Assembly: GCA_964023275.1 (NCBI GenBank)
Contig: OZ029928.1
Coordinates: 1,736,001 to 1,800,000 of the forward strand
Source of the DNA: Norana najaformis
Lineage: Eukaryota; Annelida; Clitellata; Crassiclitellata; Hormogastridae
DNA length: 64,000 nucleotides
Direction of reading: 5' to 3'
Part shown: positions 1-64,000 of the stretch, piece by piece
How the letters are laid out: every line of letters begins with the position of its first letter
Position numbering within the stretch: the first letter of the stretch is position 1
Translations under genes and position numbers: made by a program
Notes under the pieces: model-generated
Database searches by the model: none
What the model was told of the DNA's origin: nothing
What the model saw: only the letters and a program-made list of their open reading frames with translations

Positions 1-213
1 GTGTTTGGTTCCTAATGTAATTGTAAGCGATGCACTCGTATGGTCCTTCAGTTGTAATGGATATCACCGAACCACTAGTTATAGTGTTATTGTTCAGATC
101 CAGCCATTTATATCCCGCTAGAGGGTTGGCATCTGCTACACATGTAAGGTTTTCCTGTTGATAGATACAGCCATACTCTGCTGAAGACGTAATGCTTATA
201 TTTCCAGGATAAT
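1..213 (-). CDS. Gene A exon 4: Ig3 (I-set-like), partial
   Basis: The exon opens after an acceptor ending TTTTAG and is open to base 1. Its product starts YPGNISITSS and has the Ig signature: cysteine in NLTCVADANP, tryptophan in GYKWLDL, and cysteine in GPYECIAYN. It has N-linked sites NIS, NLT and NNT. The matching exon of gene B is at 57920-58183 and shares NLTC, the NP pair and the W-x-DL core. The 3' end and donor lie outside the window. Confidence 0.8.
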
Positions 214-642
214 CTAAAACAAAGAAAACACTTCTCAAAATGGGAGCTTTATTTCATATGTACGTATGCTTGTAACTTGTATCGATTCGTCCTTGTGACT
301 CCATTTAAAAGCGAGAACAGTAATCGATACGACAGAAATTAGAGCATAGGCTAGTAGATTCATAAAAACATGTGGTGCTTTTTGCATATTTCTTGTATAT
401 CAAAATGAAAAGATTTGCAATTGAAGTAAGGAAACTGAGCATGCTCTAAGAAAGATATACTGGAATCAAATGTGACGCCCAAAAACTCCGCGATGATAAG
501 TGCAGTGATAACTGATCCAATCAGCTGAACCGAAGTAAGCCAGTCTGTTTTGGAGGGGTTGGAAAGAAGCTCATTGAACATCATCATACCCTGTGTATCG
601 CCTTTTTTCGGCCTCGGTTGTACTACGGCGCTCTATAAATCG

Positions 643-705
<63 letters not shown>

Positions 706-3700
706 GTATTATCTACAACCATAGCTGAAAGCAGTTGGACAGATGAAAAAGACGTGAAAATGTCAAAAGAAATCAGAATCTGAGTATCATCAGCATATCC
801 TGTATATGGTTGCTCAGCGAATAATGCACCAAGCGGCATAGCATAAATAGTGAAAAGAGACCGCTAAGTACCGATAAATCTGACATCCATGCCTCTGCTT
901 TGGGGTCTTCTTCTTCGGTTCAGGCAGAATCCAAACTCGCCATACAGCAGCAATCAATCAAATCCAACAACTAAACATGCACATTCCTAGTAAGAGTACG
1001 ATAGTTGTGGCACGCACGTCAATTCTGATATTGCTGCTGATAAGAGGCTACGCCTCCACCTCGAAAAATGCTAGTGACACTATCGCCTACCATTTGACCG
1101 TGCCGAGTTCAGAACCCTACGTCAGATGGTCCGAACACTTGTGAAACGTGCCAAATTCCCCTATCTCCGTAATCGGGTCTCCGAAAATTGTAGCTCCCCT
1201 ACTTCAACGTGGTGCACTATAAATAAGATCCTGCACCGTGATAAATGTTATTTCTTACCAAGCTCCTTCCAATAATCCCTTCCTGATAATTTTTTCCAAA
1301 AAAATTCTAAAATTTAGGACAACTCTTTCAAAGGCGTCCTCCTTTGATCACTTTTTCATCCTAAATTCCTCTCCACTTGTCTTCCGCTTCTTCCAATCAG
1401 AAACTCAGCCTAAAATTCGCAAGCTCACTATGTCGCCCCCAACAAGCAGTGTACATCAGAGACTCGGAAGGTGATAAAAGAATAAATGAATAGTAGCTTT
1501 GATGGAAGAATTTAGTAGTAAGAGCTGTGCGATCTCATAGATATGTTTTACAAGGAGAGAGTTTTAACAGTGGAAGAGTGAGAACCGGTTATTAACAGAT
1601 CGTCTGTATGGCCCATGTCCTGAATTGGAAATGAAATAAGTTGCTTGAGGTCAAAGGTTTCAGAGAAAGTCCTTAAATGTTAGTGAGTCGCTGTCTGAAG
1701 TGTCAAACTGTATATTGCAATCGCCAGTTATAATGAGTTTTTAATAAAGGAGATCGAACATTCGAGTAAACATTACATTCTGTAAGAAAGCCAGAGAGGC
1801 AAAATGACAGAGGTCGATAAATGGATTAACCGCCTAATACAGAAGTTCAGAGTTGTAGCAAGAATTTCGGAATACTTTGTAAGTGGATGATTAGGAAGAT
1901 GGAAACAAGACAGTTTATTTTACAGTGTATGAAAGGCTACGCTTCTATCTCGACCCTCCAGAGGCTCACTCAGGAGAAAAATATACAAAAGCTTAAATAA
2001 GGAAGTCAGTAACATTCAGCTGTACAGGCCGACTTATTAGCTCAGCTCAGCGAAACAATGATGTGCCATACTTATGTTAGATTTGGAGCTACAGTGTATG
2101 TTAAAGAAATGCTAAAGATATGGAGAAGTCGATATGCGGAATGGAAAGCAAAGTGAACAAGCCTGAAGCGGTGAGATGGGACAAAACAAAGTGGTCAGCG
2201 AAAATTTAAAATAAACGCAGGATATCAATCATATACAGCTTATCTTTTGTCTTTGCTCATCCATCAGGTTCACAAACACTGCGCTCGCACACTGAAATCT
2301 CTAACTCTTATTGCGCACCGAACCAGCACTTTCTATGTCGCCTGCCCAAGGCTCAAGAATTCGCTGAATGTTTCTATCCGCTGTGCTGGTTTTGGGATGT
2401 CGTTTATGTCAGGATTAAAATCTCATCTATTTCAGTTGCTTACTTCAGTTGCCCGTTTTCAGATCTCAGTGGCCTCACGGATCTTGACTGTTTGGCTCTA
2501 TCTAATAAATAGATCATGATTTTGGAATGCGGTATTCCTTAGAAGCGGCCATCCAATGATGCCTTGTGCATTACTATAGCCGTGTCGTAAAAAATTTAAT
2601 TTTTGGCCAATGGCGCCACTAGCATCCGCTTGAATCATAAAGTAAGAGAGAAAAACCACTGCACTGGAGCCAAAGACTTTCATCAGTTCACATTTACACT
2701 ACTTGTTGAGATCTTGGAGTTGTCCTGAATCGGGAATTATTAGTCTTTCTCCTACATTTGCTGCTGTTGTCACTCTTTTTATGCCATTGCAGAAATCTTA
2801 AAACAGTTTGCAGAATTGACGACTCTAGTGGAAAATAATTGGAACTGAAACCACGTTAGTGATTACCAGCAGCGTAGACAATATACAGACAACCAGTGTA
2901 GTTGTAAAAAGGAAAACTCATAAGGAACCATATGGGTCCCGCTATAGAGCTAAATTACAGCATAAGGCTGTATAGGTGGAAGCTTCAATGGTCGGTTTCA
3001 ATTCTAGTTACAATTTCAACTGAAAGTTTCTATTTAAGTTCATAATATAGTGACGAAGATTTTTTCAGTCTTATTAATTACTACTTCAAATGTGCTTTAA
3101 ACTGGTTTAAGAGGATTTTGGTTAAGAGTATAAGGCAGTGAATTCCACACAACGGGTTATTTCAACAAGAAAATAGAAAATTTCTTGTCCAAACATATGG
3201 CCAATTCTTGTCGAAAGTTCGTTCAGGATCTAGTTAAATAATTATGTACAGTAATGCTGATGCATTTTAGGAGTGCACAATGTTGCAATAGAAAATATAA
3301 TCTAATCTATTCTAACAAAACTTAGTCTAAAGACTTCTATAGCGCCGTTATCATAATGCACAAGGCATCAGTCTATGGTAGCTTCAAAATGCTTTGGAAA
3401 AGCCAGGTCGAATTCAAATAGGTCAGAGAAAGCAAAAGCCGGACTACGGTTGGTAAGCAAGTTGGAAGAGATAAGTCTTTAGCTTAGACCTGAATTACAT
3501 CAAAGAACTGAACTGGGCAATAAATTCCATAGCTTTGGACCAGCTATCGAGAAGGCCCGAGAACCTAACACTCTTCGGGCGGGGGAAAAGCAAGAGTCAG
3601 TGTCCATTGATCGAGTACTATATCCTTTGGTATGAGGGGTGAGCATGGAACGTAGATAGGTCGGTTGATATTAGTACTTTGTGTACTGAAAGGCAGATTT

Positions 3701-6700
3701 TGAAATGCATTCTTTGCTTAATAGGCTACCAGTGCAATTATTGTATTATTGGCTTAATATGATGATATTTAAGGGTCTTTGTTATGGCTATGGAGAGAGA
3801 GTTTTGAACGTATTATAGCTTGTGCAAATCTCTCTTAGTGATATCGATAGGAAGTGATTTACAGTTCTCAAGTCTATTGAAAACCAATGCATTAGCTAGC
3901 TGGATTAAGACTGTTTGAGGTAAAAGAGGTCTGCTTCTACGAATATATTACATATGTGAAATTGAGATGATCTGCATAATTATTACATGAACATGGTTAG
4001 AAAATTACTGGTGGAATCAAACACTACGCCCGAACTAAGTGCGCATTTAGTGAGCCACCCGAATGAACAGACGCAAGGCAGTCAAGTTTACGGATTTGTT
4101 GGCTTTGCCTAGGAGTAAACGTTCTTTTCTAGAAGGATTCAGAAGAAGTTTATTACTAGCCATCCAAAATTATACATCGTCAAAAACATAAACAATTGGT
4201 TGAAGGGCCGGATTAGACGTGGAACTATCAAATGAAAGGAGCAATAGGGTATCGCCAGTATACAAGTGGTAGTAAAGAGAGCTATCAGTAAGTGGTGAAC
4301 CGAGTGGAGTGGATATATATGTGTTCAGTGGCCTAAATAATTGCACGATATTGCAAATACGGATCTACAATTTACTGTCATATAAAGTTTTCGTAATACT
4401 GAAATGACAACAATTTAATAATTTTTTATAATATCAAGTGAGTTTGCAACTTTACTAAAAAATTAATAACTTATGCTACACCTAAGAAAGGTGCTCGTAT
4501 ATCCAAAAGCCGAGAAATTTTTTGGCATGCACTTTAAACATTTTTAATTTCAGTTTTTAGTGAAGTAGTGATGGGCCTATCATTCACAACTCAAGAAGAC
4601 CAGTAGGCCTTAATGCAATATAATTGGCTTTCTTAACATTTAGCGATGAATTATTTGTTTCAAAACAAAGGTGCAAGTTTTACCAGCTTAGTATTTAACA
4701 AGTTTGCAATTAACAAATCTGAAAAAGATCCGCATTCCTTAGGTAGATTACAAGGCGTCATCCCGTCTGTCTGTATCTGAATGTGTCTGACCCTTCATCG
4801 CCTCTTTACACTTAGGCCTACAATCCTTTGCTGCTTCTGCGACATACTATTAATTATGGCCAGTCAAAACCTGATCTGCAAGTCGTCAATCACTAGCACC
4901 TCAGCATAGGCTTATACTTTACACAACTCGTTCTTAAATCGTGACGTTTCCACATTAAAACCAGTTTTGCTGAATTGCTACCGTAAAACGTACGATGACT
5001 TTCTGAACACGTATAATATGATTATCACAAATGTGTCCAGCTATTATACATAGTGTTTTCAAAGAGGAAATGTGAGTGTTAATTCTTTACTTTTCTATTA
5101 CCATCAGTAGCCAGTACCATTCTTAGTAGAGATTCCGTCACTGTAATCATCAACATCAAACTTTAAGTCAATTTCTTCGTGGGGTTTGAATTTACAGAGG
5201 ATTAAAACTAATTGTGATATACAAGAGAAAGCAGTTTTAGTACATAAGAACTTTATTTACAAATGCATCTTTGAATTCAAATACAATTGTTACAGGTCTC
5301 AACTCTTCTACAGCTTTACCTAAAAGCACAGACTATGCGCAAGTAGTTGTAAAATACCCCGATTTGTTTTCGTTGTATCCTTTTATTTTACACCTTAATA
5401 GAGATCAAAGTGACATAGAAAACATAAACTTTAATAACACTGGATCACACGAAACATTTTTTCGCCTGCTACTAGGCATATGTTATGTGTACTACACTAA
5501 ATCGAATCTGCTGATTCCAAATCTGAAGTCAGATTTCGTGTAGCACGTCAGGATCTTAGGATATGCAGCATACATGCTAATAATTATGCAAACTCTTTAC
5601 AGAACTAGTATTTCCTTATAACTGTGTAATTATGCAAACTCAGAGTATTCATAACAAGAAACAAAATGTTATCCTTTTATAACTTGAAATTAAAATATGT
5701 TTTAAAATGTAATATAAATATATGTATGTTACTCAGATGAAAGCATACATTTCGAAATTTTGTCTCTAGCTTAACTCTATACGAGTTCAAAAGTGCTTTA
5801 GACACTTGCTCTTGCGCTTGTGAGTGGCCGCTGTTGCCCGCTGCAGAAACCAGCAGTAATCGCCCATCATGTTGGAATTGCAGTGGCCCTGATATCTTGC
5901 TTCAAAGGTGGAGATGTCTTGATGGAATCTCTCTCCATGCTCATCGCTTATATCACCCAAGTTTGATGGGAAAAAATCCAGATGGGAATGTAAGAAATGT
6001 ATTTTTAGTGACATCCGGCAGCCGAGTTGCTTATATGCTTTTAGCATGTTGCTAACGAGTTCAGCATAGCTCGGTGATTCCCAAGAAAGTTTTGCACCAC
6101 CAACGTACATGCATCCCAAGCGGCAAATTCCAGTGGGTTGAGCTTGGTTCTAAATACAGTATCACGCATTAGTTCGCGGATTTCTGGCCCAATAAAAATC
6201 CCAGCCTTCAGCTTAGCATCAGTTTTGACGGCTCCAAATTTATCTCTCAGATACTGGAAGCCTTGTCCAGTACGATCCATTGCCACTACGAAATTCCTCA
6301 TGAGGCCCAGTTTAATGTGAAGTGGTGGTAAGTACACTTTCAATGGATCAACCAATGGTTCGTGTTGCACGTTGTGCCGACCAACAATGTGCTCAGATCT
6401 AGGAGGCCACAGTTTCACTTTGTAATGGTTGCTGTCATCACGACTGTTCCACAAGCACAAAAAGCACATATGTTTTGTGTACCCCAGCTGTAGGCCTAGA
6501 ATAAGTGCTACCACTTTGAGGTCCGCACAGATGTTCCATTTGTGGTCTGAGTAGTTGATCACTTTCAAAATGAGTTTCATTGAATCATATGTCTCTTTGA
6601 GGCCTACAGCGTGGGCTATAGGAACAGACGGCTTTTCGTTACCATTGTGCACCAACACAGCTTTCAAGCTCGCTTGGCTGGAATCTATGAACAGTCTCCA

Positions 6701-9700
6701 CTGATCAGGAACGTATTCGCAACCTAAATTCAGCATGAGACCGTTCACGTCAGTACAGAAACAGATATCATTTTCCAGTTTGTAATATGTAGCTAACTGT
6801 TTGTGACGATAACGGAAGTGTGATGTTGTGGTACCTTTTTGAAGCAAGTTCCACTCCCCTAGTCTGGAGGCTAACAGTTCAGATTTCTCCTTTGACAAAG
6901 ATAGGTCCCTCACCAGATCATCTAACTCACCTCGCCTTATCAAATGCGGCCTACCCTCTTCCAAATCTTGATCACTGGATTCATAAACAGTGACGTCATC
7001 TTCTGTATTACCATCAGAACTCTCCGTTTCATCAGCACCGCAGCAGGCGGAAATGGTACTGGATTCTCTTCATCATGCGGCACTGGCTTTAGAGCGTACT
7101 CGCAATCAGGATAAACGATTTTAGACTTATTTTTCTTTGAAAATCCAGCAACTTTAGTAATGCAGAAATAACAGTCTGCATGATGATTTCTTGGCTCGCG
7201 CCACACCATAGGCACAGCAAACGGCATTGAATTCCTTGTGCCATTCAGCCACTATGTAAGCCCAGAGTAGCACACGGTGCAGCAGACATGAGGTGCCCAA
7301 CTTTTATCCTGGTCTCCGATTTGACATCCAAAATAATACTTGTAAGCAATCATCACTCTCTTAGTTAACTTCTTGCGCTGGTCACAAAGAGTATATTTAC
7401 CACAAACATAGCAAAAATTGTCTGGATGGTTAACACAGCCTCGCCTATTCATTTCAAAATTAAATCTCACACACTAGCTACAGCTATATAAGAAAACTTC
7501 ACCTTCGTTCTACGCAATCTCGCCTTATATACTGGTATTGATGCTGACGTCAGCTCGCTGACATGCCCAATCATGTCTAGCGGCTGCTGCAGGCTTGCTG
7601 TTAGGAATATTTCAGGCGACACTTGCAGGCATGCACGTATCACTGGCAGCAATCGTGGAGACACATACAACAGAATGTACAGACATAACCGAAAACGAGT
7701 CCTTACGTCATTACTTGAATGCATGCATAACTTAAAATCTAGACGTGCTGGGCAGATTCTGACTTCATATTTGGAATCAGCACATTTGAATCAATATAAG
7801 GCACATGCATTACTTTCAGTAGCAAAATCGTTGTGATCCAGTGGAATATGTCTAGTGTGCTACAAACGCAAATATCGATTAATGCAATTATTTTAAAAGT
7901 TAAAAATGTTTATGTCCGCATTTTCGCTCACACATAAAATTGTGTAAAGATTTCAAACTTTTAAATGTAAATTTCATTGGCATATCACATCTTCAGATTT
8001 TTTATAATTTAGGTGCTGCTGGAGCAAATTTAAACGGTGAATATTGAATGAAAATTTCTAACTGGCGCCTTCAAGTTGTTTAATAAATGAATTCGCAATA
8101 TAGAACCAATGGTAAAAAGGCAAGCATAAGTCACATGCTAACTGGCTTATTCTCACAAACGACTTTTTGAAGATATTCCTCTCCTGGTTTGCCCAGCCTA
8201 AACTATTGACAGGCTGGACTTCACAGTTTCCAATCTTAATAACAGAATCATTTAACAAAATTAACCAATGAATATATATAAGCACAATAACCACCTAATC
8301 AGATATAACGAGGCCTACAAAGTCATTGATACAGACTGCATATTATTACATAAGAAATTTATGCACCACAAAATAGCATACAACTGCAAACAGTCATTCT
8401 GTTATCAGTCTGCTACGAAAACCACGCACAACACTGAAAGAAAAAACCAGTAATCCGCCGCCGTAATTCTCAGTCCGTCGAGAAAGACGATCGAACATAA
8501 TTGTTCATTAGTTATACACCGACTGCCTTCTAAATCTCTCAAGTTAAATAATGTCGGCCCTCTTCGTTCACCGTGGCACATTTGGCTTACCCTGTCCACA
8601 TGTATATGAAATTGTAATTGTAATCAGAAATTTGTATAGAGCCTCTTCAAGCAAAGACTAATCAGTGGCGCAGGACGGACAGGTATTCGTCGCCCGCCGG
8701 CCGGTAGGTTGTTAAGCCGTTAGTTAGTTGAACCGTTCCGTGGCTGACAGTCGGAGCCGTTCCTAGTATGGTCTGAAGGTCCGATGCTCGAGAGTCAAGA
8801 TGGAAGCCTGTCCCCCCGAAACGGAATTTTGAATTGTATTCTGCGGTCGTAATCGTTATCGAAATCGTTATCTCGAGATTTCTACAGCGCCCAACCAAAG
8901 CTAAGTCGCGGGAACCAGATTATCCACAGACGCTCAGTCAAAACAAAATCGATAGGCGAGAAAGTTCGGTTCCAAATCAAGATCTAGGAGTTAGGCAGTC
9001 AGACAGTCGGACGGCTACGGTGAATGGTGTTTGAAATTGATGCGAGAAGAGAGATAAGGGGAAGAGAAAGAATCAGGGTAAGACTTTTGGAAAAGTAATG
9101 TTTTTACGGTCACTAGCCGTCGTCATCGGGCGTTTTCTGTGGCTGGTCCAAGGCTCTGAAATTCAGTTCCCAGTTCTGTCAGTTTTTTTCATTCAAGTCT
9201 GAATTTAGATTTATCTTTTTCATAGCCACCATGCCCTGCTTTCTGGTTTCCCTCGCTTGTCGAATTTCGACCGGGCTTCTCCTGCGTTTCACGATTTTTG
9301 ACTAAGGTTTCACGTAAAGAACCTATGATTTATGTCTTTCCAGAATGACAACGGCGCTGTAGTAGTCATTACAATATTAGTAAATAAAGAAAAGCGAGGC
9401 GAAGGAAAAAATATATCGTATCTGTGATAAAGAATATGCTATACCGCTAATAAAGCGGAATTAATTAGCGGGAGTTTGAAATTTTAGAGTCTACGTGTTT
9501 TGCCCAAAGATGTAATGGTGTGATATAATGCGTTCACATGTATATTGTTTGAACGAGTAAAAATATATAAACTAAAACTGTTAAAGGATTCTTCTTCCCT
9601 CTTGGTATTTTCTCTTTGAGTCACGATACTTAGAACACCAATGTTTAGTTCATAGTAAATTTTCACTAAACTAGCCAATTTCCCATGAAGTTGCGAAACC

Positions 9701-12700
9701 AAGAATATTAAAGCAATACTACGCAGTACTTACATAATACTTCAGTGATGAAACTGTTGTTGTTTAAATTCGTGGTCGGAGTATTTGACGCATATCCAGA
9801 GACATTTGATGATAAACTGAAGTAGAGATCGCAACTGAATGAAGTAATATTTTTTCTACCTGCAGTAACTGTAATCTGAGACTTGGCCAAGTCAAGTGTA
9901 GTATTACTGTAGGAAATAGAAAAAGTTTGTTCAGAGGAACTCATCCAATTGAAATAAGGTTGTAAAGTTGGAGCTGGTATTTGAGATCCGTTGTACCGAA
10001 GCGAACATGAAATATTGACTTGTTCAGTTGCCACGACGTCTGAATATGGTGTGCTAACTGTCATGTCGATTTGGGGATCTGAAACGAAAAACTTCAATAT
10101 TGTCAAGTTTGTCCCATTAAAAAATCTACTGATTTAGCAAAATTCTATAATGTTGTCTTTAACGTAATGTAGATGCATATATAAGTATTTAAATGCTTAC
10201 ATGCTCTTGTATAAAGATACAGTAAGTAGCAGTAGTCCATTTTTACCATCTTAACAGATCGTGAAAGAAAATCTTACATTTACATGTCGACTTAAATATG
10301 AGTCTCACACTGGTGCTAAAGAAGATGTTAATTAATCATAATACCAAGATAGTCATGAGGCATGTATGATCTGATTCTACGAATATCTCGTTGTGAAAGT
10401 TAACTCTAATTTGCATATGGTTTTATTGTAGTCTGAGAAAAACATTGGGAGTAAAAAGTTATGCTCAAAGTGCATGCATAATCTGAGCGATCAACAGTCA
10501 ATCCACGTAACTGAACAGAAGTCAGAAAATTCAATCTTTGGATGTTTGAATTATGTCTAAGAGGGGAATTCGGTCCTAGAAGGACTCATGAAAGACTTAT
10601 TTTTGGCCATTCAACACCGAAAACAGAAGTGATTGGAGAGCGGAAATAGGTGAGAAGCTGTCAAGTGAAGGAAATAGCTGGGTACCTTGGCATATAAGAG
10701 CTTTCAGCTAAAAGTGAACTGAGTGGAATGGTATATGGTGTGAACAGAAGCTGGACTAGAGCAGAAACTTGTAGAACACCACAGTTCAAGACAGTTGGCA
10801 TCACAGGGAGTTGTCTGATACGGACTGATAGAGTCCGAAGATGCAGCCAAACCAGTGTCAGAGGCGGTGAAAAAGTATCAAAAGGGGCAAAGGGGGCAAA
10901 AGATCAAGTAAGATGAGATGACAGCAGCTATTTTTCCTGTCCATGTGGCTGATTATGTGATTGTGAACGATAAGTAGTGAAGCTTCTGATAAATTATATT
11001 TGCTGCAGGAAGATTGAAAAGGTAGATACACATACACGTGTGACCAAAGATGACAACTCAAGCGGTTCGTAATTGACTTTTCCAGGATTTTAATAATAAA
11101 ATTGAGATTAGAGATAGGGGGATAGTTCAAGAGACCCTTAGGGGAAAGATGGCTTTCAAGAAGAGGAAACTGACAAAACTGACAGAAAGGACCTTTTAGC
11201 GACTGAGAAAATGACAATGGATGCGATAATTGGTCCATGACAGCTAAAACCTATGTTTTAGAAGGGCAGTAGGAATAAGGTCCAGAGCGAATTGCTTGTC
11301 AGGATACGAGAAGATCAAATTACACGTATGAATCTCGGCCAGGATTGTTGGTTGGAGTAAGTTAAGAGCCGGTGCTGTCATAAAGCCATCAGATAAAGGA
11401 ACGTTAGAAAACCTGAATCTGAGAGCCCAGAGTCTTGTCTGAGAAATAATGTTAAGAACCTATCGGAAAGAGGAGTACGATGAAGAGCTCGGCAGTGTAC
11501 TGCAGTTGTCGCGATGCACCATCTCATTAACTGTCTGCCATAATAACTCCGAGAAAACGTTTTCAGACACGAGAAAAGTACGCGGATTGCGCTGTTGAGA
11601 CAAGTTTGCGAAAATGCGAAACTTGTGCCTAAATTTGAGAAGATAAGAAGGTAAATGGGAGCGTTGTCAGGACATAAAAAGCCTGCTGCGCAACCTCCTG
11701 GTAGCAGCTATATCTGAGCAAAACCAGGACTGGTAAGAGCGTGCGGCACTCCTCTTACACTTAGTGGGATTGTGCATGTATGTCCAGGATTTCAGATAAA
11801 GTTAAATTTAGTTGGACAGCAAGCTTTGTAGCTCTATGTGCTGGGCTGCTGGCATGACCACAGTGGGAAGGTAAGGGTATCATCTTTGAAGGCTGAAACA
11901 CTAAGCAATTTTCAAGATGTGTAACTTATTAAATAGCTTTTGAAATTAGGTTTATGACAGAAAGAGACCTGAGCAGTAATTACAGTGTGGTCAGATAAAA
12001 TTGATTCAGAAACAGAGATATGTTTAACAGCGGAAGAGTTAGACCGCGTTATGATGAGGTCAAGTGTGTGGCAGGTCTTGGTTTGGAAATGAGATGTGCT
12101 GCTTGATATAAAACCAGATCGGAGATCCAGAAACTTCTGTGAAGCATAATCGAGCTTATCCGTGTGCATATAACGGAAAACGTTGTAATGAGTTCAGAAG
12201 GGGAAGATGGCAAAACATCAGGTAGTGAATGGAATTCAGGGAAATTGCCTGAGAGCAAAAAGAATGGTGGGCGGTAAACATTTACAAAGGTGAGACGCTG
12301 ATTTCCAGAGTCCAGGGTAGCTATAAGGATTTCAAATGACTTTGGATTTGGAATAGGTTAAGCGAAGTGAACAAGTTTCAGCTGTGATTTATAAAAGAAG
12401 ACGATTCCGCCACCAAGTCCTTCCCGCCAAAGTTCGTTTCAGAGAGAAAAGGATAGCGGTGTTACCTTCGAAGTGAGGAAAAGTTGTCAGACGGTTTGAT
12501 TAAGTTTCATTGAGAGCAAGAATATCTGCCGGGTGATACAAGATGCAATTTTGAAGAGAAGGGACTGTGGCGATCCTCCTCTTTTAATTCGCATTTGAAT
12601 ATGTGAGTAACGTGTATTATTATTATTAGGATGCTTAGCTAGACTTATAGTATATAGTTTAGTATGTTTAATGCGTATCTAGTTTGCCTATGGTAGTGTA

Positions 12701-15700
12701 AGTATAGTGATTTATTAGGCAACAAGCTAGTTTATTGGTAAAGACTAGCATATGTAGATACTTAGGATTAGTATTGATAAATGGGGATCTGCTGTGTCAT
12801 GATGGCGGACGTATTACAAGATTGGTGGACGACTAGGCAGATTCAATTGACCGCCAATAAGACCAAACGATCGCTTGTGCATTGAAGATGCATGATGCAG
12901 CATGACGAATCAGAAATATAACGTCGCCATCATCGGGCAGGTGTATTTTTAGAGAGGGTAGAAGAGTCGGTGAACGTTAAAATGTGGGAGTCTTACGCTG
13001 GACACGAAAGGGTGAACTCGTGACAAATTCCTTCGTATTTCTTCGGATCGATTTGAAGTTTGAGCTGCAGTACTTCAGATAGCTTCTCAACTCGTTAGGA
13101 AGTCATTTCCTAAGTAGTTATAGTAGAACAATGAACTGCGACTTACCTGTCGGACGTCTTGTCAGCGGCAGCGTGAAGTAAATTGATCTGTCGTGTAATC
13201 AAACTGCGAGGATTGCGTTCGTTAGGCGAATTGAGTGAAAATGCCGAGTAACTTTTTCAGCTAAGTTAAGCAAAGGAACTATGAAAGAACTGTAACTGGG
13301 AAAACTCGAATCAGTTTTAATTAACGTGGGAAAGGAAGAGTAAATTCACAAGTTTATAAGAATACAAATTGTGCTGGTCTTATGTACGCTAGGTTAATGG
13401 ATTGGAAATTCCCTTGTATATTCATTGAACTCAAAACATTGTAAATACATTGTAATGAATTCATAATTTTAAATTGACAGTGATCGTAACGAGCCATCAT
13501 ATCACCAAACATCTTATTCTGTTGTAAGGGTTTGACAAAGTAAGACTTGGGTTAACTTGCTAGTCAATAGTAGATCACTTACTCCCCCAAGCCCCGGCCA
13601 ATTTACCTTTGGGAGATGGTCTGGGTAAAGTCCTATGCACGCGCCTTGTCGTGGCGGGGGAGCAACTCTAGTCCACCTCGTATGGATGCGGTATGGAGGC
13701 CAAGCGTGCAAGGGCGAATTTCCAAATGATCAACAATGGCTACAATAAATAGTTTAAAAGGTGTTGCCTCTGCAGCACCTATCATTTTGGCTGAAGGAGC
13801 GGCGAGTGAGATACCTGGGCTAACGATATGCTTCAAATGCCATCGTGGCTTCAAGGGGGACAGAGGACCTTCGCTCCATCGCAGAAGGGCCCACCCCGAG
13901 GAGTATCACGCGGAACATCAGGTCTCGATCAGAGTCAAGGCGCGATGGCCCCCGGAGGAGAGTAAGCGTATGGTCTGCTGTGAAGCCGACCTTCTTATAT
14001 CCGGGGTGAAGCCGGCTCTCATCAACAGTCATCTGGTCGAGGTCTTTAAGGACAGGACCCGCGAGGCGATAAAAGGGCTCCGACGGAAACAAGATTACAA
14101 GGACGAGGTCGACAACCTTGTAGCCCGTGCTCGAACACTTGAATGTGAGTCGGAGTCCATTGATTCGCTGAGCGGGAACTCCTTGGAAAGCTGTTCCGGC
14201 TCATCATGGCGAAGGGAGGTCCTCACTCTTGTCAACGAGGGCCTTCGAGAAGACAGAGGGGAGCCGGGCAGTGATCCTCTTATTGAGACTCTCCTGGAGG
14301 CTGTTGAGAGAGCGGAGAGAATAGCACCTGATTGTGATGCTGTTGCGAAGACGCTACTCGATAGTTGTGCTGTGCAACTAACCACCTTCCTCAAATCCCT
14401 GTCACAGAGAACCGAGAGAAGCAAACCACGAAAAGGTAAAAAGGGCAAAAAGCCGCCAGGCCCTGACAGGCCGAGAACCGGCAATACGAAAAGAAGGCTG
14501 AACCCGAAACGTCTTGCCCGTCAAATGGCATACGTTAGGGTGCAGAAAGCCTTCCGATCGAACCGTAAGAGGTGCGCGGAGATGGTTCTAGAAGGAACAT
14601 GGGAGCGGGAAGAGACGACGTTGACCTTGGAGGAACAGGAGGGATTTTGGCGGCCCATTTTCTCTTCTCCTTCTGAGGCTGACGAGCGACCAGTATCTAA
14701 GGCCCGAGAGGACTGGTCCATCGTCGAACCTGTTACCCGAGAGGAGGTGGTCAAAGCTATTGCCAACTCTGAGGAAAGTGCGCCGGGACCAGATGGAGTT
14801 ACCCTGAAGGAGATGAAGTTGGTCTTGCCGGGACTTCTGGATGCATTTTACAATTTGTGACTTGTTCTGGGACACGTTCCTGGACAGTTTCTTGATGGCG
14901 AGACTATACTGATCCAGAAAGGAGGAGATCCAAAGGACCCAGCCAACTATAGGCCTATCACCATGGCCTCACGTGTGACGAGGGTCTTTCATAAGATCGT
15001 GGCCGCTCGTCTAGTCGAGAAAGTACCACGACCCCAGACAGAAAGCGTTCACACCAGTTGACGGATGTGCTGATAACATCTTCCTTCTCGATACCATCAT
15101 CAGGGGGGCCCAGCGGCAGAGGAAACCGGTGTGCCTGGCCTTCATGGATGTTGCCAAAGTCTTTGACTGTGTCTCGCATAAGACACTGGCTCGTGCACTC
15201 AAGAGGCTGGGCGTACCATCGCCGCTGGTGCAGTACGTTACGAGGATGTACGCCAACACATCGACCGTGCTCAAAGTGGGCGGTCGAAGAAGCGGACCGA
15301 TTCTGTGCGGCCGCGGCGTACGTCAAGGCGATCCCCTGTCGGCCATCTTGTTCAATTGTGTGATGGATGAAGTGTTGTCGGCCCTAAACCCGGCCATTGG
15401 TTATTTCCTGGACAAGGATTACTAGGTTCGGTGTTTAGCGTTTGCCGACGACCTCGTCCTCATTGCTACAACTGCTGAGGGCCTGCGAGAACAGGTGGAA
15501 AAGGTGCAACATGCGCTACAGCTCGGGGGACTCAGACTGAACCCAGCAAAATGTACCACCCTCCGCATCGATGTGGATGGGAAGGCGAAACGCTGGGTGG
15601 TGAATCCTTCACCAACGATTACTATCGGAGGTGAATCAGTAAAATCCATGACTGTAGTGCAGACCTACAAATATCTGGGATTGCAGGCAGGAGCGTCCGG

Positions 15701-18700
15701 TGTGAGGAAGGCCCACTGCGACTTTCTCAATGTGGGACTCGATGGATTGACACGTGCTCCTCTAAAACCCCAGCAGCGCATGTTCCTATTACGCTGTCAT
15801 TTGTTGCCGAAAATGTATCATGGACTCGTTCTCGGGGAGCTAACGGCAAAGTCGCTGGAGCAGTTGGACCGTCTGGTGAGGGCGGCACTACGCAGATGGC
15901 TGTGGCTGCCGCACGACACTCCCACGGCGTATTTCCATGCCAGCGCAGCCGATGGTGGACTGGAAGTGCCACGCCTGCTTTACCTGATTCCATCGATGAA
16001 GGCCCGTCGTATGGTCAAGGTGGGAATGTCTCAGGATCCCATCATGCAGAGCGTGGCTACAGGTCCAATCTTCCTGGGAGCGAGGAGGAAGTGTGCAAAG
16101 AGGGCACGGGTGGCAAATCGAGAGCTGAGTGACAGCAATGATGCGAAGGAGCTCTTGGCGACCCAGCTCCACGCATCGGTTGACGGTCGGGGTCTGAAGC
16201 AGCAGGAACAAACCCCTCATGTGAACACCTGGGTGACCGATGGGTCTCTGCTGCTTTCGGGCGGGGACTACATCCAGGCTGTGAAAGTACGGGATAACCT
16301 GGTGCCGTCTGGGGAGCGTACCTCGCGCGGGCGGCCCTCGGGTCCAGTATGGTGTGAGGCTGGGTGCAACGCTCAAAGCACCCTGGCGCACACCTCCCAA
16401 AGCTGCGTAAGAACCCACCGTCTCCGGTGCAATAGACGCAATTCGGTACTCGACCTGATCGTCAATAGGGTCGAGTCCAAGGGTCACGAAGTGATCCGGG
16501 AGCCGATTATAGTCACTGGAGCTGGGAGGCGCAAGCCTGACCTGGTGGCCTGGGTGGATGGGGTAGCCTGTGTTGTTGACGTCACCATAACGTCGGATTG
16601 CAATGATATGAGCGATCCGTACGAGAATAAGGTTAGCTACTACGCTACACCGGATGTCATGGCCATATTACAGAAACGAGAACAGGAGAAAACATTTCAC
16701 TTTAATGACAATAGTAACACACTATTAATATTCCAGTTGGAAGCCGATAAATGAATGTTGATTTGAGCCACGTACGCATGCTATAATATCATGATTATAG
16801 GTTTAGCCTAAAATGCATGACCAGCTGAGACTGTCGAATGTGAAACAATTCTGTTCTCTGTCGTTTATTCTTAGAAACTTGAATCTTTTTGTCCAATAGT
16901 ATTTGTCCAATAAAAGTACGGTCGTAATGTTGGAGCTGGTTAATCAGACCCGTTATAATTCAAAGTGCATGCAGTTATGATAATCTCGTTTTCCATGAAA
17001 ACACTTCCACTGTTAACTGTAATATCATCGCATCATCTATGGCCCGCCCAGCTTCAGAGCGTAGCCGTTTCCACAATACGCCTCCAACATTCTCTGTTTG
17101 GGCGCGTTTCCAGGCCGTGTAAAATTCGAATTCAGGGGAGGCTGGTAGGACTCAACCACTCTTGTACATGTATGGCGAGGACGTCCAACTGATCTCTTCC
17201 AACCTCTTGTGGGGCAGCTATCATGGCACGTTGAGCTCTGGCATGGTCCTGTTCTCTGTTGCAGCGTGCTATGTGCAAACAGCCGGAGCCTCAAATTCTG
17301 CATCCCATATATATATATAATATACTAAATATATATATGACTCTAGAGTCATGCAAAAACAATACAATACATAAAATACAATGCGATGTAACTGAAATTT
17401 GACAATGCCCTTTTACAAAGTTTAGAGGTGCACCTTGAAGCCAAAGCAACAGGAACACTAAAATCATAAACAGACTGAAAGAGGTAACTTTTCAATTTAT
17501 AGCGAAAGATAGTTTCTGTGAGAGAGTTGCGAACAAGAAGACATTGAGAGTTCCAGACGAAAGGACCAGCATCTGTGAATGAACGCCGGCCAAAGATAAT
17601 ACGTGCACCAGGAACAAATTACTTTCCAGAAAATGCTGATCAAAGAGAAGATCACCCTTTAACAGATCTATAGGGTGCAACTATGGGTGATAAGTCTGAT
17701 GGCAGTTGATTTGCAAGTGCAGTATATATGAGGAGTGCCAGCTTGAAGCGGATAGAGTCAGATTCAGGAAGCCGGTGCAGTGAACCAAGAGCAGGTGTGC
17801 TATTGACGCCATAACAGTGTCGAATACTTAGTTGCGCAACCTGGGGCATAACTCAAATTAGAGGAAGCAGTGTATATTCAGGGAGATCATAGAATAGACA
17901 GTTGCAGTACTCGAGTCTTTTTCAGAATGAGGCAATACATCAGTGTTTCAGCGACGCTGATTCTAGAATAAAGCGAAGCTGTCGGATCATTCTGAGGTGA
18001 AACAATCATGTTCGAGAAGTTGGAGCCATTTAAAGTTTTACAGAGAGTGTTGAGTCGAGAATGACTCGAAGATCCCGAACAGTAGAGGATGGGGAGAGTA
18101 AAGAGGAGTAATTAGAGAGTGAGAGTGAGGTGTCAGTACCCGCCCAGCGCCATCGATTGCTAAGCGTCATTGTTTGATGCTGAGTCGTAAGGCAGAGGCG
18201 CTTAAAAAATGTTGAAATAAATAAATAATAACAATAATAATAACAGCGTGTAAAAATTTTTATTCTTTGTTCCTGGGTAGTAAGTGTTATTTCCTATTTG
18301 CTTTGCCTCAGAAGTACAGAAAAAATGGCTAATATTCCCCATAAACGTTGCTTATATGACCAGGACAGTGATATTCTGAAATCTACTTACTTTACAGAAC
18401 ATTCAAGATGAATTCAGTACTAAGTAAACTTGGAGTTACTGCTAGAACTTTCTAGGACTTTCGAGAATATTCTAGAACGTCTGAGAACCTTCTAGAACTT
18501 TCCAGAAATATGAATTGCAGTAAAAATATACTGGACTTAAGCCCACCGGTTCAGTTTAGTTGTAGCTGCCTAAGTGGATACATATCTGAGTTGGCATCAA
18601 GAAGCTACAAACATCCGGCAGACGCATTTTGCTATGTCTGCGGCCAATTTATAAAGACAAGGGTGAAAAGTACCCCGTGGAAGCATCTGCTAAGATGTGT

Positions 18701-21700
18701 GAAGCCTACAAGGCATATTTCGGCATGCCTGCCGGGGATCAGGATAAAACCTGGGCACCTCATTTCACCTGCGAGCATTGCAAGAAACACTGGATGGTAA
18801 GATGGACAATTGATACTCGCTTAAATGGCGACATTTTATGTTATAAAAGTTTTAAAAGTTTGAAATGTTGTAATTTCACACTTTTTGAAAATTCTGTGTT
18901 ACTGAACAAATATGTGATATGGGAAATATGTTGCGAGAATGTCTTATACATTAGTCATGGGTGAAATACATTTATTTTGTTATGATCACATTTTCATTTT
19001 GTTCTATTGCAGGATGGTACAGAGGGGAAAAGGAAGCCATGAAGTTCACTATCCCAAGAATTTGGCGAGAACCCACTGACCACTCAAGCAATTGCTACTT
19101 CTGCATGGTGGATCCTTTCAAACGTCGGGATGACTAAGACTGCACCTGCTATCACGTATCCGGACTTTCCTTCATTCATCGCCCCAGTGTCACACTTCCC
19201 TGAGTTTCCCGTACCCACTCCTCCGGAGAGAAAGCAGCCGTTTTCAGAAGAGAGCAGCAGTAAATCAGAGAGCGAGGAAGACGTTAGAGATTCAATTACA
19301 ATTTCCGAGCTGAATTACTATCCCAACCAAAAAGACCTCAACATTTTGATCAGAGGTCTTGGTCTCACCAAGTCAAATGCCGAGCTTTTGACGTCTAGGC
19401 TTGTGGCACTTCCAAACTTTGTATCATAAATGTTGCAAAGGTGTTATATAAATAGCTACAAATGCTTGAGCAGCGCCGTGTTACAACATAGATCTCACGT
19501 TGATTACATCTGACTCAAGCACCTGTTCATTCGTATGCTACTTCTGCGCATGTTCGGCGGCCATGATGTGGTCGTGCTTTCCCCGCTTCTCATTTCGGCT
19601 TAAATTTCGTCTTAAAGCAAAATAGTTGTTCGGAAATTCTTTTGTGTTCAGACTGCTGTTGTGACCGGCTTGGCGTTCAGGTGCTTTTTAACACGACTTC
19701 GTCATGGTTTTTCAGTTTTCGGATAGTTTTCTGTTCGCGATCGACACCCCCTCCTCGCAAGAATAGTACATTTTACACTGAAGGGATGACAGGTCGCAAC
19801 TCACGCCTAACGTTTTGGAATTGTTTCGACTGTCTAGCGGAGAGGGGTCCTACCATCAATCGAACGGCTGTCCATCATGAATCAACCTGGTGCTCGAGTT
19901 ATGCCTGGACGTCACATCTTCTACCACCTGCGAGGGACGGCGTTGAACGGTGTACTGCGGACGCCATCGCCCGTCGTCGTTCTACGATTCTGAAACTACT
20001 CGGTTCACGAACTCTGAACACGTGATCATCAATCAACTCGGGAGGAAAGCCAGTTGGTTGGGTTCAGCGTGTGTGCGCGAGTCCGCAGCTGGTGACATTT
20101 CTAGTTATCTGGACACTGCTTGCTAAATGACGGAATTTTTGTTCTTAATGACACTTAACACCATTTAAGTTAGCACAGGAAGCACCTTTGTGAGGCACTT
20201 AAAAAGCGCTATATCAAGTTTTTATATAAATACATACATACATGACTAATTTAATGTTTTGGCTCGTATATAGATAGTCATAGGATAAAGTTTTGATTAT
20301 ATATTATCAAGTTAGCCTTCACAGGAATACATAACAGCAATGCAGTTCAGAAGTGCCTAGTTTACTTACCTATGGCCAGCTAATCTCTAAACTTAATAGA
20401 ATATTTACTGACTTCCCTTCCCACTTGAAGATCTGTCTTGGAATTCAATCTCTCTTCTTCCAGTTCATTGGATGACTGTCCACAGTTTGGATTCTGAAAT
20501 GAAGCCGTGCTCTTTTCCTTTGTCTTTCGATTCTATTCCAATATGGCGACGCCTTCAGAAGAATCCGACTCGCATACAGTACATCAAACGATTGACGATC
20601 GTTCCTTTGTAGTCGTTTCTCCTGATCAGTTCACTGACTCTACGACTTCATTCGATGACAGTTTCACCGATGAAACTTAACTTTTGATAGGTTAAACGAG
20701 TACAATTCGATAACCTTTCGTTGCGATGAAGATTCACAGTTCCTTCAGCCACGTCTTTGACCACGGATTACATACACAGTTCGATTTTCGGCCGATTCAA
20801 CTCACTTTCCTTCGACTAACTCTGTCGCAATTAAGACTCGAATATTTGCAAGTTACACAGTAATTAATTTTCCTTAAATTACTGGAAAAACTCGACTTTC
20901 ACACGAGTAATGTGAAGGCAGTTCATACGATCTTATCACCTCAGTTGCCCATCACAAGACTGTTGGTTTTCAACGTCCTTTCATTCCCTTCACAGATCGT
21001 CTGCTCGAAGCGTGACGTGGACATCATACGTGGCGAAAACACGATCACCCGATCTGACTTCCATGGTAAACTGTCGGCTGGAAAATCAATGGCGTCCTGT
21101 AAATCTGCCGATTCACTGTCCACAGTATCCCCATTGAATGTTTGACTTGTACAGAAACGCTTAGTCAATACAATATAAACACCCTACTAAACTAACTAAA
21201 ATCAAATTATTTACCTAAGCTGGCCATTTATTAATATTAGAATCCAACCTACTCTATAACTGGCCGGCTAATCTTAAGTCTAAAATCTTAATCAGCTACC
21301 CTATATAGTCTGCATGCTAAACTTAACATTAATAAGTATGTATACATAACACAAGATAATACTAATCAAACGCGCATTAAATGGAGGTTCGCTACAATAC
21401 TCAGGCAGTGGAATTTGTTGGATGAAAGTGTGCAAGTCGCAGATCAGAGGAAGCGTCACCAAGCTTTTTCCAGCTTCTTCAACAGTCAAGATGGGCTCTG
21501 CTTCTGCCACAATGTGACCAGTCTGTTCGAGCCAATTGGAATCGACTGTAACCCGAACGAGTGGCGTCTCTTCATTGACAGTTCATCCAGGAGCCTCAAA
21601 GCTGTGCTGCTCCATAACGGGAACAAGTACCCGTCTCATCCTCTGGCTCACTTGGTGCACCTCACAGAGGATTACAACACCATCAACAGCTTACTAGACG

Positions 21701-24700
21701 TGAGGGATCGGCGAATAGTGCGCATTTGACGCAGATGGTAGAAACACGTTCGACAAACATTATTCACATGCTCCTTCAAAGTAAGGTCCTGATCCAAAAT
21801 CACACCTAGGTCACGAACTAAGGAAGAGAAGGAGATATCAGGGAAGAGCCTAAGTAATCTGGCTAGATCAATCTTAGAAAGCTGATGGGTCTCCAAGGCG
21901 GTTTTACCAAGTTTCCCTGCTATCTTTGACTTTGGGACACTAGGGACAACAAGATGCACTATCACTGGCGGGACTGGCCACAGCGGATCGAGTTCTTTGT
22001 GTTGAGGAACAACGTCAAGTGGGAGTAACTGGTGGACCCCCAGAAGGTGCTGATGTCACCACTGCACATCAAATTGGGCCTCATGAAAAAATTTGTCACA
22101 GCTCTAGATAAGGAGTCGGCAACCTTCAAGACTACTTTTCTATGCTATATGAGGCAAAATTCAAAGCCGTCGGAACACAGATAAAGAAAATCCTGGAGTG
22201 CAAAGAATTCCCCAAAAGCTCATTATGAAGGAGAAAGCGGCTTGGAACACCTTTGTCACAGTGGTTAGGGACTTTCTGGGCAATCACAAGACCGAAAACT
22301 ATGTGGAGCTGGTTGAGAGTCTGTCTGGGTAGTAAGTGTAATTTCTTACTTGCTTAAGCCTCAGAAGTTTAGAAAAGCCAGCGTTTCGCAAGTAAGAAAT
22401 AACACTTATTACCCAGGCACAAACATTTCGTTACTTAGTGCAATCAGTACCCTGTAATAAGTTAGAGGCTTTGCCAAAGTAAATTTGAGACTCAATAGCA
22501 TAATGTCATCTATGCAGGTGTGAAGTCTCTTGGTAACAACTGCGACCTCATTTAGCGGAAGGTGCATATAGGTAGGTATTGCTGTCAGAAGGGTAAATTC
22601 CTAGACCTTGTAAAAATGTAACGGCTGACAGTGCATAGGTATAGAGGATGAACAGCAGAGACCTCAATACTGAATCTTGGGAACACAAAAGAGCACAGCA
22701 ATAATAGATGACAGGAGCGATTCAATGCGAACATAACAATTAGGATTAGACAGGCAGGAGACAAACCACTTGATGAATGTGCCAGAGATGCCGAAGGACT
22801 TTTGCAAGACTTTTTTGAGGTTAATAATGAAAGCTAGAATAATGGCAATAGATCTTAAGACTTTCGAAGCCATGTAGGCGCAGGGTCAAGTTCAAGTTCT
22901 TGTATATAGATTCTATGAGCATGTTAGAAATGTAGTCACGAATGACAAGGGTCAATGGTTTATAGTGAGGTCATATTAAAGGTAGATATCTCAGAATGAG
23001 AGCTTCAGTGCTACTATATCTAGCACTGCTAACTTTAGCAAGAAAAAATATAACAACTCATCTGGTGTGTGGGCTTGGCAGAAAAAGAGGAACTGGACGA
23101 AGTGGAGAGTTCAGGATGTTCCAGGTGTTTTTGCTACAAACGTGCATAGCCAAGTCGTCTAATTATGAATCTGGCACGCTTGTCATCAAAGAGGTGTTGG
23201 TGTTGCCTTGTTGTTTAACCTAGGCATCTCGAGTTGACACCTTCGACTTCCAGCATTCCCCATCAAACCACGACCAAGATTATAGATGGAGCCAGCATGG
23301 TGGACGCTTTGCTGTCTGCCAGTTGAATGGGACGCCATCCACTCTAGCATGTTGGATGACGTGCCTAAAGATAAATGTAGTCGGCGGAGAAAAATGCTGT
23401 GGTGGACTGTATCGAATGCAGCAGACTGTTCCAGAAGATAAAGAAACGTGTCCAAAGTCTATTGTCAGAAGTTTGTCAGATAGAACATCTGCAAGGACCT
23501 TCTCGAAAGGCCGACTATATGTCAAGAAAAACATGTCAATTTTCAGGTACATAAAAAGTTGCCGGCCTACTTCCATTTCCATCATCTTAGACAGAACATC
23601 CTGATTTGAGATGGCCGTTTCCTTACATCTGAAGTGTCTAGGCCAGCTTACCTTTGCAGTAAAGTAATGGTTGCGATATTGAAAGCCTATTGCAGTGTAA
23701 CATCTACTAGTTGAGTGATAAATGGGCCGAACATATCAGCACATTTCCTCAGCAGCCATGTGTGTAGCGGGTCTTCAGACCGCACTGTAAGAGTGCCAGA
23801 ATGTCACAAGTTGCAGACCACTTGGAACTGAATGTCTTTAGTTAGATATAAGAAGATCTGCTGTTTTAAGTGCGGCGATACTGCCGAAGCTCTGCGAGCC
23901 ATTCTGCACGTCAGTTAGATCTGTTCGCCTCATTCTTAGCAGTGTGAAAACGATTATTCTGATCTTGACATACGTCATCGAACTCTGACTGATGACACGT
24001 ACACAACGATTTTACAAGGACTGCCGGCTGCCTTGCTCAGTTTGGTGAAACGGGTGTCAATTTGGGCGAAGATGGCAACCCCACCGTGGTTCACGCTCCA
24101 TGTCGTTCTGAGGTTGTCCTCGGGCTGTCTTGGTCGATCATGCTTCACTATTTGTTAGCCCTGTGTCTGTTGTCATCAGAGTTTGGCAGATTTGTCGTCG
24201 AGCCAGGTTTCAGTCAAGCACACAACAGGCATAGCCAAGTCTGACGCAAGTTGTTTTAAAGCCTCTAGCTTTTTGGGCAGAAAGCGCACATTACGAGTGG
24301 CACATTGGAACTGTCTGGGCGGCTGATGGATATGCGGCAGTGTCCGTATGTGGGCCAGAACTCTGATAGACGATACAATGTTCGGCGTCCGTCGAAGACA
24401 TTTAGGTGATCGGTGTACAGAGCGATTTACAAGAGATAACGCCAATGCCAGTGCCCTCGATCTTGCTTTACGTCGGTACCAGGCGACGACGCTGGTCATC
24501 ACTGCACGCGCACACGTTTGCTTTTGCGGTCATTAATGAATTGATGTCGTCGCCGATACTCTGGGTTAACGAAGGCCCTAGCCAATGCAAACTCATCAGC
24601 TTCTCATGTAATTGCGTTGTACGCCTCAAATCCAAGCTTATCTCCATAATAACTTTGTAAAATATGCTCAGATTCAAAATGCTGAAATAATACAAAAACT

Positions 24701-27700
24701 AAATATTCAGTCTGACCCGCTGGCAAAATGAACAGTAAAACTATGATACAAAGTCGAATTGAATATAAGCTATGCAATAGGTAAAACGGAAAACACAATG
24801 AGCTCTACGCATGCGAATGACCGCGGCCACATAAGACGATAGAAAACCGGTCAGTGCTGTAATGTGTTGTGTAAAAGAAAAAGTACCAAGAAGATGCTTA
24901 GTAGTGGTAGTGTCAGGAAGACCAGTATTGTTCCGGTGTGTATTGTGGTCACCGAGTAAGTTTACAGGATGAGAGAGTACAAGCAGATGAGAGAAGAACT
25001 TCCGAGAAGTCACTGAAGAAAGTAGGTGTTGTTCTCTCAGAACCATGACTCTAAAGCCTAACGACAAGATTGTTACTGTCATCCAAATATGACAAGAAGG
25101 CAGGGATTCAAAGTGCTGGGGTAAAACTTCCCAGTTCACGTTTGATAGTGCGGATACTATTTGGTGAAATATGCCTATCCCAATATGTAGATGGCTATCG
25201 TCTGGGCCCAAAGGCCGCGGCTGGTCAACCCAGAGATATGTCAGGTGTTACAGGATACTTCTGACGTGTGCTGCGAAAGAGTGGAGACTACTTAGAGAAA
25301 GAGATCATCCAAGGCATAATTACTGGAACCCGAGCTCTGGAAAGGTCCAAGGTGACATGGATCAATAAAGTCAAGTCGTGGATTGAATTATCATTCAACC
25401 ATTTATTACAGGAAACAAAGGCAGAAGCAGATGGCACAAAATTGTCCGTGGTGCAACTAGTCCTCGGCTCGAGGACGGTTGAAGACAAAAGAAGTTGCAA
25501 GATTACTGAGGGAGAGTTGTCGGCTGCATGCCATCTCAACAGCACAGAAAACATCGGACCCTGATGAATCGATTAATTCCTTCACTGAGGAAGATTTGTT
25601 TCAATGCAAGCGAACATTATGACTGTCGACGTAAAGAGGAGGTGGACAGGCCATGGAGGCATCCTTTTTGAGCATAAGGTGCTGCGATTTGACCTCAGTA
25701 TTTATTAATAGAACAGAAGCACGCGAGTTCGACGGGGTTTTGGCCCAGGCGAACTACGTAGCGCGAGCAGTCCATGTTTTGAGAACGTTTGACCTTGGCC
25801 GCAGACGGAAGATAATACAGTACATGGATTTGAAGCGCGATAAACCGTTACCACCACCAGTAGGTTGCAACAGCGAGTAAGAGTAGCAGTTTCAAATTAG
25901 TCGTAGACAAATTTTCCCCGGACTTCAAATGAACACATGCACCAGAGATGTGCACCAAACAATCAGAAAAGTTATGCTACAGCATGATACTATGTTTTTA
26001 ATTGATAGCTCATAATCGAACGTTTTATTTCAGAACAACTAATTTAAGATATAATGCGTGTTGCAACCTACCTATTACTGTAAGTAATGCTGAAGGACCG
26101 GCAGTACTGTCTGAGCAAGTGTATACTCCTGCTTGTTGCATAGTTGTATCTTTGACAATCAGACTGCATGCATTGCTGCTGCCTCCTGGTCGATCAACTT
26201 CATAGTGAGTTGTATATCCAGGCTGAACCATGCAACCAAGTACAATGTCTTGAGCTGAAGTTGTCCCGAGGTCTTCTCGTTTTGCCGAAAAGATCCAGTT
26301 CTGTAGAGTTGAACTTGATGTACAGGTGAATATTGCTTGTTGTCCAACTTCAGCAACTGCATTCAATGGTGGATCTGTTATAACTCCATTGACACCTAAG
26401 AAAAACACCACGTCCACTTCAGTAATTACTGTATATTAGTTTCTTTGATGTTTCCTGGCATAAGAACAATTCGCATCGCAGATCTGTTTGTTCGAGTAAA
26501 GCAAGTTAATAGTCCTTCATGTGGCAGTTTAATATTAAAGAACTGGTAGTAATTAATAGCTCTGAAAATCATCGTAGGTTTAATTCATTTCTAAAGAGGG
26601 ATATCATGAAATTAAAATTAGCTTTGCTGTAGTCTTTGCAATGAAACAACGTTTAAAACAGACTAATTTTCACAGGAAGAAATAAATATAAGTATGCGTA
26701 CAATCTATCTCAGTCGTATTTAAGGTCATGCTGGAAACTGCATACCCGTCTCAAGACGAGAATTTGTTGTTGTTATTATTATGATCCCTCAGGAGAGAAA
26801 AAATTATCCGGTGACCAGTAATAATGACGTCTGGAATGGGCTACGTGTCATCCATGTCTGGCAAGGAGAAGGTACTGCAACAAGCAACGGCGTTGAAACG
26901 CTGAATTGTTAATGAATGGCGTTGAAAGAGATGGCTACTATCGTTTCCGGCAGTGTGAGTTAGATTGCGTCCCAAGTCTGTAATGAAAGCTATTAATATT
27001 ATTATTATTTGATTTCACGGACCTTACAGCCTGGGCTGTCACGGGGTCGCTGAGTCACATGGATACGCTTGTGGGAACATTGCAGTTTTAAATCTTTGTA
27101 AAGCAACCTAGAAGTAGCCTGCCTCTTACGATAATCTATGAATTGTCGTCATTACATTACATTCCATTACAAATCTAATCCTAAATCGATCAATTTTGGT
27201 TGGTGAAGGTAGCGTATGCCAAGTGGTAGGCTATTTCACAAAGATGGTCCTGCACCTCCGATAGAACCGTATTGTCTAGTTTCCGTTGAGGGAATGTGAA
27301 GGTCGTCGTGAGTTGTCAACACAAGTGAGACCGGTTGTGTAGAGAAAAGATTGGCGCGCATAATTCAATAAAATAATTTAGAGCTAGATGGTGTAGACAG
27401 TTGAAGACGACCAATCCCATCTTGTATTCGATTCGATAGCTAATGTCCAGACAGTGGAATTCATCACGTAGAATTTCAGTGATGTGGTCGCACTTCCGCA
27501 TACAGATGATTTGGCGTGTAGCGGCACTGAAAAAGGACTATAACTTTTGAAGATGTTTTGTGGCAATGCCAAATGGAACATTGTTACAGTAGTAAAGGAG
27601 ACTTGTGACGAAAGCATGAACGAAGGCCTTGGGTGCCATTAGTGTATATGTACGCCGAACGATTCGCAGCTGACGTAGATGGTTTAGATGCAGCGTGGTC

Positions 27701-29354
27701 AGTTTACTTATGTGTGGTACAAATTTCAGAAATTTCATGTAGAACTCCGAGACAAGTAGCTTAATTTGACAACTGTATGATCGAACCACAACGTTCAATC
27801 TCGCAACATGGACGTTCATGAAGCTGTTGGGGTTTACCAGAACACAGAATCTTGGTCTTGTCCGTGCTTAACTTATTTATTTATTTAAAGCACTTATAAT
27901 GAGCGCAATGTCAGTACACCTGAATCTGAGGCGCGGATGTATGTTCTCTAGGAGCCAAGATGGAATCATGCAAAAGCCAGGTTGAAGTAGTTAGTCTTAA
28001 GAAGTGATTTAAAAGATGATGACGAGTTTGCAAGTCGGGCCTTTTGTGGTAGACGATTCCAAATGCGAGGAGCACAGCAGCTAAAGGCACGTGATCCTAC
28101 AATTGTCCTGAATTGTCTTGCAACAAACCAGTATCAGAAGAACGCAAGAATCTGGGAGGGCGATATGGAATCAGCAAAGTATTAAGATATGATGAAAGGC
28201 CAGTGTTCTTAGCCTTAAAGCTCAAGCACGCAATTTTAAACTTAATAGGCCAGTGAAGTTCATGAAAGCGATCTAATGCATTTGACGAAGAAGAACATGT
28301 AACAACCTTAGAAAGAGAGTTTTGAACCCTCTGGAGCTTTTTTACATAGAAAGAGAAGATACCGTATAACACTGCATTTTCATTGTCTAATCGAGAACCA
28401 GCAAGTAAACATGTCATTGCTTTAGCCATGTCATTAGTCGGAGAATGTCTGATGTGACGAAATGCCTTGATGTAATAGAAACAAGACCTGCGAATGGAAG
28501 ATAAGTGTGGAGTCATATTGAGCGAGTTGTCAAGGGTGACACCGAGAGTTTTAATTTTGTCTCATAGTGGGACTTTGGTTCCTGCAAGGTCAATAGAAGA
28601 ATGAGAAGTGAGACTGCATACGCTGGTGAGTTGTGAAAAGAATTGCCTCTGACTTATCTGGATTCATTGCAAGATCATTAAAGGAGAACCAAATGTGAAG
28701 AGAGGGCAAACAGTGTTCGAGTTCAATTTTAGCTGAGGGATCTGTTGCAGAAAGAGAGAAACGTAATATTGTAAACTTAGGACAATTTGACGTCATTCGG
28801 CTGCTCAAGTCCTCGATGTTAGATGAATTACAGGGCGAATGAAGTTGCCTGCGCTTTTTTAGGTGAATCTTCAATAAAGCGCTCAGTTCCACACAGAAAA
28901 TGCAGAAAATCTACTTTTGTGATAACAATTTGCATTTTGTGTGCCAAACGCGCAAGTGCGCTACTGAATAAATATTTTGAAGCGCTCTCGTCAATCAGAC
29001 TCAGAAACATTTCAAAGCCTTAAGTGGTTACCAGCATGGTCATTATAATATATAGTTAGTTAGTGATCTGGAATGTATGTTGCTTCTTTATGGAAACCTT
29101 TCAAAGGCGCTTCTCTTTTGTTTAAGTAATGTTTGAAAAAAACTTAATCTGCAGGTACGTTACTATTGTGCAAGTATAAACGTGCATTTATTTAAGTACT
29201 TTATTCTAGTGACCAACAAGGCATAGGCCTATTGATTAACAATAAATACTGTTTTCCGACATATTGACATATTGTAGACGCTTAGAAACCGAAGCTTACC
29301 TGCTGTAAATAGAAGTAGGTGTGCGTAAAACAGAGAATCCACTGAAGACTTCAT
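1..29354 (-). CDS. Gene A: Ig-superfamily receptor, 5' part (Alr-like), runs off window start
   Basis: Four exons are visible on the minus strand: signal peptide (29354-29300), Ig1 (26395-26072), Ig2 (10078-9734) and the first part of Ig3 (213-1). Every junction has GT/AG borders and phase 1, so the exons join in one open frame. Introns are about 2.9, 16.0 and 9.5 kb, long because of inserted transposons. The product is inferred to be a type I membrane receptor with tandem Ig domains; the membrane span and tail lie outside the window. Its paralogue, gene B, starts 6.1 kb away on the other strand with the same exon sizes. The design resembles the Hydractinia Alr allorecognition receptors, but other invertebrate Ig receptors also use phase-1 Ig exons, so the family name is an inference. 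Confidence 0.8.
364..880 (-). mobile_element. LINE fragment, reverse transcriptase palm
   Basis: Minus-strand translation of 706-880 gives the RT catalytic motif YADDTQI, and 364-590 gives the downstream thumb region (EFLGVTFDSSISFLEHA). This is the arrangement of an APE-type LINE. A short plus-strand LINE 3' end with an ATT repeat (593-705) interrupts it. It lies in intron 3 of gene A and is too fragmentary for a clade name. Confidence 0.75.
593..705 (+). repeat. Short LINE/SINE 3' end with (ATT)n tail
   Basis: About 50 bases ending in a GGCGCTCTATAAAT-like motif are followed by roughly 20 ATT units (about 645-705). The same GCGCT-TATAAA type of 3' end recurs near 20210. It is inserted in the LINE fragment around it. 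Confidence 0.7.
900..1475 (+). mobile_element. LINE fragment, region before the RT domain
   Basis: Broken plus-strand frames read as the spacer between endonuclease and RT of an APE-type LINE, including SPPTSSVHQ, a diverged form of the SPPTKQC-like stretch that leads into RT. Decayed and 5'/3' truncated. Confidence 0.55.
1480..2200 (-). mobile_element. LINE fragment, endonuclease region
   Basis: Minus-strand frames include the C-terminal part of an APE endonuclease (GHTDDLLITGSHSS, a decayed form of the HTLDLLITR motif). Frames are broken throughout. Confidence 0.55.
2230..2520 (+). mobile_element. LINE fragment, C-terminal end
   Basis: A 90-aa frame (2247-2519) reads ARTLKSLTLIAHRTSTFY and then RLKNSLNVSIR and SGLKSHLF. 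That is the usual C-terminus of CR1/L2-like LINE proteins (RLWNSLP and FKSxLKTHLF in relatives). Confidence 0.7.
2521..3309. other. Intron 3 of gene A, no recognised content
   Basis: AT-rich sequence with no convincing coding frame, Ig homology or repeat boundary visible. It separates two LINE fragments. Confidence 0.5.
3310..4335 (-). mobile_element. LINE fragment, RT thumb to 3' end
   Basis: The stretch 3320-3620 is clearly similar to 36675-36990, including the shared run CTAAAGACTTCTATA and the following CTTTGGACC and AAGGCCCGAGA blocks. In 36.8 kb the minus frame reads as a LINE C-terminus. Upstream, about 4040-4330, broken minus frames look like the RT/thumb region. Old and decayed. Confidence 0.6.
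4340..5437. other. Intron 3 of gene A, no recognised content
   Basis: AT-rich sequence with scattered short frames and no domain or repeat I can name. It ends at the CACTGG end of the CG1 element. Confidence 0.5.
5438..7843 (-). mobile_element. CG1 DNA transposon, copy A
   Basis: Ends are CACTGGATCACA at 5438 and its inverse at 7843. The subterminal motif GCTGATTCCAAAT(A/C)TGAAG occurs near both ends. It is nearly identical over its whole length to 32613-35023, in opposite orientation, which implies recent movement. The flanking triplets are TAA and GAA, so no clean target duplication remains here, unlike copy B. The cargo is a broken transposase on the minus strand. It sits in intron 3 of gene A, sense relative to that gene. 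Confidence 0.85.
5787..7452 (-). pseudogene. CG1 transposase, broken (copy A)
   Basis: Reading from 7452, the protein begins MNRRGCVNHPDNFCYVCGKY, aligning with the intact CG2 protein (30041-31744). Further on come PMVWREP with a C-x2-C pair, an ELLASRL helix, WRLFIDSS, ICADLKVV, HMCFLCLWNSR, LPPLHIKLGLM, and HSHLD...GERFHQD. The two D motifs and the GERF glutamate are proposed DDE residues by analogy with RNase-H-fold transposases. An in-frame stop after CYSGL and a frameshift in the acidic linker before EEGRPHLIRR are shared with copy B. Copy A alone has a 7-base deletion near 6055-6060 that removes the residues ENY region. No intron is seen. Confidence 0.8.
7844..8650. other. Intron 3 of gene A, no recognised content
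   Basis: AT-rich sequence with only short frames. No domain, RNA gene or repeat boundary is evident. Confidence 0.45.
8651..9090. repeat. Unclassified GC-richer block
   Basis: This block is GC- and CpG-richer than its surroundings and holds many short direct motifs (TTAGTTAG, CAGTCAGACAGTCGGAC). It looks like part of an unrecognised repeat, perhaps a LINE 5' region leading into the LINE 3' end that follows. No coding frame is supported. Confidence 0.3.
9095..9400 (+). mobile_element. LINE 3' end
   Basis: Plus-strand frames around 9110-9290 resemble the LINE C-terminus (a decayed FSVAGPRLWNS followed by an SFKSxL-like stretch). A short 3' UTR with an AACGGCGCTGTAG motif and AT-rich tail follows. 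Confidence 0.5.
9734..10078 (-). CDS. Gene A exon 3: Ig2
   Basis: This 345-nt exon has acceptor TTTCAG and donor GTAAGT, phase 1 at both ends. The product starts DPQIDMTVSTPY and has Ig hallmarks: VNISCSL, then PYFNWMS, then SFSCDLYF. The stretch APTLQPYF is shared with gene B Ig2 (56336-56683), but the two exons agree in fewer than half of residues by eye. There are several N-glycosylation sites (NIS, NGS, NTT, NIT, NVS). No breaks seen. Confidence 0.85.
10400..12600 (-). mobile_element. LINE, endonuclease plus RT, 3' truncated
   Basis: Minus-strand frames give APE endonuclease parts (12280-12360: LTFVNVYRPP; 12050-12120: HTLDLIITRS and ILSDHTVITAQV) and then RT (around 10950-11150: NYPPISNLNFIIKILEKSI and FQSS-KYNLSEASLLIVHN). 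It is decayed with several frameshifts. It lies in the Ig1-Ig2 intron of gene A. Confidence 0.75.
12601..13559. other. No gene recognised; possibly 5' sequence of the R2-like element
   Basis: No coding frame is supported. A short ATT microsatellite lies at about 12615-12628. The region could include the 5' UTR of the R2-like LINE downstream, but I see no boundary. Confidence 0.35.
13560..16960 (+). mobile_element. R2-clade (REL-endonuclease) LINE, nearly full length
   Basis: A single long coding region is followed by about 200 bases of 3' sequence. Unlike the other LINEs here it carries an N-terminal zinc finger and a C-terminal restriction-like endonuclease, the R2-type layout. R2 elements normally target 28S rDNA, but no rDNA is visible on either side. 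Upstream GC-rich sequence (13590-13700) is probably its 5' UTR. Exact ends were not determined. Confidence 0.8.
13736..16754 (+). pseudogene. R2-like reverse transcriptase/endonuclease, lightly broken
   Basis: The N-terminal C2H2 finger reads CFKCHRGF...LHRRRAH (residues about 32-52). Pre-RT sequence APGPDGV and RT motifs PANYRPIT, CLAFMDVAKVFDCVSH, GVRQGDPLSAILFN and FADDLVL follow in order. The C-terminus has a CCHC-like knuckle (WCEAGC...H...C) and the endonuclease core RKPDLVAW...VVDVTI, then a lysine in YENKVSYY. Three lesions break it: TGA at 14858-14860, a frameshift near 15030, and TAG at 15423-15425. Everything after 15426 is open to 16754. The few lesions suggest fairly recent inactivation. 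Confidence 0.85.
17040..17300 (-). mobile_element. LINE C-terminal fragment
   Basis: The minus frame contains GWKRSVGRPRHTCTRVVES followed by LNSNFTRPGNAPKQR and ends like AYCGNGYALKL. This matches the GRPRxTW-type C-terminus of widespread LINE endonuclease/RT proteins. Confidence 0.7.
17300..17400. repeat. AT-dinucleotide and ATACA-rich simple repeat
   Basis: (AT)n runs at 17308-17338 are followed by AATACAATAC repeats, which are likely the 3' tail of the minus-strand LINE downstream. Confidence 0.7.
17400..18190 (-). mobile_element. LINE fragment, RT thumb to C-terminus
   Basis: Minus frames read TPALGSLHRLPESDSIRFK, LALLIYTALANQLPSDLS and PYRSVKG (17652-17820), preceded by a decayed RDLRVILDSTLSVK thumb motif. 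Typical CR1/L2-like LINE order. Confidence 0.75.
18444..18508 (+). promoter_or_regulatory. Heat-shock-element array of HX copy 1
   Basis: Thirteen contiguous 5-base units alternate nGAAn and nTTCn without a phase slip (AGAAC, TTTCT, ..., TTTCC, AGAAA). Eleven fit the heat-shock-factor consensus exactly; units 3 (AGGAC) and 8 (GTCTG) each miss it. The last five units are perfect. The array lies 83 bases before the position of the transposase start codon. Copy 2 has the same array at the same place. Known biology: trimeric HSF binds such alternating pentamers. The TATA box seen in copy 2 is degraded here. Confidence 0.85.
19401..21402. mobile_element. Foreign insertion in HX copy 1, unclassified
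   Basis: Alignment with copy 2 (around 48860) shows about 2 kb inserted between GTCTAGGCTT and the following CAGTGG. Its first part (19440-20245) ends in GCGCTATATCAAGTTTTTATATAAATACATACA, quoted in pieces as GCGCTATATC and TATAAATACATACA, which looks like a LINE or SINE 3' end. The rest (20250-21400) holds no recognised frame, only a repeated TGGCC(A/G)GCTAATCT motif (about 20378 and 21262). Confidence 0.55.
21700..21884 (-). mobile_element. LINE RT thumb fragment nested in HX copy 1
   Basis: The minus frame reads LVRDLGVILDQDLTLKEHV, then CFYHLRQMRTIRRSL, the thumb region of a CR1/L2-like LINE. HX sequence resumes on both sides, so it is a nested insertion. Confidence 0.7.
22325..22416. 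mobile_element. 92-bp fold-back (MITE-like) derivative of HX
   Basis: It starts CTGGGTAGTAAGTGTAATTT and ends with the near-perfect inverse (27 of 29 bases pair). The left arm continues with GCCTCAGAAGTTTAGAAAA, which matches the inner left end of full HX elements, so it contains the true left end and a right end with the middle deleted. It abuts the truncated transposase of copy 1. Confidence 0.75.
22430..24520 (-). mobile_element. LINE, endonuclease start to RT, decayed
   Basis: Minus frames from the 5' side give TRNVRFLPKKLEALKQL and CLTETWLDD (24200-24320, start of an APE endonuclease), SAAFDTVHHSIFLRRLHLS (23.35-23.45 kb, RT), and LKKVLQKSFGISGTFIKWF with SCLSNPNCYVRIESLLS (22.7-22.8 kb). 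The RT pieces may come from more than one copy. Confidence 0.65.
24690..25260 (-). mobile_element. LINE endonuclease fragment
   Basis: The minus frame contains VLSHPVNLLGDHNTHRNN and LLGTFSFTQHITALTG, the C-terminal half of an APE endonuclease (LLGDFNIH in intact relatives). It is a separate copy from the LINE at 22430-24520. Confidence 0.65.
25220..25530 (+). mobile_element. LINE C-terminal fragment
   Basis: A plus frame reads YLEKEIIQGIITGTRAL, then TWINKVKSWIELSFNHLLQET. This is the GRPRTTWxDNIKSWTGL-type tail of common animal LINE proteins, decayed. Confidence 0.65.
25531..26071. other. Intron 2 of gene A, no recognised content
   Basis: No domain or repeat recognised. The stretch ends at the donor of gene A Ig1. 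Confidence 0.45.
26072..26395 (-). CDS. Gene A exon 2: Ig1 (V-like domain)
   Basis: This 324-nt exon has acceptor TTCTTAG and donor GTAGGT, phase 1 at both ends. The product runs VNGVITDPPLNAV to ALLTVIG. Ig marks are AIFTCTSS, LQNWIF and GVYTCSDS, plus an extra cysteine pair in VLGCMV and NACSLIV. Only five residues of about 108 differ from gene B Ig1, all in the first third. The last two thirds differ by a single silent base. No breaks seen. Known for Alr receptors: the N-terminal V-like domain is the ligand-binding one; this is inferred for gene A. Confidence 0.9.
26396..27150. other. Intron 1 of gene A; partial similarity to gene B intron 1, unclassified repeat
   Basis: The first ~110 bases next to Ig1 (to about 26510) align loosely with the sequence just upstream of gene B Ig1, so the intron was duplicated with the exon. 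At 26790-27010 an unclassified element ends in an AT-rich ATTATTATT tail. No gene. Confidence 0.5.
27150..27860 (-). mobile_element. LINE 3' half
   Basis: Minus frames give HLNHLRQLRIVRRTYTLM, then ITEILRDEFHCLDISYRIEYK and GLVVFNCLHHLALNYF, the RT thumb and C-terminus of a CR1/L2-like LINE. The 3' end carries a (TGTAA)n tail, seen as CATTACATTACATT at 27150-27180. Confidence 0.75.
27870..28830 (-). mobile_element. LINE 3' half (same family as 50700-53625)
   Basis: Minus frames read WFSFNDLAMNPDKSEAILF, then SCFYYIKAFRHIRHS, AKNTGLSSYLNTLLIPY and RPPRFLRSSD. The last 100 bases match the 3' end of the plus-strand LINE at 53520-53620, including GCGCGGATGT and the (AAATA)-type tail. Confidence 0.8.
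28831..29299. other. Intron 1 of gene A, no recognised content
   Basis: No supported frame or repeat. It ends at the donor of gene A exon 1. Confidence 0.45.
29300..29354 (-). CDS. Gene A exon 1: signal peptide
   Basis: ATG at 29354-29352 opens MKSSVDSLFYAHLLLFTA and one further base, then donor GTAAGC. The peptide has a short polar start and a hydrophobic core, as in a signal peptide. Length (55 nt) and phase (1) equal gene B exon 1, which decides the start. The join to Ig1 makes GGT: A-G-VNGVI. The upstream gap to CG2 (29355-29725) shows no other gene. Confidence 0.75.
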
Positions 29355-29725
29355 TTGGATGTATTTCGTATAAAGGGGTATTATTAAAATGTATTCGTTG
29401 TTTCAGTCTTTGTTATCGTGATGTACAAATCAATAGTGAACGGTTGAACTTTTCTTCCGCGATCTTACAGCAAGTTGATATGAATGCGATATCAACAGAT
29501 GCATATTAGTCCACGTATGACTGCCAAAGCAGTAATATGCTAAGCGAGTCCAGTTTGACTGACCTCCTTCACACGACGCGCAGCCTATAGGCTTTAGTCA
29601 CGAGACAATGATGCACACGCACCTCAAGCATTAGTAATGATGCTAACAGTATCACCACATTAACTTGGAGCCTTAGTTTCAGCCAACATTTAATTCTTGG
29701 ATTTGATATGCAATGATTTGGTTAC
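29355..29725. other. Gene A 5' flank, no recognised promoter motif
   Basis: This is the only host sequence between gene A exon 1 and the CG2 element, so the gene A promoter should lie here or be split by CG2. No clear TATA box was identified. Confidence 0.4.
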
Positions 29726-32348
29726 ACTGGCCAACACATAATTTGTTGCCTCAAATGTTAGAACTGTTTCTGGGTATATTTGACCTGCTGATTCCAGAAA
29801 AGGCACCAGTTTTCTCCCAGCAGGTCTAGTTTTCGAGATATAGAACATTATGCCATATACCAGTCCTTGCCTTTGCTCGCCCATAAAACATAAGGCTATA
29901 GCTATAATTATGTAGTGCTCAATTTATTATGTGATACACTAAATAAACATAATAATACAAATACTTAAAAGAAAATGGTAGTACCTGAAACTGTACTTAT
30001 ATGATACCAAACAGAACAAGTTTGTTATAAAAATTTCAAGTCATTCGACACCGAAGAACCTCCTTTTGTACGATTTCCGAGTGTGGCATCTGCCGGAACA
30101 ATCGCGCATAATATTCCAGCAATAGTCTGCCATCATGTGTGCATCCCATCTTTCTTGATATCGATTTTCCATTGTTTTGATGTCTTGGAGAAATCTTTCA
30201 CCTTGCTCTTCGCTGAAGTCACCAAGATTCTCTGGAAAGCGATCTAAGTGACTGTGGAGATAATGGACTTTAATGCTCATGTTGCAGCCAAGCTTGTTGA
30301 AATGAAGAAGCATATCCTCTACTAGTTGTGCATAATTGTCTGCCTTCTTGTTGCCAAGAAAATTTTTACTTACAAGAACAAAGGAAGACCAGGCACAAGA
30401 TTCGATTTCATTCATTGATGGTATGAAAAGTGGGTCATTCATAAGTTGCCTGATCTGTGGACCATCGAAGATTCCAGCCTTCAATTTTTCCATTGTAATT
30501 CCTGGTAACTTGTGTACTATGTATTTGAAGCATGAACCTTCTTTATTCAAAGCCCTGACAAATTGTTTCATCAGGCCTAGCTTTATATGTAGTGGTGGCA
30601 GTATGATCCTATCTCGTGCCACCAAAGATTCCTTGATTGCATTTTGAGCTCCAACCACCATGTCTTTCGTCGAAGGCCAATCTTTTCTTGTCCAATGTTC
30701 ATGCTTGGCTCTACTGTCCCAAAGACACAAAAAGCAGGGATACTTTGTGTAGCCACTTTGTTGACCAAGGAGGAAATTTACCATCTTCAAGTCTACACAA
30801 ATTACCCATTGATGTTCTTTGTATTTTATCTTTTCCAGTACTAAAGAGATGGCATTGTACTCTTCTTTCATCCTGGTGGAGTGACCGATTGGAATAGAAC
30901 CAAATTTGTTGCCGTTATTTAAAAGCACACATTTCAGACTACGTTTTGAACTGTCGATAAAAAGACGCCACTCATCTGGGCTGTAATCCGACAGACCAAT
31001 TTTCTTCAATAAGTTGCTGATGTCATTACAAAATACTAGGTTGTTGTCTTCGGTAAAGAATGGCAGCAAATCCTTTTCTCTGTTTCTATAAATTGTAATT
31101 TTCGTTCCAGGCTGAAGTGCATTCTTTTCCTTTAGTCTGGACGCAAGCAATTCAGAGGACTCTTTGGAAAGATTTAAGTCCCTGATCAGATCACTCAACT
31201 CTTTTTGGTCAAAACGTTCACTGTGTGAAGTTGATTGGAAATCACTGTCACTGCCCCCACTTTCTTCACTTTCGTCATCTTGTCCGATATTGGACATGCA
31301 AGTCTCATCGTCTGAGAGCTGAGGTAGTTCGCGAAAAGGTGGAACTGGTACAATATCCGAATGCGGAACAGGTCTCCTGGCTGAAGGTATATCAGGGTAA
31401 GACAACTTGTTACGATTATTTCGATTGATGCCTATGATATTAACCATACAAAAGTAACAGTCGTCCAAGTGGTTTATCTGTTCCCTCCAAACCATCGGTA
31501 CACCAAATTTCAGGCAGCTTCTCTTTCCAATTGTCCAGTGGCGCAATTGTTCAATACAAGTTTTGCATACTGTATGAGGAGCCCATTGCTTATCTTGATC
31601 TCCAAGTTTGACACCAAAATAACCTACATATGCTCTTTTTACAAACTCAGAAATCGGTTTCCTGTTTGCTTTTAGTGTGTATTCCCCACAAATGTAGCAG
31701 AATATGTCTGGATGGTTAATGCAGCTCCGTCTGGAAGTAGCCATAACCTTAAGGATGTTCACATCTGAGGAATTAAATGACTAACCTAAAAAATAGTAAG
31801 AACATGTAGTTATTTAATGCTCACATTCACAGATTGTTCTTGCGACCAACTCTTAATATGCCCTAAGACGACTGCGGCTGCTCTAGCTTTCAGGAGGCGG
31901 TTTATATAGGCTATAAATGCTGACTTCAGCATAATCTATTTACATAGTTCGAAACCATGAAACGCTGTATAAGCACAAATAAATTCTAAATGAGGCCATG
32001 AATTTAGTGCTGAGTAAGCTGTAGGCTACGGAATAGTTATTTCGTTGAATCAGCAATATCTCAGCACGCGGCAAGATATGCTGATTTTACATTATAAGGA
32101 TGTAGGCATTATATGAATCAGCAAGAATTATAATTAGCCATAAATAAAGCTTATTATGACATTTTAGTTTTGCCAAAGACATCGTTTAAAGAGTGGACTG
32201 GGTTTTCTTTACAAAATCGACGATATCTCAGAAACTAGACCTGATGCACTCAATCCAATGACATTTTCTGAATCAGCGCCCAAAATTACCCCAAGAACAG
32301 GTCTAAAACCGAAGGCAACAAGAAAAAATTTTTTTCTGTTGGCCAGTG
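29726..32348 (-). mobile_element. CG2 DNA transposon, apparently complete
   Basis: Ends are CACTGGCCAACA at 29726 and its inverse at 32348. They are flanked by TTA on both sides, a 3-base target duplication. Terminal regions are similar over about 120 bases, with shared GGTCTAGTTT and GAGATAT blocks and a GCTGATTC motif also present in CG1. A TATA-like TATATAAA lies near 31905 on the minus strand, upstream of the transposase. CACTG ends and a TTA duplication recall the CMC (CACTA/Mirage/Chapaev) group, but the assignment is tentative. It sits between the divergent receptor genes. Confidence 0.9.
30041..31744 (-). CDS. CG2 transposase, intact (567 aa; 573 aa from an upstream ATG at 31762)
   Basis: An uninterrupted frame. 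The start at 31744 (MATSRRSC) is preferred because it aligns with the HX and CG1 starts; an in-frame ATG lies six codons upstream. Domains in order: an N-terminal C-x2-C zinc-binding region (FCYICGEYTL ... WAPHTVCKTC), a second one at PMVWREQ...CYFC, an acidic linker, a helical ELSDLIRDLNLSKESSELL segment (in parts), then an RNase-H-like core with WRLFIDSS, VICVDLKMV, PCFLCLW and LPPLHIKLGLM. The end has HSHLD...GERFLQDI. The first two aspartates and the GERF glutamate are my proposed catalytic triad. Proteins of this type occur in many invertebrate genomes in many copies. It probably acts in the nucleus, cutting CACTGG ends. Confidence 0.85.
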   Translation of the reverse strand: MATSRRSCINHPDIFCYICGEYTLKANRKPISEFVKRAYVGYFGVKLGDQDKQWAPHTVCKTCIEQLRHWTIGKRSCLKFGVPMVWREQINHLDDCYFCMVNIIGINRNNRNKLSYPDIPSARRPVPHSDIVPVPPFRELPQLSDDETCMSNIGQDDESEESGGSDSDFQSTSHSERFDQKELSDLIRDLNLSKESSELLASRLKEKNALQPGTKITIYRNREKDLLPFFTEDNNLVFCNDISNLLKKIGLSDYSPDEWRLFIDSSKRSLKCVLLNNGNKFGSIPIGHSTRMKEEYNAISLVLEKIKYKEHQWVICVDLKMVNFLLGQQSGYTKYPCFLCLWDSRAKHEHWTRKDWPSTKDMVVGAQNAIKESLVARDRIILPPLHIKLGLMKQFVRALNKEGSCFKYIVHKLPGITMEKLKAGIFDGPQIRQLMNDPLFIPSMNEIESCAWSSFVLVSKNFLGNKKADNYAQLVEDMLLHFNKLGCNMSIKVHYLHSHLDRFPENLGDFSEEQGERFLQDIKTMENRYQERWDAHMMADYCWNIMRDCSGRCHTRKSYKRRFFGVE

Positions 32349-32612
32349 TTATAGTTAAACGTTAGAATTAGCATAATGAAAAACCTTAACTTTTATGTGT
32401 GAATATCTCAATAACTTTGACACACCTCGACATGAAGTATAATGTAGGCCCTAATGCAAAACTAATTCACAAACGCCGTTACTTTTCAAATCTTTCGGTT
32501 GGGCAAAGTGTGTTTACGCTTTAATTTGCTTTGAGCGGCTAGGCGCTCTACGTTATTACGGATAAAAAGCATCTAATAAATCAGTGTATACTTTAAATTA
32601 TCTTATTTATTA
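32349..32612. other. Intergenic sequence between CG2 and CG1
   Basis: Host sequence of the divergent intergenic region, cut off by transposons on both sides. No motif identified. Confidence 0.4.
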
Positions 32613-35023
32613 CACTGGATCACAACGATTTTGCTACTGAAAGTAATGCATGTGCCTTATATTGATTCAAATGTGCTGATTCCAAATATGAAGTCAGAAT
32701 CTGCCCAGCACGTCTAGATTTTAAGTTATGCATGCATTCAAGTAATGACGTAAGGACTCGTTTTCGGTTATGTCTGTACATTCTGTTGTATGTGTCTCCA
32801 CGATTGCTGCCAGTGATACGTGCATGCCTGCAAGTGTCGCCTGAAATATTCCTAACAGCAAGCCTGCAGCAGCCGCTAGACATGATTGGGCATGTCAGCG
32901 AGCTGACGTCAGCATCAATACCAGTATATAAGGCGAGATTGCGTAGAACGAAGGTGAAGTTTTCTTATATAGCTGTAGCTAGTGTGTGAGATTTAATTTT
33001 GAAATGAATAGGCGAGGCTGTGTTAACCATCCAGACATTTTTGCTATGTTTGTGGTAAATATACTCTTTGTGACCAGCGCAAGAAGTTAACTAAGAGAGT
33101 GATGATTGCTTACAAGTATTATTTTGGATGTCAAATCGGAGACCAGGATAAAAGTTGGGCACCTCATGTCTGCTGCACCGTGTGCTACTCTGGGCTTACA
33201 TAGTGGCTGAATGGCACAAGGAATTCAATGCCGTTTGCTGTGCCTATGGTGTGGCGCGAGCCAAGAAATCATCATGCAGACTGTTATTTCTGCATTACTA
33301 AAGTTGCTGGATTTTCAAAGAAAAATAAGTCTAAAATCGTTTATCCTGATTGCGAGTACGCTCTAAAGCCAGTGCCGCATGATGAAGAGAATCCAGTACC
33401 ATTTCCGCCTGCTGCGGTGCTGATGAAACGGAGAGTTCTGATGGTAATACAGAAGATGACGTCACTGTTTATGAATCCAGTGATCAAGATTTGGAAGAGG
33501 GTAGGCCGCATTTGATAAGGCGAGGTGAGTTAGATGATCTGGTGAGGGACCTATCTTTGTCAAAGGAGAAATCTGAACTGTTAGCCTCCAGACTAGGGGA
33601 GTGGAACTTGCTTCAAAAAGGTACCACAACATCACACTTCCGTTATCGTCACAAACAGTTAGCTACATATTACAAACTGGAAAATGATATCTGTTTCTGT
33701 ACTGACGTGAACGGTCTCATGCTGAATTTAGGTTGCGAATACGTTCCTGATCAGTGGAGACTGTTCATAGATTCCAGCCAAGCGAGCTTGAAAGCTGTGT
33801 TGGTGCACAATGGTAACGAAAAGCCGTCTGTTCCTATAGCCCACGCTGTAGGCCTCAAAGAGACATATGATTCAATGAAACTCATTTTGAAAGTGATCAA
33901 CTACTCAGACCACAAATGGAACATCTGTGCGGACCTCAAAGTGGTAGCACTTATTCTAGGCCTACAGCTGGGGTACACAAAACATATGTGCTTTTTGTGC
34001 TTGTGGAACAGTCGTGATGACAGCAACCATTACAAAGTGAAACTGTGGCCTCCTAGATCTGAGCACATTGTTGGTCGGCTCAACGTGCAACACGAATCAT
34101 TGGTTGATCCATTGAAAGTGTACTTACCACCACTTCACATTAAACTGGGCCTCATGAGGAATTTCGTAGTGGCAATGGATCGTACTGGACAAGGCTTCCA
34201 GTATCTGAGAGATAAATTTGGAGCCGTCAAAACTGATGCTAAGCTTGAGGCTGGAATTTTTATTGGGCCAGAAATCCGCGAACTAATGCGTAATACTGTA
34301 TTTAGAACCAAGCTCAACCCACTGGAATTTGCCGCTTGGGATGCATGTACGTTGGTGGTGCAAAACTTCCTTGGGAATCACCGAGCTGAGAACTATGCTG
34401 AACTCGTTAGCAACATGCTAAAAGCATATAAGCAACTCGGCTGCCGGATGTCACTAAAAATACATTTCTTACATTCCCATCTGATTTTTTCCCACCAAAC
34501 TTGGGTGATATAAGCGATGAGTATGGAGAGAGATTCCATCAAGACATCTCCACCTTTGAAGCAAGATATCAGGGCCACTGCAATTCCATCATGATGGGCG
34601 ATTACTGCTGGTTTCTGCAGCGGGCAACAGCGGCCACTCACAAGCGCAAGAGCAAGTGTCTAAAGCACTTTTGAACTCGTATAGAGTTAAGCTAGAGACA
34701 AAATTTCGAAATGTATGCTTTCATCTGAGTAACATACATATATTTATATTACATTTTAAAACATATTTTAATTTCAAGTTATAAAAGAATAACATTTTGT
34801 TTCTTGTTATGAATACTCTGAGTTTGCATAATTACACAGTTATAAGGAAATACTAGTTCTGTAAAGAGTTTGCATAATTATTAGCATGTATGCTGCATAT
34901 CTTAAGATCCTGACGTGCTACACGAAATCTGACTTCATATTTGGAATCAGCAGATTCGATTTAGTGTAGTACACATAATATATGCCTAGTAGCAGGCGAA
35001 AAATTTTTTCGTGTGATCCAGTG
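32613..35023 (+). mobile_element. CG1 DNA transposon, copy B
   Basis: It starts CACTGGATCACAACG and ends with the inverse at 35023. TTATTA flanks both sides, which is a TTA duplication (a 6-base reading cannot be excluded). It is nearly identical to copy A but in reverse orientation. A TATA-like TATATAAGGCG lies near 32923, about 80 bases before the transposase start. It separates the gene B exon 1 region from sequence further upstream. Confidence 0.9.
33004..34674 (+). pseudogene. CG1 transposase, broken (copy B)
   Basis: It shows the same protein as copy A, with the stop after CYSGL and the frameshift before EEGRPHLIRR in common. One base is missing in HPDxF near 33040, and the frame shifts after FLHSHL near 34483. 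A long frame (33491-34513) covers most of the RNase-H-like core. The shared lesions show both copies descend from an already defective source, so they were probably moved by a transposase made elsewhere. Confidence 0.8.
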
Positions 35024-35417
35024 TTATTAATTAGCAAACTGAGTAAAGAAAAACATTCAAGATTTTGTATAGTTAGATTCTCTGTTATGCATTTAATTCA
35101 GAAGTAGCAATCGAAAACCTTGACAATTAATGCAAAGCACAATAACATTTGGACAAATATGTATTATTTACAGCATAACGTTGCAAACAAATGTCCTCTT
35201 TTGCCAGAGTGTGAGATAAATCGTTATTAGGTCAAATAATTTTGCTACAGCCTATGGTTTTTTCTTGAGTCAGCTGAGTTAGGTGCACAACTAAGCCTGT
35301 TAGCGCTTACAAATACAAAAACTGCGTTGAAAATACTAGCTTTAGTCTGTATCAGAATAAATAAAATTCTTTTCCTTGTTTAAAAACTGCAAGGTGTCTG
35401 TCGGCATTTTTTGGATT
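35024..35417 (+). promoter_or_regulatory. Gene B 5' flank, conserved with window end
   Basis: Positions 35027-35180 align with 63878-64000: both begin ATTAATTA, continue with GAGTA(A/C)AGAAA, and share TTAATTCAGAAG. The conservation marks a promoter-proximal region duplicated with the gene. No TATA box is certain. Confidence 0.6.
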
Positions 35418-35423
35418 ATGCAG

Positions 35424-35478
35424 ATGAAGTTGAGCACTCTGTTGATTGTAGTGCTGGCCAGTGAACTTAATGGATTAG
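35424..35478 (+). CDS. Gene B exon 1: signal peptide
   Basis: It encodes MKLSTLLIVVLASELNGL plus one base, donor GTAGGT. An in-frame ATG two codons upstream (35418) would add MQ. The start at 35424 is chosen because it gives the same 55-nt length as gene A exon 1. The hydrophobic core LLIVVLA fits a signal peptide. Confidence 0.8.
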
Positions 35479-38400
35479 GTAGGTTTAACTAAACACGAGC
35501 CAAGAGGTTAGATAAATAGGTCTATGTTACCGCTGCTTTATTGTCAACATTATTCTTTACTGATAATACATGTGCTTCCCAACTTGAGTTGGTGTATATT
35601 TACGGATCTCGAAGTGATGTCCCGCTAAGTTGGTCCTGCAACCCTATTATAACGCTAACTGTCACACTTGAAGTGCTAACCGAGCTCGTCGTGGCTTAAA
35701 TGCGATTTATTTTTATTATTTATTTAAAACACTTGTAACGCACGCAATGTCAGTCCACCTAAATTTGAGGCGCGGATGTATGTTCTCATAGTGGGACTTT
35801 AGTTCCTGCATGGTCAGTAGATGCTTGCGAAAAGAAAGACTGCATACACAGTCATCATCATTATGATCCATGAGCGAAGATCCAGTCTGTGTCCACTGCA
35901 TGTATTGTCACTTGTCTCCACAGTTCCCGATCTTGTGCTGTTCTTATCAAGGCGTGCAAGTCTTGCTTACACCAATCCCTTATATCATCTGTCCACTCCC
36001 TGTTAGGTCTTCCTCGTCTCCCATTTCCGTCCATAATTCCCATCATCACGCTTTTTAGTTTTCTACTGCCATCCATCCTGCATATATGTCCAAACAAGCG
36101 TAATTTCCTTCTCATCATTACTTGTTTTAGATCTTCTTTTATGCTCAGTCTTCTTCGGACCTCCGTATTTGTTACCTTCATTGTCCAATTCAGATGTAAT
36201 ATTCGTTTATAGCAGTACATTTCAAATGCTAATATCTTATCTTTATCAGTCTTTTTGATTGTCCATGCCTCACATGCATACAGAGCTGTGCTAAACACAC
36301 ATGTTTTCAAGACGTTTAGTTTGGTCTTGTGGCTGATTTTCCTGCTTTTCCAGATGTTATTTAGCCCATATTTTATTTTGATGATCGACGTACTGTTGAA
36401 CTGTTTCTCAAATTAATGTTACGCTGCAGATTGGGCGAATCTATAGTTTGAAGCTTGATCGACTTAAAACTTCGGAAGGTCGCTAAATTCGTCATCTGCG
36501 AAATTCATTATTTATTTCCAATTTATACTGCTGTTAGCTTATATAGAATTACAGCCTCTGTATTTGTATTCAAAGCTAAATAAATTTGGGGCTATCTATC
36601 TTTCTGTTTCTCTTTCTGTTTGTCTGTATGCCTGTCTGTCTGCCTGTCTATTTATCTATCTATATGTCTATAGAATATAATCTAAAGACTTCTATATCGC
36701 CGTTAGCATAATGCCTAAGGCATCATTCAATGGTCGCTTCAAGTCAAAATCTGAGTGAAATTCATAATCCATTGATAAAGCTAGGTTTAATTCCAATAAG
36801 TCAGAGAAACCGGAAGCCAGGATAGGGTGGTTAAGCAGTCTTTACTGTAGTTTAGACCGGAATACATCAAAGAATTGACAGATAGAACTAAACTGGGCAA
36901 TGAAGTCCAAGCTTTGGACCCGCCACTGAGAAGGCCCGAGAGCATAACACTGTTCGGGTAATGGCACAGCAAGAGAAACCAGTAACAGTATCTATTGATT
37001 GATTGGAATATCTAAAATACCTATCTGTCTATGTATCCGTCCGTCCGTCCGTCTGTCCATCCACCCACCCACCCATCCATCCATCTTAAATTTACTAGCT
37101 ATCTAGCTATCTATTTGTGGTTTACGTGCCATGTCGTACATTGATCCACATCTAAGAAATTCATTGCTACCAGCCTTGTGGGACCTGCTCTTTTATAACA
37201 AATCACAACAAAAATTGAGGACTTATTATTTGGCTACTCGCACTTTCTAAAAGAATTCATAAATTCTAAATTCATAAATTGAACTTTAAAATTAAATACA
37301 GTTTAATGACTTCTTAAATTACTGCGAAATTAATATTGACGTGGAGCTGAACACATCAATGCGCATCAGGTTCGATGGAAGCAGGCTACCTCCCCTTTCT
37401 GCAGCTGTGGAGAAATCCAAACTATGTCCCACATTGTTGATGTTTGTACAATAACTAGTTTCCCGGGCGGTCTATCCGCACTCCACGTTGCTGATGAGGC
37501 TGCTGCATGCTGGCTTAGCGCGAACTGCATACGCTAAATAAATAAATAAATAATTTCATTAATGAATGATACATTTATGACTGCTTTCGGTAATTATGTT
37601 AAAATTGTCTTAATTTCACTTGTTTAGTTATTATCTAACTCTGCTAAGTTGTTTTAGTTGGCCAAGGATTTTGCGATTCGCATTGTTCTTGTGCTCTGAT
37701 AAACATCAAAAAGCTAATATAAATACTAAAGTGAACACAGTGTTTTTCTTAGGTGTCAATGGAGTTATAACAGATCCACCATTGAATACAGTTGCTGAAG
37801 TCGGAGGTCAGGCAATATTAACTTGTACATCAAGTACAACTCTACAGAACTGGATCTTTACGGCAAAACGAGAAGACCTCGGGACAACTTCAGCTCAAGA
37901 CATTGTACTTGGTTGCATGGTTCAGCCTGGATATACAACTCACTATGAAGTTGATCGACCAGGAGGCAGCAGCAATGCATGCAGTCTGATTGTCAAAGAC
38001 ACAACTATGCAACAAGCAGGAGTATACACTTGCTCAGACAGTACTGCCGGTCCTTCAGCATTACTTACAGTAATAGGTCAGAGAAAATATATGTATATAT
38101 GTGTGTGTGTCACGATGCCGAATCTTATCGAACAGAAGTCTTTTATTATTTAACTGAGACGTAACGTAGACCTAAAATAAAGTTCAACAGGTGTTCAACA
38201 GTTCAACACGGCTGCAGAGTTCGGCTCGGTCTCGCTCTCGGTCGCCCCCAAAGAGTCACTTCCCCCCTATTTAACTAGTCCGACAATCCCTCGATAATCC
38301 CTGGTGAATCTGTCTGATACTCTATCACATCAGGTAAGTGTCCAAATTTCCCGCTGATGGCGCACCTCCAGCTACCATCAGTGAACACCAGAGGGCACCA

Positions 38401-41400
38401 ACGGACGCACATGCTGACGACGACGACACGTGAGGCGAAGAACGTGACACCTCCTCCCTCATGAGGATGCTCCCGACTGTTAACGGACAGGCAATCCACA
38501 TGTCTCGATTAGTTCGTCGTCGAAGATCCCTCGACCCATAACACTCAGAAACAACGTGAGACACAAAGAACAAAACACTTAATCCATAATCTATACATTC
38601 TACTTATATCGTTATCTCACCCCAGTGAGCCCATTCTGCCATATTTACATTAATCTGGCCTCAACCGGTTAGGGCATCTGCGGCAATATTTAATTTCCTG
38701 CATAATAACAAAACTCAACTTCAAACTCTTGTAAAGCTAAAGCCCAACTCATTAATTTCGCGCTTTTAGGCGCACTTTCTGCTTAGTACGTTAGCGGGTT
38801 GTGGTTTGAATAAATGGTGACTCTACCGCCCCAAGTCCTATTTCAGAACTTGTGCAGGGCTGCCAACACAGCGTAGCCATCTTTTCGACTGTAGCCCAAC
38901 CTCTTGGTGGTGTTTTTGACTGACAAAGGCCACAGGAAGAATCGATCCCTCTCCCCCCCTCTCTGGGTCAAAATCCCTGCGACAATATGATCGCTAGTAT
39001 CAACATACAATTGAAAGGTAAGGATAAATAAATTATCCTTAAGCAATTAGTAGTAGCTTTAATCAAAGCTGCTTTCAACTTATGAAAAGCCTGCTGTTCT
39101 GATGGTCCCCAGGGTAATTTATTCGTTACACGTCTTCTTGTGAGATCAGTAAGGGGCTTAGCTATGGCTGAATATTAGGCATATGATCCCGAAAGTGCCC
39201 GAAAAATCCTAATACATACCTGCCGTACCTGTGATTTAGTCTCTGGGACCTTTAGGTCACATATGGCAGCGACCTTTTCAGGATCCGCTCGCTTCGTACT
39301 AGGACCTACTATTTCACTGAAAAATTTCACTTCAGGCAACGCGAAGCTACGTTTACTTAATTTAAGAGTCAAACCACATTCTCTAATTCTTTGCAAGAAT
39401 TGTCTAAGATACCTTAAGTGCATATGCCACTGATTAGAATACACAGCCATATCATCTGTATAAGAAACAGTGAGTGACTTGATCGGTTGTAAAATGTGTT
39501 GCACAGCGCGTACATACGTATTTCCACACGATTTCATTCCGAAAGGTGTCATTGTCCACTCAAACAATCCAGCATCACATACAAAAGCAGATAACCGTTG
39601 ATCGGTCTGCTTTATCGGCGTCTGCCGATACCCACTGCATGCATCGAACGTGCTTATGTATTTCGCATGTCCAACCTTCTTTATAACCTCCGTTATTTCT
39701 GGAAATGGAAACGCATCAGCTATTGTAGATTTATTCAAACAGCCATAATCAATAGCCAGGCGCGCCGTGCTTACCATCCTTGCCCTTGAGGACGCACACC
39801 AATGGACTGGCCTTTGGGCTTTTTGATCGCTTAATAAACCCGAGCCTAAGTAACGCCTCGATTTGTTTATCTACATGTACCTGAGGTTTCAGTTGTTCAG
39901 ATACACGATAGGCTCGTAACCTTTTGGGCTCAAATTCCTTTGTGACTGGGATGCTGTGTTCCACAATGTCAGAAACCCTGGCGAATCCGAAAATACATCC
40001 GTAAATTCGTCTAGAAGATCTAGTAATGCCTGTTTCATGTTGGACTCTATATGTGCCAATTTAGAGGATTCCAACCTCTTTCTGGGGCATGGTAGTTTCC
40101 CTTCATGTGGATTTCTTACCAACAATGCAACCCCATCAACCGTTTCAATTTCACCAAATTCTTTGTCATGATCATATATGGTGACACAATTGGCAAATTG
40201 TACCCTCTCTGGAGTAAAACCCATTGCATCAACAACTACTTTATCAACCCTCACATGAAAATGGCGTAGCTGGTTTGCATGTAACCGATATCGGCGCCCC
40301 TCTATTTCGACAACGTAGCTGTATGTGGATCTCACCTCCACCCCAGTAGCTGGGTCCTTCAATTTACTCTGCAAACGGCTTATAGTAGAATCAGGTTGCG
40401 AAATCATTAACTACAAAATGTTTATCTTGGCTGCGTAAATTATATCGTTCGGTGTATCGTTTTTGGGCTCTTTTGGTGTGCGCTTCAGCATAGAAAGTGG
40501 CAATTCTGGTGTAATTCTCTCAATATTCAACCGGTGTTTTACCTAAGTTTAATGGGAATTCACGCTCACCACACTACGTTTCTTTCAAGACAGACAAAGG
40601 TCCCTGGGGTAATCTTCCAAAGGCCATCATCCATGGTTCTACCCCGGTTATTGCATTTGGAATCTCTCGTAGCGCCCACATAACAAATCACAAGTATTTA
40701 TACCATGACTTCGGTTGGTCCACAGCCATTTTAGCGATAGACAACTTGACCGTACCCACCATGCGTTCAACCAATCCAGTAGCTTGCGGATGGTAACAAA
40801 TACTGAATTTAGGAGTGCAGCCCATGCGTTTCATAAATTCACTATTCAATCGGGATGAAAAGTTGGTAGCATTGTCGTTCAATACGACAGAAACAACCCC
40901 AAAATACATGAATAAAAACAATAAGCAATCACATATAACTTTGGCTGTTACAGATCGCGGTGGAAAGGCTGCTTGGTACCGTGTTGGGCTATCTACCAAA
41001 ATCAAACAATAGTTAAAGGCGCACTTATTACCAGTAATAGGCCCAAGCACGTCCATAAACCATTGTTCAAAAGCAATCTCTGCTCGGGGTATAGGCTGTA
41101 TCGGAACCCGATCCCGAAAGGTAATACGTGCCTCTTTTTGACAAATTTTGCAGTTTTGACAATATTGCTTTACATCTTTAATTATGGTACAGTTATTGGT
41201 ACACCAATAAAAACTAAGACGATTGCGCTGGCTTGTTCTTTTCGGGCCAAAATGACCCCCTAATTCATGCCCCATTTCCAAGACTTGACCTCTCAAACTT
41301 CACTAACACTATTCCGGATTTCATCCGTCTTATCCATACTCTTATTGGGACAAACAATTCCCGGTTCTTTCAAAGCAAAACATTGAGAACCGTTAATTCG

Positions 41401-44400
41401 TAATTCTTCAACCGTGTCTGCCGTAATCACTAACGGATCGTTGACCTCGTCAGATACCGTACATTACATTGGTATCCAACATTGACATTGTTTATCGTCT
41501 ACCTCAGCCTTACAATTATGGTCTAGGCTAATGTACAGTCTAACAAGTTTAGCCTTAACAGGCGCCCAACAATGCCTCGTAAAGTTATAGATCCTAAGTA
41601 TTCAATACCCCTTGATTATTATTAGTGCTGGGTTTCGCAACGCTACCTCCATCATCCAATGCGGGAAATACCTGAAAACCTTTACCCGGTTATATTGTAT
41701 TGTATTGTATTTGATAACTTATACAGCGCTTCTTACAGAACAAACTACTCAGGCGCTTCCAGCGTGAGAGCCCCTGGGAAATAAGAACGCCTTTAAACAA
41801 CGAGCTGACTGAGCTCTATTAACAAGTGACCCTAGCACGAAGCGATAGAGGAAGTTCATTCCAGAGAGATGGGCCAACAACAGCAAAAGCCCTCTGCTGA
41901 GCAAGAGAGGACTTGACACAAGGAACAAATAGATCTATACGATCTAAAGAACGTAAAGGGCGGGATGAGGTACTAGAGTGTGGAGGCCGAATAAGATCAC
42001 AAAGATATTTTGGAGCCTGGCCCATGCGAGCTCCTATTACCAGTGATAATAGTTTAAACTGAATACGAGATTGTATAGGGAGCCAATGAAGTTGCTAAAT
42101 GATGTAATCAGAGATATGAGAGAAACGAGGAAGAAGTGATATTAACCTGGCCGCAGAATTTAGTACTGATTGAAGGGAAGACAGTCGATACTTAGACAAA
42201 CCAGCAAGTACAGAGTTGCAGTAGTCAATGCGACAGCATATCATGGCATGAATCATAGTAGAAAAGATAGAGGAAGAAACAGAACGACGAACAACTCTTA
42301 AGCGCCTTAATTGGCAGTAACAAGACCGAGTCAAACTAGAGACATGGTTTGCGAAGGTAAAGTTACAGGCAAGTATAACGCCCAGGTTACGAACACTAGA
42401 CGAAAACATAAAATAGGCTTCAGATAAGCAAGAGTAGTCAATCTGAGCGAGACGGTATTTAGAACCAAACCAGATCAACTGAGTCTTAGCAGGATTAAGG
42501 CGAAGACGATTGCAGGACATCCAGTGTTGAATATCGTGAGTCAGGGCATCAATCTTACCAACAAGACCAAGTTGCGCAGATGGAGGTCCCTGAACAAAAG
42601 CCTGGACATCATCACCGTACAAATGACCAACAGCCAAGTGTTTAGTAAAGAGAGAATCAGCAGTATACAAAATGTATAAAAGAGGACCAAGGACCGAGCC
42701 CTGGGGAACACCAATATCAACTTTAACCCAGGATGTACGTGAGTCCCCAAGAATAACCATCTGTGTTCGACCGCTAAGATAAGAATGAAACCAGTGAAGA
42801 GGAGTACCATGGAGGCCAAAAGATAGCTGAAGACGGCGTAACAAAATATTATGATCAACCAGCAACACGAACATTAAGATAGTGTATCTTTGCAAAATCA
42901 AAACATGGACCCTCACGCATATCTATCCGCTGATCAGGATTGATTGTTCCAGTTACTACTACTTCATTAACAAGAGAAACAACATTTGTATCGTGCCCGC
43001 AGATGCTCCAGCATTGGGGGCCTGATCACACGTGCCTCTTGTATAATCTCCCATTGCGGAACCTCCCCAGGAGAAGCAGACTCGGCAGAACTATTTAAGC
43101 CCTTCCCTCTATATCTATCGGCCGTGCAACTATTTACACGGCGTATCCCGTTAGTCGCTGCGGGTCGAAACACTTTACTTTGATTCTTAGTGCATTCAAC
43201 CTTCAAATGAGAATAACTCCCTCATTTTTAAACAACTTTTTGGCTTCCTACCGGCAGAAATCTCGGTTGCCTAATTAGAAGGCATTTCCTGGGACTTTGG
43301 AACGGATAAATCGGGAGGAGCGGCTGCGCCTTTATTCATTCCTGTCCCGTTAAAGCGCGGTGCCGGCTGACCCAATGCTTGAGATCGCGGTTTATCACCG
43401 ATATGATTAGCTAAATAGCAGTCAATAGTTGACGCAAGTTTAGCCGAATTGACCCAACCTAATTCAGTGGCTGACTCTAATGATAAAACATATCGTAAGC
43501 AAGATTCAGAAAGGCAAGACTTGACACTATCGTATGCTAACAACTCGGTCATCTGCTTCAAAGTTGTTACCATGCGACTTTCAATATAATATGTCAAAAC
43601 TGCTTGTAAACGTGAAACAATTGTTCAGCATTCCGAAAAAATGCACTTTTTTCAAAAGGGTCTGTGGATTACACAGTAATGCTGTTTTTAATCGCATCGC
43701 CAAAGGGTTTAATCTTAAATTCCGCGCTATTATTGCATTCTCTTTCGACCGCCTTTTGGGCCGCTTGCTCTGTGCATCCCTTTCTTTCAAGTCCAACTCT
43801 GCCCGATTCTTTACCTCCTACATACGAGCGTTATCGAGTTGGAACTGTAGTTCTCGTTCACGCATTTCTATCTCTCTCAAGCGTTCCTATTCACGCATTT
43901 TACTCTCTCTCTGTCTCAAGCGTTCTGCCTTCTCTTCCTCATATTTGTGCTTTTCAAAGGCAAGCCTCTCCCTTCGAACTCCACGTTATATCCGCTTCCA
44001 TTCGACGAATCCTGTTCACGACGCCATTTATGTCATGATGCCGAGTCCCATCGATTAGATGTATTTTATTATTTAACTGAGACGTAACGTAGACCGAAAA
44101 TAAAATTCAACAGGAATTCAAAAGTTCAACATCGACTGAAGAGCGGCTAGGTCTCTCTCTCGTTCTGTCTCTTGGTCTATATCAAAGAGTCACTTTCCCA
44201 CCCTATTTAACTAGTCTGGCAATCCCTAGAGAATCGGTCTGGCACTCTATCACATCAGGTGAGTGTCCAAATTTCCGCCGATGGCGCACCTCCAGCTACC
44301 ATCAGTGAACACCAGAGGGCACCAACGGACGCACATGCTGACGACGACACGTGAGGCGAGGAACGTGACAAGTATGTAATGTATGTATATATGTATGTAT

Positions 44401-47400
44401 TTATTTATTTACGTTGTTACATACGGCGTATAAAACAGGACCGAGAGGATCGAGTTGCATGCTTTATGACTTCTGTTCATTTTCGCTGGAGAACCGACTT
44501 TATATAAAGGTGGTGTGTGTGTGACTTTTGCTCAGAATGAATTTTAGTTGTTGGCCCTGCGTTAACGTTTTGCTGGCAGTCTCTTGACTTAGTCGAGTTT
44601 AGTCTTTTTTTCTTCCTGCGGTTTCCGCTGGTTTTGTCGCCGCCTGAAGTCGATGTCTTGTCGCTCTAAGGGAGTCGTGCTATGCAAATAACCAGCTTTG
44701 CAAATAAAATTCTATCCTAGTGCTGGTATCCTATTACATATCTCTCGACAACCTGCAACAGCATGTACAGTATGTATTTATGCATGAATGTATGTATTTA
44801 TGTATGATTATATGCATACATGTATGAACGTGTGTGAGTATGCATGTAGGAATGCATGTATGAATGTATATGTATTATGTAATTGGGTTAAGCAGGGGCA
44901 TAATTTATGGCCATTTTAGGCTTGCGGCAGCACATGGACGTGGTCATTGCATGAGATGAGTGGAGCCTCTATCGATCTTTGATCACGTCGTGCTGACTTT
45001 CACCATACCATTCATAGATTCTTCTCTCGTCAAAGTTTGAGCGATAGCCGCCTTTTGCAGCATGCTAGCAGAGCCGGTTTATCATTAGCTTACATGTTCC
45101 ATCTTTACGACACAAGGCTTCGATTGATTATTGTTGACCTTCTGTCAATAGGTCGCATAAGATGCAATGCCACAATTCCATAGTTTGATCCGGAGTGCAG
45201 AGCGATGCGCCGGACGGTCGGGCGTGCCGAGAGCCAGACAGTGTTAGAAGCCAGTGGATTCGGCTGCTGCAAGAAAACACTCCTCGCAAGATAAAGAGCG
45301 GGATTATTGGGAGTCACCCGTGACTAGAAAGATAGTTGACGACATTTGATCGATCTTTCATGATTCTTGGTCGTTCCGGTAGATATCGCAGAGTCCATCA
45401 TTCTCTGATGAGAATGTCTGCGCCATTTGACACAAAAGTCGCCAATTTTAGCCGAGATACAGAGGGCTCTGCTCAACCAATATATTGCACAACGTAATGA
45501 CGCATGGACCTGCTTCAAATAGTGACTGAACCGAGCTAAGATCATTACTTCCGTTCTTACGGTCCAAAATGTGCATGTACAGCCTCAATTCGACATTCAT
45601 TCTTCAGCAAGGCACGATGAGCTGCTTCCTTTCCTGGTGTGGCTCTGCTGCATTGCTTCACGAGAAGAAGGATATTTGTCAGACAATCTGAAGCTGGCCA
45701 AAACATGACCATTTCTAAAGAATCCAAGCATGGATAAGGATTAATTAATATCTACCAGTCCCTCTTCAACCTGACATTCAGCTCTCTGGTTGCAGAGAAA
45801 GTAGTGAATGGGCAGATGTTATGCTACTTGGAATCATGCAACCTTATGACAAAGTTGCTATCTAGCTTTCAGGAAGGCAATTCAACAGAGATGGTTCTAT
45901 TGCGGCTAATTACCGACTTTTGTGACACTACTGATGCAGGATACGTCACACTGCTTGCGTATGTAAGCGCAGCGTTCGACACGGTGGAATATAACATCTT
46001 GCTGACCCCACTCAAAACCTCCTACGGAATCAACGATCTGCCCCTGGAATGGTTTCGTTAATTCCTGGGTACGAAGTTTGATGGTGGCAATTGGCTTAGA
46101 AACATCGATATGGGCACCAGTTCTATTCAGAGTCCCAAGTGGCTCGCTTCTTGGGCCCCTTCTTTACAAATCTGTACATAGCTGACCTGATCCAGATCAT
46201 CACGGCCCTAGGAGCACGATGACGATATGCTGAAGACGTTCAGTTGCAGAAGTCATGCCATCCGTCAGATGAACTCAAATGCGAGGAACTATGACAAAAA
46301 TACCACCCTGGATATATATAAATCGGTACTTAAATGAGATTGAATTGGTCGAAGATAGTTCTTCTGGCTGAACGCATTACATATTATAGAAAAGTTGTAC
46401 AGGGACACAACACCGAGAACATACAAGGCTGGGAACCGCAACATGTCATCGGGGACCTTAATATTCTGTTGGATTAATGTTTATCGATCGTGGATCAAAG
46501 CCATTCCGGGGTAAACCGATGATTCTGAGTGTGGTCAGCAAGATGTTATGGTCCACTATAAACTATCTTAGATAAGTGTCATTCGGCAAAATTTATCGCA
46601 CGATGCTGCTGTGATCCAAGTTTAGTTTAAAGCGCCTGAACTACTGCAATGCTGTCCTCGCAGGCATGTCACAGCTTCATTCCGTCCTTAACTGTTGAGC
46701 CTAGATATTGGCGAACATACCAAAAGTCTCTCATTTTTATACTACATGCGATAGACGCTGCACTGGCTCCAGGTTGAGGAAAAATTTCATTCAATATCCT
46801 CCTATTTGGGGTGAACATCGGTGATTGGTTCGGCTCCAGAGTATGAGCCAGCTGGGTCGACGAACGCTGCCTCTGCGTGTGAAGGCTTGTTTCCTCAACC
46901 CTCTCGTGAAGTGATTTCGGACCCATAGTTCTTTCTCTTTCATTGGACAATTCTCATGAAACAGTCTTCAACTAGAAATTAGAACCTTACCGCCGTCAGT
47001 GAAATTTTCAGATTATTAAAAACAGATCTTTTCACAGCTGTTAGATAGCCTTGCCTCAGCGCCGTTGTGGAATTCTTAAGACACGCTATACAAATTTTTA
47101 GACGTACATACATAGATACAGAGATAAACAGATACATACATACATACATGCATACATACATACATACACACATACATGGATGCATACATACATACTGGCA
47201 ACAGCTAACTCACTGTTCACAAAGTCGCTTCAACCTCTCATACAAATGCGAAATATATTTCTGCATGCAAATAAGGATTTCTTAGTTTTTTTAAATTTAT
47301 ATTCTGTTAATTTTTATTTTTATTTATGTTCCATACTTTCTTTGTTCTGTCTTTAAAATAGCAGCCTTTTCCTAACATGTGGGATAGTGCTGCATGTTTA

Positions 47401-50400
47401 TTTCTTTATTTGAACTTCTTACCTTCAATTTCTTGATTTAGGATAGTTCTTAATTATTGACCGCTGTCAGTGACAGCTGACTACTCTATGCATTCCCTCT
47501 CTGCGATCTGTCTCGTGCGACGTTTCTCGATAAGGAAGGGCTACCTTAAAACGACGGAGGACGTCATCAGAAATTCCCAGAGCCGCCAAAGACCTCTGAG
47601 GTACTCTTGCTATCGTTTGCTGCTGCCCGTGGTTCACTGACGCTGCTGGCATTCTACCGATCTGATTCCTCATCTCTTTCACTGGAATTACACTGTGTAA
47701 CAAAGCTTAACTTTTGGTTTGTTCCTGGGTAGTTAGTGTTGTTTCCTAATGGCTTTGCCTCAGAAGTATAAAAATGGCTATTATTTCCTAAAAACTTTGG
47801 TTTTGTGACTAGGACAGTGATATTCTGAAATTTACCCATTTTGCAGAACATTTAAGATGAATTCAGTGCTGAGTAAACTTGGGGTTACTGCTAGAACTAT
47901 CTAGAAATTTCATGAATTTTCTAGAACGTCCGAGAACCTTCTAGAACTTTCCAGAAATATAAATAGCAGTATAAATACAGTGGCCTTAACCCCACCAGTT
48001 CAGTTTAGTTGTAGCTGCCTAAGTGGATACATATTTGAGATGGCATCAAGGGGGTGCAAGCATCCGGCAGACGCATTTTGCTATGACTGCGGCCAATTTA
48101 TAAAGATCAGAGTGAAAAAGTACTCCGTGTAAGGATCTGCTAAGATGTGCGAGGCCTACAAATCATATTTCGGCATGCCTCTCGGGGATGAAGATAAACC
48201 CTTGGCACCTCATTTCACCTGCGAGCATTGCAAGAAACACTGGAAGGTAAGATGAACAATTTGCAATTAATACTCGCTTAGAATGCGATATCAGATGTTA
48301 TAAAAATTTAAATTTTGTGTTGTAATTCAACATTTTCTGCAAATATTCAATGTCACTGAACAAATATATCATATGCGAAATATGTTGCGAGAATGTCTTA
48401 CATATTAGTCATGGGTGAAATATATTTAGTTTATTATGATCACAATTTCGTTTTGTTCTTTTGCAGGATGGTACAGAGGGGAAAAGGAAGCCATGAAGTT
48501 CACTATCCCAAGAATTTGGCGAGAACCCACTGACCACTCAAGCAATAGATAATTCTGCATGTTAGATCCTTCCAAACGTCGGACTGGCAAGGATGCACCT
48601 GCTATCACGTATCAGGACCTTCCTTCATCCATCGCGCCGGTGCCCCACTGCCATGAGCTTCCCGTACCCACTCCTCCGGAGAGAAAGCAGCAGTCTTCAG
48701 AAGAGAGCAGTAAGTCAGAAGCGAGGAAGACGTTGGAGATCCAGATTACAATTTCCGAGCTGAATTGAGAAGCCCATACTATCTCAACCAAAAAGACCTC
48801 AACAATTTGATCAGAGATCTTGGTCTCTTCAAGTCCAATGCCGAGCTTTTGACGTCTAGGCTTAGACAGTGGCACTTGTTTGGATTAAAGTCTGCAAATC
48901 GCAGATGAGAGGAAGCGTCACCAATCTTTGTTCAGCTTCTTCACCAAATAAGATGGGCTCTGCTTCTGCCACAATGTGGCTGGCCTGTTCGAGACTGTAA
49001 CTCGAACTAGTGGCGTCTCTTCACTGACAGTTCATCCAGAAGCCTCAAAGCTTGCTGCTTCATAACGGGAACAAGTACCCGTCTCTTCCCCTAGATCACT
49101 CGGTGCACCTCAGAAAGGATTACGACAGCATCAAGAGCTTGCTGAGACGCCTTGAAGTATGATGACTACGGCTGGGAGGTCATCGCAGACTTCAGAATGG
49201 TAGCATCGCTGATGGGTCTCGTAGGCGGTTTTACCAAGTTTCCTTGCTATCTTTGCCTTTGACAACAAGGTGCACTACAACAGGCGGGGCTGGCCACAGC
49301 GGACCGAGTTCTCTGTGTGGAGGAACAACGTCAAGTGGGAGCAACTAGTGGATCCCAGAAGGTGGTGATGCCACAACTGCACATCAAATTGAGCCTTATG
49401 AAACAATTTGTCACAGCTCTAGATAAGGAGTCGGCAGTCTTCAAGTACCTTCCAGACTTCTTCCCTAAGCTGTATGAGCCAAAGGTGAAAACTGGTTTCT
49501 TTGTCGGAAGATACTGGAGTGCAAAGAATTCCCCAAAAAGCTCACTAGGAAGGAAAAAGCATCTTGAAACAGCTTTGTCGAAATGGATAGGGGCTTCCTG
49601 GGCAATCACAATGTCGAAAACTGTGTGTAGATGGTTGAGACTCTGGTGAATAACTACGGCAAAACGAGCTGTAGGATGTCCACCAAAGTTCATATCCTTG
49701 ATTTCCATCTTGATAATTTGAAGGAGAACATGGGAGCGTACTGGAAGGAGCAAGGCGAGCGCTTTCACCACAAGATACTGGACTTTGAACGTCGCTGTCA
49801 AGAACAATATAACGAGAACATAACGGGAGACTACATCTGGGGCTGATTCGTGAAAGTGATTTACAGTATAATCGTAAATCTTGAAAAACTACTCACTTCT
49901 AGATCTTTTGTGGTCATTTTTATTTCACTTTAGTCTAAAAGCATGTTAGTTTTGATTCATATGTTGTTTTTCCGACTTTATGTGAACGACAAGATGCACA
50001 TTCGCCCGTACTGGCCTAGTTAGCTACATCAGTAAGCGCGTATGCCAAGGAAGCCTCGGTGAGTGAGGATCCCAGGTTCGCGTCCCGGTCGTGGCTTATT
50101 TCAGAGATTTGAATCTCGGGCTAGTACGGTCCGTGCGCGGGGACCTTAAATGGCCTGTAGCGGTGGTGAAGGATCTCACCCGTGCGCGGGTGGAGGCCAT
50201 ATGGTCGCTATAGAAAAAGGTGTACAATTTACAATTTTTTACAATTTTTTAATTGGAAATAGGTACAGTGTAAATATCAGAATATCACTGTCCTGCTCAC
50301 AAAAGCAAAGTTTGTGGGGAATAACAGTCATTTTCTATACTTTTGACCATAAGCAAGTAGGAAATTAACACTTACTACCCTGTAACAAAAATTGTGTTAC

Positions 50401-53400
50401 GAAAGGTTATTGGAGCTGGTGCTATACACTGAGTTCGCTTCGATGCTAGATGCTTGCTACTTATAAGTATAATAGTCAGCTACTCATAACCGGCGAACTG
50501 AATATCCATTTCAAGGACTCATGCTGTCCGAATACAGTCAGATCTCAGGGTGAAGCCAGCTTCCCTCTGGGGTCACAGTCTCCTACTTTTAACTGCTGCT
50601 TATCTACACACTCAGCCGGCCAATCTAGGCAGTTTGATCTATTATTGAATGGAAAAACATAGACCCAAAGATTAATTATTGGAGCTGGCCTTTTAAACGG
50701 TCCACTCTGTATGAACGGCCATGAAAGACCGTTCCTCGGACAAACTCTTCACCGTCTGCGAGTCTTGAATCCGCACACTGATCGGCAGTTTGCCTTCTGG
50801 ACTGTGAAGCCTCGCCAAAGGCCTCTCACTCAATGATTCGATGTAGCTTGCCGTATTTGTCGAGAAGCCAGACGTCTTAAGCGGCGCTTCGGGCCTACGC
50901 AGAGGCTGAGGACAGTGCTACCTGTAACCGACGCATTCAACAAATGCATGGCGTGTTTGGGGAAAGGAGCTTTACTTCCACAAGGTGATCGAACATGAAA
51001 GAGATATGTTCGATCAAGTCCTCTCAAGTCACCATCCATTTTCTGTCAGACTCCTTTCACCTGTCGTTGTATGAATTGATCCGAGTAGATAAAGCTGCAT
51101 CTTTTATGATCATCGCCAACATATATCGTCCACCATCAAGTTGCCTCCATACCTTCTCTGACGATTTTTCGGACATAATTTCCGTAATTACTGCCAGTGC
51201 AAATAATCGTCTGCTCGTTTGATGCGACTTTAACTAACCGGGCAATGATGGAAGTCATATTGGCCACGCGTTATACGATTTATTAACGTCATTGGATCTC
51301 TGCCAGAATGTTTCAACTCCAACACGCAATGGAAATCTGCAAGATTTCTTAATCACTGATAATCCTGCGACGGTTGGAAATGTCCGGGTTAGTGACGCTG
51401 GCTGTATATCTGACTACAGTTTCATCACTGCCTCAGTAGCATTGGGTACATCCCGTCGTCCTGTTGCATTTTCGTGTCGCCTTATCAAGCAGATCAACAA
51501 GGTCGAGTTTGAGCAGACGCTGTTAACACAGAACTGTTTTTCGAACCAGTCCAGACACAAGATGCTTTCGTAGAGCAAATCTCTACCGTTGTTCTGAGGG
51601 AGCTGGATAAAGTTGCGTCTGTTTGTACCTGATTTAGAAGACTTGCTAAGCCAATCACTAAACGGCCTTCTTATCATACAAAGCAGGTCAAACGAAATCG
51701 TCGTCTTGAACGTCGTTAGAAGAACACTCAGCAGGAAAGCTACCGAGTTGCGTACCAAAGAGCATGCAGGGCGTCTAATAAAGTAATCGTAACATCTCAA
51801 CAGCAGTTCTACCTTAACCAGTTGGACATTGCCGAAGCTTATAAAAATCGATTGAGCATTACAAAGAAACTGCTTCAAACAGTTCTTGCAATGAAAATAG
51901 TGGCCTTGAGGATAAAGAGCTCTGTCTTGGTTTTTCAACATTTTGTGCTGCTAAAAATGCTAATTTAAATATGTACAGTATTATCGAAGCTCCCGTTACA
52001 GTACAGAAAGTTGCTAGACTCATTGGAAACGTGCCATCTAAATCATCACATCTGGGACTTCATTCCAACTTTCCTTATTAAATCCTGTTCAAATGTGTTT
52101 TCCATCCTCATTGCTGACCTGGGTAACCTCTCCTTCTGCGAAGGCCGTTTTCCCTCTGCTTTTAAAACTGCTCTTGTGACACCTTTACTTAAAAACCTGA
52201 TCTTGATAAGGACTGTCTGCCTAATTATCGACCTATTTCCAATCAGAATGATATTTGCAAACTGCTTGAACACCTATTTCTCGTACGTATTCAGAAGCAT
52301 GTAACATCACCGGATTTTAGTTCTTTTCAGTCGGCTTATCGTAAACACTATTCAACTGAGACTCCTCTTACTTACTCATTTAGCAATACATTTCATTCAA
52401 TGGATTCCGGCGAAGCATCTCTTCTTATATTAGATCTCTTGATTTGAGTGCTGCATTTGATATTGTAGGTCATAGTATTTTGTTGTCTCAACTCTATACA
52501 TCTTTTTTAGAATTACTAGTTCCTTCGCTGGATATCTTCTTATCTCAATGATGGTTCTCAACGAGTGGCAATAAACTCATCTCGCTCTGACCTTATTGCC
52601 TGTCCTTCAGGTGTACCTCAGGGTTCTGTCCTCGGGCCTCTCGTTTTTTCTAGCTTTATTTTTCGAAAAATTGTCAAAATGCACGCGTGCATAATGCAAC
52701 GGTCCAGCAATACGCTGATGATACTCAGCTCTAAGTCGCTGTCTCTGAAACAGATCCATCAGCTAAAACTGAACTCGAACACTGTTTGCCTCTGCGTATT
52801 TTGGTTCTGCTTTACTGATCTCGCAATCAACTTTGATAAGTCAGAGGCAATTATTCGTACAACTCCTCAGCGTATGCAGCCTTTCTCTCCTCATTCATCT
52901 ACAAACCTTGCAGGAACCAAAATCTCACTATGACAAAACTGTAGGTATCATGCACCACTGACAACTTGCTCACTTTGACTTCACAAGTATCTTCGATTGG
53001 AAGATCTTGTTTCTACCACATTAAGGGCTTTCATTACATCAGACATTCTCTGATTAATGACATGGCTAAAACAGTTGGTTCTCGATTAGACTATTCTAAT
53101 GCAGTGTTATGCGGTATATCCTCTTTTCATGTAAAAACCTCCAGGTGGTTTACAACTCTCTTTCTAGGATTTTTACATGTTTTTCTTCACCAAATGCATT
53201 AGGTCGCCTTCGTATACATCACTGGCTTCCTGTTAAATGGCGTCTCAAGTTTAAAATCGCACGCTTGACCTTAAAGGCTAAGAACATCGGCCTTCCATCA
53301 TACATAAATAAGCTGTTGAATCCATGTCGCCCCACTAGATTCTTGCGTTCTTCTGATCCTGGTTTGGTGCAAGAATTTAGGTTCAGTACAATTGTAGGAT

Positions 53401-56400
53401 CATGTCCCTTTAGCTACTGTGCTCCTGGCATTTGGAATCGTCTACCACAAAAGACCCGACATGCAGACTTGCTATCATCTTTAAATCACTTGTTAATACT
53501 CATTACTTTAAGCTGGCGTTTGCATGATTTCATTTGGGCACCAAGAGAACACACATCCGCGCCTCAGATTCAGATGTGCTGTCATTGCGTGCGTTATAAG
53601 TGCTGCAATAAATAAATAAAATAAAACTTCGTTCTCCAGAATACTTGCTAGTTCTGTGTAAACACGAAACTCCACATAACTGTTATTAACGTTCCATTAG
53701 TATGCAGAGTTCATATGTCAAAAGACTGACTCGGCCTGCCGTCATTTCATCCAACGACTGCAGAATTTCACATTTAGAGCTCCATCTATCTCCATCGAAG
53801 GCCTTCATCAGTTTTTGCTGTCGTAGCCATCGAAGTCTTGCGAGCTCGACCTTCTGTCGCCTTTCTGATTAAGGACTTTGTAGATGAATTCTTGTCGTTT
53901 TTATCGTTGTTATGAGTGAAGTGTCGCTTCTAACTTTTCAGCAGAGGGCTGTTATTTCGCCATCTCTTCTATTCACAACTGGCCTAAACTTCTCGACATT
54001 TTCACGTGAGTGCCGTTTTTGAAACGGTCGACCGTGACATTTTTATGAAGAACCTTGAGACGTTATTTGGTGTTATGGGCCGTGTTCTGTCATGGTTGCT
54101 TTCATTCCTTTCTAGACGTAACCAGACAATAGTTTTTGGTATTACTCGGTCTGACAGATCCTTGGTTCCAATCGGTCTTCCACAAGGTTCTGTCTTAGGC
54201 CGCTACTCTATAGCATGACACACACGCGTATGTCCATAGCCAAGGTGCATAGGCGATCTATGTACTGGAGAAATACTCCACATGTCGGTGGTGCCTGGTG
54301 CCATTAGTTCAATCACCTTCGGTTGAACCCCGAGATACTCCAGTTCATCTGGGTTCCCGTGGGCAGATCTAGAAAACTGATGTGCCAATTCTGCAGCACT
54401 GCTTCTTTGCGTGATCTTGTTGCAACCATCTCTGTCCACCTCTTATCACGTGATAAGTGTTTTTCGAACGAGCTTTCACCACTTACATCAAATCCGGACA
54501 GTAAGCCGTTCGTTTACAAGTGAAGCCACCATGTCCCAATGCATGCATTCATATGTACCATGGTTCATTATGACATTGCTGTGTATGCTGGTCTAATTCC
54601 TTTCCGTATTAATTATTGCAGTCTGCAATAAATGCTGCGACTCGGTAGAATGGCGATATGCCTAGATTTTAGTTTATTTTCAGCTTCATGCGGGATGAAC
54701 TACATTGCTTACCAATGCAAAAAGAACATCGAGTTTAAGAGCTTAATGTTGATGCGCAATTTTATTTTAAGGATGCAAAGTTTGATCCTCAAGGCGCGTT
54801 GATGGGCAGCAACTGTACTGTATTCTTGAATAGTTTCTCATGACCACTTGTTGGTTGGCTTTTGGTTTTGGATGACAACTGATTAATTGATCTTGACAAT
54901 CGTCCGCTTACAACAGTTTATAACAGCTTTCCACTTTCTAGAGGTTCACCATCGCCACTTGACGGGTGTTGGTTGTAGACTATTATTCTGATAGGTGTCT
55001 CAGCCGTCTTTATGCCTGCGTTATAACCATGTGTTGCATAATGCCTGGCGGAAGCTGCTTTGGTGTCAACACGTCTTTCGGTAGCTCTCACCTGAACTCG
55101 ATTAGAACAAGTGCACAATCCTTAATAATAACTTCTGGTGGTAATAAATTAGACTCTAGAAACACTTTAGGTGCTTTACAACTCTCTTTTTTCAAGGATG
55201 TCTTTTTCACTTGAGAATAGACGCTGAATTGCGTTTCTCTCAACAAGCTCATACCTATGATCTTATTATTTAGTCGTGTTGTAAAATCTTTGCTGCATAT
55301 ATAAAATTACTTCCACTGTGACAACGTCGCAATATACACTGTAGCTTGTTCCTAACAACTGGCTGAAATTTCTTAAAACTTATCGGGCAATGGTAAGGAT
55401 TGTTCGGTCGTTTAGCAGAGCTAAATGTGATATTCCCTTGCTTTCCTCTTATGAAATGTAACTTTTCGTAATAACACATCAGGTTTCTATACTATCGCTT
55501 CTTGAAGATTACGATCTGCAGCCCTCTACACATAAATTGGACAATATCGGATAAGCATATGAAGTGACAAAATTAATGCATGAAACAACATTAGGGCAAA
55601 AAATTAAATATGTACAGATGACAAAACAGTAATACTGTCGAGAAAAAAGTGGCATACAATGTTCCTTTTCCCCTTATATCATATTCAACCACACTGTCGC
55701 CTGTATTAACAAATACTTCATGTATAGAGCAGAATATTAGATACATTTGAATGCCATATAACTAGCATTCTGTGTTGTACTGTACCTAATTCTTTTCTCT
55801 GGTACATGCGACAGATTTACCCTAATTATTGTGAAAATTAAAAGAATCCGTAACTCCTAAAACAAATTTGCATTTTAAGACACATTTATCTTAATTATAC
55901 GCAGTGTTAAGTTTATCAGAGGATTTTCTAGATCCCATAAGTGACAAGCTCTGAATTTAATTGAGAATATTTAAAAAGGTGAGTGTTACTCTTATCCACC
56001 TTGTTGCTGTTGCCTCCTTCCCCATAAATTATATGTTCCATGTGGCTTAGCATATCCAGCTGTAACTCTGTTCTAGCAAGAATTAAATGCTGTAATCGGT
56101 GATTTTTTTAACTGTGTTGCCTTAGATATTCGCTTTATATACTTTAAAGTTAAACTTCGTATACTTCGAGTTTAAACTTTAAGTGTAATAACTGTAACAA
56201 TAATAGGATCAGTTCAACCTTAAACTAGTAGAAGCTCAAATGAACAAGAACTTTCTAAAAGCTGTTTAATACTCTAACAGAGTAGTGCGTGTAACGTTGT
56301 TCAAATGAATTAAGAATTGAATTCTTTATTTTCAGACCAGTCTCCAACTATCACGTATAACGATACACAAGATGTGGTAATGGCAGATGAGAACGTCATC

Positions 56401-59400
56401 ATAACATGTACTTTAAACTATAACGGATCGGTGGTACCAGCTCCTACACTACAACCGTACTTCTACTGGACGAATCCTAGTGGACAAAATGTTTCAAGTT
56501 CTTACGATTCGACGACAAACAACACGGCTGTTTCTCAGCTAACAGTCACAGCTGGTCGACAAGCAATTGTGCCATACACATGTCATGTCTATTTACAACT
56601 GACACCTCCAGCCATTTCGGGTTATGTTAATAACATTCCGTCTGTCAACTGCAGCGCCATTTCTCCTACAATCATTGTACTGTGTCAGTATCCTTTCGTT
56701 TACAGATTTTAGTAGGATAGGCATATTTCTATTTTAATGGTTACTTGATCTATGTCTCTGAGGATTTTTCTATTAAAGTAAGCTGACAAAGGCCTAAGAC
56801 TGGACATTTTAGGCCGTAATCCACAGCAAAAAACAGCAAAATAATAAAATGAATTCGATGAATTCGTGAAAAAAAGGAACGGATGTTCACGGTCAAAACA
56901 ATCAGATAAATATCATGAAGGAAAACTGAAAAACCTTAAAACCAAGACCCCAGTTCATATTTGGCCGACGATTTTTCATCGTACTGCTTAAGTCAAAACT
57001 TAAACATCGAAGTTCAGCTAAGCAACCTTCACCAAGCTTGAGTGCATAATGGTCGGTGTGACGTCTTCGTGATCGACTCGCTGTCCCTATCAGCATTCAT
57101 TCATCGTTCATTCATTCATTCATTCATTCAGTTCAGGGTCCCAAAATCGTGCAATCACTCCGACCGTCTTCTGGTACAGTTTTTCCTGTACTCGTCGGCT
57201 GGGCCTTTGGCTACGTAGAGTCGTCTGCGCTGACTCCGGGCGAGTGACTCGAGCTGTTTTTCCGTCTTTACGTCCTCCCTCAGATCCTGATTTCTGACCT
57301 GGTCTTCTCGGTCCGTTGAGAACAAAACCAGAGACAGTTCCGGATTGTTCAGTTCAGAGAACATTCACTAGGTCGTAATCTCCTATATCCTTTTAGAGGA
57401 AGACATTCGCCTCCTTCAATTCGTTCAAGAGATCGACATTTACTGTCTTTTTGGTCCGTCGAGAAAAATTCCTCCCCTGTCCGTGCACCGTCTAACCATA
57501 CAATTCTATACACCTGTCATACCATATCCCACGTCTATGTCCACAACAAGCTTTGGCGCACGCCTAGCACGCCATACAAGAAAGAGTTCTCAAAAGAAAA
57601 CGCATTTTATCATTTAATCATAACGGATATTTGTCAGTCTCCAGACATTCATACTAGCTTTCATCGAAGTTTGAAACCTGGTATCTTTATTAATATGTTT
57701 CATGGATCGAAACGTGTCATTTACGATCTTTCAACCTAATTTCACTAGCTTATTTTACAAATATTTAGAGTAATAGCATATGTTCAGACTCCGGTTTCTC
57801 ATCGGCTATGCCACTCGGTCCTGGAATTCTCACCTTACAACTCTGAATGGGAATCCGTTGGTGGGGCTAATTTTTAAGTGGAAGCATTTTGCGAAAATGA
57901 ATGTTTTTGCTCTTTGAAGATCCCCCTTCTTTACCGGAAATTGTGGCCACATCTTCTGGATTTGTTGCCTGTGAAGCAAAGAATCTAACGTGTTACTCGG
58001 ATGGAAATCCTCCACCGGATTACAACTGGGTGGATCTAACATCTGGAAATTTAACAAATGCACAGAAGATCATTGCAGAATGCGGAGTTAGTTATACATG
58101 TAATGCGTTAAACATAATCAGAAATGCCATCAATGTCAAATCATTGATGTTCTATGAAGCCTCGATTACAAATATCACCTGCAGTAAGTACTTATACTGT
58201 ATCACGCTGTTAAAAACGATCGTTTCAAGAAGCTATATAGGCTATTATTTCTTCTGCGTTGCTTAAAGTGTAGTCTGCAATATGTCCCTCTCATTAAGCT
58301 TTGACATACCGGCCATAATTACCGGTGGCTTATGTTTCGAAGGAGGGATGAAATGAGACTAAATGCACAGCAAAGGGGTGTTTCTTTTAATCCAAAACCG
58401 ATATGCATTTATATTGCAGGACTACATAAAGTCTGACCTTTGCAAAACATAAAACTAAGCTTGGGCAAGCAGCTAAGAATTATCGACAATCACTCGATTC
58501 TGCGGTCCGTGAGGATCTTCTGGTCTCGCGCTTAGTAGAAAATTTCATACTGAAGAGTTGAACTACAGTAGAGAAAGCTTAAGAAACATTATCAACTTAT
58601 AAATTTCAATTTTTACATTCGTTGGACATTGTTATTATAGGACGATTTATAAGCGTAAGTTAATGTGACTGCTAGTAGTGCTTTAGAGCTGTTGAGAGGT
58701 TCTTGAAAAGGCTATGCAAATACTGTAGCCAAATCTGTTCCTTCAATGCCAGTTGTTCGGAAGCAATCTTTATGCATGAAAATGGTCTGGACTAATATTC
58801 ATCCCGTAGTCATAAATCACTACTTGACCACGGGGTTCAAAAACACAAACTAACATGTGACTGGAATATTCTCAGCGCCATTACAACGTATGAACTCTTA
58901 ATTTAGAGCTTTTTGTAAATAGCTTTACTCGAAGACTTACTTGTAGTTCACCAGAAGCCTACGCTATGTTCAAATATTAGGTCTGTGTTACTGTACATTT
59001 CACTTGTTTGCAGTACGTGGACTTTATAGCCTAATCTTTCTCCTCTAACATAACTGTAACCAACACGCAAACGCATTATTTTTTCTGTTGCTTTCTCTCT
59101 CTCTCTCTTCATCATACTGTCGGCGCCTAATAATTGAGGAATTTCGTTTTGAAAGTTTTCCAGTTGCCTTTATAGAATTTCCTCGTGCGAAAAATATGCA
59201 CATTTCTGGACAGACTTGCAGTTACGATTTTTGCGAATGTGAATGCAACACTGCATCTATCCTATGTTACGTGGATGCATTTCCGCCGCCATTGTATGAA
59301 TGGCTCCTTCCAGATGGCAGCCGAGTTGAAGGCCAAACTGTTGAAGCTTATATCAGTGGAATATTCGTCTGCAGGTCTTACAAATTAATAGACGGATGGT

Positions 59401-61901
59401 ACCTGGTGGAAGCGTATAAAAGTGTCAATGTGTCAGGTTGTTGTAAGTACTGAAGACGAGATTCTAAGTTTTCTTCACATTAAATTAGAATCTTCACTGT
59501 TACATTTTGCTTAATACTCGCTTACGTTATAGGTTTGTAACGTATATGATTTAAAAAGGTAATTGTAAAAGAAATATGCTCCTTTTAAGCGTAGGGCAAA
59601 CTGTCATTGAGACAGTTAACATCACAGCATTTCTGACTGAGGACAGTTACAAGCGATAAAACATTATAAACCCATAAGGCAGAACGAAAATTGAGATGAG
59701 ATCGGTTGCATCAATATAGGCCTAAGGGATAACGAGCGATTTACCAGAGTTAAGATCAATTAGAACTGGTGCTGTAACTATACAGATTCACAAACCCGTG
59801 GCGTCTAACATAAAATATGAGACTTGAGATAGCATATAAGTTCTACTCTATCCTAATCTCAGACCTTGCATTGCACAGTTATGTTAGTGTACAAGACTTT
59901 CAGACCATCTGTGCATGCATACTATTACCCAAACGGGGAGCTTTGTTGCAAACCAAAATCAGACAACAAATGCGTTGCACGTGTTTTGTGAAGGAAATAT
60001 TGCGACTGTTGAGGAAACCTTTTAGCAGTCACAGAAAATTCCAACAAGTTCAAAATAAATAACAACTCTGAAACATGCTGGTAGGAGAATATGCATTAAA
60101 CTAAACTCTGAGGTGCATGGGGTGTCAGCGAAACCCTTCTGTCAAACTAGCCTTTCACTGATTACGTATGTTAGTCCTGAAGAAGATAGGTAGGCTTTTG
60201 TTACCTTATCTGCTACCTGGAATTTGCTAGTGAAGGGCCAGTGCTGTTTTTCTTGACAGCTTATTCCCCTATAACCACAACGTATTTTACGGACAACACT
60301 TCGCGTAAGTAACTTTGTTGCACTTTTTGCCTAATCAACTAGACGAGGTTGCGCGCTTTTTCCCGTACTAGTCCATTCTCATGGCTTTCGCTGCCTTTAG
60401 CTTTGTGGCGATATCTCTTTTTCTCGTACTTCATTTCCATACAAGTTAAGACTCTTAATGCTAGACTGCCACGCGTTTAGGTAAATTTATGATTTTTACG
60501 GTACAAATGTCGGTTAATGTTAATAATATTTACATCCTAAATTATGTCGACGACCTTCGAAGTTGTGAGTCGATGAGGCTTCGAATCGTAGACTCATGTA
60601 GCACAGTGTTAACTCGAGAAAAGACGCAGTCTTGACACTTTTCTAACGTTTAATTAATCAAAATCAACATTTCAATCACGACAGTACTTCGATCACGATA
60701 TGAAACTTTGCACTCACTAATACATAACTTACTATCGTCAGCAATAATCAACGACTTCTGTAACTCAATAAAATGAGTACATGACTAACCATCTCTGCAG
60801 CATGTTTTCGCGCTCTCCGTTAAAATGCTTTCGCGACAGGTTTTCATAGGATTTTCCGCCACATCATCAGACAAGTCTAGAGACGCCTGTGACGCATTTC
60901 TGACATCAGATAATACGCGCGAACGCCTAAGTGATTACTGTGAGCCGATCGGCGTCACATCAACCCTAGCTCGCGATCGCTGTGTGGTAGAAAGACGCAC
61001 ACATCTGTCAGAGGCAAGTGATCAATGCGTAGCAAACAGACTCGTCCAGTATCAACCGTCGCGCGATTGATTCGTGCCAGAACAAGTCAACAACCAGACG
61101 ACTCATCGACGTAACGGTAGAGAAAATTCCGGCTTAGCCCGGGATGTCCGCCAACCAATCACAAACAAATCAATAACTAAATGATTAATCCCTGTGACGT
61201 CATAGAAATTCCGATACAAACGCGAGCTTAAAACTTGCTTATTCAAGAGCGGAAACATTGCATTCACTTATTTATAATTGATTTTTCAGACCTTAATGGC
61301 ATTTTCTTTAGCTAAGCTGAACAGTCTAATATATACAATCATTCATACATAATATTTTCCTACTGTCGTTACAGGTCTCGACTTCAAAAAGAAATTTATT
61401 ATTTTGTTTTCGGTTTATTTAAGAATGCTCATCTTCTGAGACTGCGGCAATCGTGTTGGGTGTCCTACTCGCAATTGCTATCACAACGAATATATTCAGC
61501 CTTGTTCTTTTTCTTCGCAAGGGTAACCGTTTTCTTGATAGATGTAATGATAAGACACGTATTCACTCTTTCTACATTACTTTGTTACTTGGTATCGAAA
61601 TGTACCAAAAAAAAGAAACATTTAGTTAATACAATTTTAATTGTTATTATAATATTACAATTATTTCTTTATGGACTTTTTCAGTGTATATTGGAGATAG
61701 CGTTTACGTTTATATTTACAACATCAGTTTTTATTTATTATATTTTATACAATAAAATTTTGCTTAAAAGGTGCCGTCAACCAAAGAGATTCCAGTGAGC
61801 CTGAAGTAACACAGCCAACAAGTAATTCAGAAGAACCGCACTACCAGGATCTTTTTAAAGAAACGTTGGCAAAACCTGAATACGAAGAACTTCATCACTA
61901 G
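35424..61901 (+). CDS. Gene B: ITAM-bearing Ig-superfamily receptor (Alr-like)
   Basis: Seven exons: signal peptide 35424-35478, Ig1 37753-38076, Ig2 56336-56683, Ig3 57920-58183, Ig4 59164-59442, membrane 61424-61522, tail 61771-61901. All borders are GT/AG and phase 1. Introns are about 2.3, 18.3, 1.2, 1.0, 2.0 and 0.25 kb. The product is predicted to be a type I plasma-membrane receptor whose own tail carries an ITAM, so it could signal through Src/Syk-type kinases without an adaptor. If Ig4 is spliced straight to the membrane exon, the junction codon is TAA; Ig3 to membrane reads open. Either Ig4 is alternative or a small spacer exon was missed (a 15-nt candidate is at 60175-60189). Resemblance to Hydractinia Alr genes is architectural. 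Confidence 0.85.
35705..35835 (-). mobile_element. LINE 3' tail (family of 27870-28830)
   Basis: It matches the 3' end of the LINEs at 27.87 and 53.6 kb (GCGCGGATGTATGTTCTC), then jumps to sequence matching 28557, showing an internal deletion. Located in gene B intron 1. Confidence 0.7.
35840..36410 (-). mobile_element. LINE C-terminal fragment
   Basis: The minus frame (149 aa) reads LYACEAWTIKKTDKDKILAF, MRRKLRLFGHICRMDGSRK and RRGRPNREWTDDIRDWC, the C-terminus of a common animal LINE endonuclease/RT. Its 3' end has a TGATGATG tail. Confidence 0.85.
36411..36675. repeat. Intron sequence with TCTG/TCTA microsatellite
   Basis: A degenerate tetranucleotide repeat (CTGT, TCTA) covers about 36595-36670. 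The rest is not recognised. Confidence 0.6.
36675..36990 (-). mobile_element. LINE C-terminus and 3' end
   Basis: The minus frame holds GGSKAWTSLPSLVLSVNSLMY, like the WNSLP motif before LINE ends. Nucleotide similarity to 3320-3620 shows both belong to one family. Confidence 0.65.
37020..37120. repeat. Tetranucleotide microsatellite
   Basis: Runs of CTGT, CGTC, CACC and ATCT units with gradual interconversion. Confidence 0.8.
37330..37555 (+). mobile_element. LINE C-terminal fragment with ATAA tail
   Basis: Plus frames include a CxCG-like knuckle (CSCGEIQTMSHIVDVC in one frame) and FPGGLSALHVADEAA..WLS, the C-terminal zinc knuckle of many animal LINEs. An (AAAT)n tail follows at about 37535-37553. 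Confidence 0.7.
37753..38076 (+). CDS. Gene B exon 2: Ig1 (V-like domain)
   Basis: 324 nt, acceptor TTCTTAG, donor GTCAGA (weaker than gene A), phase 1 at both ends. The product VNGVITDPPLNTV...LLTVIG has the Ig cysteines (ILTCTSS, GVYTCSDS), the tryptophan of LQNWIF and an extra cysteine pair (LGCMV, NACSL). It is almost identical to gene A Ig1, while the other domains have diverged strongly. A Gypsy element begins 31 bases after the donor. Confidence 0.9.
38108..38449 (-). repeat. 3' LTR of the Gypsy fossil
   Basis: Bounded by TGTCAC and GTGACA. Similar over its length to 44031-44370. Confidence 0.85.
41690..42870 (-). mobile_element. LINE inserted in the Gypsy fossil
   Basis: A 273-aa minus frame covers RT from DHNILLRRLQLSFG through GVPQGSVLGPLLYILYTAD, LYGDDVQ (in place of YADD), LRLNPAKTQLIWFG, VRNLGVIL and RIDYCNSVLAGL. 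A second frame carries the C-terminus (AFAVVGPSLWNELPLSLR). The 3' tail is (ATACA)n at about 41694-41712. It is 5' truncated and younger than its host element. Confidence 0.85.
44031..44370 (-). repeat. 5' LTR of the Gypsy fossil
   Basis: Bounded by TGTCAT and GTGACA, matching 38108-38449. Flanks are microsatellite-like, so no target duplication is certain. Confidence 0.85.
44371..45049. repeat. Simple repeats and unclassified sequence
   Basis: TATG/TTTA microsatellites flank a block with an AATAAA signal (about 44.70 kb). A GTAT/GCAT tetranucleotide-like repeat follows at 44765-44880. No gene seen. Confidence 0.5.
45050..47080 (+). mobile_element. LINE, RT to 3' end, heavily decayed
   Basis: The plus frame 45804-46061 holds FQEGNSTEMVLLRLITDFCD and AYVSAAFDTVEYNILL (RT). 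Later frames hold QLHSVLN, ANIPKVSHFYTT and FSQLLDSLA, the thumb and C-terminus. The 3' end runs into a CATA microsatellite. Confidence 0.7.
47085..47180. repeat. CATA tetranucleotide microsatellite
   Basis: (ACATACAT)n with variants. It also produces spurious frames on both strands. Confidence 0.85.
47185..47715. other. Gene B intron 2, no recognised content
   Basis: A T-rich segment, then an unassigned block (47460-47700) that ends at the HX copy 2 boundary. No supported gene. Confidence 0.4.
47893..47957 (+). promoter_or_regulatory. Heat-shock-element array of HX copy 2
   Basis: Thirteen phased 5-base units alternate nGAAn and nTTCn, as in copy 1. Only units 2 (TATCT) and 8 (GTCCG) miss the consensus, and unit 2 is canonical in copy 1, so the ancestor probably had at least 12 good units. 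TATAAATA follows within about 5 bases and the start codon lies 83 bases downstream. Confidence 0.88.
47959..47977 (+). promoter_or_regulatory. TATA box region of HX copy 2
   Basis: TATAAATA directly after the heat-shock array, with a second TATAAATA about 12 bases later. A TTCAGTTTAG initiator-like motif follows near 48000. Together these look like a compact inducible promoter. Confidence 0.6.
48040..49846 (+). pseudogene. HX transposase, broken (copy 2)
   Basis: The start MASRGCKHPADAFCYDCGQ aligns with CG1 and CG2 starts. Exon 1 ends at about 48246; the intron is 48247-48466 (GTAAGA...TTGCAG); exon 2 resumes with WYRGEKEAMKFTIPRIWREP. Further motifs: HIKLSLMKQFV, KVHILDFHLDNLKENMG and KEQGERFHHKI. 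The same A missing near the exon 1 end as in copy 1, an in-frame stop after KKYSV and later frameshifts make it non-functional. The intron sets HX apart from intronless CG1 and CG2. Confidence 0.75.
49994..50215 (+). repeat. tRNA-derived SINE nested in HX copy 2
   Basis: A GC-rich block within AT-rich sequence contains an A-box-like TTAGCTACATCAGTAAGC (about 50020) and, some 55 bases on, a B box GGTTCGCGTCC (about 50084) inside a T-arm-like CCAGG...CCCGG. This is the internal pol III promoter layout of a tRNA-derived SINE. The tRNA-unrelated part holds GTGCGCGGGG and GTGCGCGGGT repeats. It is too degenerate for a working tRNA gene. Confidence 0.6.
50400..50670 (+). mobile_element. LINE endonuclease fragment
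   Basis: A plus frame reads YNSQLLITGELNIHFKDS, like LLITGDFNIHLED of APE endonucleases, and later FDLLL. Confidence 0.55.
50700..53625 (+). mobile_element. LINE, nearly full length but decayed
   Basis: Plus frames give APE endonuclease (FMIIANIYRPPSS, TRNGNLQDFLITDN, SDYSFITASVAL) and RT (FKTALVTPLL, a decayed NYRPISN, STET, LSAAFDIVGHS in one frame, GVPQGSVLGPLVF, DLAINFDKSEAII). The thumb and C-terminus follow (GRSCFYHIKGFHYIRHS, WNRLPQKTR). A (AAATA)n tail is at 53608-53625. Same family as the minus copies at 27.87 and 35.7 kb. Many frameshifts. Confidence 0.8.
53690..54680 (+). mobile_element. LINE RT fragment
   Basis: Plus frames read FETVDRDIFMKNLETLFGVM, GLPQGSVLG, and then LNPEILQFIWVPVG, a decayed RLNPxKTQFIW motif. 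Separate from the preceding LINE. Confidence 0.65.
54690..56335. other. Gene B intron 2, 3' part, no recognised content
   Basis: AT-rich with only short frames. No domain or clear repeat seen. It ends at the Ig2 acceptor. Confidence 0.45.
56336..56683 (+). CDS. Gene B exon 3: Ig2
   Basis: 348 nt, acceptor TTTTCAG, donor GTCAGT, phase 1 at both ends. The product starts DQSPTITYNDTQDV and has IITCTLNYNGS, APTLQPYFYW and PYTCHVYL, matching gene A Ig2 in layout but with fewer than half of residues identical. N-glycosylation sites NGS, NVS, NNT, NCS. Confidence 0.88.
56684..57919. other. Gene B intron 3
   Basis: Contains a CATT microsatellite (about 57090-57130) and a GC-richer block (57130-57560) with a charged minus frame of 69 aa that I cannot assign. 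No gene supported. Confidence 0.5.
57920..58183 (+). CDS. Gene B exon 4: Ig3 (I-set-like)
   Basis: 264 nt, acceptor TTTGAAG, donor GTAAGT, phase 1 at both ends. The product YPPSLPEIVATSSGF contains NLTCYSDGNPPP, YNWVDL and SYTCNAL, and ends ITNITC. It corresponds to gene A exon 4 at the window start. Confidence 0.85.
58184..59163. other. Gene B intron 4, no recognised content
   Basis: AT-rich, no frame or repeat recognised. It ends in a CT-rich tract before the Ig4 acceptor. Confidence 0.45.
59164..59442 (+). CDS. Gene B exon 5: Ig4, cysteine-rich
   Basis: 279 nt, acceptor TTTTCCAG, donor GTAAGT, phase 1 at both ends. The product IAFIEFPRAKNMHISGQTC has a cysteine cluster (CSYDFCECEC), then SILCYVDAFPPP, YEWLLPDG and IFVCRSYK, an Ig fold with extra cysteines. 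Joined directly to the membrane exon the split codon becomes TAA. No gene A counterpart is in the window. Confidence 0.8.
59443..61423. other. Gene B intron 5
   Basis: A 15-nt candidate micro-exon (60175-60189, between TTAG and GTAGGC, phase 1) would keep the frame open between Ig4 and the membrane exon; it is only a possibility. The block at 60540-61200 is CpG-richer than the rest and may be an unrecognised repeat. Confidence 0.35.
61424..61522 (+). CDS. Gene B exon 6: membrane span
   Basis: 99 nt, acceptor TTTAAG, donor GTAACC, phase 1 at both ends. It encodes a short stem (CSSSET), a hydrophobic segment AAIVLGVLLAIAITTNIF followed by SLVLFL, and a basic stop-transfer RK. No charged residue lies in the span, as expected for a receptor that does not need a charged adaptor. 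Confidence 0.85.
61771..61901 (+). CDS. Gene B exon 7: cytoplasmic tail with ITAM
   Basis: It reads GAVNQRDSSEPEV to the stop TAG at 61899-61901, 42 residues after the split glycine. An ITAM spans 61842-61892: YQDL, nine residues, YEEL, preceded by acidic residues. This fits the YxxL/I-x(6-12)-YxxL/I rule. ITAMs recruit tandem-SH2 kinases once phosphorylated; Hydractinia Alr tails are known to carry ITAM-like motifs. Confidence 0.85.
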
Positions 61902-63877
61902 GTCCATTCAGTAGAGTTTAACAGTTGATAGTGAATTCGGGATCAGCGTTTAAAAACCTATACGGTGATATTAAAATATTTTGCTTAGCCTACTATTTAA
62001 TTTTAGTAATCTTGTAAATAAGGTTTCGTAAGTGTCTTGGTCGAATGTTTTACAGCTCATATTTTCCGCTGATGGTCACTATAATTGGATGTGGCGCATT
62101 AGAAATAAGTTAAATTGCATCATTCAGCGTTTGTTTGTTTTTAACTTTAATAACTTGGTCCTAAATCATATTTGTTATCTTGGCTGAAACTTCATAATCA
62201 ATAACTAATCGAACATAATGAGAAGGTTTCTGAAATTCTAGTTTTTGAAAGTATGTCTTGGCGCAGCATTTTTTAAATCCAATAATTTCCTGATTCCCAC
62301 CGAACTTCGTTCAATGCATGTACAAGCAAATTCTTGGAACGTTTAATTAAACTTAATATAACTTAAGTTTCGAATATTTGGTGTAGCATTTTAGTACATC
62401 GCTGTAAGCCTATAGAGCCTACCTATATCAAGATTTGAAGCAAAGCAGTATTGCGCTAGTACAGCTACAATCCTTATACTGTTTTGTGGGCTACAGAACC
62501 TAGACATTAACGATGTGTTGTGAGAAACATTTTCTCAAAAAAGGCATATACTGTATAATATGTGCTGACTTAAACGAAAAGGCGCTGTTCAGAACATTTT
62601 CAAGGCATTATAATAAGATGTGGCTTATAATATGGCATATATAAAAAAACATTTATAATCTAGTATAATGGCATCTACAGCGGTCCTGTGACAAATTGAA
62701 TATGCACTGCCAAATAATTGAAAAATAGTTGTTCCAGTTGTTAAAATTTGTGGTTGACTGCGTGATATGCTACCAATGATCAGACCCATTTTATATAGTT
62801 GTCATTGGATCTTGTATATTGAATCACATCATGTGTAGTGCTGTGGTTTAAAGAATAAATACAAATCCGTATAGATTCGCTAACGTAGTATCATCGCGCG
62901 TTGAATAAATGTCACGGGGATATTTTGGCTTATAACCATATCAATTCATGGTTTGCTGAAGAGTCCAATATTGTCTGTCGGGTAAAATATACTGTGGACT
63001 TTAATATAAAACATGCTTATCTGCCAGGCATTTTGTAATGTTTGTCAGTAAACTAACTTCCTCGTTGATAGCTGTAGTGGCACTTTGCCAGCCATAATAC
63101 GAAGCACACTCTGTTGCTGTTAATATGTAGGCTATCGGACCTCTCTAGTTGTACCGCTGGCTATTCAATATTTTGCTGACTGCTAGGCCTATCTTGTAGT
63201 ATACATTGCCCTACTTTTGCTATTTGTCCGATAAAGTGTTGAGACTAACCTGTCAGCGATCAGAGTGATTAAACTCCATCACTCCAGAGCGATTTCATTC
63301 AGATAACTAATAAAATCGAAATGAAAAGAACTGTTGCGTCTGACTGAAGATCGGTTCTAACCTCCAAAAAATTTACCTACTGCATCAACATTATTCGTAA
63401 AGCTGATTCATATCTACTAGAGGCTGTTGGAGTTGTAAAATGGGGAGCCAAAAGTTTCTCTGAGAGCTACAGCCATCTTAGGGTAAACGAAAATTTGTCA
63501 GTTTAAACAGAATTTGTAAAATTTAGCTTGGGGTGGATGGATCGGTTGCGTCTAGTTCTGCGGCATTCGACCAAGGAAGGTCAAATTTTCAACAGTGTGA
63601 AATTTTGATCGGCATTATGCGTAAAATAATAGATAAAAACAGCGCTGAACACCGGTATAGAATAGACAATAATTGGGCATTGTAATATTAGCTAACTGCA
63701 AAAGTCTGAGGTATTCGCCAGATGGCAGATTAAGATTCCTTTTGATAACTAAAAGACTACTTATGCACTCCTATTCGCCAGGTGGCAGAGCAATTCGCAA
63801 CCAATATGCATTTTATTTATACCGAACCAAATTTAATAAACTCTTATTCGCCAGGTGGGAGACCAGGATAATCACAC
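61902..63877. other. Gene B 3' UTR and downstream region
   Basis: AATAAA signals at 62854-62859 and 62904-62909 are candidate gene B poly(A) signals. No further coding frame is supported before the window end. Confidence 0.45.
63712..63862 (+). repeat. Three copies of TATTCGCCAG(A/G)TGG
   Basis: The motif starts at 63712, 63772 and 63845, each copy centred on an E-box (CAGATG or CAGGTG) and two followed by CAGA. It lies just upstream of the segment homologous to the gene B 5' flank, so it may be regulatory. Confidence 0.5.
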
Positions 63878-64000
63878 ATTAATTACACAATGAGTACAGA
63901 AAGACATTTAAGATCTTGTCTAATCAGATTCGTTGTTATGCGTTTAATTCAGAAGGATAAATCGAAAGACAAGATCAAATATGTTTATTTTACAACACAA
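63878..64000 (+). promoter_or_regulatory. 5' flank of a presumed third paralogue (gene C)
   Basis: It aligns with 35027-35180, upstream of gene B exon 1, in the same orientation. At that spacing the signal-peptide exon would start roughly 250 bases beyond the window. Confidence 0.65.

Follow-up and report, generated by a model that had tools for sequence, protein, structure and literature searches.

What does a long array of heat-shock-element (HSE) half-sites do directly in front of a transposase gene? The question is raised by HX, a transposon with two copies in the window analysed here, a 64-kb stretch of contig C16 (G000:C16:1736001-1800000) from a genome of 608 Mb in 17 contigs. HX unites the anatomy of a DNA transposon with the layout of a promoter, and its array occurs throughout the family and is absent from the sister families examined. 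Judging from the sequence, we consider it likely that HX is a CMC/EnSpm-like transposon family whose transposase gene lies under a putative HSF-responsive promoter.

Results

Thirteen HSE units in phase in both copies

The first HX copy (copy 1, locus L009; 18244..22440, plus strand) has the ends CAGCG...TAGTG and the flanks TAA and CAA. An insertion of about 2 kb (roughly 19404-21400) interrupts this element, and its coding matches to the second copy end at 19402 and pick up again at 21418. The second copy (copy 2, locus L016; 47691..50406, plus strand) carries CACTGTGTAAC at its 5' end and is flanked by the target duplication TTA/TTA.

An earlier note on this DNA had claimed that both copies carry 13 alternating nGAAn/nTTCn units that keep their phase over 65 bases, and the array was borne out on rescoring: it matches 36 of the 39 core bases in copy 1 (18444..18508, plus strand) and 37 of 39 in copy 2 (47893..47957, plus strand), as compared with a top 13-unit score of 27 (mean 23.2, sd 0.96) in 300 first-order Markov simulations of the 64-kb window. 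Runs of at least four perfect units were confined, within the window, to the two HX arrays. In each copy 11 of the 13 units are perfect, and the copies indeed fail at different units save unit 8, copy 1 at units 3 and 8 and copy 2 at units 2 and 8. Both miss unit 8 because this unit (GTCCG) is imperfect in the family consensus itself, which was built from 90 aligned HX promoters (31 selected through the array pattern, 40 with a query that included the array) and has 12/13 perfect units and 38/39 core bases. STAT or steroid-receptor palindromes were considered as the identity of the array and set aside: GAA and TTC lie 2 nt apart, and the 5-bp phase is kept over 65 bp.

The same note had placed the array far beyond the usual 3-6 units. 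This range proved too strict, as in 13 Drosophila species HSEs are described with anything from 2 to 11 subunits, counting gapped ones (PMC2871787), and in length the HX array comes close to the longest HSEs described in Drosophila genes and does not far exceed them; what stands is that the near-perfect match across 13 units is unusual. Drosophila heat-shock genes are akin to HX in their alternating in-phase 5-bp units, up to eleven subunits in Hsp68, but their HSEs belong to host genes and are counted with imperfect and gapped units, whereas the HX consensus holds 13 units of which 12 are perfect (PMC2871787).

A promoter layout in front of a transposase gene

In copy 2, as in the consensus, a TATAAATA box adjoins the array and is repeated 12 nt further (two boxes at 47958..47977, plus strand, starting at 47958 and 47970), and in copy 1 the TATA position (18509..18516, plus strand) has decayed to TATGAATT, in agreement with the claim that the array stands directly before the TATA position. 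An initiator-like TCAGTT follows at 18551..18556 (plus strand) in copy 1 and at 48000..48005 (plus strand) in copy 2, where 32 nt separate its A from the beginning of the second TATA. The start codon had been put 83 bases after the array: in copy 2 the array ends at 47957 and the ATG is at 48040, leaving 82 bases between them, the consensus likewise has 82 nt, and in copy 1 the ATG has mutated to TTG at 18591. The transposase gene of copy 2 consists of an exon 1 that begins at this ATG and has one internal stop (48040..48246, plus strand), an intron with GT..AG ends that is also present in copy 1 (48247..48466, plus strand), and the remains of exon 2, with frames broken several times (48467..49843, plus strand). 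Relative to a transcription start inferred from the TATA and TCAGTT, HX has at least three contiguous alternating nGAAn/nTTCn units close upstream, which is the arrangement by which heat-shock promoters are recognized (PMC2871787).

The array across the HX family and the genome

Using the promoter region 18400-18700, array included, as a query, we obtained 249 candidates and one 52-bp side match; 40 of the candidates were scored. The array was present in 40/40 copies, with a mean of 10.2 perfect units, and 38/40 scored at least 34/39; the exceptions were L015 (27/39), in which a 2-nt insertion breaks the phase, and L032 (31/39). A second search with a coding-side query free of the array (18555-18812) gave 231 candidates, of which 40 were again scored; 21 of these had already appeared in the first search, and the upstream DNA of the remaining 19 was fetched. 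Eighteen of the 19 keep the array, at 30 to 37 of 39 and in some cases with shortening in 10-bp steps or small indels, and L079 has three units left (19/39), its upstream DNA passing into unrelated sequence. Copies lacking the array were what the earlier note had named as counting against its proposal; among HX copies sampled by coding sequence alone, 39/40 keep it. Three more HX copies, found by protein similarity, score 34 (L141), 28 (L142) and 35 (L143) of 39.

Genome-wide, there are 70 overlapping sites with seven contiguous perfect units, as compared with 0 for the pattern read backwards, and 344 sites with five, as compared with 10 backwards. The 70 sites make up 52 places, and in 51 of them HX promoter sequence is found on at least one side. 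The sole non-HX place, L123, is a short TGAAATTTC repeat, with no gene recognized by eye in 2 kb.

Several of these loci appear to be copies of one another. Among the 52 places are two pairs, on C8 and C15, that seem to have been duplicated recently. The paired HX copies L110/L122 and L111/L121 (C8 at about 34.94-34.96 Mb; C15 at about 8.54-8.55 Mb) look nearly alike, as if a segment bearing two HX copies had been duplicated between C8 and C15, and the L111/L121 pair has 11 contiguous perfect units. Copy 1 (L009) and L010 (C16:1124951-1128200) seemingly have their inserted sequence in common, as if duplicated after the insertion. C16, which makes up ~3.4% of the genome, accounts for 8/40 of the best promoter matches, a share that may reflect bias since the query came from C16. 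Outside the genome, nine stretches with seven HSE-like units were seen in IMG/VR viral contigs; by eye these are not HX-like, and one stretch is common to L098, L103 and L105, another to L100 and L106, with a further one at L101.

HX is a CMC/EnSpm-like element

Of the 20 HX copies tested, 14 have long TIRs (102-137 nt aligned, 78-88% identical) and span about 1.8 to 2.7 kb; in copy 1 the repeat is 36 nt long, and none was found in the other five. The ends of HX read CAC...GTG, and CAC(T/C) where undamaged; the 5' end of copy 2 is CACTG, and its 3' end has decayed. Where both ends were legible by eye, 3-bp target duplications of TAA or TTA (that is, TWA) were seen at L013, L018, L023, L026, L027, L028, L036 and copy 2, and also in the sister families HX2 (L132) and HX3; the flanks do not match at L040, L047, L012 and copy 1 (TAA/CAA). 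In an alignment of 20 homologues of the transposase the residues D263, D317, C336-x2-C339, H493-x4-H498 and E511/E512 are invariant, among which we infer the catalytic ones.

CAC...GTG termini characterize CMC/EnSpm elements, and a C(2)C plus H(3-4)H signature is given for EnSpm, Mirage, Chapaev and Transib (PMC12730594). HX has CAC...GTG termini, a 3-bp duplication and a DDE domain with C(2)C and H(4)H, and on these features it is classed as a CMC/EnSpm-like (CACTA-like) cut-and-paste DNA transposon. The identification of HX as a DNA transposon, made earlier from the letters, is thus upheld by its TIRs, ends, target duplications and DDE motifs. Pfam returned no transposase match for the 20 homologues and, at their N-terminus, a ZAD zinc-finger match below the cut-off (7/20 members, best E 0.0015); no solved relative was found.

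The HX protein has 587 relatives at E <= 1e-3. Among the best 120 of these is one from the fish Myxocyprinus asiaticus, at 68% across the whole query, and others named among the same 120 come from sturgeon, lamprey, frog, mantis shrimp, prawn, moth, wasp and sponge; all named relatives in other species are proteins. HX-like genes are present in Myxocyprinus asiaticus (LOC127440312), Oratosquilla oratoria (LOC143022524) and Acipenser ruthenus. In genome contigs of other species, query P0001 gave one stretch and no relative. In viral contigs the P0001 query gave no pattern match, and the 20-protein alignment used as a query gave 55 stretches, none a relative.

The window also contains reverse-transcriptase fragments (Pfam RVT_1) at 39178-39777 and 42098-42874, both on the minus strand, and long frames at 13736-14857 and 15648-16751 (plus strand) that have no Pfam match and look retroelement-like by eye. 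Rfam and tRNA scans of the 64 kb gave no matches.

Sister families lack the array

HX2 is about 49-50% identical to P0001 and is stop-free in 70/72 scored matches. Upstream of HX2 no run of even two HSE units was found in 8/8 regions (L132-L138, L140); clustered before its TATA box are instead TGATGCAAT, TTACGTCA, TGACGTAA and TGACGTCA, which we take to be bZIP/CRE/ATF4-type sites. HX2 and HX3 share the termini CACTGG...CCAGTG. The HX3 element of the window (29725..32348, minus strand) has an uninterrupted 567-aa frame at 30041-31744, ends CACTGGCCAAC and the duplication TAA/TAA, and 77/77 scored HX3 matches in the genome are 98-100% identical, 76 of them stop-free, which suggests a very recent burst. 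A further CACTG-ended sister family, HX4, has two copies in the window, one at 5438..7843 (minus strand) and one at 32613..35023 (plus strand), inverted relative to each other with arms 98-100% complementary; the second holds a 264-aa frame with transposase motifs. No array was found in HX3 or in either HX4 copy, where the 13-unit score is at most 21/39. As HX2, HX3 and HX4 are all without it, the array is particular to HX among the families examined.

The HX family at present

Among 40 HX copies retrieved together with the coding region, no uninterrupted transposase was found; HX-like genome matches that cover most of the protein contain stops, and the stop-free ones are partial. At non-CpG sites of the flanks, the divergence of HX copies from the promoter consensus is ~7%. 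Among the 18 copies that came up solely with the query free of the array, divergence was 7.1% in the core bases and 7.3% in the spacers (p = 0.90). For the 39 copies drawn from the coding-only sample, 21 of which also ranked high with the array-holding query, it was 5.3% in the core and 7.5% in the spacers (p = 0.04; core versus flanks, p = 0.31), and in all 90 aligned promoters, a set partly picked by array, 5.0% and 7.4%, respectively (p = 0.0006). Present-day selection on the array was considered and found unsupported, core and spacer divergence being equal in the 18 array-independent copies. The arrays appear by now to be eroding in the same way as their flanks, and the simplest reading is that they were inherited from an active ancestor and have no upkeep now; the family looks dead at present.

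Heat-shock genes of the host

Before the TATA box of the hsp70 gene at C9:2585711 lies a degenerate HSE array of nine units, with a score of 22/27 that 0/200 shuffles reach. An hsp70-type gene at C9:4375104 has a weak array (18/27; 5/200 shuffles reach), and at a third hsp70-type gene, C8:33839611, no array was found (15/27; 160/200 shuffles reach). The HSF DNA-binding domain has four matches in the genome, one of them with stops; three were translated, and they are candidate HSF genes. By eye, the promoter of the C9:2585711 gene (L127, C9:2585100-2586120) has in common with HX the phase of the units as well as an imperfect unit followed by GAGAACC. In a comparison of hsp70 with other species, in which the 8000 candidates that had most words in common were scored and the best 120 considered, the nearest named relative was from the leech Helobdella (94%), ahead of vertebrates, molluscs and a second annelid at about 90-93%, and the highest-scoring hits (98%) were contigs of about 2 kb. 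The host may accordingly be a lophotrochozoan, perhaps an annelid, which is a guess given how conserved hsp70 is.

Discussion

The 65 bp and 13 half-sites of the HX array give room for about four HSF trimers, and it is most likely that such trimers occupied it and drove the transposase from the adjacent core promoter; the succession of array, TATA boxes and initiator-like TCAGTT is the layout of a heat-shock-gene promoter. Active HSF in the host, whether in heat, in proteotoxic stress or possibly in germ cells, would then have led to transposase and hence to movement of the element, and the arrays of dead copies would persist as old HSF-site clusters, which make up nearly all of the longest in the genome. 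A native promoter of similar layout (hsp70 at C9:2585711) and the presence of genes with a predicted HSF domain favour this model. Weighing against it are the sister families, which seem to have been recently active and manage without the array, the imperfect unit 8 of the consensus together with the lack of array upkeep now, and the two further hsp70-type genes with a weak array or none.

HSF could also have bound the array for expression in germ cells or the early embryo, with any heat response a side effect, an explanation that we regard as unlikely though not negligible. A DNA transposon needs to be mobile in the germ line, the array suits HSF binding equally well in this case, and one such factor, HSF5, is described as critical for male meiotic prophase under unstressed conditions (PMC11059408). 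The genome, however, holds several HSF-domain genes, and the present data fit germ-line expression and a heat response alike.

We think it very improbable that the array is instead a set of subterminal repeats bound by the transposase, without a part in the control of transcription. Plant CACTA elements carry such transposase-binding repeats near both of their ends, HX is itself CMC/EnSpm-like, and its array falls in roughly the first 270 bp from the 5' end. Yet in 13/13 HX copies (the 15 with a mapped repeat pair minus L009 and L014) the array was found only at the 5' side, before the gene, the best 3' score being 21/39, so that repeats near both ends are not what HX has; HX2, HX3 and HX4 lack the array altogether; and the array adjoins a TATA box and consists of exact HSF half-sites. 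Slightly less credible still is a fortuitous 10-bp tandem repeat that multiplied along with the family and was functionless from the start: units have been gained or lost in slippage-like 10-bp steps (L083 is shorter, L107 longer) and the arrays have no clear excess conservation today, but the consensus 10-mers vary mainly at the spacers, 38/39 core bases fit GAA/TTC, and the array sits directly before the TATA and the gene.

Returning to the HSF-responsive promoter, a wider scenario can be sketched, which we offer as speculation that may well prove wrong. HX may have built a near-ideal HSF promoter or captured that of a host hsp gene, its units being more numerous and better matched than those of the native hsp70 arrays observed; its sisters would use other promoters, bZIP/CRE/ATF4-like in HX2, and related transposons would thus compete by way of different stress pathways, dead HX copies having left nearly all of the longest HSF-site arrays. 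Capture from the host hsp70 in particular is left as a lead.

Heat-shock promoters are already known in other transposons, to which HX probably adds a CMC-type case, as far as the open-access literature goes: our search there turned up no HSE array in a CMC/CACTA element. DIRS-1 of Dictyostelium is a tyrosine-recombinase retroelement and in this respect unlike HX. It has a heat-shock promoter in its terminal repeats (Zuker et al. 1984, cited in PMC2685390), and both are mobile elements with a heat-shock-type promoter, the HX array lying inside of the TIR, next to the gene. The Helitrons of Caenorhabditis have HSEs that are reported to bind HSF-1, and their transposase mRNA to be induced by heat (PMC6927752); like HX they are DNA transposons with tandem HSEs near the transposase, and most genomic HSEs lie inside the element, but they are rolling-circle elements, whereas HX is a DDE cut-and-paste element with one 13-unit array fixed before the TATA. 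ONSEN, a copia retrotransposon of Arabidopsis, resembles HX in its promoter HSE, heat-induced transcription being a feature of ONSEN (PMC5056178, PMC6927752); in contrast to HX it is a plant LTR retrotransposon, with the HSE in the LTR (PMC5056178). In Cryptococcus, the LTRs of TCN3 and TCN12 contain putative HSEs and the two elements move more at 37 C, and CNIRT6 and CNEST are CMC-type like HX, CNEST grouping with unclassified animal transposases; unlike in HX, the HSEs are in retrotransposons, and none is reported for CNIRT6 or CNEST in the parts of that work drawn on here (PMC12810828).

HX makes a strong case, on its sequence, for a coupling of transposition to stress in an animal cut-and-paste DNA transposon. 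Three sister families that lack the array serve as natural controls, and the array is a defined element of 65 bp. A single family supplies 51/52 of the longest HSF-site arrays found, and these are raw material for rewiring of the heat-shock response, a role that has been argued for the HSEs of Caenorhabditis Helitrons (PMC6927752).
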